Both the position numbers and the translations under genes were made by a program. A stretch of 64,000 bases of DNA from Aliiroseovarius sp. F47248L (lineage in GTDB: Bacteria; Pseudomonadota; Alphaproteobacteria; Rhodobacterales; Rhodobacteraceae), in contig NZ_JALKBF010000001.1 of the NCBI RefSeq assembly GCF_023016085.1, positions 1,178,001-1,242,000 on the forward strand, read 5' to 3'. This document shows, one piece after another, positions 1-64,000 of the stretch; positions within the stretch are counted from its first letter, which is position 1; each line of letters opens with the position of its first letter. The notes beneath the pieces are model-generated. The model did no database searches, had not been told where the DNA came from, and worked only from the letters and a program-made list of their open reading frames with translations.

Positions 1-205
1 AGAGAAGTTGCGATGACGGGATGATCAGTTTGCACGAAAACCCGCCGCTTTCCAAATCGGCAGCCTTGCGGCGCAACAGATCCAGCCCGCTGGACAGGTC
101 GGGATGTTCCAGTGACACCTCTCCCACCAAAACCCAGCCGCCCTTGCCGCGATGGACAAGACCGATGCCGTCATGGCTGAGATCAAGCGCAAAATTGGGC
201 TTCAT
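1..205 (-). CDS. Hypothetical protein, N-terminal part (cut by window edge)
   Basis: An open frame starts at the ATG complementary to 203-205 and runs without a stop to the left edge, giving 68 residues beginning MKPNFALDLSHDGIGLVHRG. No signal peptide or membrane segment is visible. The start resembles conserved roseobacter proteins of unknown function, but no domain can be named from this fragment. It is divergent from the SIMPL-domain gene at 394, with 188 bp between them that would hold both promoters. The frame opposite on the plus strand is probably its shadow, because the minus frame has normal high-GC codon use and an aligned start. Confidence 0.55.
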   Translation of the reverse strand, partial: MKPNFALDLSHDGIGLVHRGKGGWVLVGEVSLEHPDLSSGLDLLRRKAADLESGGFSCKLIIPSSQLL

Positions 206-393
206 ATTTTCTGTCGTCCCGCTCTGACCCTACCCGGAGAAATTCCGGAACCCCCGAACGTGCCAAAATACCCACTCACTGGGCGCACCTCTTTGAAACT
301 ATAGCAGGTTTTCGCTTATGGAAAGAGCAGGCAACGTTCCCGCCTTGCACATGGCAGATATCGGCGCAAAGTGGCGCAAAACAGGAGAGCAAG

Positions 394-1092
394 ATGCGGA
401 AAACGATAGCGATTTTTGGAGTAATGATGGCCTTGACCTCGCCAGTCTGGGCAAGCAGCGATGACGCACGCCTGACTGTCACAGGGCAGGGTATCGCCGA
501 AGTGGTGCCGGACACGGCGCGGATCAGCCTTGGCGTTACGAAAGACGCCGCCGAGGCGGGGGACGCGCTGGATCAGGTCGCGCAGGTCGCACAGGATATC
601 TTTGCCCGCTTGGCTGAACAGGGGATCGAGGCACGCGATATGCAAAGCTCGCAGATCAATCTGTCACCAAAATATGACTACAATCGCAATTCGGACACCC
701 CACCGAAGCTGGTCGGGTTCTCCGCCAATACGACCGTGTCAGTGCGCGTGCGCGACCTGACCAAGCTGGGTCCGATCATGACAGCAGTTACTGCTGATGG
801 GGCCAATCAGCTCAGCGGGTTGCAATTCGATCTTCAGGATCGTGGTCCAGCCGAGGATACGGCGCGCACAAACGCTGTGAAAGACGCGATTTCGCGTGCA
901 AAGGTTCTGGCCGAAGCGGCTGGTGTCACACTGGGGTCTGTCGTTTCGATCCACGAGGGGGGTGGCAGGCAGCCAACGCCGGTCTATGGGCGCATGGCGA
1001 TGGAGGCCGCGCAATCAGATATGCCGATTGCGGCGGGCGAGCTTGAGATTGGATCGAGCGTGACCATGGTGTTTGAATTGGATCAGGATTGA
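394..1092 (+). CDS. SIMPL-domain (DUF541, YggE-like) periplasmic protein
   Basis: 232 residues. Residues 1-21 form a signal peptide (MRKTIAIFG... ending PVWASS), so the mature protein should be periplasmic. The rest matches the SIMPL/DUF541 fold: an early 'LTVTGQGIAEVVPDTARISLGV' type start, a central 'VSVRVRDLTKLG' strand and a tail ending in TMVFELDQD. Family members such as E. coli YggE have been linked to oxidative-stress tolerance, but their biochemical activity is not settled. The gene stands alone and converges on the metY-type gene across a bidirectional hairpin terminator. An 'AGGAGAG' ribosome-binding site lies 6-12 bp before the ATG. Confidence 0.85.
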   Translation: MRKTIAIFGVMMALTSPVWASSDDARLTVTGQGIAEVVPDTARISLGVTKDAAEAGDALDQVAQVAQDIFARLAEQGIEARDMQSSQINLSPKYDYNRNSDTPPKLVGFSANTTVSVRVRDLTKLGPIMTAVTADGANQLSGLQFDLQDRGPAEDTARTNAVKDAISRAKVLAEAAGVTLGSVVSIHEGGGRQPTPVYGRMAMEAAQSDMPIAAGELEIGSSVTMVFELDQD

Positions 1093-1117
1093 AGCACAAA
1101 GGTCTGATGTAAAATAG

Positions 1118-1144
1118 AAAAGGCCGCAACTAAAGCGGCCTTTT
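1118..1144. terminator. Bidirectional rho-independent terminator
   Basis: A perfect 10-bp stem AAAAGGCCGC (1118-1127) / GCGGCCTTTT (1135-1144) with a 7-nt loop. It is flanked by A-run and T-run, so it can stop transcripts from both sides. It sits between the convergent SIMPL gene and the metY-type gene. Confidence 0.9.
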
Positions 1145-1161
1145 CTCGTTTGAAGGGTGTC

Positions 1162-2454
1162 TTATGCAGTGGCTTTGGCCAACGCCTGATCCAAATCGGC
1201 GATGATGTCGTCTGCATCTTCGGTCCCGATGGAAATCCGCACAACGTTGGGGGCTGCGCCTGCGGCCTCCAATTGCTCCGGAGACAATTGCCGGTGCGTG
1301 GTTGACGCCGAGTGGATGACCAACGATCGTGTGTCGCCAAGGTTGGCGACATGGCTGAACAGTTCCAGACTGTCCACCAGCTTGACGCAGGCGTCATAGC
1401 CGCCCTTGATCGCGACGGTGAACAATGCGCCAGCACCTTTCGGGCAGACGGTGGCCACGCGGTGCTTATAGGGCGAGCTGTCCAGCCCGGCATAGGTCAC
1501 GGCATCCACGCGCGGGTCAGCCTCAAGCCATTTGGCGACTTTCTCGGCGTTTGCGACGTGTTTTTGCATGCGCAGCGACAGGGTTTCGATCCCCATAAGC
1601 GTGTAATGTGCCGCTTGCGGGTTCATCGTCATGCCCAGATCGCGCAGGCCAATGGCGATGGAGTGGAAGGTAAAGGCCATCGGGCCGAGTGCTTCGGCAA
1701 AGACCAGACCATGATAGGCGGGCTCGGGCTGGCTGAGTGACGGAAATTTGTCGGACGCCATCCAGTCAAACTTGCCCGAATCCACCACGCAGCCGCCCAT
1801 GACAGTGCCATTGCCGGTCAGGTATTTGGTGGTCGAATGCACAACCAACGTGGCCCCCAGCGAAATCGGGTTGCACAGGTAAGGCGTCGCTGAGGTGTTG
1901 TCGACGATCAACGGCACGCCCGCCTTGTCCGAAATCGCGGCAATTGCCGGAATGTCGGTGATATAGCCGCCGGGGTTGGCGATGGATTCGCAGAACACCG
2001 CGCGGGTGTTGTCGTCGATGGCAGCGGCCACGGCGGCCTCGTCATCGAAGTCGACGAATCTGGCTTCCCAACCGAAGCGTTTGATTGTCTGGCTGAACTG
2101 CGTGACGGTGCCGCCATACAGACGGGTCGACGCAATGATATTCTTGCCCGGACCCATCAAGGGAAACAGCGCCATGATCTGGGCTGCGTGACCGGACGAA
2201 CAGCACACCGCGCCCGCGCCACCTTCCAGCGCCGCGATGCGGTTTTGCAGCGCTGCAATCGTCGGGTTGGTCAGGCGGGAATAGATGTAGCCCACCTCTT
2301 CCAGATTGAAGAGCCGCGCGGCGTGCTCGGCGTCTTTAAAAACATAGGCGGTCGTCTGGTAAATCGGCACCTGACGGGCACCGGTGGCGGGGTCAGGCTC
2401 GGTTCCTGCATGAATTTGCAGCGTGTCAAAAGCCAGTTGGCGGTCGTCGGACAT
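1162..2454 (-). CDS. O-acetylhomoserine aminocarboxypropyltransferase / Cys-Met metabolism PLP enzyme
   Basis: 430 residues, the usual length of MetY-type O-acetylhomoserine sulfhydrylases. They make homocysteine from O-acetylhomoserine and sulfide in the cytoplasm. Features are the N-terminal FDTLQIHAG, the 'VPIYQTTAY' segment, 'YSRLTNPT', 'DNTSATPYLC' and the PLP-binding lysine K210 in HSTTKYLTGNG. The start at 2454 is chosen over an upstream in-frame extension to 3084, because GAGGGAGACATCC gives a strong ribosome-binding site there and the extension overlaps the divergent VOC gene. Sulfide use would connect with the sulfur metabolism encoded downstream, but this is an inference. Cystathionine-synthase/lyase relatives cannot be fully excluded. 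Confidence 0.85.
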   Translation of the reverse strand: MSDDRQLAFDTLQIHAGTEPDPATGARQVPIYQTTAYVFKDAEHAARLFNLEEVGYIYSRLTNPTIAALQNRIAALEGGAGAVCCSSGHAAQIMALFPLMGPGKNIIASTRLYGGTVTQFSQTIKRFGWEARFVDFDDEAAVAAAIDDNTRAVFCESIANPGGYITDIPAIAAISDKAGVPLIVDNTSATPYLCNPISLGATLVVHSTTKYLTGNGTVMGGCVVDSGKFDWMASDKFPSLSQPEPAYHGLVFAEALGPMAFTFHSIAIGLRDLGMTMNPQAAHYTLMGIETLSLRMQKHVANAEKVAKWLEADPRVDAVTYAGLDSSPYKHRVATVCPKGAGALFTVAIKGGYDACVKLVDSLELFSHVANLGDTRSLVIHSASTTHRQLSPEQLEAAGAAPNVVRISIGTEDADDIIADLDQALAKATA

Positions 2455-2634
2455 GGATGTCTCCCTCGTTTTTGTCGCGCGCAGGCTAGGGGAAAGGGCG
2501 CGGGGCTTCAACGGGTCTTGCATCACGTACAGTCTGCTGGGATAGATCGGGGCATCTTGTTTGTCCGAATGCTTTGGGATGGTCCTTTTTCCACGCTCTG
2601 ATATGGTTTTGAAAAACTTGTTCCGGAGCGTATC

Positions 2635-3048
2635 ATGCCGACCCCATTTCACCTTGCGATAAACGTCACCGATCTGGACGTTGCGCGGACCTTTTATGGT
2701 GATCTTCTGGGTTGTGGCGAGGGGCGATCGACAGACACATGGGTTGATTACAGCTTCTTCGGCCATCAACTCAGCCTGCATCTGGGCACGCCATTTGAGA
2801 CGGCGAACACCGGTAAGGTTGGCGCGCACATGGTGGCGATGCCCCATTTCGGCGTGGTGTTGGCTTATGAAGTCTGGCGCGCGCTGGCCGACCGGCTGGA
2901 AGCGGCAGGGACTGAATGGGTGATCCCGCCCACAGTGCGTTTTAACGGCGAACCCGGAGAGCAATGGACCATGTTCTTTCGCGACCCATCTGGCAACCCG
3001 ATCGAAGTGAAGGGGTTTCGCGATATGTCTCAGGTGTTTGCCGGTTGA
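2635..3048 (+). CDS. VOC (glyoxalase/bleomycin-resistance/dioxygenase fold) protein
   Basis: 137 residues, a single vicinal-oxygen-chelate unit pair. It begins with PFHLAINVTDLDVARTFYG and ends with 'MFFRDPSGNPIEVKGF', the standard closing motif of the fold. Metal-ligand candidates are H6 near the N-terminus and E near the end of the last strand (IEVKG). The substrate cannot be named: the family covers glyoxalases, extradiol dioxygenases and antibiotic-binding proteins. It is divergently placed from the metY-type gene across 180 bp and has no operon partner. Confidence 0.85.
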   Translation: MPTPFHLAINVTDLDVARTFYGDLLGCGEGRSTDTWVDYSFFGHQLSLHLGTPFETANTGKVGAHMVAMPHFGVVLAYEVWRALADRLEAAGTEWVIPPTVRFNGEPGEQWTMFFRDPSGNPIEVKGFRDMSQVFAG

Positions 3049-3264
3049 ACACTGCGGGGGTGACTGAAAGCTTATTATACGCAAATTTCCACCGATTACG
3101 CGGACTTAGTGAATAACACTTGTATTTCCGATGGAACGGCCCCATGTAGCACCTGCGACGTTACCACTATCGACTACACTGCTCCTAAAGGCTCAGTCTC
3201 TCGATCTTGTACTGACTTTGCCGACCTGCCGCATAACGTGGGCAGACTAACTAGGAGAAAAACG

Positions 3265-3471
3265 ATGGCTAATGGAACCGTCAAATGGTTTAACGCAACT
3301 AAAGGCTTTGGCTTTATTGCACCCGAAAGCGGCGGCAAAGACGTGTTTGTACACATCTCGGCTGTTGAACGCGCAGGCCTGACCGGTCTGGCAGACGATC
3401 AGAAAGTGACCTTCGACATCGAGCCCGGCCGTGACGGCCGCGAAAGCGCGACGAATATCGCTCTGGCATAA
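3265..3471 (+). CDS. Cold-shock domain protein (CspA family)
   Basis: 68 residues, the normal size of a single cold-shock domain. It carries the RNP1-like KGFGFI (residues 13-18) and RNP2-like DVFVHIS motifs, which bind single-stranded RNA or DNA. The start at 3265 (MANGTVKWF) is preceded by CTAGGAGAAAAACG; an upstream in-frame extension is only leader. The leader is long, more than 150 nt after the AT-rich stretch near 3070-3090, which is typical for csp mRNAs whose 5' region folds according to temperature. A strong terminator follows at 3508. Confidence 0.95.
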   Translation: MANGTVKWFNATKGFGFIAPESGGKDVFVHISAVERAGLTGLADDQKVTFDIEPGRDGRESATNIALA

Positions 3472-3507
3472 GGATCGGCCCTAGGGCCAATCCCTTTCAG
3501 ACAAATA

Positions 3508-3533
3508 AGGCGTATCGGAAACGATACGCCTTT
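3508..3533 (+). terminator. Rho-independent terminator of the csp gene
   Basis: AGGCGTATCG (3508-3517), GAAA loop, CGATACGCCT then TTT (3522-3533). The 10-bp stem with a GNRA-type tetraloop sits 37 bp after the stop codon. Confidence 0.9.
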
Positions 3534-3570
3534 CTCATTTGCGCTGCTTCTTTTGTGCTGGGGCTCCGCC

Positions 3571-4584
3571 TTACCGCATCCAAAACCCTTCGCGTTTTAT
3601 TTGGTTGCGGATCTTCTGTTCGCGCCGGGGCAGGGCGTCGCGATCAAACATGGCACGTACCTTCTGGCCGCGCCCCTGATAGATCATCCGTTTCATCGGA
3701 TTATATTCCTTCAGGATTTTTTTGATTTTGTTAGGTGAAGATGCGGCTTCGATCACATCAATCACCCGGTCGCTTTCGCGCGCATAAGCCAGTGGCAAAA
3801 CGCGCCAATGACAGGTGACATCACCGTCCAACCGGGCCAATTCTGGCCCCGGGCGCCCGCCGCCAAAGCTTGAGATCACCAAAGGCAAGGCGATCTGATC
3901 CAGCCATGGGAAAAGCTCCTGACAGACCAACGCCTCGGGCCGGTCGTCGCGGATCGCCAGCGCATAGTCCAGAAATCGCTGTCCAAAAGCGAGCGGACAA
4001 GCGCCGAAGAACCAACCAGCGTTGAAATACATGTAGCGCTGCCAGTATTCGTCCGGATGGCTCAGGTCCAGCGACGCCGCATAATCCAGGTCGAACTTGT
4101 CATAAAGCGATTTCCAAGTCTCGCTATAGCCTGGCCCATACAGTTCAACTTTGGGCCATGTCCCTTCGCGCTTCATCGAGGCCGAAGGGCGGGAGAAATC
4201 AAACGCCACGTCGGACAGCTTTTCGGTGACCACAGTATCTGTGTCGAAAAAGACAAACGGTTCGCCTTCGGGCAGGGCCAAAAGGGCTTCGACCTTGTTC
4301 CCGTTGGGGTAGTCATGGCCGAAATGCCGGTTTTCAAACGGAACGATTTCGGCATCGAGTGCGTCCAGCGCCTCGCGGATATGTGGCTTGATACGAGGAT
4401 CGTTAGGCCAGTGATCTGTCGGTTGTGGTTCGGCGATACACAGTTTGCCACTAAAATCCGGGTCCGAATGGCGCAAGGATGCGGCAAACAACAACGCCTC
4501 GTACGACAGTCTGCCAGCTTGCGCGACGATCACGATGTTGAAATCAGGGCATGATTTTGCCGATTTCCGGGGGGCTTTTGTCAT
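3571..4584 (-). CDS. Putative glycosyltransferase-like protein (GT-A fold, DxD motif)
   Basis: 337 residues, no signal peptide. Residues 14-24 (FNIVIVAQAGR) look like the first strand of a nucleotide-sugar-binding fold. FFDTDTVV near residues 112-119 is a DxD-type metal/nucleotide-sugar motif. 'YFNAGWFFG' around residue 190 resembles the acceptor-side segment of family-8-like transferases. The C-terminus is strongly basic. These features suggest a cytoplasmic nucleotide-diphospho-sugar transferase, but the sugar and acceptor are unknown. It is monocistronic, between the csp terminator and a divergent small exported protein. Confidence 0.6.
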   Translation of the reverse strand: MTKAPRKSAKSCPDFNIVIVAQAGRLSYEALLFAASLRHSDPDFSGKLCIAEPQPTDHWPNDPRIKPHIREALDALDAEIVPFENRHFGHDYPNGNKVEALLALPEGEPFVFFDTDTVVTEKLSDVAFDFSRPSASMKREGTWPKVELYGPGYSETWKSLYDKFDLDYAASLDLSHPDEYWQRYMYFNAGWFFGACPLAFGQRFLDYALAIRDDRPEALVCQELFPWLDQIALPLVISSFGGGRPGPELARLDGDVTCHWRVLPLAYARESDRVIDVIEAASSPNKIKKILKEYNPMKRMIYQGRGQKVRAMFDRDALPRREQKIRNQIKREGFWMR

Positions 4585-4751
4585 CTGTGCTTTGCCTGCG
4601 CTTTTTATTTCGGGCAGTATATGCAGGATGGGGGCGAGTCTGAAAGCGTTTCAGGCAACACGCGGGATTGGCAATCGGGCCGGCCGTATTAAATATCTGC
4701 GCATCATATTGTAAATAATAGTTTATCATGTTGATCTTGAAGGAGTTGAGT

Positions 4752-5165
4752 ATGCTGAGAAGATTGATCGCGACGGTCATGCTGGCGGGATTTGCAACGC
4801 CGACAATGGCGCAAAACTTCACCACTGCGGATGAAGTGCGGCCAATCCTTGACGCCACCAAGGGCAGTTGGGTTGCGGTGCGCGAATATGACGGCAAGGA
4901 CCTGCTGTATTTCACGCATCTGCTGGCGTGGCGCTGTGGGTTGGAACAGATCCACTATTCATTGAATGGTCAGCAAGAACGGCAATTCGACGCCGAGCCG
5001 TGTTATGAAGACGAACCACAGCCGAATGCGATCAAAGTGGAAGACAAGCTGCCGTATCTGGAGTTTGATTTACAATCAATTGACTTGGTTTCCGTCCGAA
5101 TTGTCTATGATGATGGCAGCGAAGCGATGACAAGCTATGAGCGTGCGCAGATCATGACGCCTTGA
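4752..5165 (+). CDS. Small exported protein of unknown function
   Basis: 137 residues. A signal peptide covers residues 1-20 (MLRRLIATVMLAGFATPTMA, cleavage before QNF). The mature part has two cysteines (in WRCGLE and EPCYED) that could form a disulfide in the periplasm, and many acidic residues. The start at 4752 is chosen because GAAGGAGTTGAGT precedes it. The longer frame from 4728 places that Shine-Dalgarno sequence inside the coding region. No family is recognised and there is no operon partner. Confidence 0.7.
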   Translation: MLRRLIATVMLAGFATPTMAQNFTTADEVRPILDATKGSWVAVREYDGKDLLYFTHLLAWRCGLEQIHYSLNGQQERQFDAEPCYEDEPQPNAIKVEDKLPYLEFDLQSIDLVSVRIVYDDGSEAMTSYERAQIMTP

Positions 5166-5183
5166 CACAGTTGTAGGTGCATA

Positions 5184-5678
5184 TCAGGGCGTGCTGTCGA
5201 ACCCACCGAACCGGCCGGCATGAAAGGCCAGTGGGCTGCCTTCATGGGCTGTTACGCGATGCACCCGCCCCAAGACGATAGAATGGTCCCCTGCATCAAC
5301 AACCCGTTCGGTTGTGCAGTCAAAACGGGCAAGGCAAGGCTCGATCACTGGTACACCATGGAAGTCCTCGCGACAGTTCAGGTTCGAAAAATCTTCACCC
5401 TGGCGCGCAAAACGGCGGGCGATGTCCGTCTGATCATCACACAGCAAATGGATTGCGAAATGTTCAGCTGTGACAAACGCGTCGTGGCGGGCTGACACTT
5501 TGGCGGGGCACCACAGGATTAATGGCGGGTCCAGCGAGACCGATGTAAAGCTGTTCACTGTCATCGCCAATGGACCCCGCATGGATTTCGCGGTCACAAT
5601 GGTCACGCCCGTGGTAAACAGGCCAAGGGCTGCGCGAAACGCGGCAGCGTGATCCGGGCTTGGCGTGAAGTTGGTCAT
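5184..5678 (-). CDS. Flavin reductase-like (FMN-binding) domain protein
   Basis: 164 residues with the classic layout of the flavin-reductase-like split-barrel family: FRAALGLFTTGVTIVTAK (residues 13-30), 'AMTVNSFTSVSLDPPL' as the FMN-phosphate-binding region, and 'FDCTTERVVDAGDHSIVLGRV' near the end. Such proteins reduce FMN with NAD(P)H, often for a two-component monooxygenase. No monooxygenase partner is adjacent, so the physiological acceptor is unknown. It ends 18 bp from the convergent exported-protein gene. Confidence 0.85.
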   Translation of the reverse strand: MTNFTPSPDHAAAFRAALGLFTTGVTIVTAKSMRGPLAMTVNSFTSVSLDPPLILWCPAKVSARHDAFVTAEHFAIHLLCDDQTDIARRFARQGEDFSNLNCREDFHGVPVIEPCLARFDCTTERVVDAGDHSIVLGRVHRVTAHEGSPLAFHAGRFGGFDSTP

Positions 5679-5824
5679 GACCCTGTGGTTCCCTATCTTC
5701 CTGTGCGTCCGATTGCGGGCAACCGGGTCGTTTCAGGGGCGGACCCTAACTTGCGCATAGATGCGTGAAAAGAGCGAATACGGCTCTGTCCATTGAACCA
5801 GCCGCGATTTTCATCTTACCTGCC

Positions 5825-6883
5825 TTATTCGGCTATGGCGAAACCAGAAATTAGTTGTCGCAAGCCAAAGGCAGCACCGGCGATGATCGCCAGAAATGTC
5901 ACGGGTGCGCCGTAATACAGAATTGCAAATGCGGACAAGCCTTGGCCAATGGAACAGCCAAAGGCGATGACTGCGCCCAGACCCATAATGGCCGCGCCGC
6001 CGATTTGCCGTTTCAACTCGCGTGGGTCTTCGCAGGCTTCCCAGCGGAAGTGCCCCTTGAACAGGCTGCCGATGAAGGCACCGACCAAAACGCCTGTCAC
6101 GCTGCCCACGCCGAAGTTCAGCGCCGACCCGGACGAGGTCATGAGATAAATCATTGTGTCCCCAAGTGGGGCCGAAAAGGTGTGACTTTCCACTGGGATT
6201 GGGGAAAACCCGTTGGCAAAGACCCATGCGGTGCCGCCCCATCCGAACACCACCGCCAGACCCGCGACCGCGGCCCAAAAGGCGGTCAGGGGGGCTTGTC
6301 GCATCTCTTTGCTGGTGAACATGGAAAGGATCAGGACGGCGCCAATCGTGATGCCGATGGTTGGGGCAGAAAGCCCCAAGAGCGTTTCAAACTTGACCGA
6401 AATCGACGGCAACGCCGCAGGATCTGCAGGGGTTTCAGGAAAAGCCATCACTCGCAGACGTGCCAATGGTCCCGAAATAGCCACGTAGGCGGCCAACCCC
6501 ATCACAACAACGATGACAAAGGCCCGAAGATCGCCGCCTCCTAGCCGCGCCAGCGCGCCGAAACCGCAATTGCCAGACAGGGCCATACCATAGCCGAACA
6601 GCAAGCCACCAATGATCGACGCTAGTGGGTTCCAGCCAAGCCGCAGATAAATTGACTCTTCCGGAGGAATAACTCCCACACCAATCAAAAGATGGGCGCC
6701 GATCATCGCCACCCCGATCGCAATCCCCCACATCCGCATCCGAAGCGACGATCCGGCATACAGCGCGTCTTCAATGGCGCCCAAAGTGCAGAACCGCCCC
6801 AGCCGGGCCGACAGACCCAGCATCACACCGCCAACCAGGCCGATGAGTGCTGCAAGATTGGCGTCACTGATCCAGTCGAACAT
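5825..6883 (-). CDS. YeeE/YedE-family sulfur-compound transporter (SoxT-like)
   Basis: 352 residues, polytopic, with about nine to ten hydrophobic segments. It has the two cysteine signatures of YeeE/YedE (TsuA/SoxT) proteins: SGNCGFGAL in the N-terminal half and FGCSIGQGLSA near the end. Cysteines at these positions line the thiosulfate/sulfur path in the characterised thiosulfate transporter TsuA. The gene lies downstream of soxS-soxR on the minus strand with 100 bp to soxR, so it is probably co-transcribed with them. It may move thiosulfate or a sulfane-sulfur intermediate across the inner membrane. Whether it imports substrate or a regulatory signal is not visible. Confidence 0.85.
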   Translation of the reverse strand: MFDWISDANLAALIGLVGGVMLGLSARLGRFCTLGAIEDALYAGSSLRMRMWGIAIGVAMIGAHLLIGVGVIPPEESIYLRLGWNPLASIIGGLLFGYGMALSGNCGFGALARLGGGDLRAFVIVVVMGLAAYVAISGPLARLRVMAFPETPADPAALPSISVKFETLLGLSAPTIGITIGAVLILSMFTSKEMRQAPLTAFWAAVAGLAVVFGWGGTAWVFANGFSPIPVESHTFSAPLGDTMIYLMTSSGSALNFGVGSVTGVLVGAFIGSLFKGHFRWEACEDPRELKRQIGGAAIMGLGAVIAFGCSIGQGLSAFAILYYGAPVTFLAIIAGAAFGLRQLISGFAIAE

Positions 6884-6983
6884 GGGTGAATGCTCCTGTA
6901 TCCCGGACCGGGAGTTAAGCCTCCAGCGTTGCGGTCAGCGGCGAAAACTGTGTTCGTTTGCTGCCGGTGGGCGGGGGCGATGA

Positions 6984-7349
6984 CTACTCAGCCGCCTTTT
7001 TCACCTCGTCGGACTCTCCGGCCGAACAAAACAGCTCGTAAATAACTTCAAGGATGCGGCGCGGGCGTTCGTCGGTCAGCGAATAATAAATCGTCTTACC
7101 GTCGCGGCGTGGGGTCACAAGGCCTTCCAGCCGCAGGCGTGCCAGTTGTTGCGAGACAGCCGCCTGCCGTGCGTGCAGAAGATGTTCCAACTCGGTCACG
7201 GATTTTTCACCAGTGACCAGATGGCACAGAATCATCAATCGTCCTTCATGGCTGATGGCTTTCAGAAGGGTCGAGGCGTCGCAGGCGCTGGTCATCATCT
7301 TGTCCAGCTCGTCACTTGTCATATCCTCACGGATGACCGGCAATGCCAT
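6984..7349 (-). CDS. soxR: SoxR/BigR/SqrR-type ArsR-family persulfide-responsive repressor
   Basis: 121 residues, a winged-helix ArsR protein. Recognition-helix region is around ARQAAVSQQLARL (residues 60-72). C42 (in ILCHL) and C108 (in ELFCS) match the two cysteines that form a tetrasulfide or disulfide bridge in SqrR, BigR and SoxR sensors, and C23 is an additional cysteine. The start at 7349 (MALPVIRED) is supported by AAAAGGACACCCT; the longer frame reaches into the upstream control region. It lies between soxS and the YedE gene. It is expected to repress the sox promoters until persulfide appears, probably through ATTC-N8-GAAT operators such as 8827-8842 and 18793-18812. The inverted repeat TGATAC/GTATCA at 7366-7371 and 7394-7399 may serve autoregulation. 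Confidence 0.9.
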   Translation of the reverse strand: MALPVIREDMTSDELDKMMTSACDASTLLKAISHEGRLMILCHLVTGEKSVTELEHLLHARQAAVSQQLARLRLEGLVTPRRDGKTIYYSLTDERPRRILEVIYELFCSAGESDEVKKAAE

Positions 7350-7481
7350 AGGGTGTCCTTTTCGTTGATACCGCTGATCGCTGTCATATAGACGTATCAC
7401 GGTTTTTGCAATCTGGGCACGGTGTCGCGCCCATACGGCGTGCTCAGGCAGGCACATTGGACGGCTTGAAATGCGTGTTCC

Positions 7482-7904
7482 CTAATCGGTCGTCTGGTCG
7501 GTTGCCCCGGCCGGGGGCGTGGCATCGGGTGTGAATCCCGTTTTTTCGACCAGCATCACTTTTAGAAGCCCCCAGAAGAAATCCTCGCCCGGATAGCCTT
7601 CGATCCGAGCCAATTCACCGCCGTCTTCGATCAGCAGGAAGGTCGGAGTGAACATCACAGGCCGATCCAGAGCAATGCCAAGGCTCTCAGGACCATCTTT
7701 GCGGCGCAAATCGTGCAGTTGCACCTTGCGCAGCGGTGCGGCCTTACCTTCGGCGGTCTTGGGATAGATCGCGCCCAGCTCGCGTTCCCATTTGGCGCAC
7801 CATGGACAGCCGGGTTCTTCGACCATGACCAATTCAGCGGCGAAAGCCGGGATCGGAAACACGCCCAGCAGCAGCGCGGTCAGAACAGCACGAATTCGCG
7901 ACAT
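7482..7904 (-). CDS. soxS: SoxS periplasmic thioredoxin-like protein
   Basis: 140 residues with a signal peptide (residues 1-23, ending PAFAAE) and a thioredoxin-type active site C33-P-W-C36. SoxS of Paracoccus keeps the SoxY swinging-arm cysteine active by thiol-disulfide exchange in the periplasm and receives electrons through SoxV. The start at 7904 begins the signal peptide; a longer frame to 7979 would run into the soxV promoter. It is divergent from soxV with 84 bp between start codons and is first in the leftward soxS-soxR-yedE unit. The family match and context make the role likely. Confidence 0.9.
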   Translation of the reverse strand: MSRIRAVLTALLLGVFPIPAFAAELVMVEEPGCPWCAKWERELGAIYPKTAEGKAAPLRKVQLHDLRRKDGPESLGIALDRPVMFTPTFLLIEDGGELARIEGYPGEDFFWGLLKVMLVEKTGFTPDATPPAGATDQTTD

Positions 7905-7988
7905 AATCTTGATCCTGTATCGGGAAAAGGTTGACCTTGTTTCTATACAACACCTAATTTGAATATGTCCTGATTTCAAGGAATGGTC

Positions 7989-8726
7989 ATGCTCGACATT
8001 TCATTTGCTGGAGCGGCCCTAGCCGGGTTGCTGTCTTTCTTTACGCCCTGCATCTTGCCCATGGTGCCGTTTTACCTGTGCTATATGGCTGGCATCTCGA
8101 TGAACGAGCTGACGGGCGAGGGCCGGATCAGCCAAGGTGCTCAGCGACGGCTCGTGGTGTCTGCTGTTGCCTTCGCTCTTGGCGTAACGACGATTTTCAT
8201 TCTGCTGGGGCTTGGGGCGACGGCGCTGGGATCGGCTTTCGCTCGGTATAAAGAACCGCTCAGCTATGTCGGGGCGGCGGTTCTGTTGGCGTTCGGCTTG
8301 CACTTCCTTGGTATCGTGAAGATCCCGTTTCTGTATCGCGAGGCAAGACTGGAAAGCAAAGCTGCCCCCAGCACGCTGATCGGGGCTTATGTGATGGGGC
8401 TGGCCTTCGGGTTTGGCTGGACGCCTTGTGTGGGGCCGGCGTTAGCCTCGATCCTGATGATTGCCTCGGGGATGGGTGATCTGTGGCGCGGCGCGTTGCT
8501 GTTGGCGGTCTATGGGCTGGCGATGACGACGCCGTTCGTGATCGCGGCGCTGTTTGCGCGCCCGTTTCTGGCCTGGGCCGGGCGTAATCGCAAGTACCTG
8601 CCATGGGTCGAACGCGCGATGGGCGTGATGCTGGTGGTCTTTGCGATTCTGATCGCGACCAACAGCGTGAATGCCATCGGCCAGTTCATGTTGGAGTGGA
8701 TGCCATGGTTTGGAAATCTGGGCTAA
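7989..8726 (+). CDS. soxV: SoxV, CcdA/DsbD-type membrane electron carrier
   Basis: 245 residues with six hydrophobic segments. Conserved membrane cysteines lie in FFTPCILPM (first segment) and GWTPCVGPAL (fourth segment), the redox pair of CcdA/DsbD transporters. SoxV passes reducing equivalents from cytoplasmic thioredoxin to periplasmic SoxS and SoxW. The AAGGA at 7978-7982 touches the in-frame ATG at 7983, so the next ATG at 7989 has the better spacing and is taken as the start. It heads the rightward sox genes. A 187-bp gap with its own promoter region separates it from soxX. Confidence 0.92.
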   Translation: MLDISFAGAALAGLLSFFTPCILPMVPFYLCYMAGISMNELTGEGRISQGAQRRLVVSAVAFALGVTTIFILLGLGATALGSAFARYKEPLSYVGAAVLLAFGLHFLGIVKIPFLYREARLESKAAPSTLIGAYVMGLAFGFGWTPCVGPALASILMIASGMGDLWRGALLLAVYGLAMTTPFVIAALFARPFLAWAGRNRKYLPWVERAMGVMLVVFAILIATNSVNAIGQFMLEWMPWFGNLG

Positions 8727-8826
8727 AGCGATAACCCGACCACCTGTTTTTATTGCGGTTTCAGACGCAAGGGCAGGGTATAACGCGCAACATATGCACT
8801 GAGACTTCCGATCAGATTTCGCAATA

Positions 8827-8842
8827 ATTCAAAAATTAGAAT
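8827..8842. promoter_or_regulatory. Candidate SoxR/SqrR-type operator upstream of soxX
   Basis: ATTC AAAAATTA GAAT, an inverted repeat with exactly 8 bp between half-sites. This is the spacing described for SqrR/BigR-type persulfide repressors (ATTC-N8-GAAT). It lies 72 bp before the soxX start, in an AT-rich promoter region. A matching site lies at 18793-18812 before pmpA. Binding by the SoxR encoded at 6984-7349 is inferred. Confidence 0.7.
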
Positions 8843-8913
8843 TTGATGTTGCGGAAATTACTTAGCATGTTACCTTGCACACAGTTGTGCACACAACGGT
8901 CATGGGAGGTAAC

Positions 8914-9384
8914 ATGAAGCGGACAACGATCACGCTTGTCGCTCTGCTTGCAGGGCTTGGAATGGCGAACGCTGAAACGGTAGCGCCAGCAGACGTAACC
9001 TATGAAGAAGGGGCCATTGCCCAGTCTTTGACAGGTGTCGCGGGCAATCCGATGGAAGGCGCCAAAGTCGTATCGACAAAATCACTGGGCAACTGCGTTG
9101 CCTGTCACGAAATTACCGATCTGGCCGACGTGCCGTTCCACGGCGAGGTGGGGCCTCTGCTTGACGGCGCTGGCGACCGGTGGAGCGAGGCGGAACTGCG
9201 CGGCATCGTGGCGAATGCCAAGATGATGTTCGAAGATTCGATGATGCCGTCGTTCTATAAGACGGATGGATTTACCCGCCTTGGCAATGCCTATACCGGC
9301 AAAGCGCATGAAGGCGAAGTTGAACCGCTGCTGACAGCGCAGCAGATCGAAGATGTTGTCGCCTATCTGATGACGCTGCAATAA
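8914..9384 (+). CDS. soxX: SoxX, monohaem cytochrome c subunit of SoxAX
   Basis: 156 residues with a signal peptide (residues 1-20, ending GMANAE) and one haem c site C61-V-A-C-H65. A methionine-rich MFEDSMMPSFY segment supplies the likely axial methionine. SoxAX oxidatively couples thiosulfate to the cysteine of SoxY in the periplasm. The start at 8914 follows GGGAGGTAAC; an in-frame ATG-like start 39 bp earlier has no ribosome-binding site. It is the first gene of soxXYZA, all spaced by fewer than 40 bp. Confidence 0.95.
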   Translation: MKRTTITLVALLAGLGMANAETVAPADVTYEEGAIAQSLTGVAGNPMEGAKVVSTKSLGNCVACHEITDLADVPFHGEVGPLLDGAGDRWSEAELRGIVANAKMMFEDSMMPSFYKTDGFTRLGNAYTGKAHEGEVEPLLTAQQIEDVVAYLMTLQ

Positions 9385-9422
9385 GCGCACGGATCGGCCA
9401 ACCCTATCTACAGGAGACACAG

Positions 9423-9839
9423 ATGAAATTCACACGACGTGAAGCTCTGGCACTCGGTCTCGGCGCAACCGCCGTGGCCATGCTGCCGATGCGCGCCGCT
9501 GCCGCCGCGGATGAAGCGATTGCCGCCTTTACCGGCGGCGCGGAGATGGGCGAGGGTGGGATCACCCTGACCGCGCCTGAGATTGCCGAGAACGGCAACA
9601 CTGTTCCGATTTCGGTCGACGCGCCCGGTGCAGAAAGCATCATTGTGCTGGCGGCGGGCAACCCGACACCCGGCGTTGCACAGTTTAACTTTGGCGAAGC
9701 GGCTGGCAGTCAGGCAGCCTCGACCCGGATGCGACTGGCAGGCACGCAGGACGTGATCGCCATTGCAAAGATGCCCGATGGCAGCTTCGTGAAGGCGTCA
9801 TCGACGGTAAAAGTCACCATCGGCGGCTGCGGCGGCTAA
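9423..9839 (+). CDS. soxY: SoxY, sulfur-carrier subunit of SoxYZ
   Basis: 138 residues. It starts with a twin-arginine-type signal (TRREALALG) and an alanine-rich hydrophobic core. It ends in GGCGG, the flexible swinging arm whose cysteine carries the sulfur intermediates through the Sox cycle. Tat export with SoxZ as partner is established for this family. The ribosome-binding site CAGGAGACACAG precedes the ATG. It is followed by soxZ after 18 bp. Confidence 0.96.
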   Translation: MKFTRREALALGLGATAVAMLPMRAAAAADEAIAAFTGGAEMGEGGITLTAPEIAENGNTVPISVDAPGAESIIVLAAGNPTPGVAQFNFGEAAGSQAASTRMRLAGTQDVIAIAKMPDGSFVKASSTVKVTIGGCGG

Positions 9840-9857
9840 TCAGAGGAGCTTGAAGAC

Positions 9858-10187
9858 ATGGCAAAAGGTGTAAAACCCCGCGTGAAAGTCCCCAAGTCGG
9901 CAAGCGCCGGTGAAGTGGTGACCCTGAAGACCCTGATCAGCCACAAGATGGAATCGGGTCAGCGCAAAGACGGCGATGGCAATCTTATCCCGCGCTCGAT
10001 CATTAACCGTTTCACATGCGAGTTGAACGGCAAGATGGTGATCGACGTGACGCTGGAACCTGCAATCTCGACCAACCCGTATCTTGAATTTGATGCCACT
10101 GTTGATGAGGCAGGTGAGTTCAAGTTCACTTGGTATGACGATGACGGCTCGGTCTATGAAGAAACGAAGCCAATTGCAGTCAGCTAA
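9858..10187 (+). CDS. soxZ: SoxZ, scaffold subunit of SoxYZ
   Basis: 109 residues, usual SoxZ length, with no signal peptide of its own. SoxZ normally rides with SoxY through the Tat system. Typical stretches are RVKVPKSASAGEVVTLKTL at the start, 'HKMESGQRKD', and 'FKFTWYDDDGSVYEE' near the end. It holds SoxY and presents its arm to SoxAX, SoxB and SoxCD. The ribosome-binding site AGAGGAGCTTGAAGAC is present. Next is soxA, 27 bp on. Confidence 0.96.
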   Translation: MAKGVKPRVKVPKSASAGEVVTLKTLISHKMESGQRKDGDGNLIPRSIINRFTCELNGKMVIDVTLEPAISTNPYLEFDATVDEAGEFKFTWYDDDGSVYEETKPIAVS

Positions 10188-10214
10188 GCACGGCGCAAGG
10201 GAGGAGAAACAATA

Positions 10215-11066
10215 ATGAGAAAACTTCACGGCATAGCAGCTTTGGTCGCTGCCTCGTTCACCGGGGCGGCGATTGCCACAGCCGATGAAAACGCCGAATT
10301 GATCATCAATGGCGATATCGAAATCGTCACCAAGACCGCAGCACCGGCGCATCTGTCGGATGCGCTGGATGAAGTTATGTCCGGCTGGCGGTTCCGGTCG
10401 GATCAGACACAAACCATGCAGATGGATGATTTTGACAATCCCGGCATGCTGGGTGTCGAAAACGGGATGGAAATCTGGTCCACAGTTGACGGATCGGAAG
10501 GGAAATCCTGCGCCGATTGCCACGGCGAGCCGGAAGAAATGGCTGGCGTCAAAGCCGTCTATCCCAAATGGAACGAAGAGGCCGGCGAAGTGCGCACCTT
10601 GCAGATGCAGGTGAACGATTGTCGTGAAAACCGCATGGGTGCCGAGCCCTGGGGTTACGATAAGTCCGCTGCGATTGACGTCGAGGCGCTTCTGGCGTCT
10701 GTTTCGCGTGGTATGCCAGTCAATGTCGCAATTGACGGTCCCGCTCAGTCCACGTGGGAAATGGGAAAAGAGATCTACTATACCCGTTACGGTCAGTTGG
10801 AGTTAAGTTGCGCGAATTGCCATGAAAACAACTATGGCAACATGATCCGTGCAGACCACCTGAGCCAAGGCCAGATCAACGGGTTCCCGACCTATCGTTT
10901 AAAAAACACCAAGTTGAACGGGTCGCATTCACGCTTCAAGGGCTGCATTCGTGACACCCGCGCCGAGACATTCAGCCCCGGTTCAGACGAGTTCGTTGCA
11001 CTTGAGCTTTATGTCGCCTCGCGCGGCAACGGTCTGTCGGTCGAAGGGCCATCTGTCCGTAACTAA
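10215..11066 (+). CDS. soxA: SoxA, dihaem cytochrome c subunit of SoxAX
   Basis: 283 residues with a signal peptide (residues 1-23). Two haem c motifs are present, C99-A-D-C-H103 and C199-A-N-C-H203, so this is the dihaem form found in Paracoccus and Rhodovulum. C244 in KGCIRDTRAE is the active-site cysteine that ligates the catalytic haem as a persulfide. C136 may pair in a disulfide. SoxA joins thiosulfate to SoxY. The gene closes the soxXYZA block and is followed by a strong hairpin terminator. Confidence 0.95.
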   Translation: MRKLHGIAALVAASFTGAAIATADENAELIINGDIEIVTKTAAPAHLSDALDEVMSGWRFRSDQTQTMQMDDFDNPGMLGVENGMEIWSTVDGSEGKSCADCHGEPEEMAGVKAVYPKWNEEAGEVRTLQMQVNDCRENRMGAEPWGYDKSAAIDVEALLASVSRGMPVNVAIDGPAQSTWEMGKEIYYTRYGQLELSCANCHENNYGNMIRADHLSQGQINGFPTYRLKNTKLNGSHSRFKGCIRDTRAETFSPGSDEFVALELYVASRGNGLSVEGPSVRN

Positions 11067-11074
11067 GTCTTTCG

Positions 11075-11108
11075 CCCCGTCCGGGTTCATCCGGGCGGGG
11101 TTTCTTTT
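11075..11108 (+). terminator. Terminator-like hairpin between soxA and soxB
   Basis: CCCCGTCCGG (11075-...) pairs with CCGGGCGGGG ending at 11100, followed by TTTCTTTT. The stem is about 10 bp with one bulge per side. It starts 9 bp after the soxA stop and would lower transcription into soxB unless read through. Confidence 0.8.
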
Positions 11109-11176
11109 CGTGAACACATTCAAACCTGCGCATGACTTGTGGTCACCAAGGGTTTGAAAGCCAAGGAAAACCGCTC

Positions 11177-12874
11177 ATGATCTCTCGCCGTGATTTTCTT
11201 CAGGTCTCGATGGCTGCCTCGGCGCTGTATGGCGCTTCTGGTTTTGGCAACTGGGCGCAATTGGCCGCGCAACAGGCGTTGACGCAGGATGATCTTCTGA
11301 AGTTTGACACGTTCGGCAATGTCAGTCTGATCCATATCACCGACATTCACGCGCAACTAAAGCCGATCTTTTTCCGCGAGCCTGAGATCAATCTGGGCGT
11401 CGGCCCCGCGAAAGGGCAGATGCCACATGTGACCGGTGCGGATTTCCGGCGCGCCTATGGCATCGAGGACGGATCGCCCTCGGCTTATGCGCTGACGTAT
11501 AACGACTTTTCGGCTCTTGCCCGCGAATATGGTCGTGTTGGCGGGATGGACCGTGTGGCGACCGTGGTGAACGCCATTCGCGCAGAACGTCCCGATGCGC
11601 TGCTGCTGGATGGCGGCGACACGTGGCATGGGTCATACACCTGTCACCACACGCAGGGCCAAGACGTGGTTAATGTGATGAACGCGCTGAAACCCGACGC
11701 GATGACCTTCCACTGGGAATTCACGCTGGGATCAGACCGGGTGAACGAGATCGTCGAGGGGCTGCCCTTCGCCGCCCTGGGTCAGAACATCTTTGACGCT
11801 GAGTGGGACGAACCGGCCGAGTTGTTCAAGCCCTACAAGTTCTTCGAACGCGGCGGGGTGAAGATCGCGGTAATCGGGCAGGCCTTCCCCTATATGCCGA
11901 TTGCCAACCCCGGCTGGATGTTCCCTGAATACTCGTTCGGAATTCGCGACGAGAATATGCAAGCGATGGTGGACGAAGTGCGTGCGGCAGGCGCTGAGCT
12001 GGTCGTTGTGCTGAGCCATAATGGCTTTGACGTCGACAAGAAAATGGCGGGCAAGGTCAAGGGGATCGACGTGATCCTGTCGGGTCACACCCACGATGCG
12101 CTGCCCGAACCCGTGCAGGTCGAACAGACGTTTATCATCGCCTCGGGATCGAACTCGAAATTTGTCAGCCGCGTCGATCTGGATGTGCGCGATGGCAAAA
12201 TGATGGGCATCCGTCACAAGCTGATCCCGATCTTCGCCGACGTGATCACGCCGGACGCGACCATCACCCAACTGATCGACGACCAACGCGCGCCCTACAA
12301 GGCCGAGTTGGAAGAGGTGATCGGCACCACCGACACGCTTCTGTATCGACGCGGCAATTTCAACGGCTCGTGGGACGATCTGATCTGTGACGCGCTGATC
12401 AACGAACGCGAGGCGGACATTGCCATGTCGCCCGGTGTGCGTTGGGGGCCGTCGATCCTGCCGGGGCAGGAGATCACGCGCGAAGACATCTGGAACGTGA
12501 CCTCGATGTCTTACGGCAAGGCCTACCGCACCAAAATGACCGGCGAGTTCATTCACACGATCCTTGAGGATGTGGCCGACAACCTGTTCAACCCCGATCC
12601 CTATTACCAGCAGGGCGGTGACATGGTGCGCATCGGTGGTATGGGCTACCGCATCGACATCACCAAGCCGCAAGGCAGCCGCATCACCGAGATGACTTTG
12701 CTGAAAACCGGCGAGGCGATTGATCCGGCCAAAAGCTATGTGGTCGCGGGCTGGGCCAGCGTGAACGAAGGCACGGAAGGTCCGCAGATATGGGATGTGG
12801 TCGAAAGCCACATCAAGAAACAAGGCACCGTCAAACTGGACCCGAACAACTCGGTCACAGTGGTCGGCGCTTGA
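11177..12874 (+). CDS. soxB: SoxB, sulfate thiol esterase (S-sulfocysteine hydrolase)
   Basis: 565 residues. It begins with a twin-arginine signal (SRRDFLQVSMAAS), so it is folded before export. It has the metallophosphatase/5'-nucleotidase layout: D56-x-H58 in ITDIHAQ, LLDGGDTWHGS around residues 143-152, 'FHWEFTLG', and SGHTHD later as further dimanganese ligands, then a C-terminal nucleotidase-type domain with NFNGSWDD. SoxB releases sulfate from SoxY-bound S-sulfocysteine. The start at 11177 follows AAGGAAAACCGCTC. An upstream in-frame extension is untypical. Confidence 0.95.
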   Translation: MISRRDFLQVSMAASALYGASGFGNWAQLAAQQALTQDDLLKFDTFGNVSLIHITDIHAQLKPIFFREPEINLGVGPAKGQMPHVTGADFRRAYGIEDGSPSAYALTYNDFSALAREYGRVGGMDRVATVVNAIRAERPDALLLDGGDTWHGSYTCHHTQGQDVVNVMNALKPDAMTFHWEFTLGSDRVNEIVEGLPFAALGQNIFDAEWDEPAELFKPYKFFERGGVKIAVIGQAFPYMPIANPGWMFPEYSFGIRDENMQAMVDEVRAAGAELVVVLSHNGFDVDKKMAGKVKGIDVILSGHTHDALPEPVQVEQTFIIASGSNSKFVSRVDLDVRDGKMMGIRHKLIPIFADVITPDATITQLIDDQRAPYKAELEEVIGTTDTLLYRRGNFNGSWDDLICDALINEREADIAMSPGVRWGPSILPGQEITREDIWNVTSMSYGKAYRTKMTGEFIHTILEDVADNLFNPDPYYQQGGDMVRIGGMGYRIDITKPQGSRITEMTLLKTGEAIDPAKSYVVAGWASVNEGTEGPQIWDVVESHIKKQGTVKLDPNNSVTVVGA

Positions 12875-12882
12875 TCTGACAC

Positions 12883-12914
12883 GGCCCGGAGCAGAGATGC
12901 TTCGGGCCATTTTT
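12883..12914 (+). terminator. Terminator-like hairpin between soxB and soxC
   Basis: GGCCCG (12883-12888) pairs with CGGGCC (12903-12908), with an inner AGC/GCT extension, followed by ATTTTT. It starts 8 bp after the soxB stop. Confidence 0.8.
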
Positions 12915-12968
12915 CCAGCCTATCCATGCACATAGGCGAATATTGAAATGCAAGAGGAGAGATGCCAA

Positions 12969-14249
12969 ATGACTGACAGCTCTACGAAATCGGGCGCATC
13001 CCGCCGCGCGTTCCTGAAAGGGGCCGCGGCAACAGGGGCCGCGCTTGGAGCCGCAGGGGCCGCACGGGCCGAAGGTGATCCGCTGATCACCGAGGTGCAG
13101 GACTGGGCGAGCGGTTTTGGGGACGGTGTTGATGCAACGCCGTATGGCCTGCCGATTGAGTTCGAAGAAGGCGTGGTGCGGCGCACTGTGGAATGGCTGA
13201 CGGCGGACACGATCAGCTCGATCAACTTCACGCCCATTCACGCGCTGGACGGCACGATCACCCCGCAGGGCTGTGCGTTTGAACGTCACCACTCGGGTGC
13301 GATCACGCTGAAGAAGGAAGACTATCGGTTGATGATCAATGGCATGGTCGATACGCCCTTGGTGTTCAGCTATGCCGATCTTGAGCGTTTCCCGCGCGTT
13401 ACGCGCACATTCTTTCTGGAATGTGCCGCCAACACCGGCATGGAATGGGCGGGGGCGCAACTGAACGGGGCGCAATACACCCACGGCATGATACACAACA
13501 TGGAATACACCGGCGTCACCCTGCGCACCTTGCTGGAAGAAGCCGGGCTGGACGCTGCAGGCGATCTGGCAGGCAAGTGGGTTTATGTCGAGGGGGCGGA
13601 TGCCTCCTCGAATGGCCGGTCAATCCCAATCGAAAAGGCGCTGGATGATTGTTTGGTTGCTTTCAAAGCGAACGGCGAAGCGCTGCGCATGGAACACGGC
13701 TATCCCGTGCGTCTTGTCGTGCCCGGTTGGGAAGGCAACATGTGGGTCAAATGGCTGCGCCGGATCGAGGTGATGGACAAGCCGGTGGAAAGCCGGGAAG
13801 AGACCTCGAAATACACCGACACGCTGGAAGATGGCACATCGCGCAAGTGGACTTGGACGATGGACGCCAAGTCGATTATCACCAGCCCCAGCCCGCAAAT
13901 GCCGATCACGCACGGTAAAGGCCCGCTGGTTATCACCGGGCTTGCATGGTCAGGCAACGGCGCGATCACGGCGGTCGATGTCTCACTCGATGGTGGCGTC
14001 ACGTGGCAAGAGGCGCGGCTGGCCGAACCCGGCAAGCCGATGGCGCTGAGCCGCTTCTATCTGGATATCGACTGGGACGGGTCGGAAATGTTCCTACAGT
14101 CGCGCGCGATGGATTCCTCGGGCTATGTGCAGCCCACCAAAACGCAATTGCGCGATGTGCGCGGGTTGAACTCGATCTATCACAACAACGGCATCCAAAC
14201 TTGGCATGTCAACGCAAACGGGGAGGCGAACAATGTCGAAGTTTCCTAA
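12969..14249 (+). CDS. soxC: SoxC, molybdenum subunit of sulfane dehydrogenase SoxCD
   Basis: 426 residues. The N-terminus carries a twin-arginine signal (SRRAFLKGAAATG). The sulfite-oxidase fold is recognisable from FFLECAANTG, where C152 is the expected molybdenum ligand, and 'LVVPGWEGNMWVKWL'. A C-terminal dimerisation domain follows. SoxCD removes six electrons from the SoxY-bound sulfane sulfur, so its presence predicts complete oxidation to sulfate without sulfur globules. The start at 12969 is preceded by GAGGAGAGATGCCAA. It overlaps soxD by 17 bp, consistent with coupled translation. Confidence 0.95.
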   Translation: MTDSSTKSGASRRAFLKGAAATGAALGAAGAARAEGDPLITEVQDWASGFGDGVDATPYGLPIEFEEGVVRRTVEWLTADTISSINFTPIHALDGTITPQGCAFERHHSGAITLKKEDYRLMINGMVDTPLVFSYADLERFPRVTRTFFLECAANTGMEWAGAQLNGAQYTHGMIHNMEYTGVTLRTLLEEAGLDAAGDLAGKWVYVEGADASSNGRSIPIEKALDDCLVAFKANGEALRMEHGYPVRLVVPGWEGNMWVKWLRRIEVMDKPVESREETSKYTDTLEDGTSRKWTWTMDAKSIITSPSPQMPITHGKGPLVITGLAWSGNGAITAVDVSLDGGVTWQEARLAEPGKPMALSRFYLDIDWDGSEMFLQSRAMDSSGYVQPTKTQLRDVRGLNSIYHNNGIQTWHVNANGEANNVEVS

Positions 14250-15282
14250 GTTTCTGATGGCGACCGTCATTGCCACCCTGACAGCCGCCCCCGCGATGGC
14301 GGACAAGCTGGGTCTTGGCCGCGCGGCCACCGATGCCGAAGTCGGGGCATGGGATCTGGACTTATTTCCAGATGGATCAAACCTGCCCGAAGGCTCTGGC
14401 GATGTGCTGACCGGCGAGACGGTCTTTTCGGAGAACTGTGCGTCTTGCCATGGTGAATTTGCCGAAGGTGTGGACAACTGGCCGAAACTGGCGGGCGGCG
14501 AAGACAGTCTGGCGGATGAAGATCCGCTGAAGACGGTGGGGTCTTACTGGCCTTACCTTTCGACCACGTTTGACTATGTGCGCCGTTCAATGCCGTTCGG
14601 GTCGGCCCAGACTCTGTCAGACGACGATGTTTACGCGATCGTGGCCTATATACTTTACTCGAACTACTTGGTGGACGAGGACTTCACCTTGTCGAAAGAC
14701 ACCTTTCTGGATGTCGAGATGCCCAATGCGGACGGGTTCATCATCGATGACCGGCCCGAGACCGAGTATGGCAAATTCACCGAGCGCTGCATGAGCGATT
14801 GCAAATCCGGCGCGGTCGAAATCACGAAGAACGTCGTTTTCAAAGGCGACCCGAATGCGGGTGCTGATGCGGGCGAGGTGGAAACCACAGCCCCCGCCGC
14901 CACGGACGAAGCCGCATCCCCTGCTGACGACAACGAAACCCCTATGGCTGTTGCGTTTGACGCCGACCTTGCTGCCGATGGCGAAAAGGTCTTCAAGAAA
15001 TGCAAAGCCTGCCACAAGGTGGGTGAGGGTGCGAAAAATGGCGTTGGACCCGCGTTGAACGGTGTCTGGGGTCGAACCGCTGGCACTGTTGACGGCTTCA
15101 AATACTCCAAGCCGATGATGGCCGCTGGCGAAGGCGGGTTGGTGTGGGACACGGAAAGCCTGTCGGGCTATCTGGCCAACCCGCGCAACTATCTGAAGGG
15201 CAACAAGATGACCTTCGCTGGCTTGAAAAAGGATGCGGATATCGAAGCGATCCTCGAATTTTTGAAATCGCACAGCCAGTAA
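14233..15282 (+). CDS. soxD: SoxD, dihaem cytochrome c subunit of SoxCD
   Basis: 349 residues with a signal peptide (ending PAMAD). Two separate cytochrome c domains have C69-A-S-C-H73 and C257-K-A-C-H261. They are joined by an acidic alanine/threonine-rich linker near residues 210-240. The second domain has the 'GVGPALNGVWGRTAG' signature of class I cytochrome c. The start at 14233 has GGGAGGCGAACA and lies inside the soxC end. SoxD takes electrons from SoxC. The extra C186/C190 pair (ERCMSDCKS) lacks a following histidine, so it is not a third haem site. Confidence 0.95.
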   Translation: MSKFPKFLMATVIATLTAAPAMADKLGLGRAATDAEVGAWDLDLFPDGSNLPEGSGDVLTGETVFSENCASCHGEFAEGVDNWPKLAGGEDSLADEDPLKTVGSYWPYLSTTFDYVRRSMPFGSAQTLSDDDVYAIVAYILYSNYLVDEDFTLSKDTFLDVEMPNADGFIIDDRPETEYGKFTERCMSDCKSGAVEITKNVVFKGDPNAGADAGEVETTAPAATDEAASPADDNETPMAVAFDADLAADGEKVFKKCKACHKVGEGAKNGVGPALNGVWGRTAGTVDGFKYSKPMMAAGEGGLVWDTESLSGYLANPRNYLKGNKMTFAGLKKDADIEAILEFLKSHSQ

Positions 15283-15302
15283 ACGATGAATTCCCCGACC
15301 TG

Positions 15303-15334
15303 GGCGCCGTTGGTTAACAATGGCGCCTTTTTTT
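15303..15334 (+). terminator. Terminator between soxD and soxW
   Basis: GGCGCC (15303-15308) pairs with GGCGCC (15322-15327), extended by TTG/CAA inside, followed by seven T residues. It starts 20 bp after the soxD stop. It is the strongest of the three hairpins inside the sox cluster. Confidence 0.88.
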
Positions 15335-15400
15335 CCGACTCTGGTTTGGGGAATGGCCGTGTCTGTGCTAAATTTCCGCAGCAACATATAGGAGGGTCCA

Positions 15401-15988
15401 ATGCGCGTTCTAGCACTTTGTCTTGGCATTCTTGTCTATGTAACCGGTTCGTCCCTAACAGCCGCTGAACTGGGCGATGATGGGCTGCACAAACAGCCTT
15501 GGTTCACCGACAGCTTCCTTGAAATGGCCGATGATCTGGCCGAAGCCGGGGCGGATGGCAAAGATCTTCTGATCCTGATCGAACAACAAGGCTGCCCCTA
15601 TTGCCGCGAGCTGCACGAGGTCAATTTTGCGCGTCAGCAGATCGTGGATCACCTGCGGGAAAATTTCATGGTCGTGCAGTTGAACATGTTCGGCGCGCGC
15701 GAGGTCGTCGATTTCGACGGTGAGGCGCTGGAAGAGCGTGATCTGACCGTGAAATGGGGTGTGAACTTCACGCCAACTGTGGTGATATTCCCCTCGGATG
15801 CCCCTGATAACAGTTCCGCCCGCGCCGCTGAAGCGTTTCGGATGCCCGGTTACTTCAAGCCATTCCATTTTCTGAAGTCTTTGGAATTTGTCACATCTGA
15901 TGCCTATCAGGATCAGGTGTTCCAGCGTTACCTTCAGGATGTGTTCCAGCAGATGGACGAGAAGGGCGAAACGCCTGACGTGTGGTGA
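15401..15988 (+). CDS. soxW: SoxW-type periplasmic thioredoxin
   Basis: 195 residues with a signal peptide (residues 1-21) and an active site C65-P-Y-C68 in EQQGCPYCREL. The cis-proline region 'NFTPTVVIF' follows about 60 residues on. The length and C-terminal helical part fit the SoxW group rather than short thioredoxins. SoxW is reduced by SoxV in Paracoccus and is not strictly required for thiosulfate oxidation there. Here it sits after soxD rather than between soxV and soxX, a changed order. An AGGAGGGTCCA ribosome-binding site supports the start. Confidence 0.82.
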   Translation: MRVLALCLGILVYVTGSSLTAAELGDDGLHKQPWFTDSFLEMADDLAEAGADGKDLLILIEQQGCPYCRELHEVNFARQQIVDHLRENFMVVQLNMFGAREVVDFDGEALEERDLTVKWGVNFTPTVVIFPSDAPDNSSARAAEAFRMPGYFKPFHFLKSLEFVTSDAYQDQVFQRYLQDVFQQMDEKGETPDVW

Positions 15989-16066
15989 TCGAAAATTCCA
16001 GCCAAATGCACGCATCATGATATGAATATTATTGAGTGCGTCAGGTTAACACGTTACGCTTTTTGC

Positions 16067-16777
16067 ATGCGTTGGATTCGACACATTACGACCTGCTTTG
16101 CCGCCTTGGCCGTCACAGCGACACCGAGTTTTGCCAACGAGATCGGGGATGCCGACAAGGGCGAGGCCATGTTTCGCGAATGCTCAAGTTGCCATTCCGT
16201 TGGGCAAGGGGCGAAAAACCGGGTCGGGCCGCATCTGAACAGTCTTTTCGGCCGTCGCGCGGCCGCGATTGAGGGGTTCAACTACTCCAACGGGCTGACG
16301 CGCATGGGCAAAGACGGGCTGGTCTGGGACTTTGATCTGCTGGATCGCTATGTCGAAAACCCCAAAGCCTTCGCGTCGGACACGCGGATGGCGTATAAGG
16401 GGTTGAAAGACGCGCAGCAACGCGCTGATTTGCTTGCATTTTTGCGCAGGTATTCCGATGATCCAAGCAACATTCCGGAAGCCGCGCCGACGGCTGCGGG
16501 CACCGATCATTCGGTCGACCCCGCCATCCTCGCCATTCAGGGCGACCCGGAATATGGCGAATACCTGTCGTCGGAATGTGTGTCGTGCCATCAGCTGGAT
16601 GGTGATTATGACGGTATTCCGGGCATTATCGGCTGGCCGGTCGAAGATTTTGTGGTCGCCATGCACGCCTACAAGGACAAGTTCCGGCCCCATCCCGTGA
16701 TGCAGATGATGGCAGGCCGCCTGTCCAACGAAGAGATTGCCGCCCTGGCCACCTATTTCGCGATGGCCGGTTCATAG
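16067..16777 (+). CDS. soxE: SoxE-like dihaem cytochrome c
   Basis: 236 residues from the chosen start. A signal peptide covers residues 1-23 (MRWIRHITTCF...PSFA). Two haem sites, C39-S-S-C-H43 and C171-V-S-C-H175, lie in two separate cytochrome domains. SoxE is thought to accept electrons in the periplasm, possibly from SoxF. The in-frame ATG at 16022 would lengthen the signal region by 15 residues; neither start has a convincing Shine-Dalgarno sequence, so the start is uncertain. It is followed by soxF after 74 bp. Confidence 0.88.
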   Translation: MRWIRHITTCFAALAVTATPSFANEIGDADKGEAMFRECSSCHSVGQGAKNRVGPHLNSLFGRRAAAIEGFNYSNGLTRMGKDGLVWDFDLLDRYVENPKAFASDTRMAYKGLKDAQQRADLLAFLRRYSDDPSNIPEAAPTAAGTDHSVDPAILAIQGDPEYGEYLSSECVSCHQLDGDYDGIPGIIGWPVEDFVVAMHAYKDKFRPHPVMQMMAGRLSNEEIAALATYFAMAGS

Positions 16778-16851
16778 GCAGGCAGGCCCGAACGGGCCGG
16801 TCAAACGCGAACGGTGCGCGCGGATATCGCACCAAATTGGGAGGAATTCAT

Positions 16852-18126
16852 ATGAAACTGAACAGACGTCTTTTCATGGGGGGGGCTGCGGCGGGGGCAG
16901 CAGCTGCGACGTTGTCAGCTCCAATGGCGCACGCCTCGACCAACGGCAAACCTAGGGTGGTTGTTATTGGGGGTGGGGCAGGTGGCGCAACAGCCGCGCG
17001 CTACATCGCAAAGGATAGCAACGGCGAGATCGACGTGGCGCTGGTCGAGCCCACGCGCAGCTATTACACATGTTTCTTTTCAAACCTTTACATGGCGGGG
17101 TTCCGTGAGCTTGGTTCGATTGCGCATAGTTACGGCAAGCTGGCGTCCGAATTTGGCGTGAACGTGGTGCATGACTGGGCGGTCGGGATCGACCGCGAGG
17201 CGCGTACGGTCACGCTGGCCGGTGGGGCGACATTGCCCTATGACCGCCTGATCCTGTCGCCCGGCATTGATTTCGTCGATGGCGCGGTCGAGGGCTGGGA
17301 TGTTACCCAGCAAAACAAGATGCCCCACGCCTATAAGGCCGGGTCGCAGTCCGAGCTTTTGAAGGCGCAGATCGAAGCGATGCCCGAAGGCGGCACCTTT
17401 GCCATGGTGGCCCCACCCAACCCGTTCCGCTGCCCGCCGGGGCCGTATGAGCGGATCTCGATGGTGGCGCATATTCTGAAGGAAAAGAACCCGACCGCGA
17501 AGATCATCATCGCCGACCCGAAAGAGAAGTTTTCGAAAATGGCTTTGTTTCAGGAAGGTTGGGGTCGGCACTATGACGGCATGATTGACTGGATCGGGCC
17601 GGATTTCGGGGGCGGCAACGTCTCGGTCAATCCGGACGCGATGACGCTGACCATCGATGGCGAGGAAACCAAGGTTGATGTCTGCAACGTGATCCCCGCC
17701 ATGAAGGCCGGGCGTATTTGCGAGATTGCAGGCATCACCGATGGCAATTGGGCACCCGTGAACCCGTACACCATGCAAAGCCGTATGGATGAAAACATCC
17801 ATGTGCTGGGCGACGCCAGCCATCAGGGCGACATGCCCAAGTCCGGCTTTGCCGCCAACAGTCAGGCCAAGGTGGCAGCGATGGCGGTGCGGTCCGCACT
17901 GACGGGGTCGAAGCTGTTCCCGGCCAAGTTCACCAACACCTGTTGGTCGCTGATCGATAGTGATGATGGCGTCAAGGTAGGGGCAAGCTACGAGGCCACC
18001 GATGAAAAGATCGCTAAGGTGGATGGGTTTATCAGCCAGACCGGCGAGGATGCTGAACTACGCAAGGCCACCTACGAGGAAAGCATCGGCTGGTATGCCG
18101 GGATCACAGCCGACATGTTTGGTTGA
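16852..18126 (+). CDS. soxF: SoxF, flavocytochrome c flavoprotein subunit (sulfide dehydrogenase type)
   Basis: 424 residues. A twin-arginine-like signal (NRRLFMGGAAAGA) is followed by the FAD dinucleotide-binding motif VVVIGGGAGGATAARYI at residues 36-52. 'CFFSNLYMAGFR' and 'PPNPFRCPPGPYERISM' contain the redox-active cysteines of FCC-type sulfide dehydrogenases. The C-terminal FCSD-binding domain ends in EESIGWYAGITADMFG. It should oxidise sulfide in the periplasm and pass electrons to a c-type cytochrome such as SoxE. The start at 16852 follows GGGAGGAATTCAT. Confidence 0.93.
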   Translation: MKLNRRLFMGGAAAGAAAATLSAPMAHASTNGKPRVVVIGGGAGGATAARYIAKDSNGEIDVALVEPTRSYYTCFFSNLYMAGFRELGSIAHSYGKLASEFGVNVVHDWAVGIDREARTVTLAGGATLPYDRLILSPGIDFVDGAVEGWDVTQQNKMPHAYKAGSQSELLKAQIEAMPEGGTFAMVAPPNPFRCPPGPYERISMVAHILKEKNPTAKIIIADPKEKFSKMALFQEGWGRHYDGMIDWIGPDFGGGNVSVNPDAMTLTIDGEETKVDVCNVIPAMKAGRICEIAGITDGNWAPVNPYTMQSRMDENIHVLGDASHQGDMPKSGFAANSQAKVAAMAVRSALTGSKLFPAKFTNTCWSLIDSDDGVKVGASYEATDEKIAKVDGFISQTGEDAELRKATYEESIGWYAGITADMFG

Positions 18127-18170
18127 ACCTGTTGTAAATATTCGCAGCGGGGAATATGTTTTCTGTACGA

Positions 18171-18193
18171 CCGGGGCAGGTGTTCTGCCCCGG
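18171..18193 (+). other. Perfect hairpin between soxF and the DUF302 gene
   Basis: CCGGGGCAG (18171-18179), loop GTGTT, CTGCCCCGG (18185-18193). The 9-bp GC-rich stem has no following T-run. It may act as an mRNA-stabilising or processing element for the upstream sox message rather than as a terminator. Confidence 0.6.
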
Positions 18194-18247
18194 CACTGTC
18201 AGGGGAAGGTCCGGGTCTTGCCCACTGATCGACGAGGAGCGTCCAAT

Positions 18248-18706
18248 ATGAAAAAGCTACTGACTGCCACACTGTCCGCCGTTCTGCTGGCAACGCCAGC
18301 CATGGCCGACAACCACGATATGCAGGAAACCGAGCATGCGATCACCTATGCGTTTGAGGGCGACTTTGATGACGCGACTTTCGCGGTCGAAACGGCGATT
18401 GTCGGCAAAGGGCTTGTGATCGACTATGTCAGCCACACCGGCGCGATGCTTGAGCGCACAAAAGGCGATGTCGGGTCAGACGTCAAAATCTATGACGCAG
18501 CCGATATCTACCTGTTCTGCTCGGCCCAGATCAGCCGTGAAGTGATGGAACCCGATCCCATGAACATCGCATTTTGCCCCTATGGCATCTTCGTGACGGA
18601 TACCGATGGTGATATCCACGTAGGGTATCGCAAGTATCCCGAGGGTGACATGCAAAAGGTTCAGATGCTGCTTGACGATATCGTGAAAGAAGCTGTGTCC
18701 AACTGA
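18248..18706 (+). CDS. DUF302 periplasmic protein at the end of the sox cluster
   Basis: 152 residues with a clear signal peptide (MKKLLTATLSAVLLATPAMA). The mature part matches the DUF302 layout, including an early 'VETAIVGKGLVID' segment and 'FCPYGIFV' in the second half. C94 and C109 are present. DUF302 proteins are often found next to sulfur-oxidation and cytochrome genes, but their function is unproven. The start at 18248 follows GACGAGGAGCGTCCAAT. The gene is followed by a rho-independent terminator, so it closes the sox region. Confidence 0.82.
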   Translation: MKKLLTATLSAVLLATPAMADNHDMQETEHAITYAFEGDFDDATFAVETAIVGKGLVIDYVSHTGAMLERTKGDVGSDVKIYDAADIYLFCSAQISREVMEPDPMNIAFCPYGIFVTDTDGDIHVGYRKYPEGDMQKVQMLLDDIVKEAVSN

Positions 18707-18734
18707 ATCGCGTCAAATATCTTGAAAAATCAGG

Positions 18735-18765
18735 CCCCGCGTGTCCGAATGGCAGGCGGGGTTTT
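18735..18765 (+). terminator. Terminator at the end of the sox cluster
   Basis: CCCCGC (18735-18740) pairs with GCGGGG (18756-18761), followed by TTTT. It lies 29 bp after the DUF302 stop. Confidence 0.8.
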
Positions 18766-18792
18766 GCGTGACGTGGCGAAAGATTAAAAAAA

Positions 18793-18812
18793 ACATTCAA
18801 TAAAATGAATGT
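18793..18812. promoter_or_regulatory. Perfect palindromic operator upstream of pmpA (BigR/SqrR/SoxR type)
   Basis: ACATTCA ATAAAA TGAATGT, a perfect inverted repeat containing ATTC-N8-GAAT. It lies 67 bp before the pmpA start in an AT-rich tract. The same half-sites and spacing occur before soxX (8827-8842). No second ArsR gene lies in this operon, so the sox-encoded SoxR is the likely binder. Confidence 0.8.
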
Positions 18813-18878
18813 AAGACTTGCTCCTGCCGATATGTGCACTTAACTTAACACGCGAACAAGACATCTGGTGAGGCAGAC

Positions 18879-19313
18879 ATGATCGAAACCGAATTTACTC
18901 CTTGGGCATCCGCATTCGGGGGGGCACTGATTGGCCTTGCCTCGGTGTTTCTGATGTGGGTGCGTGGCAACGTGTTCGGCGCGACCGGCATTCTGGCAGG
19001 GTTTTTGCAGCCCAGCAGTTCGACCGACTGGTCGTGGCGCGCGGCCATTCTGGCGGGGATGCTGACCGGTCCGCTGATCTTTCTGGCGGCAACAGGCGGT
19101 TTCCCGGCGATCGAGGTGCCGGTGTCTACCCTGTCGATGATCGTCGGCGGGTTGATCGTCGGCGTCGGCGTCACCTATGGCTCTGGCTGTACGTCGGGGC
19201 ACGGCGTGTGCGGCATGGCGCGGTTTTCTCCGCGATCCATTGTCGCCACGCTGACCTTCATGGCAGGCACGGCGGTGATGGTCTTTCTGACCCGTCACGT
19301 TATCGGGTTGTGA
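18879..19313 (+). CDS. pmpA: PmpA-like YeeE/YedE half-transporter
   Basis: 144 residues with about four hydrophobic segments, half the size of full YeeE/YedE transporters. The signature [18 protein letters not shown] lies near residues 100-117 and contains two cysteines. Together with the next gene it forms the PmpA-PmpB pair found in BigR-controlled operons of plant-associated and marine alphaproteobacteria. The pair is thought to move a sulfur species across the inner membrane. A GAGGCAGAC ribosome-binding site is present. It is the first gene of a five-gene operon controlled from the palindrome at 18793. Confidence 0.88.
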
Positions 19314-19325
19314 AGGGGGATTAAA

Positions 19326-19769
19326 ATGAAACTTTTTCTGACATATCTGGCAGGCGTCGTCTTTGGGCTTGGGATTGCAATCTCGGGCATGGCAAATCCA
19401 GCCAAGGTGCTGAACTTCTTTGATGTGTTCGGGGCATGGGACCCCAGCCTTGCCTTTGTCATGGGGGCGGCCCTTCTGGTGACCGCACCGGGCTACATGC
19501 TGGTGTTCAAACGCCCCAAACCCGCCTTCGCCGAAAGCTTCAAACTGCCCGGCACCCGGTTGATCGACCGAAAACTGGTGCTGGGATCGTTCACCTTTGG
19601 TCTTGGCTGGGGGCTGGCGGGGTTCTGCCCTGGTGCCGCCTTGCCCGTGATTTCGACCGGGAACCCCTCGGTTTTGATCTTCACGGTTTCAATGGTTGCG
19701 GGTTTGTTTCTGGCCCGCTGGATGATCACAAACACCGCGCGCCGCCGCGATGCCGCGCAGGCAAACTAA
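19326..19769 (+). CDS. pmpB: PmpB-like YeeE/YedE half-transporter
   Basis: 147 residues with about four membrane segments. It starts KLFLTYLAGVVFGLGIAISG and has the second-half signature GWGLAGFCPGAALP near residue 95, whose cysteine probably faces the substrate path. The partner PmpA ends 12 bp upstream. In fused YeeE/YedE proteins such as that at 5825-6883 the two halves are one chain, so this operon encodes the split version. Confidence 0.88.
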   Translation: MKLFLTYLAGVVFGLGIAISGMANPAKVLNFFDVFGAWDPSLAFVMGAALLVTAPGYMLVFKRPKPAFAESFKLPGTRLIDRKLVLGSFTFGLGWGLAGFCPGAALPVISTGNPSVLIFTVSMVAGLFLARWMITNTARRRDAAQAN

Positions 19770-19814
19770 TCATTGGGCGCCGATCGCGCCTGGACAGACT
19801 GGAAAGGACAGATC

Positions 19815-20702
19815 ATGAGCGACTATCCCGTCAACACATCCCTCAAACCCGAGGTGAAGGCCTTTTTCGAAGAGGATTCAAACACCATTTCGTATGTGGT
19901 CAAAGACCCCGCGTCGAAGGCCTGTGCCGTGATCGACAGTGTGATGGACATCGACTATGCCGCTGGCCGGATCACCCATAACCACGCGGACGAAATTATC
20001 GCCTATATCAAGTCCGAAGGGTTGGCGCTTGACTGGGTGATCGAAACCCATGTCCATGCTGACCACCTGTCCGCCGCGCCTTACATACAAGAGCAACTGG
20101 GCGGCAAGATCGGTATCGGCAGCCAGATCACCGTTGTGCAGGAGGTGTTCGGCAAGGTCTTCAACGAAGGCACCGAGTTTCAGCGTGACGGCAGTCAGTT
20201 TGACCAGTTGTTCGAAGATGGCGACACATACAAGATCGGTACGATGGACGCGTTCGTGATGCATACGCCCGGCCACACCCCCGCTTGCATGGTGCATGTG
20301 ATCGGCGACGCGGCCTTCGTGGGCGATACGTTGTTCATGCCCGATGGCGGCTCTGCGCGGGCCGATTTCCCTGGTGGGGACGCGGGCGAGCTTTATGACT
20401 CGATCCAGAAGGTGCTGGCACTGCCCGATGAAACGCGGCTATTCATGTGCCACGATTACGGGCCGAACGGGCGTGACATTCAGTGGGAAACCACCGTGGC
20501 AGAGGAAAAAGCGCATAACATCCATGTGGGTGGTGGCAAGACCAAAGAAGAATTTGTGAAATTCCGCACAGAACGTGATGCCCAATTGGCCATGCCGCGA
20601 CTGATCATTCCGTCGCTTCAGGTCAATATGCGCGCAGGTGACATGCCGCCCGCGGACGAGGATGGCAAGACCTTCCTGAAAGTGCCCGTTAACACGCTTT
20701 AA
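19815..20702 (+). CDS. Persulfide dioxygenase-type metallo-beta-lactamase-fold protein (ETHE1/Blh type)
   Basis: 295 residues. The metal-binding motif T-H-V-H-A-D-H-L-S lies near residues 78-86. Further ligand histidines follow in 'MHTPGHTPACM', 'GDTLF' supplies the bridging aspartate, and 'MCHDYGPNGRD' supplies the last histidine. These fit the ETHE1/Blh group, mononuclear iron enzymes that oxidise glutathione persulfide to sulfite in the cytoplasm. The start at 19815 follows GGAAAGGACAGATC. In Xylella and Agrobacterium the DUF442 domain is fused to this enzyme; here it is the next gene. Confidence 0.88.
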   Translation: MSDYPVNTSLKPEVKAFFEEDSNTISYVVKDPASKACAVIDSVMDIDYAAGRITHNHADEIIAYIKSEGLALDWVIETHVHADHLSAAPYIQEQLGGKIGIGSQITVVQEVFGKVFNEGTEFQRDGSQFDQLFEDGDTYKIGTMDAFVMHTPGHTPACMVHVIGDAAFVGDTLFMPDGGSARADFPGGDAGELYDSIQKVLALPDETRLFMCHDYGPNGRDIQWETTVAEEKAHNIHVGGGKTKEEFVKFRTERDAQLAMPRLIIPSLQVNMRAGDMPPADEDGKTFLKVPVNTL

Positions 20703-20726
20703 GATCATGCTTGGAAAGGCAGTTTG

Positions 20727-21062
20727 ATGCAGATGAAGAAACTCGACGACAAGGTGACGGTCGCCCCCCAGATCTCCGCAGGCGACATCCCTGACATCAA
20801 GGCGGCGGGCTTCACCGTGGTGATGTGCAACCGACCGGATGGCGAAGAGCCGGGACAGCCCACCTGGGCGGATATCAGGGCAGCCGCCGAAGCGGCAGGT
20901 CTGGCGACATCGTTTCTTCCCATGTCGAACCGCGACGACGCCTTTGCGGTGATGAACGAATTTCGGCGTGTGGTCGATACCGCCGCAGGACCCGTTTTCG
21001 CCTATTGTCGTTCAGGCGCACGATGCGAAATTCTGTGGATGACAGCGCAGGCAAACGCTTGA
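20727..21062 (+). CDS. DUF442 (TIGR01244-type) sulfurtransferase/phosphatase-like protein
   Basis: 111 residues, the isolated N-terminal domain of Blh-type proteins. It contains VVMCNRPDGEE near residue 33 and the active-site loop YCRSGARCE near residue 94, a rhodanese-like CRxGxR arrangement with a catalytic cysteine. It is expected to pass sulfane sulfur to or from the persulfide dioxygenase encoded 24 bp upstream. The ATG at 20727 is taken as the start, with GGAAAGG seven bases upstream. Confidence 0.82.
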   Translation: MQMKKLDDKVTVAPQISAGDIPDIKAAGFTVVMCNRPDGEEPGQPTWADIRAAAEAAGLATSFLPMSNRDDAFAVMNEFRRVVDTAAGPVFAYCRSGARCEILWMTAQANA

Positions 21063-21102
21063 ATATCTGGGGGTAATCCCCGGCAATACTTAGGAAAAGC
21101 TC

Positions 21103-22884
21103 ATGAATTCGAAGCATGATCTGGCGGCGCGCGGCGCTGCCCTCAGACGCTTTGTACCAATTCTTGATTGGGGCCGACGTTATGATAGCACGACGCTGAG
21201 CTCAGATCTGGTGGCGGCGGTGATTGTCACGATCATGCTGATCCCGCAATCGCTGGCCTATGCGCTGCTGGCGGGTCTGCCTGCCGAGATGGGGCTTTAT
21301 GCCTCGATCCTGCCGCTGGTGGCCTATGCGATCTTTGGCACATCACGCGCCTTGGCGGTGGGTCCAGTGGCAGTGGTCAGCCTGATGACAGCAGCTGCAG
21401 TGGGCAATCTGGGGTTAGACAACCCTGCGGATTATGCCCTTGCCGCGATCACGCTGGCCTTTCTGTCTGGCATGATCCTTCTGGTCATGGGCGTGTTCCG
21501 TCTGGGCTTTCTGGCGAACTTCCTGAGCCACCCGGTGATCGCGGGGTTCATCACGGCCTCGGGGCTGTTGATTGCCACCAGCCAGTTGAAACACATTTTC
21601 GGGATTGAGGCGCACGGGCATTCGTTGTTTGAGCTTCTCGGCTCGCTCCTGTCGCATGTCAGCCAGATCAACCTCGTTACATTTGCCATCGGGGCGGCGT
21701 CCGTTGCGTTCCTGTTTTGGGTGCGCAAAGGGTTGAAACCATTGCTCTTGTCGCTTGGTCTTGGCAAGCGACTGGCGGAAATTCTGGCAAAAGCCGGACC
21801 GGTGGGTGCGGTGGCGGTTACGACGTTGATCAGTTGGGGGTTTGACCTGCAATCGAAGGGTGTGGCCATCGTGGGGGACGTGCCGCAGGGACTGCCGCCG
21901 CTGACATTCCCTAGCTTTGATGCGGACCTTTGGACCAGCCTGTTTGGGTCCGCCTTGCTGATTTCGATCATAGGGTTTGTCGAAAGCATTTCGGTCGCTC
22001 AAACACTGGCCGCCAAGAAACGCCAGCGCATCGTGCCGGATCAGGAGCTTGTGGGGTTGGGCGCGTCGAACATCGCGGCGGCCGTGTCGGGCGGTTATCC
22101 GGTGACAGGCGGCTTCGCGCGCTCGGTCGTCAACTTTGACGCGGGTGCGGAAACCCCGGCGGCAGGTGCGTTCACCGCGATCGGCATCGCAGGCGCGGCG
22201 TTGTTCCTGACGCCGCTTCTGTTCTTCCTGCCCAAGGCCACGCTGGCCGCGACCATCATTGTCGCCGTGCTGAGCCTTGTGGATTTCCACATCCTGAGCG
22301 CCACATGGGCCTATCATCGCGCGGATTTCACCGCCGTTCTGGCAACCATCCTGCTGACCCTCAGCTTTGGGGTGGAAATCGGCGTCTCGACAGGCGTGAT
22401 CCTGTCCATCGTGCTGTATCTTTACAAAACCTCGCGGCCTCATATTGCCGAGGTCGGATTGGTCCCCGGCACCCAGCATTTCCGTAACATCAACCGCCAC
22501 AAGGTTCTGACCCACCCGGAACTGGTGACGCTACGGCTGGACGAGAACCTCTATTTCGCCAACGCGCGGTTTATCGAGGACTACCTGCTGGCCCGCGTCG
22601 CGAAAGGCGGCATCAAGCATGTGGTGCTGATGTGCTCTGCGGTGAACGAGATCGACCTGTCCGCGCTGGAAACGCTGGAAGAACTGAACCGGCAATTGGG
22701 CGACGCTGGCATCACGCTTAGCTTGTCCGAGGTCAAAGGCCCAGTGATGGATCGACTGATGCGAACGCATTTTGTCGAAAACCTGACCGGTTGTGTGTAT
22801 CTGACCCAGTTTGCAGCCATGCGGGCGTTGGGGCAGGTGAACGGTGCTGTGCCGATCAAGTCGGGGCAGGGCGACGCTGCGTAA
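21103..22884 (+). CDS. SulP-family anion (sulfate) permease with STAS domain
   Basis: 593 residues with about 11 hydrophobic segments between residues 35 and 440. The SulP signature 'AVIVTIMLIPQSLAYALLAGLP' lies near residues 40-61. A C-terminal STAS domain (about residues 470-580) includes 'LMCSAVNEIDLSALETLEEL'. It lies last in the pmpA operon, 40 bp after the DUF442 gene, behind GGAAAAGCTC. In this setting it may export or import sulfate or sulfite produced by persulfide oxidation. The direction is not visible from sequence. Confidence 0.88.
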   Translation: MNSKHDLAARGAALRRFVPILDWGRRYDSTTLSSDLVAAVIVTIMLIPQSLAYALLAGLPAEMGLYASILPLVAYAIFGTSRALAVGPVAVVSLMTAAAVGNLGLDNPADYALAAITLAFLSGMILLVMGVFRLGFLANFLSHPVIAGFITASGLLIATSQLKHIFGIEAHGHSLFELLGSLLSHVSQINLVTFAIGAASVAFLFWVRKGLKPLLLSLGLGKRLAEILAKAGPVGAVAVTTLISWGFDLQSKGVAIVGDVPQGLPPLTFPSFDADLWTSLFGSALLISIIGFVESISVAQTLAAKKRQRIVPDQELVGLGASNIAAAVSGGYPVTGGFARSVVNFDAGAETPAAGAFTAIGIAGAALFLTPLLFFLPKATLAATIIVAVLSLVDFHILSATWAYHRADFTAVLATILLTLSFGVEIGVSTGVILSIVLYLYKTSRPHIAEVGLVPGTQHFRNINRHKVLTHPELVTLRLDENLYFANARFIEDYLLARVAKGGIKHVVLMCSAVNEIDLSALETLEELNRQLGDAGITLSLSEVKGPVMDRLMRTHFVENLTGCVYLTQFAAMRALGQVNGAVPIKSGQGDAA

Positions 22885-22964
22885 CTCTGGTTGACTGTCA
22901 GGATTTATTGAACGCTTGTGCAATTCTTGCTATGTCGCTGCAGACCATAAACGGAGGGCTTGCC

Positions 22965-23732
22965 ATGCAAATCACTGAAAACACCGTTGCCGTCGTCACC
23001 GGGGGTGCGTCCGGGTTGGGCGGCGCTGTGGCACAGGCGTTGGCAACTGCCGGGGCGAAGGTTGGTATCTTTGACCTGAACGAAGACGCCGGGCAGGCGA
23101 TGGCCGACAAGATTGGCGGCACATTTGCCAAGGTGGACGTTTCCGATCCCGCATCGGTGGCTGAAGGGTTCAAAATCCTGCGCGCGGCCCATGGTCAAGA
23201 GCATGTCTTGGTCAATTGTGCAGGTATCGCACCTGCCTCAAAAACGCAATCGAAGGGCGAACCGCACGATCCCAACGTTTTCACCAAAACCATCGGCGTA
23301 AACCTGATCGGTACCTTCAATTGTGCCAGCCAAGCGGCGGCAGGCATGTCGCAATCCGACCCGGTGACCGATGACGGCGAACGTGGCGTGATCGTCAATA
23401 CGGCTTCGATCGCGGCGTTTGATGGGCAGATCGGGCAACTGGCCTATGCCGCATCAAAAGGCGGCGTCGTTGGAATGACCCTGCCCATGGCACGCGACCT
23501 GATGCGCGACGGCATCCGCGTGATGACCATTGCGCCGGGTATCTTCAAAACACCAATGGTTGCAGGGCTGCCGCAAGAGGTACAAGACAGCCTTGGCGCC
23601 CAAGTCCCGTTCCCGTCACGCCTTGGCGATCCGGCAGAATACGCTGCCACGGTGCGCCACATCGTTGAAAACAGCATGTTGAACGGAGAAGTCATCCGGT
23701 TGGACGGTGCAATCCGCATGGCCCCGCGGTAG
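22965..23732 (+). CDS. Short-chain dehydrogenase/reductase (3-hydroxyacyl-CoA dehydrogenase type)
   Basis: 255 residues. NAD-binding motif TGGASGLGG lies at residues 12-20, the 'VNCAGIAPA' strand follows, the catalytic serine is in NTASIAAFDG and the YAASKGG motif supplies Y and K. The sequence resembles type II 3-hydroxyacyl-CoA dehydrogenases (HSD10-like), including 'MTIAPGIFKTPM'. The likely role is fatty-acid or branched-chain oxidation in the cytoplasm. The start at 22965 follows ACGGAGGGCTTGCC; longer frames overlap the SulP gene. It is the last chromosomal gene before the dusA element. Confidence 0.88.
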   Translation: MQITENTVAVVTGGASGLGGAVAQALATAGAKVGIFDLNEDAGQAMADKIGGTFAKVDVSDPASVAEGFKILRAAHGQEHVLVNCAGIAPASKTQSKGEPHDPNVFTKTIGVNLIGTFNCASQAAAGMSQSDPVTDDGERGVIVNTASIAAFDGQIGQLAYAASKGGVVGMTLPMARDLMRDGIRVMTIAPGIFKTPMVAGLPQEVQDSLGAQVPFPSRLGDPAEYAATVRHIVENSMLNGEVIRLDGAIRMAPR

Positions 23733-24131
23733 AGTTTCGATACGGTTTGATCCTATCTGCGGTCAGTTTCGCGCGGGATTGTTGTTAGGCCCACGTGCGG
23801 CAGGTTGACTCGAACAAACTTACGCGCCCTATGCGGAGTGCTTCGCACGAAAAGGGCTACTGCTTGTGACCCTGCGCCGCAAAATCGCCACCCCTGATGC
23901 GCCAAAGATTGTCGCAACATATTACAGGGTAGAAATACCGGAGGCACCTCTTCTTGGGCCGACCATGATCGCCAAAATGAAAACAGGACGCTGTTAACGG
24001 CGCAAGGTTTCGCCGAAAACCCCGAACGTTCACGGGGTGACGTTTTCGCATTCGAACGTTCCTCGCATTGATTGTTGACGACTGACAGTGGCATCTGGCT
24101 TTAACCACGTCATTCCATTATGTAGCGCGCG
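23733..24131 (+). promoter_or_regulatory. 399-bp gene-free region, probably the original dusA promoter region
   Basis: No convincing gene is seen; the two overlapping minus frames lack ribosome-binding sites and recognisable content. A small hairpin CCCCG...CGGGG lies near 24022-24039, and TTGACG at 24075-24080 could be a -35 box. The region now leads only into the displaced 25-codon dusA start at 24132, so it probably held the native dusA promoter before the element inserted. Confidence 0.45.
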
Positions 24132-24209
24132 ATGAGCACTAACAATGACATAACCCACGCCGCGCGCCTTTCGATCGCCCCCATGATGGATTGGATGGGT
24201 GATCCCTGA
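24132..24209 (+). pseudogene. dusA': Displaced 5' fragment of dusA (left junction of the integrative element)
   Basis: ATG at 24132 opens a 25-codon frame ending at TGA 24207-24209. It reads MSTNNDITHAARLS, then IAPMMDW, then MGDP. The AARLS-x-APMMDW part matches residues 18-29 of the intact dusA at 44802, which reads AARLSVAPMMDW. After W21 the reading enters element sequence and stops. This is the expected scar of a site-specific insertion within codons for the start of DusA. The fragment is on the same strand and in the same orientation as intact dusA. Confidence 0.9.
24183..24194 (+). repeat. attL core (direct repeat with 44877-44888)
   Basis: ATGATGGATTGG, identical to the sequence at the right junction. 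Upstream bases CGCCCCC and GGCGCCG at the two ends agree at several positions, so the recognised site may be slightly longer and imperfect. The core encodes the MMDW of DusA. Confidence 0.85.
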
Positions 24210-24250
24210 AGGGCCTTGTTTTGTTGGTGTTGTGAAAACTGGCGGTTTTT

Positions 24251-24270
24251 TGTAGCACTGAATGTAGCAC
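24251..24270 (+). repeat. Left-end TGTAGCAC pair, candidate integrase arm sites
   Basis: TGTAGCAC at 24251-24258 and again at 24263-24270, with starts 12 bp apart, about 60 bp inside the attL core. Three more copies lie at the right end (44714-44751). Direct repeats inside both ends are typical of arm-type binding sites of tyrosine integrases. Confidence 0.65.
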
Positions 24271-24317
24271 CAAGAATGACTCCGGATTTGAGCCCCGGGA
24301 ACTGAGCGCTTCGGGCC

Positions 24318-25058
24318 TCATAACCGGGTCAGAAGATAGCGGCAAGTTTCGGTGTCAAATCCTGTAATTCGATAACCCTTTGAAAATGCCGTGGTCAGTG
24401 CCTCGCGCACGCGCAACCGTTCGGCAATCGCCTTGTCCAAATCTGTGGACAATAGCCTATCTAAATCATTAGGAACGTCCACTTCCAGGCAGCTTTCGGA
24501 AGGTGCCGAGAGAGCTGCGTCGACCCCATTCGTGCCTTTCGCCAACGCCTCGACATGGGGCGCATTCAACGCCCAGTCAGCCACCAGGCGGTCTGAGGCG
24601 ACGCCAGCGTTGATGCCCTCCATCTGGCCGTAGTAATCCTCGTGATATGTTCTGGCTGTGGCACCAAGGCGCGTGATGTTCAGCCCTGCATTGATGCGAC
24701 GCAGTGGATCATAGGTCCAGCGCACCAAAGTGATACCCCGCGAAAGGCACCAGTCGCGCTGAAACCATTTCAGCTTCATCCCCAGTCCCATGCCACGACT
24801 GTCAGGATGCACGGCGAGCCGGTGCGAATGTTGAATATGCGCCTGCGAGGTCGGAAAACCGAAAAGGAATCCCAGCATCCGCCCATCTTTGAACGCGCCC
24901 GCTACCAGCCCACCTTCGTGTTGGATTGCAAGCATAAGGTCGGAGTTGTCGGGCGGGTCGTCCTCCCCCCAAACGGTTTTCTGGAAATGTTCCGAGTCTT
25001 TGAGTTCTGCAACACCCGACAGTTCTCGCAGCACCAGGCCCTCGTTCTGAATGTTCAT
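24318..25058 (-). CDS. GNAT-family acyltransferase (predicted amino-acid N-succinyl/acyltransferase)
   Basis: 246 residues. The GNAT acyl-CoA-binding signature is in AVHPDSRGMGLGMKLKWFQ (residues 81-99), followed by 'LVRWTYDPLRRINAGLNITRLG', a conserved stretch of the COG3375-type subgroup. Members of this subgroup lie next to N-succinylamino acid racemases and in characterised Firmicute operons succinylate D-amino acids. The start at 25058 is preceded by GGAGATCCAGAC and overlaps the racemase stop in an ATGA arrangement, so the two are translationally coupled. The acyl donor is inferred from context only. Confidence 0.75.
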   Translation of the reverse strand: MNIQNEGLVLRELSGVAELKDSEHFQKTVWGEDDPPDNSDLMLAIQHEGGLVAGAFKDGRMLGFLFGFPTSQAHIQHSHRLAVHPDSRGMGLGMKLKWFQRDWCLSRGITLVRWTYDPLRRINAGLNITRLGATARTYHEDYYGQMEGINAGVASDRLVADWALNAPHVEALAKGTNGVDAALSAPSESCLEVDVPNDLDRLLSTDLDKAIAERLRVREALTTAFSKGYRITGFDTETCRYLLTRL

Positions 25059-26194
25059 GTCTGGATCTCCTCGACATGGTCGGTGACGGTTGCAAGGAAA
25101 TCGTAGTCCAACGTGACGCCGATGCCGGGTCCATTTGTGGGCACCGGCATCTGGCCGTTCGCGGCTTCGAGCGGTTCGTTGATGATATCGCGTTTGAAAT
25201 AGCGGCTGGCGCTGGAAGTGTCGCCGGGCTTGGTGAAGTTCGCTAACGTCGCCAGATGGATGTTGTGTGCGCGGCCAATGCCGCTTTCCAGCATCCCGCC
25301 ACACCAGACCGGCGCATCAAAGGCAGCGCAGGTGTCATGGATGGCGCGAGCGGCCATAAAGCCACCGACGCGGCCCACTTTTATGTTGATGACCCTCGCG
25401 GCACCGATTTCCAAGGCAACGCGCGCATCCTTGGCGCTTTTGATGCTTTCATCCAGACAAATGGTGGTCTTGACCAACTGTTGCAGTTTGGCATGATCGT
25501 GGATGTCGTCAAAGGCGAGGGGTTGTTCGATATAATCCAGCGCGAACTCATCCAGAGCCCGAAGCACAGGCGTATCAGAGAGAGTATAGTCCGTATTTGC
25601 ATCCACCGTGAGTTTGATGTCGGGGTGGGCGGCGCGCACTGCTGCTACAATCTTTACGTCATGGCCCTGCGCGACCTTCAGTTTAGTGCGCTTATAACCC
25701 TGTGCGACGGCTTCATCGACGCGCTCAAGCGTTTTTTCAATCGGCGCAATGCCAAGGCTTACGCCGACATCAACATGATCACGAACCCCGCCAAGCGCGG
25801 CTTTCAGTGGAAGGTTCAGGGTTTTGGCCCAGAGATCCCAGAATGCCATTTCCACCACCGCCTTGGCCATGCGGTTTCCTCGCCACGGCGAAAGGATTTG
25901 CTCCAGCTCGTAAGGTGTCGCAAAGCGCTTCCCGACGATCTGCGGCAACAGCACATCGCGTAGAAACGCCATGGCACTGGGAATGGTTTCCTCCAGATAA
26001 TCGGGTGTCGGGTCCATGACGCCTTCGGCCACGCCCTCCAACCCTTCGCCTTTGAGCACAAGCAGGGGGAAAGTCTTGCCGGTCATGGTGCCGGTCGAGA
26101 TTACAAATGGGATCAGCAGCGGCAGGCTGACGATGCGCAGCTCAGCGGCCTCGATCAGGACGCCCGGACGGTGCGCAGGGTGTGAATGCAGCAT
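25055..26194 (-). CDS. Enolase-superfamily N-succinylamino acid racemase / o-succinylbenzoate synthase-type enzyme
   Basis: 379 residues. All catalytic positions of the MLE-subgroup NSAR/OSBS enzymes are visible: K171-L-K173 (KxK), metal ligands D198 (TVDAN), E223 (YIEQP) and D248 (CLDES), and the opposite-face lysine K272 (NIKVGR). Spacing from K171 to K272 is about the same as in the Amycolatopsis enzyme. No menaquinone genes are nearby. A GNAT acyltransferase and an amino-acid importer flank it, so racemisation of N-acylated amino acids is more likely than OSBS activity. A dipeptide epimerase or muconate-cycloisomerase role cannot be excluded. Confidence 0.85.
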   Translation of the reverse strand: MLHSHPAHRPGVLIEAAELRIVSLPLLIPFVISTGTMTGKTFPLLVLKGEGLEGVAEGVMDPTPDYLEETIPSAMAFLRDVLLPQIVGKRFATPYELEQILSPWRGNRMAKAVVEMAFWDLWAKTLNLPLKAALGGVRDHVDVGVSLGIAPIEKTLERVDEAVAQGYKRTKLKVAQGHDVKIVAAVRAAHPDIKLTVDANTDYTLSDTPVLRALDEFALDYIEQPLAFDDIHDHAKLQQLVKTTICLDESIKSAKDARVALEIGAARVINIKVGRVGGFMAARAIHDTCAAFDAPVWCGGMLESGIGRAHNIHLATLANFTKPGDTSSASRYFKRDIINEPLEAANGQMPVPTNGPGIGVTLDYDFLATVTDHVEEIQT

Positions 26195-26222
26195 CTAATT
26201 TGTCTTTCGTTCGAGTAGGGGC

Positions 26223-26981
26223 TTACATCACCTTGGCGATAAAGCGCTGGAATTCTTCGGTTTTGGGATTGGCGAACATCTCGGCCGGCGGGCCTTGTTC
26301 CGCGATGTGGCCTTCGTGCAGGAACACCACTTCGGAGGACACCTCGCGGGCAAATCCCATCTCATGCGTGACGACGATCATGGTGCGCCCCTCGGCGGCC
26401 AGATCCTGCATGACCTTCAAAACCTCGCCCACCAGTTCAGGGTCCAGCGCAGACGTGGGTTCGTCAAACAGGATTGCGTCGGGTTCCATCGCCAAGGCGC
26501 GCGCGATAGCAACCCGCTGTTGCTGACCGCCAGAAAGCTGCGAAGGATACATGTCCATCCGTTCTTCCAGCCCGACGCGTTTCAGCAAGGCTTCGGCCTT
26601 GTCGCGTGCCTCGGCTTTGGTTTCGCGTTTGACCTGAAGGGGGCCTTCCATCACGTTTTCCAGAACTGTGCGGTGAGTCCATAAGTTAAATTGCTGAAAA
26701 ACCATACCGAGATGGCTTCGGATTTCCTCGATATGACGCGTGTTCTGCGGCTTGCCATTTTTGACCAGCACTTCTTCGCCATGCACGGTGACTTTACCCG
26801 AAGTCGGGATTTCTAAAAAATTCAGGCAACGCAGAAACGTGCTCTTGCCTGATCCGGACGAGCCAAGGATCGAGATCACGTCATGTTTGCGGGCCTCAAG
26901 CGAGATGCCCTTGAGGACTTCGAGACTACCAAAGGATTTGTGAATGTCCTCGGCTTTCAGAATAAGTTCCGGCTGGGTCAT
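26223..26981 (-). CDS. Polar amino-acid ABC transporter, ATP-binding protein
   Basis: 252 residues with Walker A GSSGSGKST (residues 40-48), Q-loop 'GMVFQQFNLW', signature LSGGQQQRVAIARAL, Walker B ILFDEPTSALD and the H-loop VTHEMGFA. It belongs to the HisP/GlnQ class. The start at 26981 (MTQPELILKAED) overlaps the stop of the upstream permease by four bases (ATGA). The longer frame to 27251 lies inside the permease gene and is rejected. It energises import of the ligand bound by the protein at 28455. Confidence 0.93.
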   Translation of the reverse strand: MTQPELILKAEDIHKSFGSLEVLKGISLEARKHDVISILGSSGSGKSTFLRCLNFLEIPTSGKVTVHGEEVLVKNGKPQNTRHIEEIRSHLGMVFQQFNLWTHRTVLENVMEGPLQVKRETKAEARDKAEALLKRVGLEERMDMYPSQLSGGQQQRVAIARALAMEPDAILFDEPTSALDPELVGEVLKVMQDLAAEGRTMIVVTHEMGFAREVSSEVVFLHEGHIAEQGPPAEMFANPKTEEFQRFIAKVM

Positions 26982-27712
26982 GCTTGGGATTCCTTCACGG
27001 TCTGCGCATTGGCACGCGGTTTTCCGGGGCGGTCGATATGGCGGCTGAGACGGCGTTCGGCCTGCCGCCAGAGCAGGACGAAAATGGCGGTGATGCACAG
27101 ATAGATCAGCGCCGCCCACAGGTAGACCGAGAAATCGAAGCTGCGCGAGAAGATCTGGCGCGTGCGTCCCATCAGGTCGAAGACGGTCACGATGCTGGCC
27201 AGCGCGCTGGCTTTCATCAGCAGGATCACCTCGTTGCCAAGCGCCGGCCATGCAATGCGGTAGGCGTGAGGGAACACCACACGGCGCAGGGTGCGGGTGC
27301 GGCTCATGCCGATCGCCTTGGCGGCTTCGATTTCGCCTTGTGGCACGCCCATGATGCCACCGCGCAGGATCTCGGTCTGATAGGCGGTAGAATTCAGCGC
27401 AAAGGCCAGAAGCGCGCAGTTGAACGGATCACGAAAGAAGGTCCAAAGGCCCCATTCCTGCAGAAACGGGCGAAACTGGCCCGACCCATAGAAGATCAGG
27501 AACAACTGCGCCAGAATTGGTGTCCCGCGCATGAACGAGATGTAAAGGCGCAGCGGTGCTTGTGCGATGGGCGAGGCCTGCACCCGGACCAGGGCAAAGA
27601 ACGGCGACACCATACCGGCAATCAGCGCACCCAGCAGGGTCAGCTTGATCGTCATCAGTGTGCCATCCAGCAGGCGCGGCCAGTATTGGAGGAAAATGTC
27701 CATCGGGTTCAT
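26978..27712 (-). CDS. Polar amino-acid ABC transporter, permease (second)
   Basis: 244 residues with about five membrane segments and the HisM/GlnP-type loop 'EIEAAKAIGMSRTRTLRRVVFPHA'. 'FMRGTPILAQLFLIFYG' near the N-terminal third is also typical. The start at 27712 (MNPMDIFLQYW) follows GGAGGGCCTGAG; the upstream frame to 27781 overlaps the preceding permease. It pairs with the permease at 27714 in a heterodimer, as in histidine/octopine-type transporters. Confidence 0.92.
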   Translation of the reverse strand: MNPMDIFLQYWPRLLDGTLMTIKLTLLGALIAGMVSPFFALVRVQASPIAQAPLRLYISFMRGTPILAQLFLIFYGSGQFRPFLQEWGLWTFFRDPFNCALLAFALNSTAYQTEILRGGIMGVPQGEIEAAKAIGMSRTRTLRRVVFPHAYRIAWPALGNEVILLMKASALASIVTVFDLMGRTRQIFSRSFDFSVYLWAALIYLCITAIFVLLWRQAERRLSRHIDRPGKPRANAQTVKESQA

Positions 27713-27713
27713 C

Positions 27714-28421
27714 TCAGGCCCTCCGGATGCCGCGATTGGCGCGGCGTTCCATATGCGCCAGCACAATCTCTGACAGCACACACATGGCCCAATAGATCAG
27801 GCACGCAGCAAGGTAGAAGGTGAACGGCTGTTTGGTCACGCCCACCGCCACCTTGGTCATGCGCATCAGATCACTCAGCGCGATGACAGAAACAAGCGCG
27901 GTGTCTTTCAGCATGTTGATCCACAGGTTGCCCAATCCCGGCAGCGCAAATCGCCACAGTTGCGGCAACTGTATGCGGCGAAAGATTTGCGCGTCAGTCA
28001 TTCCGATTGCGCGCCCGGCTTCGGTCTGGCCGACATCGAGCGAATTGAATGCCCCGCGCAGCACTTCACCCGCAAAGGCACCGAACACCATGCCAAGCGC
28101 CACAACTCCGGCGGCAAAGGGACTGAAGTCAATGAACGTGGCGTCGGGGTTCCACCACTTCAGGGCTGCATTCAGCAGCAGTCCAACGCCGTTGTAGACA
28201 ACAAACAATGTCAGGATTTCCGGCAAGCCGCGCATGACGGTGGTGTAACCAAAGCCAATGGCACGCAATGCACTCAGCTTTGACATGGATGCAAAGGCCG
28301 CGAGGAAGCCCAGGCAAAGCCCGACAGGTAGCGTGACGATCGCCAGTTGCACCGTGATCGCCAGCCCCCGAAGGATTTCGTCCCCCCAGCCGGTATCGCC
28401 GTATGAGAATAGTTCAAACAT
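27714..28421 (-). CDS. Polar amino-acid ABC transporter, permease (first)
   Basis: 235 residues with about five membrane segments. The typical sequence 'VMRGLPEILTLFVVYNG' and the EAA-type loop 'QTEAGRAIGMTDAQIFRRIQLPQL' are present. It resembles the HisQ/OccQ side of octopine/histidine-type systems. The stop codon lies one base from the next permease start, so the two are tightly coupled. It follows the binding-protein gene with 33 bp between. Confidence 0.92.
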   Translation of the reverse strand: MFELFSYGDTGWGDEILRGLAITVQLAIVTLPVGLCLGFLAAFASMSKLSALRAIGFGYTTVMRGLPEILTLFVVYNGVGLLLNAALKWWNPDATFIDFSPFAAGVVALGMVFGAFAGEVLRGAFNSLDVGQTEAGRAIGMTDAQIFRRIQLPQLWRFALPGLGNLWINMLKDTALVSVIALSDLMRMTKVAVGVTKQPFTFYLAACLIYWAMCVLSEIVLAHMERRANRGIRRA

Positions 28422-28454
28422 GGATTACCCTTTTTACTGGGAGGACGGGGGAGT

Positions 28455-29228
28455 TTACTTCATCGTGTAGACGTCAATGTCGAAATATTTGTCGTTGATC
28501 GCTTTGTAGGTGCCGTCAGCGCGGATTTCGGCCAATGCGGCGTTCAGCTTTTCGCGCAGATCGTCGTCTTCCTGACGCACAGCGATGCCCACGCCTTCGC
28601 CGACAAAGGCCGGATCGGTAATAGGCTCACCGGCCAGTTCGCAACAGCCGCCATCGTCGGACTTGGTGGTCCAGTCCAGCATTGGCAGCATGTCACCGAC
28701 CTGCATGTCGATACGACCGCTGGCCATGTCCAGGTTCACCTCATCCTGCGTTGGATAAAGGCGGATATCGGCATCGGGGTAGGTGGCCTCGATGAAGTCG
28801 GCCTGGGTGGTGCCCGATTGCGCGCCGATCACCTTGCCCGACAGGGCGTCATTGGTGAATTCGGTGATGCCCGCGCCCTTGGGCACGACATGGGTCATCG
28901 CCGCAAGATAGTAAGGATCGGTGAAATCCACCTGCTTCTTGCGCTCTTCAGTGATGAACATCGAAGCGATGATGAAATCGTATTTGTTGGCCAGCAGACC
29001 GGGGATGATCCCGTCCCAGTCCTGCGCAACCAGATCGCATTCGACGCCGATGCGTTTGCACAGCTCCAACCCGATCTCGACGTCGAACCCGGCGATCTTG
29101 CCATCGGCTTCGATGTAGTTGAACGGAGGGTATGCCCCCTCGGTCCCAAGTCGCAGGGTCTCTGCGGATGCAGTTTGCGCTGCAGTTGCGACAAGTATGG
29201 CTGACGCCAGTATGTTTCTGAGTTTCAT
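28455..29228 (-). CDS. Amino-acid ABC transporter substrate-binding protein
   Basis: 257 residues with a signal peptide (residues 1-22, ending AQTASA). It has the family-3 solute-binding pattern: TLRLGTEGAYPPFNYIEADG, 'GFDVEIGLELCKRIGVEC', 'FIIASMFITEERKKQVDFTDPYY' and 'GAQSGTTQADFI'. The closest familiar types are lysine/arginine/ornithine/octopine-binding proteins. Extra cysteines occur in the DDGGCCELAG stretch. The start at 29228 follows GGAGGAAACCAA. It is first in the transport-racemase-acyltransferase run, 31 bp after the regulator gene. Confidence 0.92.
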   Translation of the reverse strand: MKLRNILASAILVATAAQTASAETLRLGTEGAYPPFNYIEADGKIAGFDVEIGLELCKRIGVECDLVAQDWDGIIPGLLANKYDFIIASMFITEERKKQVDFTDPYYLAAMTHVVPKGAGITEFTNDALSGKVIGAQSGTTQADFIEATYPDADIRLYPTQDEVNLDMASGRIDMQVGDMLPMLDWTTKSDDGGCCELAGEPITDPAFVGEGVGIAVRQEDDDLREKLNAALAEIRADGTYKAINDKYFDIDVYTMK

Positions 29229-29259
29229 TTGGTTTCCTCCCTTTGGATTTCTGTTTTCT

Positions 29260-30144
29260 TCATTTTGCGATGGTTGCGACCGGGTCACCGACATGGCCGG
29301 TAATGCTGCCGTAAAGCTTGGCAAACCGGCTCAGGCGGTCTTCGACGGCGGGCCCGAGCTCCATGCAGACGCTATTGATCAAAAGGTTTGACAGGCTTGC
29401 CATCTGCGCTGTGGAATCCCAGAACTGGTTGAACTGGGTGGGCACAACAAAGACTTCGTCAGCGGTGTCCCGCGCCCAGTCGCAAAACAGGTCGGTGACA
29501 ATGGTCACCGGAACGCCGGCGGCTTGCGCCTCCTGTGCCAGCACCTTGGCCATCCGGGAATACCGGCGCGCCTCGAAGATCACCAGGCAGGCGTCTTGAT
29601 CGGAGGCCAGCACTTCGGCGAAGTTGCCACTCGCCAGATCAAGCAGCATCACGCGGTCTCTCAGGTATTGCATCTGGTTGGCAAAATACTGCGCCAACCC
29701 ACGTTCGGTCTGGAAGCCCGCCACATACACATTGGCTGTGTGGGCCAGCCGGTCGACCACGCTCTGCCATTCTGGTGTTCCGACATATTCATAGATCCGC
29801 ACCACCGCAGCGATTTCCATTTCCATGGCGTCAGTCAGATCGGTTTTGTCCTTGCGGGCACTGCTTTGCATCTCGTTCAGCCGGTCGCTCACCAGCCAGG
29901 GGTGGTCTCCCAGATCTGCTTTCAGATGCTCTTTGAGGTCTTTGAAGCTTTTATATCCGACCGAGCGACAGAATCGCCCAACCGTGGCCTCACTCACCTC
30001 AACCTTTGCCGCAAGGCTTGCCGCAGTCTCAAAAGGAACCTCAGCCAATGCGCCTAACATATAGTTTGCAATGGATTTATCGGCTTTGGATCCTGTCTTG
30101 ATTGCATTAGATAATCTGGAGCGAACGGGGAGTGGCAAGGGCAA
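29260..30144 (-). CDS. MurR/RpiR-family transcriptional regulator
   Basis: 294 residues. The N-terminal RpiR helix-turn-helix domain is at about residues 1-77, with 'AAKVEVSEATVGRFCRSVGYKSFKDLK' as recognition region. A SIS domain lies at about residues 128-270 (VYVAGFQTERGLAQYFANQM, 'VIFEARRYSRMAKVLAQEA'). SIS domains usually bind phosphorylated ligands, which is unexpected beside an amino-acid importer, so the effector is unknown. It is directly upstream of and on the same strand as the transporter genes, so it is the likely regulator of the cassette and of itself. Confidence 0.9.
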   Translation of the reverse strand: MPLPLPVRSRLSNAIKTGSKADKSIANYMLGALAEVPFETAASLAAKVEVSEATVGRFCRSVGYKSFKDLKEHLKADLGDHPWLVSDRLNEMQSSARKDKTDLTDAMEMEIAAVVRIYEYVGTPEWQSVVDRLAHTANVYVAGFQTERGLAQYFANQMQYLRDRVMLLDLASGNFAEVLASDQDACLVIFEARRYSRMAKVLAQEAQAAGVPVTIVTDLFCDWARDTADEVFVVPTQFNQFWDSTAQMASLSNLLINSVCMELGPAVEDRLSRFAKLYGSITGHVGDPVATIAK

Positions 30145-30440
30145 ACCTTCTGAGTAGGGCAGTCTGGACTTTAGGTAACATTGAAAGTTTTCTGACTTTA
30201 CGTCAAGAATTTAAAAAAACTGTCATTTCCGAATGTCTGTATTGAGGCCGGAAGGCATTTGGGCCCTTAGCAATTTTTCCGCATCGGAAATGCCGTAAAT
30301 ACGGAGGCGGCTTCACACAGCTGGTAACCATGGTTTTCCCGGTGTTTCACTGGACGCATAGGCGAGATCCGGTTTCCCTAATTCCGAGCGATACGTTCTC
30401 AGGTGCGCGAAATTCCGAACGCGACACGGTGCAAGAAAAG
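30145..30440. promoter_or_regulatory. Control region of the RpiR/transport cassette
   Basis: Two inverted repeats stand out: AAAGT-N6-ACTTT at 30184-30199, about 40 bp before the RpiR start, and TTTCCG-CAT-CGGAAA at 30276-30290. Either could be an operator; the first is better placed for the regulator. Nothing else gene-like is seen. The region separates the amino-acid cassette from the PrtN-type genes of the plasmid-like part. Confidence 0.45.
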
Positions 30441-30713
30441 CTACCTTGGCGAGGTATCCGGTGAGTATTCTGCCATTTTGAACATTGCGGTTGCGCGCCT
30501 GTCTTGGATGTATCGCGCCAAGTGGGTTAAGGGGATGTTACTTGAGCGGAGGGCTTTCAAGCGTTCAACTGGGAGGTCGATCTGAAGCGACCCCTTGTTG
30601 ATCTTTCGCTCAAGAGCTTCCGGTTCAATTCCAAAATACTCCCTTGCCATCTGGCGGAAAGGGATCTCTTCCTGCCCATCATGGCGGGCCAATAGCAACA
30701 TCAGTGTCGTCAT
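30441..30713 (-). CDS. PrtN-like (pyocin-activator family) small regulator, second copy
   Basis: 90 residues. It keeps the order of the PrtN/pyocin-activator family: an N-terminal TTLMLLLARHDGQEEIPF, a helix-turn-helix-like 'MAREYFGIEPEALERKINKGSLQIDLPV' and 'IPLTHLARYIQDRRATAMF'. It lies 7 bp downstream of a second family member with which it shares the layout but only modest identity. In Pseudomonas PrtN activates pyocin genes. In mobile elements of alphaproteobacteria the role of these proteins is unknown. Confidence 0.75.
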   Translation of the reverse strand: MTTLMLLLARHDGQEEIPFRQMAREYFGIEPEALERKINKGSLQIDLPVERLKALRSSNIPLTHLARYIQDRRATAMFKMAEYSPDTSPR

Positions 30714-30720
30714 GGTCGTC

Positions 30721-30978
30721 TCAGTGTCCCATCAGCTTCAGTTCTTTCTCGGCGGCAGCACGGCGCGTGTCGATGTAATCCGCAAGGTCAGTCAGGTGAA
30801 CACCCTTTGCGCACTTCTGGCTGTCTTCCATGGTTACCAGCGGGAGAGGAATATCCCCCTTGCGGATCTTTTCATGGAATTTACCGACAGACAGGTTGAA
30901 CCAGTCTGCTGCAACCGCTTCGGAAGGGATGATCGGGCGGGCGTTATACATGGCCATCATCATGATTGCTGTGTTCAT
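30721..30978 (-). CDS. PrtN-like (pyocin-activator family) small regulator, first copy
   Basis: 85 residues and a closer match to the family: NTAIMMMAMYNARPIIPSEA, 'DWFNLSVGKFHEKIRKGDIPLPLV' and 'SQKCAKGVHLTDLADYIDTRRAAAEKEL'. The small size and helix-turn-helix-like centre suggest DNA binding, perhaps as an excision or transfer regulator of the element. It is followed after 7 bp by its shorter relative, so the pair is probably one transcript. Confidence 0.82.
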   Translation of the reverse strand: MNTAIMMMAMYNARPIIPSEAVAADWFNLSVGKFHEKIRKGDIPLPLVTMEDSQKCAKGVHLTDLADYIDTRRAAAEKELKLMGH

Positions 30979-31147
30979 TTAGTTTTCCTCGAATGCGACC
31001 GCGCGGAACACGGTTATTGTTGTTGCAAAAACTGGCACCTTGTGGCGACAGTTTTGAGAAAATGGCTCATTCGCAAAAACGCAGAAGAAATTTTTTGGAG
31101 TTCGAGAACCCATAAAACGAGGTGATCTCAAAACTTGGGGGCAGGGG

Positions 31148-31561
31148 TCATATGCCCGCCAGCAGTCTATCAGTTTGCCGTATCGCTGCGACCTTGTCTT
31201 CGAGCGCACGCTGAGCCGCGCGGAATTGGCGCCAACGCCACGCGAGATTGATCAGGTCGATGACTTTAGTATCGTAGATGTGCTCCGTCTCGATATCTGT
31301 AGCCATTGCACGATCACCGAGGCCCTCTCGAAATTCGTTGGTAAACCGACGGATCTGATCACCGAGCACTTCGATGCGATCGTCATCGATGTCCTGCAGT
31401 CCGCAACGGTCGGTCAGCTTTTGAAGCAGATCTAACGTCAGCTGTTTTGTGCTGCCCCGCGGAACCAAGCCCGCTGTGTGCCATTCTTGTGCCAGCAGGC
31501 GACCGTGGGTGATTGCATTGAGCGTCCGATCGTGGAGTTCGCGTTCCGTCTTTTCGTCCAT
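31148..31561 (-). CDS. Hypothetical protein
   Basis: 137 residues, helical and charged, with no signal peptide or membrane segment. No family is recognised. A strong TCCGGAGGACTCTTT ribosome-binding site before the ATG at 31561 and normal codon use support it as real. It lies between the PrtN pair and the primase/RepB-like gene on the same strand, so it belongs to the plasmid-like part of the element. Confidence 0.6.
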   Translation of the reverse strand: MDEKTERELHDRTLNAITHGRLLAQEWHTAGLVPRGSTKQLTLDLLQKLTDRCGLQDIDDDRIEVLGDQIRRFTNEFREGLGDRAMATDIETEHIYDTKVIDLINLAWRWRQFRAAQRALEDKVAAIRQTDRLLAGI

Positions 31562-32020
31562 AAAGAGTCCTCCGGAGGTGAGACCGCGTTATGTGGCCTC
31601 TCAAGACGCGGGCAGTGGGAGCTGCTGCCAGCGGGTGCGTTCTGGCGGCGAAAATGATGCCAGACTGGGGGGAGGCCAGCGTTTCCCGAGCCGGCCACTC
31701 ACCTCCGACCCGGGATCACTTCACTCACACAATGGAACCAACTTTGTTCGGTTCCCGAGGGGCTTGCGTTTCCGGTCGCGCCCTCACCAAGAGGGGCGTG
31801 ATCGAAACGGCAAGCATCTCGGCGGTTTTCATCCCCTCTTCGCGCATGGCTTTGCTCTCCGGCGGACAGGTCTATGGTGGTGCTGTGGCTGCGGGCTTGT
31901 CCGGAGGTGGGCCGGTGGGGCAGCGGGTGGCTGTTCACCGCTGTTGGGGTCATTTCTGCCCCCAGGCTGGAGCCAGGTGGGCGGGCTTTGCCCCTGAAGC
32001 GGGCACGGACCTGTCCGTGA
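31562..32020. other. 459-bp region without a convincing gene
   Basis: A plus frame and a minus frame cross this GC-rich stretch, but neither has a ribosome-binding site or recognisable content. On the minus strand a 35-codon frame starting near 31837 (MKTAEMLAVSITPLL) could be a small peptide. It lies downstream of the primase/RepB-like gene. Confidence 0.4.
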
Positions 32021-33322
32021 TCACGCCGCCAGGGGTTCGGGCAGCATTCCTACACGTTTCAGCTCGTAATACTTGGTCCGACCGATCCCGAATGCGGCCC
32101 AGGGCTTCATCCGCGAGGCGCTATTCGCCTCCAGATAGGCGTCGCGGGACTTGGCGCCATTTGCCGCGCGGCGCTGCCTTTCAGCCTCCGCCTTACGGCG
32201 CCGTCTTTCCTCTTCGGGGATCATCTGCTTCAGGCCGAGGTTGCGCGCGAGGTCCGGCGTGATGCCCAGACGCTCGGCCATCGTTGCGCCCTTATAGTGA
32301 TAGCGGCCGTCAGCCCACAAAGACGCGTTGGTGAAAAGCTTTGCCTTCTGGATGGCCTGCCTGACAATCGCATTCACTTCGATCCGCTCCAGCCCCGGTG
32401 TCGCGCCCTGCGCGGCACTCAAGATCTCTGCTTCCAGATCCATGACTTCGGGCAAATGGGTGAGGCAGGTCGCATGGAAGTGCAGCCAGGTGTTCCGCAG
32501 ACCCGTCGGGATCAATCCGCCATGCGCACCACGAAATGCCGCCAGATCATCGCGGATTAACCTGAACCTCTCTGTCTGTGTCAGCCCCCGTGGCATCGCG
32601 GCGTTTGCGCGGCGTTTCTTCGATTTGCGCGTCCTTCGCTCCTGCAATTCGGCGCGGGTGGGCCTGCCGGCGGCCCTGTAGATCAGATCCGCCAGATCGT
32701 CGAAACGGTGGCGTTCTGCGGTGCCGCCGCTGACTCGAACCTCCTTGTGCGACTTTTCGTTGAGTGTGCCCGGAATGCGGAAGACGCGTGCTGCATCCTT
32801 GCACGCCTTGTCTGCCCCGAACGTGGCCGCGACGTCGATCAGCGCGCCCATTGCGCCCTGCCAGCGCGGGAGCGCCGAGATCGGGATCGGCACGATCAGC
32901 CAGATCGCTGCAAGCCCGTGCCCCGTCTGTAGGAACACCGACGGCTGCGGCATTCCCGAGATCAGCAGATGGGCGGCGAATGCACTCTGAACTTCGGCGG
33001 GCGGCTTTCCACGCCATTGTGGCGCATGGAAATAGTCGAGATCGACATAAAGCGCGTTAAGCGATGCCAGCGACTTCAGCTTCCGCCCATACCAAAAGCG
33101 GTTCAATGTCAGGAAACTGGTCCGGTCGACGAAGTGCGGCATCTGAGCGATCAAGGGCGCTGCCTCGTAGGTATGGGTTTCGACATCGTCAGGCCCAAGC
33201 TTGCAAAGAACAGCGGCCTTCCCGCGTGACCCTTCCGGATGCAAAAGGTGGAAATACTCCTCGGCAGTTAGGTCGAAAATCTGGGCGGTCGGGGCGAATT
33301 CGCAGGGACTGGTGTGTTTCAT
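32021..33322 (-). CDS. RepB/primase-polymerase-like replication protein
   Basis: 433 residues. The first two thirds look like an archaeo-eukaryotic-type primase (RepB-like) domain: LYVDLDYF with D94 and D96 as metal ligands, 'FLQTGHGLAAIWLI' near residue 130 and 'DAARVFRIPGTLNEKSHKEV' near residue 195. A basic coiled region and a terminal helix-turn-helix-like 'AFGIGRTKYYELKRVGML' follow. Such proteins prime replication of mobilisable plasmids and elements. It is divergent from the KfrA-like gene, and the region between holds the iteron-like repeats. The upstream Shine-Dalgarno sequence is weak. Confidence 0.72.
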   Translation of the reverse strand: MKHTSPCEFAPTAQIFDLTAEEYFHLLHPEGSRGKAAVLCKLGPDDVETHTYEAAPLIAQMPHFVDRTSFLTLNRFWYGRKLKSLASLNALYVDLDYFHAPQWRGKPPAEVQSAFAAHLLISGMPQPSVFLQTGHGLAAIWLIVPIPISALPRWQGAMGALIDVAATFGADKACKDAARVFRIPGTLNEKSHKEVRVSGGTAERHRFDDLADLIYRAAGRPTRAELQERRTRKSKKRRANAAMPRGLTQTERFRLIRDDLAAFRGAHGGLIPTGLRNTWLHFHATCLTHLPEVMDLEAEILSAAQGATPGLERIEVNAIVRQAIQKAKLFTNASLWADGRYHYKGATMAERLGITPDLARNLGLKQMIPEEERRRRKAEAERQRRAANGAKSRDAYLEANSASRMKPWAAFGIGRTKYYELKRVGMLPEPLAA

Positions 33323-33435
33323 CCCAGGGAAATGGTTCCCGGACCACCATCACGAAAAAAACTGGATGATTTGAATATTGGCCCAAGTCGCGGTGCAAAA
33401 GGATGCCGCGTCATGCGTCGATAAAAGTCGCCTGG

Positions 33436-33530
33436 ACTTACCAACCTGAAAAACTTACCGACTTACTTACCTACAAACTTCCGACCTTCGGACTTGCCAA
33501 CCAACTTACCAACAAAGTGACATTCCAACC
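33436..33530. repeat. Iteron-like array (seven copies of ACTTACCNAC)
   Basis: Seven imperfect direct copies of ACTTACCAAC(C) start at 33436, 33453, 33465, 33477, 33492, 33504 and 33520. Copies 2-4 and 5-6 are spaced 12 bp apart. The array lies in an AT-rich 306-bp gap between the divergent primase/RepB-like and KfrA-like genes. This fits a replication origin or a KfrA-type operator. Confidence 0.65.
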
Positions 33531-33628
33531 TTTTCTTTTGGCACGCAAAAAACTTAGGAAGTTTGTTTTTTGGCTTTTGCCATTGAACCCACGTCTCTCC
33601 TGCAATCGCAAAACAAGGAGTAACAACG

Positions 33629-34255
33629 ATGCGCACACCCATTCATTCTGACGAAGATATCATCGCAAAAGGCACCAGTCTGACGGCGCAGCTTGGCCGG
33701 GAGATCTCGGCCACCGATCTGTTTAAAGCGCTTGGCAGCAAGGGCAAATTCTCGCGGGTTCGCGACCTGTGGGAGGAGCACATGGCAAGCCGCGAAGAAG
33801 AACAACTTGCCGAATTTCCGCTGCCAGACAGCACCCAGGCGCTGATCCAAACCGCCGTATCAGCACTGGAGCAAAGCATGGTGTCGATGCTGCGCGGCGA
33901 AATTTCACGGCTCACTGACCAGAACATCCGCCATCTGGCACTGCGCGAGCGTGATTTTGCCATGCTCGAGTCCGAGCATGCGAACACGGTCAAGAAGCTG
34001 AACACGCAGATCACTGATCTGACGCAATGCCTCGATGATCTGTCTGCGGCGGCCGAGATCAGCGAGACCGAGGGCCTCGACGGCGAACCCGACAAACCTG
34101 CGGCGATAAAACTGGCTCGGGCAAAGGGCGCCCAGGGGGCGGCTCATAGGTCTCCAAATCGACCGGTGAAGAGAACTCTGGCGCCTCGCAAGGCGGGTCG
34201 ACCTCTTCGCTCAAAGCCCACGCCAGAGCCGACGCAAAAGCAGCCCCCGTCTTGA
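33629..34255 (+). CDS. KfrA-like DNA-binding coiled-coil protein
   Basis: 208 residues. The first 55 residues (IHSDEDIIAKGTSLTAQL..., 'ALGSKGKFSRVRDLWEEHMASR') match the KfrA N-terminal DNA-binding layout. A helical, probably coiled-coil stretch follows to about residue 150, then a basic proline-rich tail. KfrA proteins bind repeated operators on plasmids and help maintenance or segregation. AAGGAGTAACAACG precedes the start. The last 197 bp overlap the 3' end of the convergent relaxase gene on the other strand. The iteron-like array is 100 bp upstream. Confidence 0.7.
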   Translation: MRTPIHSDEDIIAKGTSLTAQLGREISATDLFKALGSKGKFSRVRDLWEEHMASREEEQLAEFPLPDSTQALIQTAVSALEQSMVSMLRGEISRLTDQNIRHLALRERDFAMLESEHANTVKKLNTQITDLTQCLDDLSAAAEISETEGLDGEPDKPAAIKLARAKGAQGAAHRSPNRPVKRTLAPRKAGRPLRSKPTPEPTQKQPPS

Positions 34256-35276
34256 GGCTGTCGAATTGCGTTGCCTCTGACAGCGCGGTCTCAGCCTCAT
34301 CCACAGATTGAACCTTTCGAAGCCGGTGCTTTTCAGCATCGGCTTTATCCTTGCGGGCCGCTTCCCGCTCCAGTGCGTGCACTTCTGCGGTCAAACGGCC
34401 TTTCTCACGCTCCAGCGCCCTCAGACTGAGCCAAGACGCCCAGACAGATTCGTTATGCCTCCTCGTCTCGGCACGTCGCTTTCCAGCGCTGCTGGTATCT
34501 ACGCCTTTTTCTTCAAGGCGCCGTGATCGTTCAGCCCGGCGTGGACCCAGATGGTCCTGGGCAACCAATCCCTCCGGAGCGTCTCCCGCTTTCGCCATGG
34601 TCTCGTAGGAGCGCAGATCGACACGTGCGGACGACCCGATGCGCTTTAGCGCTGCGTTGGTGCGTTTTTCCCACTCCTGCCTGATCCTCAGGATTTCTTT
34701 CGGCCCCGTTTTCCTATCATCCAGTATCCTGGTCTTTGCTCCGAAGGTGCCGGTCAGCGGACACACCTCGCGCGTCGTCATCAGAATGTGGGCGTGGAAA
34801 TTGAGGTTGGTTAGCACTGGGTCGAAAAGCGATGCGGGATAATCTGGCTGATCCGTGGCGAATTTGCTGGCCTTGTGAAACGCTTCCATCTTCCGATCCA
34901 GAAACCTCGGCGCATGGACGTCAGCCTGGACCGCAACGCCGTATTCATCACGAAGCCAGAGGCCAAATCCTCGAATAAGTCTGACTTGATCGGCAAGCGG
35001 TAGCTCAGCCGGCAGCGAAGGGCGCAGTTCCCTGATAACCCGGGCATTGCCACGAGTCTCGGCCACTTCGGCGAGGTTCCAGAGCGATGCGGCGTTGCCG
35101 GTCCAGTTGATGAGCTCGTGAGACAATAGCCCACCGGTCTTGCTCGAGCGGAATCTCTTCCCCAGCCGCTCGTCACGGTAGGACGCGCGCGCAGTGTAGG
35201 CGGCAGATTTGACCGCGCTTCGGCCATCGGCGCGGGAATGAATGACAACTTCGAGGCGGCTTGCAGGATGTATCAT
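34059..35276 (-). CDS. MobA/MobL-family (MOBQ) relaxase
   Basis: 405 residues. The N-terminal relaxase domain has 'SRADGRSAVKSAAYTARASYRD', with a candidate catalytic tyrosine at Y27 or Y33, and the metal-binding motif NFHAHIL (H161, H163). The C-terminal half is helical and charged. MOBQ relaxases nick oriT and pilot the strand through a type IV channel. The gene starts 60 bp from the hairpin of the candidate oriT. No primase or helicase domain is fused, unlike RSF1010 MobA or Ti-plasmid TraA. The end overlaps the KfrA-like gene tail-to-tail by 197 bp. Confidence 0.85.
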   Translation of the reverse strand: MIHPASRLEVVIHSRADGRSAVKSAAYTARASYRDERLGKRFRSSKTGGLLSHELINWTGNAASLWNLAEVAETRGNARVIRELRPSLPAELPLADQVRLIRGFGLWLRDEYGVAVQADVHAPRFLDRKMEAFHKASKFATDQPDYPASLFDPVLTNLNFHAHILMTTREVCPLTGTFGAKTRILDDRKTGPKEILRIRQEWEKRTNAALKRIGSSARVDLRSYETMAKAGDAPEGLVAQDHLGPRRAERSRRLEEKGVDTSSAGKRRAETRRHNESVWASWLSLRALEREKGRLTAEVHALEREAARKDKADAEKHRLRKVQSVDEAETALSEATQFDSLKTGAAFASALAWALSEEVDPPCEAPEFSSPVDLETYEPPPGRPLPEPVLSPQVCRVRRRGPRSR

Positions 35277-35337
35277 GAATGGGATGTCGGGCCCGAATCC
35301 GACTTCCGCTCCTCAGCCCCGCCGGCCAGGCGCGCAG

Positions 35338-35384
35338 GCAAACTTCAGTTTGCGTAACTGCGCGCACGCGTGCGTATACGCACG
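35338..35384. other. Candidate oriT (MOBQ type) with adjacent palindrome
   Basis: A hairpin GCAAAC-TTCA-GTTTGC (35338-35353) is followed directly by GTAACTGCGCGC (35354-35365). The layout resembles MOBQ origins, in which an inverted repeat precedes a nic region like GTAAGTGCGCCC. Next to it lies a perfect 16-bp palindrome CGTGCGTATACGCACG (35369-35384). The site lies between the divergent relaxase and TraD-like genes, the usual place for an oriT. Confidence 0.75.
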
Positions 35385-35480
35385 TAGGCGCGCGAGGCGA
35401 ACCAAAGTTTTTTGGTTTTCTACGAGCGATGAGCTTTTCGAAGCACCACTTCCCATTCAGACACGATTGGAGGAAAGACT

Positions 35481-35762
35481 ATGTCATACCAGCAGCAAGT
35501 TGCGAAAAGTTCCCAGGGGATCGCCCAAGCAAAGGCTCGAGCGAAGGATCAGATTGCGCAGAGCAGGAAAAAAATACGCAGGGCTGAAACACGCCGAAAG
35601 ATTCTATATGGGATCGCGGTTCTTAGTTTTCTCGATGATCTGGAGCCCCAGCAAAAGGAGCGGTTGCTTGCAAAACTACATGGCAAAATCACCCATGACA
35701 GAGATCGCGAATTTCTCGGGCTGCCGGTGCAATCTCACAATAAGGGTGTTCACGCTGAGTAG
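35481..35762 (+). CDS. TraD/MobC-like mobilisation accessory protein
   Basis: 93 residues. The segment RRAETRRKILYGIAVLSFLDDL (residues 33-54) followed by 'LLAKLHG' matches the short TraD-type proteins encoded opposite MOBQ relaxases. Residues 1-32 are basic and helical. These accessory proteins help relaxosome assembly at oriT. GAGGAAAGACT precedes the ATG. The position, divergent from the relaxase with the candidate oriT between, supports the assignment; the sequence match alone is moderate. Confidence 0.7.
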   Translation: MSYQQQVAKSSQGIAQAKARAKDQIAQSRKKIRRAETRRKILYGIAVLSFLDDLEPQQKERLLAKLHGKITHDRDREFLGLPVQSHNKGVHAE

Positions 35763-35823
35763 CATGAAAGGGTTTACGCTACACAGGCTACCCAGCGTGA
35801 CGAGATGTGGAATTGGCTAAGCG

Positions 35824-36369
35824 TTATACCATTGAGCGCAAACTGGATAGATTAGCAGCACAGCCCTTTGGGTTTTGCCGCTCTGCTGCGTGAATTAAAT
35901 CAAGAGCGCGTTCTTGGGCCGCAGTAGTGATTTCCTCTGAGAAATGTATGGTTGAGGTCGCAATGATAGCAAACGCAAGTATTCTCAACAGATCCTCTGG
36001 GGTAGCGCCGAGGTCAGAGGCGATCTCAGGTGCAAGGAGAAAGACCGACGCTGCGACGCCTGCTCTTTGGGATTCAACGTCGCCAATTGCTTCGCTGATC
36101 ACATGTTGCGCGATTTCCGATTTAACCTCGCGAAACGTTCGAGATGCCAGCGCGTCTTCCAAGTATATTTGCTCGCAGAGGAAGGTGTCAGCCAAATTGG
36201 CGTAGCCATTGGTAGTGTTGCTCACCAATACCGAACCGGTGATCAGGCCGTTTAGAAAATCTTCTAAGCGAGGGATGCCGCGGTTGCGAGAGTTGGCACG
36301 CAGTGAGGCGGCGAAATAGATACCGGTGACTATGAGATTACGGCGACGAACGGCTGAGATGACTGACAT
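35824..36369 (-). CDS. Hypothetical protein
   Basis: 181 residues, mostly helical. A hydrophobic stretch (LLRILAFAIIATSTI) lies near residues 125-140. There is no signal peptide and no family is recognised. AAAGGATAATTT gives a good ribosome-binding site before the start at 36369. It lies between the mobilisation genes and the PemK/MazF-like gene, both on the element. Confidence 0.6.
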   Translation of the reverse strand: MSVISAVRRRNLIVTGIYFAASLRANSRNRGIPRLEDFLNGLITGSVLVSNTTNGYANLADTFLCEQIYLEDALASRTFREVKSEIAQHVISEAIGDVESQRAGVAASVFLLAPEIASDLGATPEDLLRILAFAIIATSTIHFSEEITTAAQERALDLIHAAERQNPKGCAANLSSLRSMV

Positions 36370-36456
36370 AAATTATCCTTTGATGGGGGGAGGCCCTGCG
36401 GCCCCGCATGTGAAAGGCGGGGTTGCGCAGTAGGCATTAGACTTGGTTTGTTGGCT

Positions 36457-36975
36457 TCAGACTGCAGATGTGAACTCTGGTCGAGATCTTTGTCGGCCAA
36501 ACAGTCCGCGGTTAGAAAAGGGGCGCTTAGCAGTCACCTTCTTATTGGGATGGATCCCTTGGCGTTCGTCTTGTGCTTCGCGAAACGGAAGCTCTTTGTA
36601 GCACTTGCTAATAAACGGAGAGGCATAGGCGGGGAGCCCACCAATCCGAGAGGTTCCGGCGCATGGCTTGATGCAGAACCGAGGATCATCTTTTCGAACG
36701 CGGATCCTGCGTTTGAATATGAAGCGAGTTGGCTTTTTCAGGTTGAATTCAGAAAGCATCTCTGGGCTGGAAGCCGTCATTTCATGGATATTTACGTCTC
36801 TGGGATCAAAGCTGCTTGTCCCGTAGGCAATCACGACTTCATCTGTCTCGTGATCTTCATGCAGAACAAAGCAAGGTCTGTTCTTCAACGCTTCGCTGCT
36901 TTTGTAGGGAAATTGAAAGGTGACAACATCACCAACGGTGATCGAACGCTGCGCGTCCGGCACAAGTGCCATCAT
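36457..36975 (-). CDS. PemK/MazF-like protein with extended C-terminus
   Basis: 172 residues. The stretch SITVGDVVTFQFPYKSS (residues 10-26) followed by 'NRPCFVLHED' and 'VVIAYGTS' resembles the MazF/PemK barrel start. The second half is basic and unlike known toxins, and the total is longer than the usual 110 residues. No antitoxin gene is seen beside it. It may be a MazF-fold protein of another function. The start is one of two adjacent ATG codons (36975 or 36972) behind GGAGCCCATC; the longer frame to 37035 lacks a ribosome-binding site. Confidence 0.5.
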   Translation of the reverse strand: MMALVPDAQRSITVGDVVTFQFPYKSSEALKNRPCFVLHEDHETDEVVIAYGTSSFDPRDVNIHEMTASSPEMLSEFNLKKPTRFIFKRRIRVRKDDPRFCIKPCAGTSRIGGLPAYASPFISKCYKELPFREAQDERQGIHPNKKVTAKRPFSNRGLFGRQRSRPEFTSAV

Positions 36976-37046
36976 GATGGGCTCCGATTTTGAGGAAGGA
37001 AATCGACGCCCTTGGGTTACCCCCCTTGCTCTCAAGGGATGTAACT

Positions 37047-37119
37047 ACTCCCTTCGAGTTTAGGTGAATGCCAGAACGTCATGACGAACGCTCTGGATTC
37101 ACTAAACTCTTAAGGGAGT
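37047..37119. repeat. Long imperfect inverted repeat
   Basis: Arm 37047-37075 (starts ACTCCCTTCGAGTTTAGG) is complementary, with few mismatches and two one-base bulges, to arm 37092-37119 (ends CTCTTAAGGGAGT). The 16-bp centre contains CGTCATGACG. A second, shorter pairing CTC-AAGGGA / TCCCTT-GAG overlaps it at 37031-37057. It lies in a 396-bp gene-free gap between the PemK/MazF-like gene and the methyltransferase. It may be a regulatory hairpin, terminator or remnant of a small transposable element. Confidence 0.7.
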
Positions 37120-37371
37120 TAAGAAGGCTAACGCCTTAGATGGAATTTTCGGCGAGCTCGTCAAGATGCTGCGGTAGAAAAAAGTTCGCCTGTTGCCTTT
37201 GGGTGTGCTTGTTCGGTGGGGCGTTTTCGATGCGTAGATGCCCGAATTTGTTGGAAAAACAGGGGCGCAGCGCACATCAATAGGTTGCATGGCCAGCAAG
37301 CTGCCAATACAAATCTTTTAGAGGGTTTTGTTTGGCGCTCGTTGTTTTCCTTTTGATTACAGGATCCTTTA

Positions 37372-40083
37372 ATGAACCCGACTGAGATTTTTGAAGCCCT
37401 TGAGAAGATCTCGTCCGAGCCATTCGATCCACTGGAATTCCCTTTTGCCTTTGCCGAGGCGACTGACGTGGCCCAGGCCGCAATTGCCAAGCTGCGAAAT
37501 GGCACGACCAACAAGTCAGACCAGCCCAGTGGTGTGCTGGTCAACAAGAAGTTCCACTATGCACCCGCCTTGGACGGCATGGTTGATGTCACACTTGAGG
37601 CCCTTCGGAACTCTAAAAAGACGACCACTGCCAAACCAGCTGTCCTGATCGCCACGGATGGCGAGATGGTCGCGGCAGAGCAGCGGATGAGCGGAGAGAC
37701 GCTTCATTGCCGTTTTGATGAGATCGGCGACAACTTTGGGTTCTTCCTGCCCGCCGCGGGCAAAGAGCGTTATGACGCGGTGCAGGAAAACCCTGTCGAT
37801 GTCAAAGCGACCGGCAAACTGGCCCGGCTCTATGACGCGCTGGCCAAAGCCAACCCCGACTGGGCCAGTGATGAGCGCCGTCACGAGATGAACCAGCTGA
37901 TGATGCGGCTGATCTTCTGCATGTTTGCCGAAGACGTGGGTATCTTCCCGGACAATCAGTTCAGTCAAATCCTGTTCAGCCACTCGGGCAACAAGGGCGA
38001 GGAAGCGCGCGAGGTGATCATCGCAGCCTTCACCGCCATGAACCGCCCCAAGAACCAGCGCGGCGATCTGCCAGGCTGGGCGGGGGAGCTGGAATACGTC
38101 AACGGTGGCTTGTTCGCCGGGGCGATTGATGCGCCCAAGTTCGATGTGCCGTCCTATCGCTATCTGCGCGATGCCTGCGATCTGGATTGGCGCGAGATCA
38201 ACCCTGACATCTTTGGCTCGATGATCCAGTCAGTCGCCGACCCCAAACAGCGCTCTGAGCTGGGGATGCACTATACCTCGGTGCCCAACATCATGAAGGT
38301 GATCGGGCCGCTGTTTTTGGATGATCTGGACGCGGATATCGAGAAAGCATGGGATAAACCTGCCGCGCTGAAACGGGTGCTGACACGGCTTGAGGGGATC
38401 CGCGTGTTTGATCCGGCCTGTGGGTCGGGCAACTTTCTGGTCGTGTCCTATCGTCAATTGCGCGAACGTGAGATGCGCATTCTGGAGCGGTTGGAAGAAC
38501 TGACGGGCGAGGGCACGAAAGAGATGTTTTCGGCCATCCAAATCGCCCATTTCCACGGGATCGAGATCACGGATTTCGCCGCCGAGACCGCCAAGTTGGC
38601 GCTGTTCATCGCCGAGTATCAGGCCAACGCGGTGTTTCGCGAGGTGTTTGGCCAAGGCCCTGCAAGCCTGCCACTGCGCGAAAGTGCGCATATCGTCTGT
38701 GACAACGCCCTGAGGGTGGATTGGGACGAGGTCTGCCCGCCACCCGGTGAGGGGGAAGAGGTGTTTATCGCGGGCAATCCGCCGTTTTTGGGGTCGACCT
38801 ATCAAAGCAAAGAGCAAAAGGCCGATCTGGCCTTTGTGTTCAAGGAGCATGTGAAGAGTTTTGCTGCGTTTGATTTTGTCGCTGCATGGTTCTTCAAAGC
38901 GTCACGTTACATTCGGGGAAGGGCGGCACGATCCGCTCTGGTTTCGACCAATTCGATTTGTCAGGGCTACTCAGTTGCCGCTTTGTGGCCGCATGTTCTT
39001 GAGCCTGATTTGGAAATTGGGTTTGCCCACAAGGATTTCAAATGGCGGAACAACGCATCAGCAAATGCAGCAGTAATTTGCTCGATTATTGGATTGCGAA
39101 ATGTGACGAGGGTTCCGAAACGCTTGTTTGCAAATGGCGTTGAAAGTCTGGTGGACAATATCAATGCCTTTTTGGTGCATGCCCCCTCTGTTTCGGTGGT
39201 CGGGACGCGCGATGGATTGTTCGGGTTACCTTCTATGGACTATGGCAATAAGCCGGTCGAAGGAGGGTTTCTTCTCATGACCGAAGAAGAGAAATCCACT
39301 TTGTTGCACGCTGAGCCACGTGTTTCGCCCTTCATACGCCCCTTTATGGGCTCCAAAGAGGTGGTAAATGGTTTCCGTCGCTATTGCCTGTGGATCACTG
39401 CGGATACATTGACTGAGGCGATGTCTATTCCTGCGATCTCAGAAAGAGTTCAAAGAGTTGAGGAATTTCGAGCGGAAAGCACTGACAAGTATGTTCGTGA
39501 AAAACTGCTCCCTCTTTCTTACCGGTTCAAGCAAGTATTTGAAGCCAATAGCCATTCTATCCTCATCCCAAGCGTGACTTCTGAACGCCGTCCGTATCTT
39601 CCAGTAGATCGGGTAGATGCGAGTGTGATCTCATCAAATCTCAACATGGCCCTCTACGACGCCCCCGACTGGTGCCTCGCGCTGATCGCTTCGCGCATCC
39701 ACCTCGTCTGGATCGCCACTGTTTGTGGAAGGCTTGAAAGCCGTTTCCGTTATTCGAACACCCTTGGCTGGAACACCTTTCCGGTGCCGAATTTCTCGGA
39801 CGATCAGCTTGAAGCGCTCAATGCTTCGGCCCGCAAGATCCTCAAAACCCGTTACAGCCATTATCCGGCCACCATTGCCGAATTGTATGACCCCGACAAA
39901 ATGCCCGACGATCTGCGAGCGGTGCATCGGGAAAACGATGAGCTGCTGGAAACCATGTATATCGGGCGGCCGTTCCGCAACGATACCGAACGGCTGGAGC
40001 ATTTATTCAAGCTCTACGCTGCCAAGATTAAACAGATTGAAAAAGATGCTGCGAAATCCAAGCGCGGCAAGAGGGGCAAATAA
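37372..40083 (+). CDS. MmeI-like class I DNA methyltransferase lacking the nuclease part
   Basis: 903 residues. Residues 1-150 align in style with the N-terminal and spacer parts of MmeI-type proteins but no D-ExK nuclease motif is visible. 'RSELGMHYTSVPNIMKVI' (residues 294-311) is motif X. DPACGSG (347-353) is motif I for S-adenosylmethionine, and NPPF (469-472) is the catalytic motif IV of N6-adenine methylases. A target-recognition region follows to about residue 800. As part of a three-gene operon it probably marks self DNA. The helicase ATG follows the stop codon without a gap. ACAGGATCCTTTA precedes the start. Confidence 0.85.
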   Translation: MNPTEIFEALEKISSEPFDPLEFPFAFAEATDVAQAAIAKLRNGTTNKSDQPSGVLVNKKFHYAPALDGMVDVTLEALRNSKKTTTAKPAVLIATDGEMVAAEQRMSGETLHCRFDEIGDNFGFFLPAAGKERYDAVQENPVDVKATGKLARLYDALAKANPDWASDERRHEMNQLMMRLIFCMFAEDVGIFPDNQFSQILFSHSGNKGEEAREVIIAAFTAMNRPKNQRGDLPGWAGELEYVNGGLFAGAIDAPKFDVPSYRYLRDACDLDWREINPDIFGSMIQSVADPKQRSELGMHYTSVPNIMKVIGPLFLDDLDADIEKAWDKPAALKRVLTRLEGIRVFDPACGSGNFLVVSYRQLREREMRILERLEELTGEGTKEMFSAIQIAHFHGIEITDFAAETAKLALFIAEYQANAVFREVFGQGPASLPLRESAHIVCDNALRVDWDEVCPPPGEGEEVFIAGNPPFLGSTYQSKEQKADLAFVFKEHVKSFAAFDFVAAWFFKASRYIRGRAARSALVSTNSICQGYSVAALWPHVLEPDLEIGFAHKDFKWRNNASANAAVICSIIGLRNVTRVPKRLFANGVESLVDNINAFLVHAPSVSVVGTRDGLFGLPSMDYGNKPVEGGFLLMTEEEKSTLLHAEPRVSPFIRPFMGSKEVVNGFRRYCLWITADTLTEAMSIPAISERVQRVEEFRAESTDKYVREKLLPLSYRFKQVFEANSHSILIPSVTSERRPYLPVDRVDASVISSNLNMALYDAPDWCLALIASRIHLVWIATVCGRLESRFRYSNTLGWNTFPVPNFSDDQLEALNASARKILKTRYSHYPATIAELYDPDKMPDDLRAVHRENDELLETMYIGRPFRNDTERLEHLFKLYAAKIKQIEKDAAKSKRGKRGK

Positions 40084-42159
40084 ATGGCTCAGATGTTGAA
40101 CGTCCAATACGGGCACAAGAAATCAGCGACCAACCCCATGGGCATGCGCGAAATGCAGGCGCGGGCCTATGCGGCGCGGGCGGCACAGTTCCTGCTGCTC
40201 AAGGCGCCACCAGCGGCGGGCAAGAGCCGTGCGCTGATGTTCATCGCGCTGGACAAGCTGCGCCACCAAGCGCGCGAGAAGGTGATCGTTTGCGTGCCCG
40301 AAACCTCAATCGGTGGATCGTTTCGCACCACGGATCTGACCAGCTATGGATTTGAGGCGGATTGGGAAGTTGAGGACAAATGGAACCTCTGTCTGACGGG
40401 CGAGGATGCGTCAGACCAAAAGGTGAAGGCCTTTGTGGAGTTCATGGGGTCGGATGCCGAAGTCTTGGTCTGCACCCATGCGACTTTCCGCTTTGCCTAT
40501 GAAAAAGTGGTCGAGGCGCAGGGGCCAGAGGCGTTTGATGACTGCTTCATCGCGATTGATGAATTCCACCATGTGTCCGCGTCTGACAACAACCGTTTGG
40601 GCGTGATCCTGCGCGCCCTGGTAACGCGCGAGAAGTGTCATTTGATGGCGATGACCGGCAGCTATTTCCGTGGCGACGCTGACCCTGTGCTGAGGCCTGA
40701 GGATGAGGCCAAGTTCACCACGATCACCTACAGCTATTATGAGCAGCTGGAAGGTTACGAGCACCTCAAGGCGTTGGGTGTGAACTATCAGTTCTATAAA
40801 GGTAATTACGTCAACGGCTTGGCGGATGTTCTGGATGTATCCCAAAAGACGATCATCCATATCCCGCATCGTGGGTCTTCGGAGGCATTTGACGACAAGT
40901 TCAACGAAGTCGGCAAGATCATGGATCTGATCGGCACCCATAAAGGGCGCGAAGAGTCGACGGGGTTTGATCTAGTTGAGACGGCTGATGGACGGCTGCT
41001 CAAAATCGCAGATCTGGTCGATGATGGGCCGGGGCGGGATATCGTCAAATCCGCGCTGTCGCGTGAGGTAAAAGGGCCTGACGGCAAACGGGATGATGAG
41101 GCAGACCGTGCGAAGGTCGATATCATCATCGCGCTCGGGATGGCCAAAGAGGGATTTGACTGGGTTTGGTGCGAGCATGCACTAACCATCGGCTATCGGT
41201 CTTCCTTGACGGAAATCGTGCAAATCATCGGCCGCGCGACCCGCGACGCCCCGGGCAAGCCACGTGCGGTCTTCACCAACCTTGTGGCAGAGCCGGGTGT
41301 TGAAACCGGCGTGGTCACAGATGCAGTGAATGACATGCTCAAGGCGATTTCAGGATCGCTGCTGATGGAGCAAGTGCTGGCACCCAATTTCAAGTTCTAC
41401 CGGCGCGAAGACGGTGACATTCGGGAGCCTGTGGTGGTGGACGGGCAGGGGAATGTCATGATCGGCATCAAGGGGCTCGTAGAGCCGCCCACAGAACGTT
41501 CCAAGGACATTTGTGAACAAGACATGCATGACCTGATGGCTGCGGCTTGTCAGGCGATGGACAAGCGCGTTCTGTCACCGGAAACGGCGCCCGAGGTCGC
41601 GACCCAGATGATTTTGACCGACATCATCGAGAAGCGATACGAAACGCTTGATGACGAAGAGGCCGAGAGCGTTCGTCAACATCTGGCTGCACACATGAAC
41701 ATTCTGACCCTGGCCAGAGATGAACAGCAAAAGGGCATGGCTGAAGCTGGATCTGTTTTTGAAGGTAAACCCGCGCCTGCTGATGAGGGGGAGGATGATG
41801 ACGATCTTGCAGGTGCGCCGAATACCCTTCTGCAAATGGTAAAGAAGTTCATCAATGTGCGAGATATCGACGTAGAACTGATAGACAGTGTGAACGCGTT
41901 TCAGGAGCGGTTTGAAGTTGCCTCCAAATCGCTGGATTCAAAGCTTCTGGCACATGTGCAATCCGCAATGGTCGCAATGCGTGTGGACATGTCCGAAGAC
42001 GAGGCACGAACGCTTTGGCCGCGTATCAAGGCATTTCGGGCATCCGAGGGGAGAGAACCCAATCCCAACTCGCCTGATGCGCTTGAAAAGCGAATGGCAG
42101 AAGCGCTGTCATGGCTAAAAGCTCAGAAGGCCAAACGCATGCGTGAGGGAACGCTGTAA
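40084..42159 (+). CDS. SF2 (DEAD/DEAH-type) helicase of the methylase-helicase-nuclease unit
   Basis: 691 residues. Walker A is A41-PPAAGKS48, Walker B with Q-motif-less start is DEFHH (159-163), motif III-like is 'MTGSYFRG' and motif VI is 'QIIGRATRD'. Two RecA-like domains span about residues 30-420. The C-terminal 270 residues are helical and unassigned, with an acidic stretch (EGEDDDDLAG). It is related in layout to the helicase subunits of restriction systems but has no nuclease motif of its own. It begins immediately after the methyltransferase stop and overlaps the next gene by one base. Confidence 0.87.
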   Translation: MAQMLNVQYGHKKSATNPMGMREMQARAYAARAAQFLLLKAPPAAGKSRALMFIALDKLRHQAREKVIVCVPETSIGGSFRTTDLTSYGFEADWEVEDKWNLCLTGEDASDQKVKAFVEFMGSDAEVLVCTHATFRFAYEKVVEAQGPEAFDDCFIAIDEFHHVSASDNNRLGVILRALVTREKCHLMAMTGSYFRGDADPVLRPEDEAKFTTITYSYYEQLEGYEHLKALGVNYQFYKGNYVNGLADVLDVSQKTIIHIPHRGSSEAFDDKFNEVGKIMDLIGTHKGREESTGFDLVETADGRLLKIADLVDDGPGRDIVKSALSREVKGPDGKRDDEADRAKVDIIIALGMAKEGFDWVWCEHALTIGYRSSLTEIVQIIGRATRDAPGKPRAVFTNLVAEPGVETGVVTDAVNDMLKAISGSLLMEQVLAPNFKFYRREDGDIREPVVVDGQGNVMIGIKGLVEPPTERSKDICEQDMHDLMAAACQAMDKRVLSPETAPEVATQMILTDIIEKRYETLDDEEAESVRQHLAAHMNILTLARDEQQKGMAEAGSVFEGKPAPADEGEDDDDLAGAPNTLLQMVKKFINVRDIDVELIDSVNAFQERFEVASKSLDSKLLAHVQSAMVAMRVDMSEDEARTLWPRIKAFRASEGREPNPNSPDALEKRMAEALSWLKAQKAKRMREGTL

Positions 42160-43358
42160 TGCCTCGCCCCACGCTTGATGACATCTTTACTGAGCCAGAT
42201 GAATTTGGGTTGCTAGCGGTAAAACCGCGTGCTGCGGGCGCCCAGAATACTAATCGGGGATTGGCCGTATTGGGCGAGGTGAGCACATTCTTTGAACGAA
42301 CCGGCCATTTACCCCACCCAGATGCGGCTGATCATGAGGAGATGCGGCTCGGCACGATTTGGGAGAAGCTAAGGCAGAACCCAACAGATGAGATGTTAGC
42401 CTCTGATCGCTTGGGATTGCTTGTGGCACAGGAGGTTCCGCAAACAAATTGGCGCGAAGAGCCTCAGGAAGAGCAGATTCCAGACAGTCTTGATGACATT
42501 TTTGACGATGATGCGTTGGAACTAGATGAAGATGCTGTAACGCTTCGCCATGTAACACCATCTGCCGAGCGCCACTTGCCGGATCATCGTGCGGAATTCG
42601 TTCCGTGCACAGATTTCGATAGATATGCTGACAAGTTTGAAGAGGTGCAGTCTGCCTTAGAAGCGGGTGAGCGCAAAGCGCGGCCCGTGAAGAAATGGGC
42701 AGTGATTGAGCCAGTTGAAGGTGATTTTTTCATTCGGAATGGTTTGCTGGCGATGATCGCAGAGAAATCGGAGATGACAGCGCGCGGTGGGTCTCGAGAT
42801 CATCGCTTACGGGTCATTTTCTCTAATGGCACGGAAAGCGACCCACTCATGTCCTCTTTCCGCAAGTCGTTGAACGATGACAAAGCCTCAAGGTTTATCG
42901 AAAAAGTTGGCCTCGGGCCGTTGGATGCTGAATGGGAAGCGGATCGAGTTGGTGTCTCAGGCACGATCTATGTTGCTCGATCCTTGTCTGAGGATCCCGC
43001 GATCAAAGATCAAAGAGATATCCTCCACAAGATTGGGGTCACCAGCCAAGACGTTCGTAGGCGTGTTGCAGATGCGCGGAATGATCCTACGTTTCTCTTG
43101 GCCCCAGTGGAGGTCGTCGCCACCTTTGATCTGGAAAACCTCCCACGCGAAAAAGTGGAGCACCTTCTTCATAAGTTCTTTGAAAGAGCCAGACCGTCAG
43201 AACTCTTCATTCTGGACCGGTTCGGTAAGAAGGTGCACCCAAAAGAGTGGTTCTATGTGCTCCCAGAGCATGTGAGCCAAGCTGCCAAATTTTTGCTCAA
43301 TGGCGAACTTCACAAGTTCGCTTATGATGTGAAACAGCAGGCTATCGTAAAAAAATAG
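42159..43358 (+). CDS. GIY-YIG nuclease-domain protein (Mug113/T5orf172-like C-terminus)
   Basis: 399 residues. The first 260 residues are unassigned and contain two LDDIF motifs (residues 6-10 and 111-115). The C-terminal domain has G268-T-I-Y, K291-I-G, arginines 300-302, and the E334-H-L-L-H segment followed by KFFERAR and EWFYV. This is the order of the Mug113-type GIY-YIG fold with E334 as the likely metal ligand. The protein is the only nuclease candidate in the three-gene operon, so it is predicted to cut unmodified DNA. The ATG shares its A with the helicase TAA stop. Confidence 0.85.
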   Translation: MPRPTLDDIFTEPDEFGLLAVKPRAAGAQNTNRGLAVLGEVSTFFERTGHLPHPDAADHEEMRLGTIWEKLRQNPTDEMLASDRLGLLVAQEVPQTNWREEPQEEQIPDSLDDIFDDDALELDEDAVTLRHVTPSAERHLPDHRAEFVPCTDFDRYADKFEEVQSALEAGERKARPVKKWAVIEPVEGDFFIRNGLLAMIAEKSEMTARGGSRDHRLRVIFSNGTESDPLMSSFRKSLNDDKASRFIEKVGLGPLDAEWEADRVGVSGTIYVARSLSEDPAIKDQRDILHKIGVTSQDVRRRVADARNDPTFLLAPVEVVATFDLENLPREKVEHLLHKFFERARPSELFILDRFGKKVHPKEWFYVLPEHVSQAAKFLLNGELHKFAYDVKQQAIVKK

Positions 43359-43371
43359 CCTGCTCATGAGC

Positions 43372-44526
43372 CTATTTCACGGGCAACGGGGACGTTACAA
43401 TTGGCCACCATTCCCAGCCTTCATATTTATCCCCGCGCTCTTTGATATGAGTGTATCTCTTGATGCTGCCCCAATCTTCATGCCCGGATACTTCAGCAAC
43501 TTCATGTATTTTCAGTCCGATCTCGAATAGCCGAGAAATCCCTTCGTGGCGCAGGTCATGAAACTTTAGGTTTTCGATTCCGAGTAGTTTGCAGGCTTCG
43601 GTAAATAGCCGAGTGATTGTATCCTCATGGTAAGGGAAAATGCGCTCATCGATGCGGGGCATGGAATCGATGATCGCCATTGCTTCTTGTCTGATAGTAA
43701 GAACCTTGTCGTTACCTTCTGTTTTTCGGGGGTGCTTCAGATTGCGCACTGTGAGTTCACCATACTCGCCGTCGTAATCATCCCACAGCTGGGACAGGAT
43801 CGAACCACGGCGGTGCACCTTAAAGATCGCCGCAGGAACAATCTTATGCATTGGCACGCAACGAGGGTTTTCCTGATATCGTTTCGCGAAGTGATCCATC
43901 AGTTTGTTGAGCTCTGTGAGCGAGGGGCGACGGTCCCTTTTTGCCGATTTTGTCACGATTTTCTGGTGCCTTAAGGTGCGCATTGCTTGTTCATATTCAG
44001 CCAAGGGCATTTCAACACCGGCAATTGGCCCTCCAAACCTGATAACAGCCCCGAGAGTTACCAGGTAACCATTCACAGTTTGCGGCTTTCGGGGTTTGAA
44101 GCTGTAGTGTTCAGGGGTGTCCAGCTCGGGATCGGTAGGTCGCGCCTGAACACCATTCAGGAGGTCTGTCGCGAGGCGAACAAAATCTTCTGCTGCCAAA
44201 GTTTCCATTTCAGCTTCACCGAAAGGAAGACGCTGAAAATAGCTGAGCATTTGGGATTTTGACGATCCGAAACCGTCAGGAGAGGATTCGATGTAGTCTT
44301 GGACACATGCCGACACATCCTTTCGTCTCTTTGCATTGACCGCTCGATCGAGCGCTCCGGGCTTTTTGAGTGCTCTTTCCTGGTTCTTGAGCCAGTTTTC
44401 TGCGGCTCTTTGGGACGGGAATGTCTCCACCAAATTGAGGATGACCTTGCCTTTTTTTTTCTTGCGTAATTGCGCTGTATAGCTTGGCTTGCCGTTTTTC
44501 TTAAAGCGCTCGGTAACAGTTCCCAT
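43372..44526 (-). CDS. int: Tyrosine-type site-specific integrase (dusA-targeting)
   Basis: 384 residues. A basic N-terminal arm-binding part (TERFKKNGKPSYTAQLRKKKKGK) is followed by a core-binding domain and the catalytic domain. Visible catalytic residues: R in HRRGSILSQLWDD, H-D-L-R (HxxR box), GHEDWGS and the terminal RYTH tyrosine. The start at 44526 (MGTVTERF) follows GAAAGGAACTCTC. It lies at the right end of the element, reading inward, 275 bp from dusA. The position next to dusA and the displaced dusA start at the other end make it the integrase of this element. Confidence 0.92.
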   Translation of the reverse strand: MGTVTERFKKNGKPSYTAQLRKKKKGKVILNLVETFPSQRAAENWLKNQERALKKPGALDRAVNAKRRKDVSACVQDYIESSPDGFGSSKSQMLSYFQRLPFGEAEMETLAAEDFVRLATDLLNGVQARPTDPELDTPEHYSFKPRKPQTVNGYLVTLGAVIRFGGPIAGVEMPLAEYEQAMRTLRHQKIVTKSAKRDRRPSLTELNKLMDHFAKRYQENPRCVPMHKIVPAAIFKVHRRGSILSQLWDDYDGEYGELTVRNLKHPRKTEGNDKVLTIRQEAMAIIDSMPRIDERIFPYHEDTITRLFTEACKLLGIENLKFHDLRHEGISRLFEIGLKIHEVAEVSGHEDWGSIKRYTHIKERGDKYEGWEWWPIVTSPLPVK

Positions 44527-44713
44527 GAGAGTTCCTTTCAGTCTCGGGTTTTTCATGGCCGGGACATCGGTTCGACTGTATTTTTCAGAAGCAGGTTTGT
44601 GTAAGTTTGAGTCCTAAATCGGAGGCGATCGGGGGGAACTGGGCCAAATCGACGGCCGGGCCGTTGTCTGATTGCCCAAGAACAGTGAGGAGGTGGAAAC
44701 CGGCCCCGAAAAA

Positions 44714-44751
44714 GTGCTACACGGCGGTTTCGGTGCTACATCCTGTAGCAC
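44714..44751. repeat. Right-end TGTAGCAC cluster, candidate integrase arm sites
   Basis: GTGCTACA at 44714-44721 and 44733-44740 (minus orientation, 19 bp apart) and TGTAGCAC at 44744-44751 (plus). The last two form an inverted pair GGTGCTACA-TCC-TGTAGCACC. The same octamer is present twice at the left end. Confidence 0.7.
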
Positions 44752-44801
44752 CGCATCCAAAAACGGGGCTGAACGGGGCCGAAACGAGGAAAACGTGAAA
44801 A

Positions 44802-45833
44802 ATGGTCGATCGAAAAAACCAAGAAAAATCAGGGTTTTCCGATGTTCAGCGGGCTGCGCGTTTGAGTGTGGCGCCGATGATGGATTGGTCGGATCGCCAT
44901 TGCCGGTACTTCCACCGATTGATGACGCGCCGCGCGCTACTGTACACCGAAATGGTAACCGCGCCCGCGCTGGTACGGGGGGGAGCATTGCATCTTTTGG
45001 ACTTCAATTCTGAAGAGCATCCCGTGGCCGTGCAGCTTGGAGGCTCTGACCCGAAAGAACTGGCCGAAGCGACCAAAATTTGCGTCGCGCGCGGCTATGA
45101 CGAAATAAACCTGAATGTGGGGTGTCCGTCGGACCGGGTTCAATCGGGCACGTTTGGGGCTGTGCTTATGCGGGATGCGCCGTTGGTGGCTGCGTGTATG
45201 TCTGTTATGAAAGACGCTTCGCAAGATATTGAAGTAACAGTTAAATGCCGGATTGGTGTGGATGAGCAAAGCCCCGATGAAGTGCTGCCATACTTTCTTG
45301 AAACCGTCGCCGCCGCCGGTGTGTCGAGGTTCACAATTCATGCCCGCAAAGCGTGGCTTCAAGGGTTAAGCCCGAAAGAAAACCGGGACATCCCGCCGCT
45401 GGACTACCCTTTAGTGCATCGTATGAAAGCAGCGTTTCCGGCATTGCATTTGTCAATCAATGGCGGGATCACAACATTGGACGAGGCGCGCGCACAACTG
45501 GATGTCATGGACGGGGTGATGATCGGGCGGGCGGCCTATCACGATCCGGGCTCGGTTCTGCTGGGGGTGGATCAGGCGATCTTTGGTGACACCACGCGAC
45601 CCCGCAGCGCGCATGAGGTGGTCGAGGCGATGTATCCTTATATCGAGACGCAGCTGGCCAAGGGCGTGCGTCTGCATTCAATTACGCGCCATATGCTGGG
45701 TATTTTTACGGGACGCCCCGGAGCGCGCAAATGGCGACGCATCTTGTCCGAAGGCGCGTCGCGAGACGGGGCAGGGGTTGCGTTGCTGGCCGAGGCGCTG
45801 TCACATGTGCCAGACCACGTTCCCGCAAGCTGA
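44802..45833 (+). CDS. dusA: tRNA-dihydrouridine synthase A, 5' end rebuilt by the element
   Basis: 343 residues. The FMN-binding TIM barrel begins APMMDWSDRHCRYF, and the catalytic cysteine is in NVGCPSDRVQSGTFGAVLM. 'IHARKAWLQGLSPKENR' and 'SINGGI' are DusA-type. It reduces uridines in the D-loop of tRNA. Residues 1-25 come from element sequence: MVDRKNQEKSGFSDVQ replaces the native MSTNNDITH, while AARLSxAPMMDW is kept. GAGGAAAACGTGAAAA is the element-supplied ribosome-binding site. Expression of dusA now depends on a promoter inside the element. Confidence 0.95.
   Translation: MVDRKNQEKSGFSDVQRAARLSVAPMMDWSDRHCRYFHRLMTRRALLYTEMVTAPALVRGGALHLLDFNSEEHPVAVQLGGSDPKELAEATKICVARGYDEINLNVGCPSDRVQSGTFGAVLMRDAPLVAACMSVMKDASQDIEVTVKCRIGVDEQSPDEVLPYFLETVAAAGVSRFTIHARKAWLQGLSPKENRDIPPLDYPLVHRMKAAFPALHLSINGGITTLDEARAQLDVMDGVMIGRAAYHDPGSVLLGVDQAIFGDTTRPRSAHEVVEAMYPYIETQLAKGVRLHSITRHMLGIFTGRPGARKWRRILSEGASRDGAGVALLAEALSHVPDHVPAS
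44877..44888 (+). repeat. attR core (direct repeat with 24183-24194)
   Basis: ATGATGGATTGG inside dusA, coding for MMDW. It marks the right junction of the integrative element; sequence to the right is chromosomal dusA. Confidence 0.85.
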
Positions 45834-45841
45834 GGCGACCC

Positions 45842-46666
45842 ATGCCAGATCTGTCCTTACTTCTGCCGATGGCCGCACTTTTGCTGGTGATCGGCGCGTT
45901 TGCGGGTGTTTTGGCAGGTCTTCTGGGCGTTGGCGGAGGTATCGTGCTGGTGCCTGCGTTTTTCTATGCGTTTACGGCGCTGGGATACGCATCTGACCAG
46001 TTGATGCAAATCTGTCTGGCCACGTCGCTGGCAACGATCATCGTGACGTCACTTCGGTCTGTGCACTCGCACAATCGCAAGGGTGCGGTCGAGTGGGATA
46101 TCCTGAAGACCTGGGCACCGGGCATCGCGGTTGGCGCGGTGATCGGCGTGCTGGTTGCATCAGGTCTGCGCTCGACCGTGCTCCAGGCGATCTTTGGCGG
46201 CTTGGGGCTGGTAATCGGGGCGTATCTGGGGCTTGGCCGTGCCAATTGGCGTCTGGCCCAGGCAATGCCGACCGGATTGCGCCGTGCGATATTCTCGCCG
46301 GTTCTTGGGTTTCTGTCTGTCTTGATGGGGATCGGTGGGGGCAGCTTCGGCGTGCCCCTGATGACATTGCATGGCCGCCCGATCCATAACGCGGTGGCCA
46401 CAGCCGCGGGCTTTGGTGTTCTGATCGCCGTGCCATCGGTGCTTGGCTTCCTGTTGGTGACGATCGCGCCAGACGCGCGTCCGCCGTTTACCATCGGGGC
46501 CGTCAACTTACCCGCGTTCGCGTTGGTGGTGGCCATGACGATGTTCACCACGCCCTATGGCGTCAAGATCGCCCATGCCATGGACCCGAAACCTTTGAAA
46601 CGAGTGTTTGCCGTGTTCCTGACGTTGGTGGCTTTGAACATGTTGCGCAAAGCGCTTCTTGGCTAG
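45842..46666 (+). CDS. TauE/SafE-family membrane permease
   Basis: 274 residues with about eight membrane segments. The two family repeats begin 'GAFAGVLAGLLGVGGGIVLVPA' near residue 18 and 'LGFLSVLMGIGGGSFGVPLM' near residue 155. The family exports small sulfur or carbon anions such as sulfite and sulfoacetate. Sulfite export would suit this sulfur oxidiser, but the substrate is not visible. The start at 45842 follows GAGGCGACCC, 8 bp after dusA, so the two are probably co-transcribed. Confidence 0.85.
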   Translation: MPDLSLLLPMAALLLVIGAFAGVLAGLLGVGGGIVLVPAFFYAFTALGYASDQLMQICLATSLATIIVTSLRSVHSHNRKGAVEWDILKTWAPGIAVGAVIGVLVASGLRSTVLQAIFGGLGLVIGAYLGLGRANWRLAQAMPTGLRRAIFSPVLGFLSVLMGIGGGSFGVPLMTLHGRPIHNAVATAAGFGVLIAVPSVLGFLLVTIAPDARPPFTIGAVNLPAFALVVAMTMFTTPYGVKIAHAMDPKPLKRVFAVFLTLVALNMLRKALLG

Positions 46667-46669
46667 ACA

Positions 46670-47161
46670 TTACGCCGGACCGACTGCGCCTTCGCTCAGG
46701 AAAACCTCGATCGTTTCAGGGCGTAGGGTGCGCTTGGTCACGCCGTCCTGTTCCAGTGTCACGATCACGCTTTCCGATCCACACATCAACTCGCCATCCA
46801 CATAGGTGCCGTATTCCATCACGAACGAACTGATACGAAAGCTCTTAGTGCGGGCGGTGATCACATAGTTGTCGCCCAGATGCAGTGGTTTAAAATAACG
46901 CGCGTAGTTCGTCGCAAGCACCACTTGTGGGTCGTCATCCCTGTAGCTTGTAACGTGGACATGGGCGAAGTAAGGGATGCGGATCGACTCGAACCAACGG
47001 AAATAGGCGACGTTGTTGACGTGGTTCAACGCATCCAGCTCGTGAAACCGCACCCGGTCGGCCAACCCATAGTTCCATCCCTTCGGCACACCGACGCTTT
47101 CCAATTGCGCGGCATTTAAGGGCGTGACCAGAGGAATTTGGGCAAATGGATCAGACATCAT
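46670..47161 (-). CDS. Acyl-CoA thioesterase (4HBT hot-dog fold)
   Basis: 163 residues. 'VRFHELDALNHVNNVAYFRWFESIRIPYF' contains the catalytic-type aspartate and the HVNN motif of 4-hydroxybenzoyl-CoA-type thioesterases. A later 'EYGTYVDGELMCGSESVIVTL' is the last strand region. It likely hydrolyses a small acyl-CoA in the cytoplasm. The start is the first of two ATG codons at 47161 with AAGGTGCT upstream; the longer frame crosses toward the tRNA. It ends 3 bp from the convergent permease gene. Confidence 0.85.
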   Translation of the reverse strand: MMSDPFAQIPLVTPLNAAQLESVGVPKGWNYGLADRVRFHELDALNHVNNVAYFRWFESIRIPYFAHVHVTSYRDDDPQVVLATNYARYFKPLHLGDNYVITARTKSFRISSFVMEYGTYVDGELMCGSESVIVTLEQDGVTKRTLRPETIEVFLSEGAVGPA

Positions 47162-47219
47162 AGCACCTTGGCGTTGCGCCAGCTGCGCTGGTGTTGGCAT
47201 CCGGCAAAGAGTGGAAAAC

Positions 47220-47293
47220 TGGAGCGGGTGAAGGGAATCGAACCCTCGTCGTCAGCTTGGGAAGCTGCTGCTCTACCATTGAGCTACACCCGC
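47220..47293 (-). tRNA. tRNA-Gly (anticodon CCC)
   Basis: 74 nt including encoded CCA. The acceptor stem GCGGGTG/CACCCGC, D arm GCTC...GAGC, anticodon loop TTCCCAA and T arm AGGGTTCGATTCCCT are visible. The anticodon is CCC and the discriminator is T, as is usual for bacterial tRNA-Gly. One terminal mismatch (G-A) occurs in the anticodon stem. Confidence 0.95.
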
Positions 47294-47348
47294 GATGGGT
47301 TTTGGTTATGTCACCGGTACAAGGCCGTCAAGTGGCAGCGTGCAAGCG

Positions 47349-49391
47349 TCAACCGCGCCGCCGTCTGCGCCGTCGTCCACCGTCTTCACCTTCCCCTCCG
47401 CCGCTGTTGAAGCTGGGGTCCGGTAAGGTGACGATGCTGCGCAGGATGGGGAACGGTTCGACCGCGTTGGGCAAGGCCGAGGCATTGACGAAATGTTCCT
47501 GAAAGCGCGGCTCGACGGCGGTTTCGACCTTGTGGATGCTGCGCACGGTCTGTTCGATCTCGGCGCGTGCGGCGCGGTTCAAAAGCGCGATGCGGGCGCC
47601 CGTGCCGGCCGCGTTGCCAGCAGATGTCACCTTGTCTAGCGGGCAATCGGGGATCATCCCCAACACCATCGCGTGCTTGGCGGAGATATGCGCACCAAAA
47701 GCCCCGGCCAACACCACGCGATCCACGCTGTCAACGCCGCGCTTGTCCATCAACAGACGCGCGCCTGAATAGAGCGCCGCCTTGGCCATCTGGATGGCGC
47801 GAATATCGCCGTTGGTGACGGCAATCGGCCCATGATCGTCGTCTCCGTCCCACAGGCGATAGGAATAGGTGCGTCCGTCGGCGAAACAACGGTCGGTGCC
47901 GGTTTGCTCGGGTGATCCGACCAGCCCGCCGGCATCGACAAGCCCGGCCATGCGCATTTCAGCGATCACCTCGATGATACCGGACCCGCAGATGCCAGTG
48001 ACCCCGGTCGTCGCGATGGCGGCGTCAAAGCCCTCTTCGGTGGACCACAGGTCGGACCCGATCACCTTGAAGCGCGGCTCTTTGGTCACCGGATCAATCT
48101 CGACCCGTTCGATTGCTCCGGGGGCGGCACGTTGACCTGCGCTGATCTGTGCGCCTTCAAACGCGGGACCGGTAGGAGAAGAACACGCCATCACACCGGT
48201 CTTGTCACCCAACAAAATCTCGGCATTGGTGCCCACATCGACCACCAGCACAAGGTCTTCGGACTTGTCGGGAGCCTCGGACAATGCCACGGCTGCCGCA
48301 TCTGCGCCCACGTGACCCGCGATGCAGGGCAGGAGATAGACCCGTGCGGAGTGGTGAACCGACAGGTTCAGATCATCGGCTCGCAGGCGAAGCGCATTTG
48401 AAGTCGCCAGCGCGAAGGGTGCCTGGCCCAGCTCGAACGGATCAATCCCCAGCAGAAGATGGTGCATCACCGGGTTGCAGACCACGACCACATCCATGAT
48501 CAGGCCTTTGTCAATCTCAGCGTCCGACGCGATTTGCGTAAACAACGCGTTCAACCCTTCACGAACCGCATCGGTCATTTCCTGCGCGCCGGACGAGTTC
48601 ATCATGGAATAACTAACCCGGCTCATCAGGTCCTCGCCGAACCGGATTTGAGGGTTCATCAGGCCGGACGAGGCGACGACCTCACCCGTAGCCAGATCAC
48701 ACAAATGGGCGGCGATGGTGGTTGATCCAAGGTCGATGGCCACGCCGTATACCGCGCCTTCGTAATAGCCGGGCCACAGATGCATGATGCGGGGCGGGTT
48801 TTCTTCATCCCCCAAATGGACGGCAACGGTGACTTTCCATTCTCCTTTGCGCAGTATCGGTTGCATACCTTGCAGAATGTGCAAATCAGCCTTCACATCG
48901 TCCAGTTCCCATTGGTCGCGCAGGGCATCGACGAGCCGCTCCAAATCGCCGGACGGTTCGTGCATGTCAGGTTCTTCGACCGCGACATAAAACAGCTTGA
49001 CCAGCGGATCGAGCGTGATGTCCCGCGCCTCGGCCCGCTTGCGGACGACCTGTTTGTGCACCTGACTTTCTGGCGGGACATCAATAACCACATCGCCTTG
49101 CACCGTGGCCTGACATCCCAACCGACGACCCTTGGGCAAGCCGCGAATATCGTCATAGCGTTGTTCGACCTTGTTCCAGTCAGACAAGGCATCTTCGGCC
49201 ACTGTCACGCCGTGCTTGGAAAACTCGCCATAGCTGGGTGTGATTTGGCATTTCGAACAGATGCCCCGACCACCACAAACACTGTCTAGATCAACACCAA
49301 GTTGGCGCGCGGCGGTCAGGATCGGGGTGCCGACAGCAAATCGGCCCCGTTTACCGGAGGGGGTGAAAACGACCAATGGATCCTGTGACAT
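47349..49391 (-). CDS. RACo/RamA-like corrinoid-activation protein (ferredoxin plus DUF4445 ASKHA domain)
   Basis: 680 residues. The N-terminal [2Fe-2S] ferredoxin domain has C39, C45, C48 and C93. A linker and then the ASKHA ATPase-like domain start near residue 220 (GVAIDLGSTTIAAHLCD) and include 'VVDVGTNAEILLG'. Proteins of this type reduce inactive Co(II) corrinoid to Co(I) with ATP, reactivating B12-dependent methyltransferases. In Rhodobacterales a split methionine synthase is served by such a protein. The tail GGRRRRRRRG is unusually basic and resembles the tail of the methyltransferase at 51368. The start at 49391 follows CAAGGAATACGCGC. Confidence 0.88.
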   Translation of the reverse strand: MSQDPLVVFTPSGKRGRFAVGTPILTAARQLGVDLDSVCGGRGICSKCQITPSYGEFSKHGVTVAEDALSDWNKVEQRYDDIRGLPKGRRLGCQATVQGDVVIDVPPESQVHKQVVRKRAEARDITLDPLVKLFYVAVEEPDMHEPSGDLERLVDALRDQWELDDVKADLHILQGMQPILRKGEWKVTVAVHLGDEENPPRIMHLWPGYYEGAVYGVAIDLGSTTIAAHLCDLATGEVVASSGLMNPQIRFGEDLMSRVSYSMMNSSGAQEMTDAVREGLNALFTQIASDAEIDKGLIMDVVVVCNPVMHHLLLGIDPFELGQAPFALATSNALRLRADDLNLSVHHSARVYLLPCIAGHVGADAAAVALSEAPDKSEDLVLVVDVGTNAEILLGDKTGVMACSSPTGPAFEGAQISAGQRAAPGAIERVEIDPVTKEPRFKVIGSDLWSTEEGFDAAIATTGVTGICGSGIIEVIAEMRMAGLVDAGGLVGSPEQTGTDRCFADGRTYSYRLWDGDDDHGPIAVTNGDIRAIQMAKAALYSGARLLMDKRGVDSVDRVVLAGAFGAHISAKHAMVLGMIPDCPLDKVTSAGNAAGTGARIALLNRAARAEIEQTVRSIHKVETAVEPRFQEHFVNASALPNAVEPFPILRSIVTLPDPSFNSGGGEGEDGGRRRRRRRG

Positions 49392-49529
49392 GCGCGCGTA
49401 TTCCTTGAAGAGTTTCGCCCAATCTACGGATGCCGCCAGCAGGTGCAATGCCTGCCAGCGGCATCTTCGGGAAGGAAACGTCTTTTTCGGCGGAACCGGG
49501 GAAATCAGGCGGTTAACAAGAGCATGGTA

Positions 49530-50705
49530 TCACTGGGTCGAGGATTTGCCGCTTTCACGTTGGTCAAGCCACGTCAGAATATCGGCGCGGTCGCCATCCA
49601 GCATGGGGGCTGGCCCGGCCACGATCATGTCGGGCTGGTCGGACATCTTGATCGGGTTGCCCGCCGCTTTGAAGGGGCGGTCATCGTTCGGGGCGGGCAT
49701 GTCGACCACCATGTTGCGGGCAAGGATTTGCGGGTCCCGCATTGCTTCGGCCACGTTCTGAATGGGCGCACAGGGGATACCTGACGCGGTGAACAGTTCG
49801 ATCCAGTATTCGCGTGGCTGCGTAAGAGTGACGGTTTCGATCTTGCGCCTAAGCAGCATGACGTTCTCGCACCGGGCCAGGTTGGTCGCAAACTCATCCC
49901 ATTTGGCCCATTTCGGCTTGCCGATCACGTGGCAGAACTTCTTGAACAATGCGTCATTGCCGCAGGCGATGACCATCAGACCATCCTTGGTATGATAGGT
50001 CTCGAATGGTGCAATTGACGGATGGCGTGCACCGGACGGGCCTGGCGGGATGCCGGTTTCGCTGGTGATCGCGACAGCGTGTTCCAGAATGGCCAATTGA
50101 CTGTCCAGCATGGCTACGTCGACCTTCTGACCCTTGTCGGTCTTTTGGCGTTGATAAAGCGCGGCCAGCAGTCCGTGCCCCAGAAACATGCCCGCAACAA
50201 TATCGCCAACTGACGCGCCCAGTCGCACGGGTTCGCGGTTCTTTTCGCCGGTGATCGACATCACTCCGCCGCGGGCTTGAACCACCATGTCATAGGCGGG
50301 GCGCTGCGTGTCCGGGCCGGTATGCCCGAACCCAGAGACCGCGCCATAGATCAAGTGGGGATACTTGGACGACAGGCTGTCCCAGCCATAGCCTAGACGC
50401 TCCATCACGCCGGGTCGGAAGTTCTCCATGACCACATCCACTTGATCAAGAAGACGTTCAAAAACAACGCGATCCGCGCCATCTTTCAGATCAAGAGCAA
50501 TGGACTGCTTGTTGCGGTTGATGGTGGCAAAATAAGCGCTGAATCCTTTGCGAAACGGTGGGAAGTGGCGTGTGTCATCGCCGGTCTTGGGTTGTTCGAC
50601 CTTGATCACCTTTGCGCCAAGATCTGACAGGATCATCGAACAATACGGCCCCGCCAGAACATGGGTCAGATCAAGAATGGTGATGTCTTCCAGCGGTGCG
50701 CTCAT
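49530..50705 (-). CDS. Class III (CaiB/BaiF) CoA-transferase
   Basis: 391 residues. 'LDLTHVLAGPYCSMILSDLGAKVIKVEQP' at residues 11-39 and 'ALDLKDGADRVVFERLLDQVDVVMENFRPG' are hallmarks. The catalytic aspartate is expected in 'RPAYDMVVQARGG'. These enzymes move CoA between carboxylic acids. The donor and acceptor are unknown. The start at 50705 follows GGAAAGGACAGGCTG. It lies between the RACo-like gene and the rest of the one-carbon genes but has no obvious role with them. Confidence 0.9.
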   Translation of the reverse strand: MSAPLEDITILDLTHVLAGPYCSMILSDLGAKVIKVEQPKTGDDTRHFPPFRKGFSAYFATINRNKQSIALDLKDGADRVVFERLLDQVDVVMENFRPGVMERLGYGWDSLSSKYPHLIYGAVSGFGHTGPDTQRPAYDMVVQARGGVMSITGEKNREPVRLGASVGDIVAGMFLGHGLLAALYQRQKTDKGQKVDVAMLDSQLAILEHAVAITSETGIPPGPSGARHPSIAPFETYHTKDGLMVIACGNDALFKKFCHVIGKPKWAKWDEFATNLARCENVMLLRRKIETVTLTQPREYWIELFTASGIPCAPIQNVAEAMRDPQILARNMVVDMPAPNDDRPFKAAGNPIKMSDQPDMIVAGPAPMLDGDRADILTWLDQRESGKSSTQ

Positions 50706-50904
50706 CAGCCTGTCCTTTCCTGTTTGCACAGGCCCTGCCTAGAGGTCGCGCGTCCCGATGACTTTGAGATGAGTCAATTGCAGCGGTTAACCGAGGGGAA
50801 GGAGATCGTTTTCTATGCTTTCCGTGTCTTACTTCTGCGCCGCATCGTTTTCATAACGCAAGAATGCGATGTTAAGATGTTCTCGTAATCGATTGATATA
50901 TATC

Positions 50905-51213
50905 TTATAACATCACTTCCGTTTCAACGAACTGATAGTGTTTGATCGACCGTGATTCAACCAGTTCGGCCTCCATCGGGTCGATATGCGGGCTTGAAAT
51001 ATCATCGCCGACAAAGGCTTTAAGAGCCTCAATGTCCTCCCAGACCATGACGAAACTGAACTCTCTGGGAGTGTCGGGAAGCGGAGCACCGGGGATCACA
51101 TGGACGAGCCCCTTTGTCCTTTTCATTAACGGAATCGCGGTGTCGTGGAAGAACTTACCGAACGCATCTTCCTTTCCAGGCCGTGTAACAACTTGAAATA
51201 TCCTCACAATCAT
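50905..51213 (-). CDS. Antibiotic-biosynthesis-monooxygenase-fold (ABM) small protein
   Basis: 102 residues of ferredoxin-like ABM type: MIVRIFQVVTRPGKEDAFGKFF at the start and 'EFSFVMVWEDIEALKAFVGDD' in the middle. Members act as small cofactor-free monooxygenases or haem-degrading enzymes, or just bind small molecules. The start at 51213 follows AAAGGAGGGTGAACCC, a strong site. No functional partner is evident. Confidence 0.75.
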   Translation of the reverse strand: MIVRIFQVVTRPGKEDAFGKFFHDTAIPLMKRTKGLVHVIPGAPLPDTPREFSFVMVWEDIEALKAFVGDDISSPHIDPMEAELVESRSIKHYQFVETEVML

Positions 51214-51317
51214 GGGTTCACCCTCCTTTGGTGCGACGCCTGAATGCAAGACCTACTCAATCCTGAAAGCATAGCAGAAAATACCGTCCACGTCTGTGGT
51301 CGGGATAGCCATCGGCA

Positions 51318-51346
51318 AAAAAGGCCTGCGCAAGGCAGCCCTTTTT
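51318..51346 (-). terminator. Terminator of the methyltransferase operon (minus strand)
   Basis: AAAAAGGCCTGC pairs with GCAGCCCTTTTT (51318-51346) with one mismatch and a short loop. The A-run becomes a T-run in the minus-strand transcript. It lies 22 bp after the stop of the gene ending at 51368. It may also work in the plus direction. Confidence 0.75.
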
Positions 51347-51367
51347 CGTTTGTACCTGTCGGTGCGG

Positions 51368-52441
51368 TCAGCCCCGGCGACGACGACCACCACGTCGGCC
51401 ACCTGCAGCCCCAGCAGCACCGGCATGTACCGAGTTGAACTTGATCCACTCGGCACCGCCGTCGTCGTTGTTGGTCAGGAAGTTGGCGGCACGGATGGCC
51501 TCCATTTCCTTTCCAGCCTTGGGCTGGGTCGAACCCAGACCGAACAGCTGGCAGAAGGTTTCGTCATCTATATCAGCGGGGACGATAATCCCTTTGGCTT
51601 CCACCTCGGCGCGTTTCTCAGCCAGTTTTGTCGGCCCGACGGGCAGGGCGACCGGGTTCATGATTGCCGAGGTCATGCCGGCGCCCATCGCCATGGGCAA
51701 GAACGCATTGTTGATGCCGTGACGGTTGGGAAGACCAAACGATATGTTCGACGCGCCGCAAGTCGTGTTCACGCCCAGCTCTTCGCGAAGACGACGCACA
51801 AGGGTAAAGACTTGAAGACCTGCCGTGCCCATTGCGCCAACGGGCATTACCAAGGGGTCAACCACGATATCATGCGCCGGGATGCCGAAATCGGCAGCGC
51901 GTTCGACGATCTTCTTTGCCACGGCAAAACGCACATCCGGATCTTCGGAAATCCCCGTATCGTCGTTTGAAATCGCCACTACCGGCACGTTGTATTTCTT
52001 GACCAGCGGAAGCACCATCTCTAACCGTTCTTCTTCGCCTGTGACCGAGTTCAGAAGCGGGCGGCCCTTGGCGGCTTTCAGCCCGGCCTCAAGCGCGCCG
52101 GGAACGGACGAGTCGATACACATCGGGCAATCGGTGACGGCTTGCACAGTTTCGACCAGTTGGCGCATCAGGTCCGGCTCAACGAAGTTGTTATCGGCAT
52201 AACGCGGATCTTCGGCCATCTTATTGGAGAAGACTGCGCCCGAGTTGATATCCAACACCGTCGCCCCTGCAGCGACCTGCGCCAGCGCGTCGCTTTGCAC
52301 GCGGCTGAAATCACCCGCTTCCAGCTCGGCGTTCAGAACCTTGCGTCCGGTCGGGTTGATGCGTTCGCCGATGACGCAGAACGGCTGATCAAAGCCAATG
52401 ACGGCAGTTTTCGTTTCAGATTCAACGATGGTACGGGTCAT
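51368..52441 (-). CDS. Pterin-binding methyltetrahydrofolate:corrinoid methyltransferase (split MetH type)
   Basis: 357 residues. The pterin-binding TIM-barrel shows FCVIGERINPTGRK, 'GATVLDINSGAVF' and 'CIDSSVPGALEAGLKA', then 'TTCGASNISFGLPNR', as in the methyl-THF domain of MetH and AcsE/MtrH-type proteins. It should transfer the methyl group of 5-methyl-THF to a corrinoid protein. The tail from about residue 338 is GAAGAAGGRRGGRRRRG, an unusual basic extension. The gene follows a MetF-like gene with 3 bp between, so both act in one pathway. The homocysteine- and B12-binding parts of a split synthase are not in this window. Confidence 0.88.
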   Translation of the reverse strand: MTRTIVESETKTAVIGFDQPFCVIGERINPTGRKVLNAELEAGDFSRVQSDALAQVAAGATVLDINSGAVFSNKMAEDPRYADNNFVEPDLMRQLVETVQAVTDCPMCIDSSVPGALEAGLKAAKGRPLLNSVTGEEERLEMVLPLVKKYNVPVVAISNDDTGISEDPDVRFAVAKKIVERAADFGIPAHDIVVDPLVMPVGAMGTAGLQVFTLVRRLREELGVNTTCGASNISFGLPNRHGINNAFLPMAMGAGMTSAIMNPVALPVGPTKLAEKRAEVEAKGIIVPADIDDETFCQLFGLGSTQPKAGKEMEAIRAANFLTNNDDGGAEWIKFNSVHAGAAGAAGGRRGGRRRRG

Positions 52442-52444
52442 TCT

Positions 52445-53383
52445 TTATCCTTTGGTCACGTTGACTGGGGCGGTGTTTTCGCCGCCATTTTCGATGGCCC
52501 AGTTGGCATTGGTCTTGATCCCGCCCAGCGGGAAGAAATGCACCTGAGTGATGTTGAAGTCAGGATCGGCCGCCTTGTGGTTGGCCAGTTCGTTCAGAAC
52601 CTCTGTTGGTTCATAGGGCAGAAGCAGCTTGGTCACATCCATCGCGCGCTTTTGCAGCACTTTCAGCGATGGGCCGACACCGCAAGCGATGGCAAATTTG
52701 ATCAGCGTTTGCAGCTTGGCGGGGCCAGCGATGCCGATATGGATAGGCAGATCGACGCCTGCCTCTTTCAAGCCATCGGCCCATTTGATGATGGGGCCAG
52801 CCTCAAACGCAAACTGCGTTGCCAGTGCCATCTTCGCATCCGTTCGCTCCGAGAATTTCTGTTTCCAGAGAAGGGCTTCCATGACGTTCTTGCGTGATCC
52901 GTCCGGGTCAATGTCGCGGTTTCCCTCCGGGTGGCCTGCGACGTTCAACTGAGTGAACCCGGCTTTGTCGAACAGACCGGTTTCAAGCAACTGCATCGAG
53001 CTGTCGAAATCGCCATGCGGCTTTTCCACGCCGCCAGCCAGCAGAAGCGCCTGCTTCACATTCGCCTCGCCTTGATAGCGCGCGATCCAGTCGGCCAGCG
53101 TGGCCTCATCCTTGATGATGCGCGCGGGGAAGTGCGGCATGACCTCGAAGCCTTCGGCGTTGATGCGTTTGGCGGTGGCGACCATCTCGTCAATCGGGGT
53201 GCCGTCGATATGAGCGATATAGACGCGCGTGCCTTCGGGCAGCAGATCGCGGAAATCTTCGACCTTCTCAGCGGTGCGGGGCATTACCTCGATCGAATAG
53301 CCTTTCAGGAAGTCCTGAAGGGCGGGGGACGCGGACGTGGCCTGACCTTCGGTCGGCTTTCTGCGGAAGTTCAACAGCGCCAT
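52445..53383 (-). CDS. Methylenetetrahydrofolate reductase-like protein (MetF-related)
   Basis: 312 residues. It has the MetF-type TIM-barrel trend: 'SIEVMPRTAEKVEDF', 'VMPHFPARIIKDEATLADW', 'ALLLAGG', and 'FTQLNVAGHPEGN'. It is a divergent member rather than classical MetF and would supply 5-methyl-THF to the next enzyme. The start at 53383 follows AAAGGAGGCAGCC; a longer frame to 53683 overlaps the upstream small gene. It lies 3 bp before the pterin-binding methyltransferase. Confidence 0.82.
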   Translation of the reverse strand: MALLNFRRKPTEGQATSASPALQDFLKGYSIEVMPRTAEKVEDFRDLLPEGTRVYIAHIDGTPIDEMVATAKRINAEGFEVMPHFPARIIKDEATLADWIARYQGEANVKQALLLAGGVEKPHGDFDSSMQLLETGLFDKAGFTQLNVAGHPEGNRDIDPDGSRKNVMEALLWKQKFSERTDAKMALATQFAFEAGPIIKWADGLKEAGVDLPIHIGIAGPAKLQTLIKFAIACGVGPSLKVLQKRAMDVTKLLLPYEPTEVLNELANHKAADPDFNITQVHFFPLGGIKTNANWAIENGGENTAPVNVTKG

Positions 53384-53409
53384 GGCTGCCTCCTTTATGC
53401 GGGACAGGC

Positions 53410-53706
53410 TTACGCCCATCCGTCGTTGCCAATCAGAGCGATCAGCCGCTCTTTGTCGTATTCCGCGTCGATCTTGGCGGCTTCTGCCGCCGCAATTTCT
53501 TGCGGGTCTCCGTCCACGGTATAGGGGGCTGCCTTGCGCCATTCCGCCAGATAGGCGTCGCTGTCTTTCGCGTTCACCTTCATGGCGGCCCGGTCGATGG
53601 CCTGTTCGAACCGCTCGGGCAGCGGGGCTTTGGCCCCACGGCGCCCTTTGCCAACGATCACCTGGGCGGGAATGTCCCTCCAAAACACGATGGTTACGTC
53701 TGGCAT
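53410..53706 (-). CDS. 'Virulence factor' domain small protein
   Basis: 98 residues: PDVTIVFWRDIPAQVIVGKGRRGAK at the start, then a helical middle. This matches the small conserved proteins annotated as 'virulence factor' next to MetF-like genes in Rhodobacterales and Rhizobiales. The name is historical; no function is proven. It lies 26 bp upstream of the MetF-like gene on the same strand, first in the operon, and so is probably an accessory of this one-carbon pathway. Confidence 0.78.
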   Translation of the reverse strand: MPDVTIVFWRDIPAQVIVGKGRRGAKAPLPERFEQAIDRAAMKVNAKDSDAYLAEWRKAAPYTVDGDPQEIAAAEAAKIDAEYDKERLIALIGNDGWA

Positions 53707-53996
53707 GCGAATCTTCCTCCTCCGCTGTTCATTACCTACGCGTGGGCAGGGCGTTTCCTGCGTCGTTTTTCGACATCACGCAGACCACAAGCGACCTGCG
53801 TGACCCGGATTGGCTTCAGGATTGGCTTGTGTGGGATACGTCAGATGAACCCGTGCTGCCATGGGGGCGGGACTGAAAATTTCTCAAGATGATTATGTGT
53901 GGTGACGAATTTGTGCGCCTGACATGCAGGGAAGGGATTGTCAGACACCGGGCGCGGCCCTATCTTGAACATAACTTGAAATGGAGGGCGTGAGCT

Positions 53997-55109
53997 ATGG
54001 CGCCCAAGCGTCCCGAAGGTGCGGGCGCGTTCCCGAAAGCGGTCGATACCCCCGCGCCGTCACCCGTGGATCCGGCCAGCCTCTATGCGGCTCTGGACCT
54101 TGGAACAAACAGTTGTCGAATGCTGGTTGCCCAACCGAAGGGAAGCCAGTTTCACGTCGTGGACAGCTTTTCGAAATCTGTACAGTTGGGCAATGGGCTG
54201 GAAGCGTCGGGCCGGTTAAGCCGATCATCCATGTCGCGCACGGTTCAGGCCTTGCGAATTTGCCGCAAGAAGCTGATCAAGCATGATGTAAAGCGGATGC
54301 GACTTGTGGCAACCGAAGCGTGCCGCCGCGCGTCAAACGGCAGAAGTTTCATGAACTACATCCGGCGCGAAACCGGGTTGGAGCTTGAGATCATCAAGCC
54401 CGAAGAAGAAGCGCGCCTTGCCGTCGTGTCCTGTGCGCCCCTGGTGTCGACCAAGACCGAACAGCTGCTGGTTGTCGATATCGGCGGCGGCTCGACCGAG
54501 CTTGTTTGGATTGACCTGTCGAAAGTTCCGCCGCTGGAAAGACCGCGCTCCATTATGCGCATGGGGCGTGGCTTCATCGGTGGGGTCAGCGACTTTCCTG
54601 CCGCCAGCGTTGTGGATTGGATATCGGTGCCCTTGGGCGTCGCCACCCTGCGCGAGATGTTCGACGATGTCGAAGACGACGCAGGCCGCTACGCCCTGAT
54701 GTCGGTGCATTTCGAAGAACAGCTGGCAGGCTTCAGTCCGTTCCATCACGAACCCCCGCGCGAGGGGTTTCAGATCATCGGCACATCCGGCACCGTGACG
54801 ACCGTTGCAGCGACCCATCTGGGGCTGCGCCGTTATGACCGCACAAAAGTTGACGGGTTGCGCATGACTTCTGACCAGATCGAACGGGTGATCCAAGGCT
54901 ATCTGGCGCTCGGCCCGCAGGGGCGACGGATGAACTCGCATATCGGGCGCGACCGGCAATCGCTGATCATGTCTGGCGCTGCGATCCTGCAAGCGTTATT
55001 GCGGGTCTGGCCCACGGATCGGTTAAGCGTCGCAGACCGCGGCCTGCGCGAGGGCATCTTGTATTCGCAAATGTCTGCGGACGGCGTTTTGGAAGGCGGA
55101 CCATTCTGA
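53997..55109 (+). CDS. Ppx/GppA-family exopolyphosphatase / guanosine pentaphosphatase
   Basis: 370 residues. The ASKHA phosphate-binding loops are [14 protein letters not shown] (about residue 29), [13 protein letters not shown] (about residue 161) and [18 protein letters not shown] (about residue 260). The shorter form without C-terminal HD domain is common in alphaproteobacteria. It degrades polyphosphate or (p)ppGpp. The stop shares bases with the rlmE start (TGATG), so the two are translationally coupled. Confidence 0.9.
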
Positions 55110-55840
55110 TGACAGGAACAGGTGGCAAAAAAGGCGGACGGGTGCGCAAAAGCTCGGGCCGCGGACAACGGGATTTGACCGTGAAGGTGAAAACTGCGCG
55201 GGGACGAACGAACAGTTCCACTCGCTGGCTGCAACGGCAACTGAATGACCCGTATGTAGCGCGTGCCAAAGCCGAAGGCTTTCGTGGGCGCGCGGCGTTC
55301 AAAATTATGGACCTGGACGACAAGTTCCGGTTTCTGGTGAACGGCGCGCGGGTCGTCGATCTGGGCTGTGCGCCCGGTGGTTGGGCGCAGGTCGCCGTGC
55401 CGCGCATCAACGCGCTTGGAGAAAAAAGTGGCAAGAAGATTGGCACGTTTCTGGGTATCGACCTGCAAGAGGTTGAGCCATTGGCAGGGGCAAGCTTCCA
55501 TCAACTTGATTTCATGGAAGACGACGCGGATGTGGTCGTGAAAGATTTGCTGGGCGGCAAGGCCGATGTGGTCATGTCTGACATGGCGGCGTCCAGTTCT
55601 GGACATAAGCAGACGGACCATCTGCGCATCATCGCCTTGTGCGAGGCGGCGGCCTATTTCGCGTTTGATGTGCTGGACGAGGGTGGCACGTTTGTCGCGA
55701 AGGTTCTGGCAGGCGGTGCCGAAGGCGAGTTGCAAAAGCTGCTCAAACAGAAGTTTGAAAAGGTCATGAACGTCAAACCACCCTCCAGCCGGTCAGACAG
55801 TTCCGAAAAATTTGTGGTTGCCATGGGCTTCAAGGGCTGA
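55109..55840 (+). CDS. rlmE: 23S rRNA 2'-O-ribose methyltransferase RlmE (FtsJ/RrmJ)
   Basis: 243 residues. The S-adenosylmethionine motif is [15 protein letters not shown] (about residues 80-94). The catalytic K-D-K-E type residues are in '[13 protein letters not shown]', '[14 protein letters not shown]', 'FVAKVLAGG' and the C-terminal '[16 protein letters not shown]'. It methylates U2552 of 23S rRNA during large-subunit assembly. The basic N-terminal extension of about 40 residues is typical of alphaproteobacterial forms. It overlaps the phosphatase stop by one base. Confidence 0.93.
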
Positions 55841-56004
55841 TTGACCGCAGGGATGGATCGGGCAAGACGTCGAATGCGTGTCTTGGCCCGTCGCCTTTTG
55901 GATGGTTCTTGATGATCTGTCCTGCAAACTTAGACACTATCACAGACACGCGCGAATCCCGTGGTTCATCCACCGGTCATCGCACATCGCAGAGAGGCAA
56001 CGAT

Positions 56005-57459
56005 ATGAGAGCGCAACCCAAAGCCAGCCACTTCATCGGCGGTGAGTATGTCGAAGATACCGATGGTGCTGTGATTGACGTGATCTTTCCGGCCACGGGC
56101 GAGGTTATTGCGAAACTGCACGCTGCCACTCCTACGATTGTCGACAAAGCTCTGTATGCCGCCAAGTCTGCGCAAGGCGCATGGGCTGCGATGACAGGTA
56201 CCGAACGGGGCCGCATTCTGCGCCGCGCCGCCGATATCATGCGCGAGCGCAACCACGATCTGTCGGTTCTGGAAACGCTCGACACCGGCAAACCCTATCA
56301 GGAAACCAGCGTGGCCGACGCCACATCCGGCGCGGACGCGATGGAGTATTTCGGGGGGATTGCGGGCAGTCTGACTGGCGACCATATCCAGCTTGCCAAC
56401 GGTGATTTTGTTTACACACGCCGCGAAGCCTTGGGTGTTTGTGTCGGCATCGGGGCGTGGAACTATCCCACCCAGATCGCCTGCTGGAAAGCAGCGCCTG
56501 CGCTGGCCTGCGGAAACACGTCTGTATTCAAGCCCTCCGAAACGACACCGCTGTCGGCCTTGAAGGTGGCAGAAATCCTGATGGAAGCGGGCGCCCCTGC
56601 AGGCATTTTCAACGTGGTACAAGGCTATGGCGAGGTTGGTGCCGCCCTCGTCACCGATCCACGCGTGGCCAAGGTGTCACTGACCGGGTCCGTGCCGACC
56701 GGCAAAAAGGTTTATGCTGCCGCTGCCGCCGAAATGAAGCACGTCACGATGGAGCTTGGCGGTAAATCCCCGATGATTGTCTTTGACGATGCCAATGTTG
56801 AAAACGCAGTTTCAGGAGCTATTCTGGGCAACTTCTATTCGTCCGGGCAGGTTTGTTCCAACGGAACGCGGGTCTTTGTGCAGAAAGGCATTAAGGAGGC
56901 GTTCTTGAAGCGTCTGGCCGAACGTCTGGACGGTGCCATAATCGGCGATCCGCTGGACCCAGAAACCAGTTTCGGTCCGATGGTCAGTGAAGGCCAGATG
57001 AACATCGTCATGAATTATATCGAGAAGGGTAAAGAAGAGGGTGCGCGTCTGGTTTATGGCGGCGAACGCATTGAGGGCGATGGCTTCTATTTGAAGCCCA
57101 CCGTCTTTGCCGATGTGACCGACGACATGACCATCGCCCGTGAAGAGATTTTCGGCCCAGTCATGTCGGTCTTGGATTTTGACACCGAAGACGAGGTGAT
57201 GACCCGCGCCAACGCGACCGAATTCGGGCTGGCCGCCGGGGTGTTCACCAACGATCTGACCCGCGCGCACCGCGTCGTGGCTGGGTTCGAAGCGGGCACG
57301 TGTTACATCAACACCTATAATGACGCGCCGGTCGAGGCACCGTTCGGAGGGTCAAAGGCATCTGGTGTAGGTCGCGAGAACTCAAAAGCGGCGATTGAGC
57401 ATTATTCGGAATTGAAAACTGTCTATGTGCGCCTGAGCGATCTGGAAGCGCCGTTTTGA
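56005..57459 (+). CDS. betB: Betaine-aldehyde dehydrogenase
   Basis: 484 residues. The NAD-dependent aldehyde dehydrogenase core has '[14 protein letters not shown]' near residue 150, '[13 protein letters not shown]', the catalytic glutamate in MELGGKSP and the nucleophilic cysteine in [11 protein letters not shown]. The opening [19 protein letters not shown] is typical of BetB. It oxidises betaine aldehyde to glycine betaine, an osmoprotectant and methyl donor. The start at 56005 follows GAGAGGCAACGAT; the longer frame to 55909 lacks support. The betA and betT partners are not within this window. Confidence 0.9.
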
Positions 57460-57472
57460 TCGGGTGACCGCG

Positions 57473-59341
57473 TCAATTGCGGCTGGTAAACAGGTATGGG
57501 TCTGAGAGCGGCAGATAGTATCCGGTGGCCGAGATGAAAACGGTTTTTCCGACCCACGCGTCATCGGGCAGGTCAAACTGAACTTCGGTGCGTTCACCGT
57601 AGCCTAGGATCAGCTCCTGCCCGTCCTCTTTGGTCAACTCCACCGGCCATACGGCGAGGTATGTTTCTTCAACTCCCTCGTCATCTTGCAGGACCAGGGT
57701 GATTTGGTCGATATGGGCCAGTTCGTGTTCTTTCTCGCGAATTTCCAACCGTCCGTCGAAATGGGAAAGCTTCAATCGGTCGGTGCGTTTCTTGCCGGGT
57801 GAGGTTGCCCCCAGCAGGAAATGGTTTTCTTCGATCCAGATGTCGCCGTCGTTCTGATAGGTATAGATATAGGGACAACTGCCAATGCCGCCCCCGGCGA
57901 ACAGTATGAAATTGTTGGGATCATGCTGGCGGAAGTCATAAGATGTGCCGTCGACCTCCACCGCCTGAATGGACCATGCGGGACCGTATTCAAATCGCTC
58001 GACCAGTTCCGGTATGCGCCCCTTGGGAACGCCGGACGGGGGCAGGGCAAACAGCAGGTTTGTCTGTTCGTTGGGATGCACGAACGCAATCATTTTGGAC
58101 TTCGAAACCACGGCCTCCTCCCGGATTGTCTCGCTCTGTGCATAGTTGTCGCGATAGCCAGAGACGATCCAATCGAAAAACTCGGGCAGCAGCGGCATTT
58201 CGATGCGAATGGGGATGACCAGCTTTTCACCCGGCGCCAGCATGCCCGGCGGCCAAAGCCGTTTTTCGACAGGACGCGCAGCCGCCAGCAGAGCCTGAGT
58301 GTCTTCGTGGCGTCGCAATGTCTTCGCATCGGTTTCGGCAACGCTGAACGCCCCCACATCCATCGGCGTATCACCGACATTTTCCAGCACCGCGACCAGC
58401 AGATCGGCGCTGCGAGTCTTGGCGGTGAACGCCCATCCGTAATGCACTCCCGGTTCGCCCATCACGATGGCATAGTTCGGGGGCAAGCCATTTCGCGCAA
58501 GGTAGCGCAAGGCATCAAGGGGTCTGTGGTCAATGCGACGACCCTCAAAATATCCTGCTCCCGCATTGGCAAATAAACCGCGTTCGGATCGCAGGCGAAG
58601 TTCGCTGTCACTGCGCGCATCATCGGATAGATCAAGCGCGCGTCCCAGATAGGCGTCATAACGGGCCTCGTAATCCTCAAGATCAGCCGCGGTGAGGGAT
58701 CGCCACAACGTGGGAGCGGTCATTTTCGATCCATACTCGACCCATTCGGACGGGCCCTGGGATGTGCCCCAATAGGCGTTATAGCCCGTCGGAATCGCAT
58801 ATTTTTGAAACAAGGATTGGGCGGCCTCAAGATCAGGAACAAACAGTTCGCCCGGGCCAAAAACACGCCAGCCATCGTTTGCCTTCAGGTCAGGCATTGC
58901 GCCCGCGTCTGTGTCAAACACTTTAATGTCCGCGTTGACCTGCTGTGCGTAATCGGCAAGACCCGTGCTGAAATCCCCGCCCTCAAATCCCACGTTGCCG
59001 GACAGATAACTGCCCCCGATCTCCTGCCCGAACTTGTCTGTCAGATTTCGGATTTCGTGATGAATGGCGTTGTTGACGATGGCTTGTTGGCCGCCCAGGT
59101 ATTTTTCCCACTCAGGCGACAGTTTGCCGTTGATCAGAAAACTCTGCCCGATTCCGCCAAGTCGGTAATAGACCACACGAAAGCGGGGTTTCTTTTCCCT
59201 GTCGCGATAACAGACAACAGTCACATCACCGCCGACATCCTGGATGACCGGACTGCAGTTTCCATAGGTTGTGACGTCCTGAGCGTTGACTGCATAGGGC
59301 AGGGCGGTCAAGGCCGCGATACGTGCCGCCCACCTAATCAT
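57473..59341 (-). CDS. Large exported protein of unknown function
   Basis: 622 residues from the chosen start, with a signal peptide (MIRWAARIAALTALPYAVNAQ). Right after it comes 'GNCSPVIQDVGGDVTVVC', a short motif also found at the end of the small membrane protein encoded just upstream. The rest is mixed alpha/beta with several tryptophans and no recognised family. The start at 59341 has AGGAAGCA upstream and overlaps the preceding gene by 8 bp. A frame to 59497 is rejected because it lies antisense-free but inside that gene. It converges with betB across 13 bp. Confidence 0.65.
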   Translation of the reverse strand: MIRWAARIAALTALPYAVNAQDVTTYGNCSPVIQDVGGDVTVVCYRDREKKPRFRVVYYRLGGIGQSFLINGKLSPEWEKYLGGQQAIVNNAIHHEIRNLTDKFGQEIGGSYLSGNVGFEGGDFSTGLADYAQQVNADIKVFDTDAGAMPDLKANDGWRVFGPGELFVPDLEAAQSLFQKYAIPTGYNAYWGTSQGPSEWVEYGSKMTAPTLWRSLTAADLEDYEARYDAYLGRALDLSDDARSDSELRLRSERGLFANAGAGYFEGRRIDHRPLDALRYLARNGLPPNYAIVMGEPGVHYGWAFTAKTRSADLLVAVLENVGDTPMDVGAFSVAETDAKTLRRHEDTQALLAAARPVEKRLWPPGMLAPGEKLVIPIRIEMPLLPEFFDWIVSGYRDNYAQSETIREEAVVSKSKMIAFVHPNEQTNLLFALPPSGVPKGRIPELVERFEYGPAWSIQAVEVDGTSYDFRQHDPNNFILFAGGGIGSCPYIYTYQNDGDIWIEENHFLLGATSPGKKRTDRLKLSHFDGRLEIREKEHELAHIDQITLVLQDDEGVEETYLAVWPVELTKEDGQELILGYGERTEVQFDLPDDAWVGKTVFISATGYYLPLSDPYLFTSRN

Positions 59342-59621
59342 TGCTTCCTGTAAAGGTGACGTTGCCACCTGTTTCCCGAATGATCGGGCTGTTGTCCCCG
59401 CTTGTGGACATACCGCCACCGGTGTCAGTTCTGTTGGCTTGCGACGGTGGGGAAGGAGCATCAGAGGTGAAAAACCCTGCCTTGTCTGCCGCTGCAAGAA
59501 GTGTCGCGACAGCCGTCACGACGGCCGCAATGCCTGTCAATATACCGGGCACTGTCTTCCAAAATGACTTATCTTCAGGCTTATTTGTGCCGTTTTCCTG
59601 TGGTTTCTGGTCTGTCATCAA
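59334..59621 (-). CDS. Small single-pass membrane protein with NSPII motif
   Basis: 95 residues. A charged cytoplasmic start (TDQKPQENGTNKPEDKS) is followed by one membrane segment (VPGILTGIAAVVTAVATLLAA, about residues 24-44) and a Ser/Thr-rich outer part. It ends with 'SGDNSPIIRETGGNVTFTGSND', close in pattern to 'NCSPVIQDVGGDVTV' of the downstream exported protein. The two genes overlap by 8 bp and probably act together. No family name can be given. Confidence 0.6.
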   Translation of the reverse strand: MMTDQKPQENGTNKPEDKSFWKTVPGILTGIAAVVTAVATLLAAADKAGFFTSDAPSPPSQANRTDTGGGMSTSGDNSPIIRETGGNVTFTGSND

Positions 59622-60007
59622 GGTTGGATGCGAATGATCCGTTACCTAAGAATACGTTAAAAACCGGGTCCAAACAACTAGGTGTATATTGGTAGTTTTG
59701 CGAGCAGTTCCAATATGCGGAGGCTAGCAGGCCGACGGCAATCACGAAATGCAGTTTGACGAGGCGATCGGGCCAGTGCTGCGCAGAGTTCAATGTCTAA
59801 CCATTGAACCAACGAGGCAAAAGAACGGCAACGGACAGAGAACAAGGGCCTGACGATATTGGTAGGCGCAGGATTGAAGTGGATCGTTAAAAAGACCGAA
59901 AGCACTTGTGTGTTTTCTCAGAAGTCATTCAGACAAAAGGAAGATTGGTGCGATTTAGACGCGATGACACAAAGAACTAGTTCAAACTGTGACTAGCTCG
60001 AGTGTCG
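59622..60007. other. 386-bp region without a convincing gene
   Basis: Two minus-strand frames of 70-75 codons cross it, but neither has a ribosome-binding site or recognisable content, and both have stop-rich neighbours. It holds the promoter of the small membrane-protein gene and lies downstream of tRNA-Ser. Confidence 0.4.
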
Positions 60008-60097
60008 TGGCGGAGAGACAGGGATTCGAACCCTGGGTAGGCTTGCACCCACAACGGTTTTCGAGACCGCCCCGTTCGACCACTCCGGCACCTCTCC
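60008..60097 (-). tRNA. tRNA-Ser (anticodon CGA)
   Basis: 90 nt including encoded CCA. Acceptor GGAGAGG/TCTCTCC with discriminator G, anticodon loop TCTCGAAAA with anticodon CGA, a long variable arm (TTGTGGGTGCAAGCCTACCC) and T arm AGGGTTCGAATCCCT. The long variable arm is diagnostic of tRNA-Ser. Confidence 0.95.
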
Positions 60098-60261
60098 GCG
60101 GGGGTCTTGCGGGGGGCATAATTCGCTCGCGCGGCATGTGCAAGCCATTTTTTGAACAAATCATTGCCGACCTGCGGTTTCGTGATCGGGCAGAGCTTGG
60201 CACTCGAACTCAGCGGGGCTAGGCTGCGGGAAACAAACCATTCGAAAAGGCACATGTACCA

Positions 60262-61092
60262 ATGAAACTCAACAGATTGGCGCCGTTATTTGCCATCGTG
60301 CTCGTTTTGCTGGGGGTGGCGTCTCAGGCAAAAGCAGCGGAAGAACAGGACATTCGCAACTTCCTTCAGGTAACGGGTTTTGACGTTGCAATTGCCTCGA
60401 TCCAACAGGGTGCCATGGCGGGGCCGGCTTTGACTGGTGAAGATCCTGATGTGTTTGGCCGACAATGGGTCAAGCTGGCTGAAGAGGTCTTTGATCCAGA
60501 CGAAATGATCAGCGAAGCGGTTGAGATGCTGGGCGCGGTGATGCCTGATGAGCTTCTTGATCACGGTTCTGCTTTTTATAGCAGTCCGCTGGGCCAGCGT
60601 TTGGTCGAGGTAGAAAATGAAAGTCACATGGCCGACGACACCGAGAAATACGAAGAAGGCGAGCGATTAACGGGGGAACTGCTGGAACAGAACAGCATCC
60701 GTATCGATCTGTTTCGCGAGATGGGCGTGGCGATCGGATCGACGGATACTGCAGTGAAGTCGATCGTAGAAATTCAGGTCCGGTATCTGATGGCGGCGGT
60801 AGCAGCCGGAGTCAGCAACTTCGATATCTCGGAAGAGGATTTGCGCCTGATGCTGATGGAGCAGGCGGGCGAGATGCGTAAGAATATCGAGGTGAACAGC
60901 CTTGTTGCCAACGCATATGCTTATCGTGCGCTTTCCGATGAAGAGTTGATCGACTATCTCGCGGCGCTTCAGGATCCGAAAATGGGCCAGGTTTATGAGA
61001 TTCTAAACGCTGTTCAGTATCAGATCATGGCCGAACGATATGAAACATTGGCCAGCCGATTGGTCGATTTGCGCCCTGAGCAGGAACTGTGA
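60262..61092 (+). CDS. DUF2059-type exported protein
   Basis: 276 residues with a signal peptide (ending SQAKAAEE). The centre 'LLDHGSAFYSSPLGQRLVEVENE' matches the DUF2059 pattern (a helix with YxSPxG), common in exported proteins of unknown role. A second similar domain in the C-terminal half ends 'SDEELIDYLAALQDPKMGQVYEILN'. Its stop overlaps the start of the next gene, which is related in layout, so the two form a pair. Confidence 0.78.
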   Translation: MKLNRLAPLFAIVLVLLGVASQAKAAEEQDIRNFLQVTGFDVAIASIQQGAMAGPALTGEDPDVFGRQWVKLAEEVFDPDEMISEAVEMLGAVMPDELLDHGSAFYSSPLGQRLVEVENESHMADDTEKYEEGERLTGELLEQNSIRIDLFREMGVAIGSTDTAVKSIVEIQVRYLMAAVAAGVSNFDISEEDLRLMLMEQAGEMRKNIEVNSLVANAYAYRALSDEELIDYLAALQDPKMGQVYEILNAVQYQIMAERYETLASRLVDLRPEQEL

Positions 61093-61973
61093 TGCCTATC
61101 CGACTGCGACAGTCTGTGGAAGTCGCAGTGGTTCTGGTTCTGCTGGCGGTTTCAGGTGGTGCAACTGCGGGCTGGGCAGGGTCGATTGATACATCACCCT
61201 CTGCGCAAATCGAGGCGCAGACCTACGACAAACTGTGGTCGCTTTTACGGTTGAACGACCTGTTGGAGATTATGCACGAGGAAGGCGCCAATATGGCGTT
61301 GGAGGCCGATGTTGACCTGTTGGGTCATCCCGGCGGCGCGCCATGGCGCAAGCGAGTGCAAGCCATCTATGATATCGAGCGGCTGAAGGCGGACGCCGAA
61401 ATGGCGATGGAATCCGCGCTGGATGCGGTTCATCTGCACGCCTTATGTGATTTCTATGAATCTGATGACATGCAAAGCGTTGTCGATCTTGAAATCACCG
61501 CGCGCCGTGCTTTTCTGGATACCGAAGTCGAAGAGCGCGCCCGTAGCGCGTGGTTAAGTGGTCGGGCTCTGACGCCACACGAGGACGCCATCTTGCGATT
61601 TGTCGAGGTCAATGATCTGGTCGAACGCAATGTGATGGGAGCGTTGAATTCCAATTATGCGTTTCTGCGTGCAATGACCGACGCCCATCCTGTGCCCGCC
61701 GAGAAACTGACCGAGCAGGAAATCCTGTTCGAGGTCTGGTCGCAAGAGGTCGAAATCCGGCGCGACACGTCAGAATGGTTGTTTGCCTTTCTATCGACGG
61801 CTTATAGCCCGGTTTCGCAAGAGGTGCTGGACGACTATGTGGCGTTTTCCGAGACGGAAGCCGGGCACGCGCTGAACCACGCGATGTTTGAAGCGTTAGA
61901 TCAGATTTATATCCGATTGTCCGCAGACCTTGGCCGTGCTGTCGGTGAGTTCGGGGCGCAGCAGGATCTATAG
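61092..61973 (+). CDS. DUF2059-related exported protein, partner of the upstream gene
   Basis: 293 residues with a signal peptide (ending GGATAGWA). 'HALCDFYESDDMQSVVDLEITAR' and 'VLDDYVAFSETEAGHALNHAMFEAL' mirror the two helical units of the upstream protein, but with weaker DUF2059 character. The ATG at 61092 overlaps the TGA of the first gene (TGATG), so translation is coupled. It is probably an ancient duplicate with the same unknown function in the periplasm. Confidence 0.7.
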   Translation: MPIRLRQSVEVAVVLVLLAVSGGATAGWAGSIDTSPSAQIEAQTYDKLWSLLRLNDLLEIMHEEGANMALEADVDLLGHPGGAPWRKRVQAIYDIERLKADAEMAMESALDAVHLHALCDFYESDDMQSVVDLEITARRAFLDTEVEERARSAWLSGRALTPHEDAILRFVEVNDLVERNVMGALNSNYAFLRAMTDAHPVPAEKLTEQEILFEVWSQEVEIRRDTSEWLFAFLSTAYSPVSQEVLDDYVAFSETEAGHALNHAMFEALDQIYIRLSADLGRAVGEFGAQQDL

Positions 61974-62012
61974 CTCGAGCGTCAGATGAAAGCGGGGGCA
62001 GGGTGTCCGCGA

Positions 62013-64000
62013 TCAGTCCTCGGGCACCCCGTCCAGACCTTTCAGCCCGTCAACCATCTCGCTCAGCTGATCTTTGTATCTACGCCATTTTCCGATGGAC
62101 GAGTTGTAAAGCGGTTGCCGCACTTGAGCCAATGACAGTGTTTTTACGTCACGGTCGGTCTTGTGGAAGTCCAGACAGGCGTCCTCCCACTCCAACTCGC
62201 AAAATTCCAACAGCTTGCGCACTTCGACTTCGGGGTTGGCAACAAGGGCTTCATACTCGATCTCATAGATACGTTCGGGCGCCATGTCCCGCCACAGGGC
62301 AAGGTATTCAGTAAACAGGCGATAGGTCTCGACAAGATCGGATTGTGTGTAAGTGTAAAGATGCAGGCCCGTAACGAAACGGTTTTTGAACATCGACCAC
62401 AAATTGTCGCGTGGATCGCGTCGCAGGGCAACGATCTTGGCATTGGGCAGCGCCAGCCACGCCAATGGCGCGATTTGATAGGTCGAGATAGTTTTGTCGG
62501 TGATCCGTTCCGCCCCCGGAACACGAATGTCGATGGCGGCTTGATAGTCGCGTCCGATTGCTTCGAGCTGCTCTGGGGTCATATCTGCAATGGTGCCGCC
62601 ATCACGGTCTGTCTGTGCTACCGACTGAAAGGCCAGCGGATGCAGGATGCTTAATTCATCCCCGCCGGTGATCGTGGAATGGCTTGCCAGAATCTGTTCG
62701 ACCAGCGTGGTACCTGACCGGGGCAGGCCGGTGACAAAGATGGTCTGGTTGTCCAAATATCCGACCTTGCCGATCCGGTCTTTGTCGAAGCCTTCAAGAA
62801 ACGCGCCGAGCTTGTTGAAATCCCGCTGTGCTTTGTCACGGTCGTAGGGGTGGCGCTTTGCCATGATCTTGTTCGCGCGGGAAAGATACTGCCACGCCTG
62901 ATCGTAGTCGCCGATGTCTTCCATTACTTTCAAAAGACCATAACCCAGATCCATGCGACCTTCGTCCGGCAGGTCATCGCGCAACCACAGGTCTTTCATT
63001 TCAGCAACCACTGGATCATCTGCGGCAAGTTTCTTGCCATGTGCAATCATCCGGTAAATCGCGCCAGAGCGGACGTCGCGCGCAAGCGCCTCTCGCAGAA
63101 CGGTATCGGCTTTGTCCATCGCGCCTTCCTGTTGCAGGATATTGGCAGCAATGGTGACGACACGCAGGCTGTTTGGATCCGCCTTCAATGCTGCGTCAAC
63201 ACGTTCATGCGCGGCTTCAGGGTCACCGGCCAACTTGTGGGCGACCGCCCCAAGAGCAAGTGTCTCACCGGTCGGTCCCGCAAGTCGCTCTAGATGGTCC
63301 AGATCCGTCATGGCCGGGGCTGCGCTTTCCAGCGTCAGATATGCCTGCGCCCGCGTCATCAGGGCCAGACGGTTGTCCGGGTCCTGTTTCAAAAGCCTGT
63401 CAAGGCATTCCACCGCTTCATGCGGGGACCCGAGATCCTGATAGAGTTTGCCAAGATTGCCAAGAACAATCGGGTTGTGCGGGATCAATCGCCGGGCGTG
63501 CAGCAGCATCGGTTTGGCGTCCTGATGACGTCCGGCGGCCAAAAGAACTTGCCCCAGCTGTGCTGCGGCCTCGCCGTAATCCGGGTCAATGGCAAGGGCC
63601 GCGCGAAAAGCGGTCTCGGCTTCGTCGATGCGTCCCAGACTGGCCAGCGCCGCGCCATGTATGGTCGACAGTATTTCGCTGCTTCCGCGCGTGGCAATCA
63701 ACTGACGGGCTTGAGCTTCGGCGTCGCTCATCTGACCAGCATTGATTTGGGCGACCAACTTGTTGATCTCGGCGGTGGTCACATTGGACGAAACGCGTGA
63801 TGTGCTGGTCTGGACGGTGTTCATCGCTTTCACGATCGCCTTGCGATCACGCTGGCCAAGGTTGGCCGTTTTCAACTGGGCCTTGGCTGCTTTCCGGGCG
63901 TCGTCATCGCCGTAAGCAGCAATGGCGGCCGCATAGGCCTGCCAGACCTTCATTTCGCCGGGCGCCAAACTGGCGGCTCGGGCCAGAAAGTAGCTTGCAT
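62013..64000 (-). CDS. TPR-repeat sulfotransferase (5' end beyond the window)
   Basis: The frame is open to the right edge (reads ASYFLARAASLAPGEMK from position 63998), so the N-terminus is missing. At least 660 residues are visible. About ten tetratricopeptide units occupy the first half. The C-terminal sulfotransferase domain begins 'IFVTGLPRSGTTLVEQIL', the PAPS 5'-phosphosulfate loop, with 'IVALRRDPRDNLWS' as the 3'-phosphate-binding segment. Such proteins transfer sulfate from PAPS to an unknown acceptor. The TPR part probably selects a peptide or protein partner. Confidence 0.88.
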   Translation of the reverse strand, partial: ASYFLARAASLAPGEMKVWQAYAAAIAAYGDDDARKAAKAQLKTANLGQRDRKAIVKAMNTVQTSTSRVSSNVTTAEINKLVAQINAGQMSDAEAQARQLIATRGSSEILSTIHGAALASLGRIDEAETAFRAALAIDPDYGEAAAQLGQVLLAAGRHQDAKPMLLHARRLIPHNPIVLGNLGKLYQDLGSPHEAVECLDRLLKQDPDNRLALMTRAQAYLTLESAAPAMTDLDHLERLAGPTGETLALGAVAHKLAGDPEAAHERVDAALKADPNSLRVVTIAANILQQEGAMDKADTVLREALARDVRSGAIYRMIAHGKKLAADDPVVAEMKDLWLRDDLPDEGRMDLGYGLLKVMEDIGDYDQAWQYLSRANKIMAKRHPYDRDKAQRDFNKLGAFLEGFDKDRIGKVGYLDNQTIFVTGLPRSGTTLVEQILASHSTITGGDELSILHPLAFQSVAQTDRDGGTIADMTPEQLEAIGRDYQAAIDIRVPGAERITDKTISTYQIAPLAWLALPNAKIVALRRDPRDNLWSMFKNRFVTGLHLYTYTQSDLVETYRLFTEYLALWRDMAPERIYEIEYEALVANPEVEVRKLLEFCELEWEDACLDFHKTDRDVKTLSLAQVRQPLYNSSIGKWRRYKDQLSEMVDGLKGLDGVPED

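Follow-up and report, generated by a model that had tools for sequence, protein, structure and literature searches.

A DNA methylase gene directly followed by genes for a helicase and a GIY-YIG protein raises the question of whether the three form a restriction system and, if so, whether that system is of a new type, as had been proposed from the sequence. The genes are located within the window, the 64,000-nucleotide stretch of Aliiroseovarius sp. F47248L DNA that was analysed.

37372..40083, plus strand: MmeI-like N6-adenine DNA methylase with TRD (DnmA/YeeA-like), 903 aa, from ORF call and Pfam
40084..42159, plus strand: SF2 helicase/translocase (YeeB-like), 691 aa, with Walker A at residues 42-48, DEFHH at 159-163 and Q380/R384/R387
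42159..43358, plus strand: GIY-YIG (T5orf172/MUG113) protein (YeeC-like), 399 aa, from Pfam, alignment and structure model

The ORF call agrees with the original prediction on all three frames and on their tight junctions: the methylase stop codon and the helicase ATG abut at 40083/40084, and the base A at 42159 is common to the helicase stop codon TAA and the ATG of the GIY-YIG gene. The DPACGSG and NPPF motifs claimed for the methylase are present at residues 347 and 469, and the helicase features PPAAGKS at 42 and DEFHH at 159. Positions 37000-43600 contain two promoter-like sites (3.6 expected) and eight terminator-like sites (6.7 expected). The methylase exhibits the Pfam modules of MmeI in complete order, namely MmeI_N (82 bits), MmeI_hel (77), MmeI_Mtase (335), MmeI_TRD (245) and MmeI_C (61), and the Type IIL enzyme MmeI (5hr4, 919 aa) is its sole solved sequence relative (E 2.7e-152). 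PADLOC-DB 2.0 matches the methylase to Type IIG with 887 bits; neither the helicase nor the GIY-YIG protein has a close model there, and both gave weak matches only. The helicase matches the Pfam families DEAD and ResIII, with Helicase_C under its cut-off. The third protein is composed of a helical N-terminus, an SH3/Tudor-like middle and a C-terminal GIY-YIG domain, and matches MUG113 and T5orf172, which we take to be families of the GIY-YIG type.

The same three-protein architecture was presented by Blow et al. in 2016 (PMC4752239) as OspHL35III, with "several hundred members in REBASE". The legend of S4 Fig C of that article describes an MmeI-like MTase/TRD without an N-terminal nuclease motif, a separate translocase and a separate GIY-YIG nuclease; by this published description, the sole basis of comparison, OspHL35III does not differ from the window operon, in which an MmeI-like MTase/TRD lacking PD-ExK is followed on the same strand by a translocase gene and then a GIY-YIG gene. 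The DnmA(YeeA)-YeeB-YeeC set of Bacillus subtilis, also compared by description (PMC7261158, PMC9973331), contains the three families in the same order, with a synteny described as conserved (PMC9973331). DnmA produces GACGm6AG (Nye 2020, PMC7261158), and its place among MmeI homologues that have no nuclease motif and lie next to yeeB- and yeeC-like genes is credited to Morgan 2009 (PMC7261158; PMC9973331, 2023 mBio), to which Nye 2020 (PMC7261158) also attributes the idea that the system is Type I-like. Because OspHL35III and the Bacillus set were already described, the trio is not a new type, and this part of the original prediction is withdrawn; the conserved unit stands, with its nuclease-less methylase, its helicase and a GIY-YIG protein that is separate and has an intact active site. 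A search of open-access literature with few preprints, aimed at the trio and not at the embedded genes described below, returned neither a mechanism nor another name for the trio. We consider it fairly probable that the operon is a split restriction-modification system of the OspHL35III/DnmA-YeeB-YeeC kind that has a Type IIL enzyme as its ancestor and works like a Type I or ISP system.

The proposed search for co-occurrence of the three families bears out their linkage. When the helicase alone was used to fetch loci (the best 80 of 126 confirmed), the methylase, helicase and GIY-YIG genes lay in this order and on the same strand in 76. Two of the exceptions (L050 and L066) end at contig ends, and the other two (L056 and L059) match just helicase residues 60-501 and 136-687. 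Profile searches of 249 genomes drawn from the phylum identified the helicase (E <= 1e-30) in 15 and the GIY-YIG protein (E <= 1e-10) in 16, with all 15 common to both; the sixteenth GIY-YIG match is a fragment, a 138-aa frame with a stop. As 13 of these 15 genomes, which include the window's own, have proteins in the profiles, the search shows just that neither gene occurs alone and intact elsewhere. The grouping of the three genes is far beyond chance. Plasmids of Aeromonas and Rhodococcus have the trio annotated, as does a Ligilactobacillus plasmid with the methylase in two pieces, and a Proteus plasmid features a truncated methylase next to IS26, with the GIY-YIG gene annotated as two pieces. 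The trio crosses phyla. Within the genus of the window, the full-length helicase gene is present in four of 20 other genomes and as a broken remnant in one more, a distribution that is patchy, as for mobile cargo.

The surroundings of the operon are those of an integrated element.

24195..44867, strand not assigned: integrated mobile element in the 5' end of dusA, about 20.7 kb, ends approximate
43372..44556, minus strand: tyrosine integrase of the element, from ORF call and Pfam
34059..35276, minus strand: MobA/MobL relaxase of the element, from Pfam
44802..45833, plus strand: dusA (tRNA-dihydrouridine synthase), the insertion target

The integrase adjoins the operon, as had been noted. The element is flanked by the repeats GCCCCCATGATGGATTGG (24177-24194) and GCGCCGATGATGGATTGG (44871-44888), which are identical at 16 of 18 bases, and further carries a RepB-like primase and ABC-transporter genes with an enolase-family enzyme. 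In 11 of the 20 further genomes of the genus, dusA directly adjoins the sequence that ends at about 24194 of the window, and this join was not seen in eight; G308 has the region beside dusA in common with the window (87.9% over 4 kb). The operon is thus shown to be cargo of a dusA-integrated mobile element. Such a location, together with the helicase matches in 263 of 72,556 plasmid records (153 covering 80% or more of the helicase, and 118 of the 263 predicted conjugative) against two matches, both partial, among 50,697 phage records, could also mean that the module was chiefly selected for competition between mobile elements and not for phage defence. We regard this as very unlikely to be the main explanation, and it is compatible with a restriction mechanism, from which the target alone would differ.

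The catalytic residues of MmeI are given as D70, E80 and K82 (PMC4833311). An alignment of 105 MmeI-like proteins was composed of the window methylase, 94 whose locus has a helicase match and 10 whose locus has none, and eight of these last 10 keep all of D, E and K. The catalytic E and K are gone in all 97 methylases of the window lineage (94 distinct proteins, due to three identical pairs): both columns are gaps in 95, including the window methylase, and in the other two the E column is occupied by Q or W and the K column is a gap. The aligned D column is D in 83 of the 97, so that only E and K separate the two groups. The window methylase differs from Type IIL MmeI in the missing nuclease E and K, which leaves it without the PD-ExK active site of MmeI proper, and in its attached helicase and GIY-YIG genes. 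Matches to a nuclease-motif pattern in 12 of 94 partnered methylases were rejected, as none lies at the aligned place and the E/K columns are without E-K in 97 of 97. The methylases of L120 and L127 were dropped as candidate orphans, since whole-genome searches found a helicase gene and a GIY-YIG gene roughly 7 kb downstream of each. The helicase family is missing genome-wide from seven of the eight genomes with an intact D-E-K MmeI-type enzyme; the eighth (G142) has the helicase in a separate trio. In the methylase tree, 2.7 substitutions per site separate the window from the nearest nuclease-bearing enzyme and 0.19 from the nearest relative; the lineage of 97 has a support of only 0.589 after rerooting, and the eight nuclease-bearing enzymes are not printed as a clade, so that monophyly is not taken as evidence here. 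Judged by the alignment, the methylase has lost its nuclease while retaining an N-terminal PD-ExK-type domain. The reported lack of a nuclease motif is accordingly refined: the domain is kept, and the stretch with the catalytic E-x-K is missing.

The putative nuclease of the operon exhibits a conserved active site. Among 55 aligned GIY-YIG proteins, all of which match T5orf172 and MUG113, residues G268, Y271, K291, G293, R302, E334, E363 and W364 are invariant, which includes the E334 singled out earlier, and the YIG half of the motif reads KIG. In 35 aligned helicases, Walker A (except residue 45), DEFHH, Q380, R384 and R387 are likewise invariant. Both window proteins are full length relative to their aligned relatives, and the structure models reached a pLDDT of 85 for the GIY-YIG protein and 75, of moderate confidence, for the helicase.

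The part of the operon that changes most is the one expected to read DNA. Trio pairs were compared (4847 pairs, with helicases more than 99.5% identical left out; the pairs are non-independent and a few loci stand twice in the set). In the 126 pairs with helicases 90-99.5% identical, the TRD has a mean identity of 0.56 (0.28 to 1.0), against means of 0.93 for the N-domain, 0.93 for the spacer, 0.94 for the C-domain, 0.76 for the MTase domain and 0.87 for the GIY-YIG protein. In distant pairs this contrast between the TRD and the rest fades. The N- and C-terminal parts of the methylase may contact the helicase, since both follow it in identity. The corresponding segment in the window is delimited by comparison with L146 of G308, whose trio adjoins the same dusA gene.

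38828..39642, plus strand: apparent specificity cassette, residues ~486-757, the end of the MTase domain and most of the TRD

DNA identity between the two loci is about 92% on both sides of this segment, and no blastn alignment is found inside it; the segment looks like a specificity cassette swapped by recombination. In MmeI, recognition of C:G at position 6 depends on E806 and R808 (PMC4833311). The window methylase has E789 and R791 at these places of the alignment, and by the residue code its site is predicted to contain m6A followed by C.

These observations bear on the possibility that the unit is a restriction relic, in which the methylase is an orphan regulator and its two partners have ceased to restrict, as has been proposed for B. 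subtilis DnmA. That organism is described as having no restriction phenotype (PMC7261158, PMC9973331): plasmid transformation is unchanged upon dnmA deletion (PMC7261158), and infection by three phages is unchanged upon yeeB or yeeC deletion (PMC9973331). Its m6A affects promoters (PMC7261158), and no report of cleavage by a YeeB/YeeC pair was found in the B. subtilis literature consulted. YeeB and YeeC of B. subtilis reportedly lack stretches found in the Vibrio proteins (PMC7261158, PMC9973331), and homologues from Vibrio crassostreae are cited in PMC9973331 as giving protection from some of the phage subclades but not all. The frames of the window operon are open, its helicase and GIY-YIG protein keep the catalytic residues that are invariant in the aligned relatives, and the specificity part varies between close relatives, which is more expected of an active system. 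A relic is unlikely on this evidence, and the trio is probably an active restriction system. Since the best-studied member, that of B. subtilis, looks inactive in the published accounts, the window operon, with its intact catalytic residues, mobile element and apparently recently exchanged specificity part, is the better test object. It makes testable how a one-strand methylase and a detached nuclease can restrict safely.

As a split restriction-modification system, the operon would work in several steps. The methylase would place m6A on one strand of the self copies of a short asymmetric site, as published for DnmA. On unmarked DNA, it may recruit the helicase through its dead N-terminal nuclease domain and its C-terminus, and the recruited helicase would translocate by ATP hydrolysis, with the GIY-YIG protein that it holds nicking or cutting the DNA by means of its conserved active site. 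The helicase would in this manner couple recognition to cleavage, as we had also inferred from the gene set. After replication, a methylase that marks one strand is left with fully unmethylated sites, which a step of translocation or collision could protect from cutting. Type I and Type ISP systems (HsdR of EcoR124I, LlaBIII) are similar in their SF2 motor, variable TRD and use of one recognition module for methylation and, here putatively, restriction. The fold list of the helicase model contains many SF2 enzymes, including MrfA, and HsdR of EcoR124I and LlaBIII are at ranks 29 and 50, so the list does not single them out because many other SF2 proteins rank higher. The window operon differs from both types in that its nuclease is a separate GIY-YIG protein; the Pfam scan of the three proteins identified neither a nuclease fused to the motor, as in HsdR, nor a separate HsdS.

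A different use of the same proteins would be an exclusion like that of BREX or DISARM, in which methylation marks self and the helicase and GIY-YIG protein block phage DNA without site-tied cutting. This is consistent with the account that phages do not avoid the DnmA motif (PMC9973331), with the methylase matches to DrmMI models (110 bits at best, compared with 887 for Type IIG) and weakly to PglX, and with the weak helicase match to PbeA (E 1.6e-5). The core companions of BREX and DISARM are nevertheless missing among the five ORFs scanned with PADLOC and the Pfam-scanned neighbours, and the conserved GIY-YIG active site argues for cutting, which makes such exclusion just as unlikely as a relic.

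The junctions between the genes were surveyed in the 98 loci, with 95 distinct helicases among them, that contain the complete trio. A gap of at least 250 nt separates the methylase and helicase genes in 25 of them, and the window has no insert at this junction; a gap of this size between the helicase and GIY-YIG genes is present in one of the 98 (L045), where the helicase frame itself is broken. ORFs of at least 100 aa taken from the gaps of 26 loci, including L050 without the GIY-YIG gene, sort into 19 groups, some of the ORFs being doubtful. The largest group, found in 10 related loci, is Abi_2-like (E 7.7e-5, just under the Pfam cut-off) and matches PADLOC PD-T4-5 (E 2.7e-12). PADLOC models were matched by 13 of 20 hand-picked inserted ORFs, eight of which belong to the 7-kb inserts of L196 and L197, two loci not counted among the 98; the matches divide into 7/10 at E <= 0.01 and 6/10 at E <= 0.001. 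In a small control sample, none of 10 large window ORFs outside the element matches PADLOC at E <= 0.001. The share of inserted genes with matches is a lead and not a rate, because the candidate families are broad, the ORFs hand-chosen and the loci related. We tentatively suggest, as a possibility we would favour somewhat less than its opposite, that the dead nuclease domain is a docking platform for an obligate helicase/GIY-YIG pair, with only the cassette exchanged, and that additional defence genes (Abi-like, RhuM, DarTG, GmrSD-like, reverse transcriptase, PDDEXK) are preferentially loaded at the methylase-helicase junction. If so, the trio would be a chassis for composite defence islands. 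The PADLOC matches of the inserted ORFs comprise Abi-like, RhuM, DarT, DarG, GmrSD-like, PDDEXK_4, reverse transcriptase and DUF1016 proteins, among others.

The trio is carried on an integrated element that uses the 5' end of dusA, a tRNA-dihydrouridine synthase gene, as its insertion point. The features considered here are:

24195-44867, integrated element of approximately 20.7 kb
24318-30144, metabolic-looking left part of the element
36457-37035, weak PemK/MazF-like match on the minus strand, short of the cut-off (E 0.007)
42681-42908, predicted SH3/Tudor-like middle domain of the GIY-YIG protein
G312:C4:1279258-1279467 (L117, in another genome of the genus), short helicase-gene remnant with a stop

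The ends of the element are bordered by imperfect 18-nt repeats. Of 20 other genomes from the genus, 11 show the empty site as a direct join. The left part looks metabolic, with genes for a GNAT protein, a mandelate racemase/enolase family member, ABC transport and an RpiR-type regulator, which is unusual cargo to find beside a restriction system. The PemK/MazF-like match sits immediately upstream of the methylase gene, and no partner was recognised for it.

Among the homologous loci, the methylase-helicase junction is the only trio junction with additional genes (examples are L006, L010, L012, L013, L016, L023, L047, L050, L052 and L062; further loci also carry inserts). Many of these inserts are defence-like, including Abi-like, RhuM, DarTG, GmrSD-like and PDDEXK_4 genes, the reverse transcriptase of L196 and the DUF1016 genes of L078 and L197. 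The helicase remnant at L117 represents an apparent loss of the system in that genome.

The predicted middle domain of the GIY-YIG protein (residues 175-250) matches EF-P domain I and CarD weakly, and contains several nearly invariant residues.
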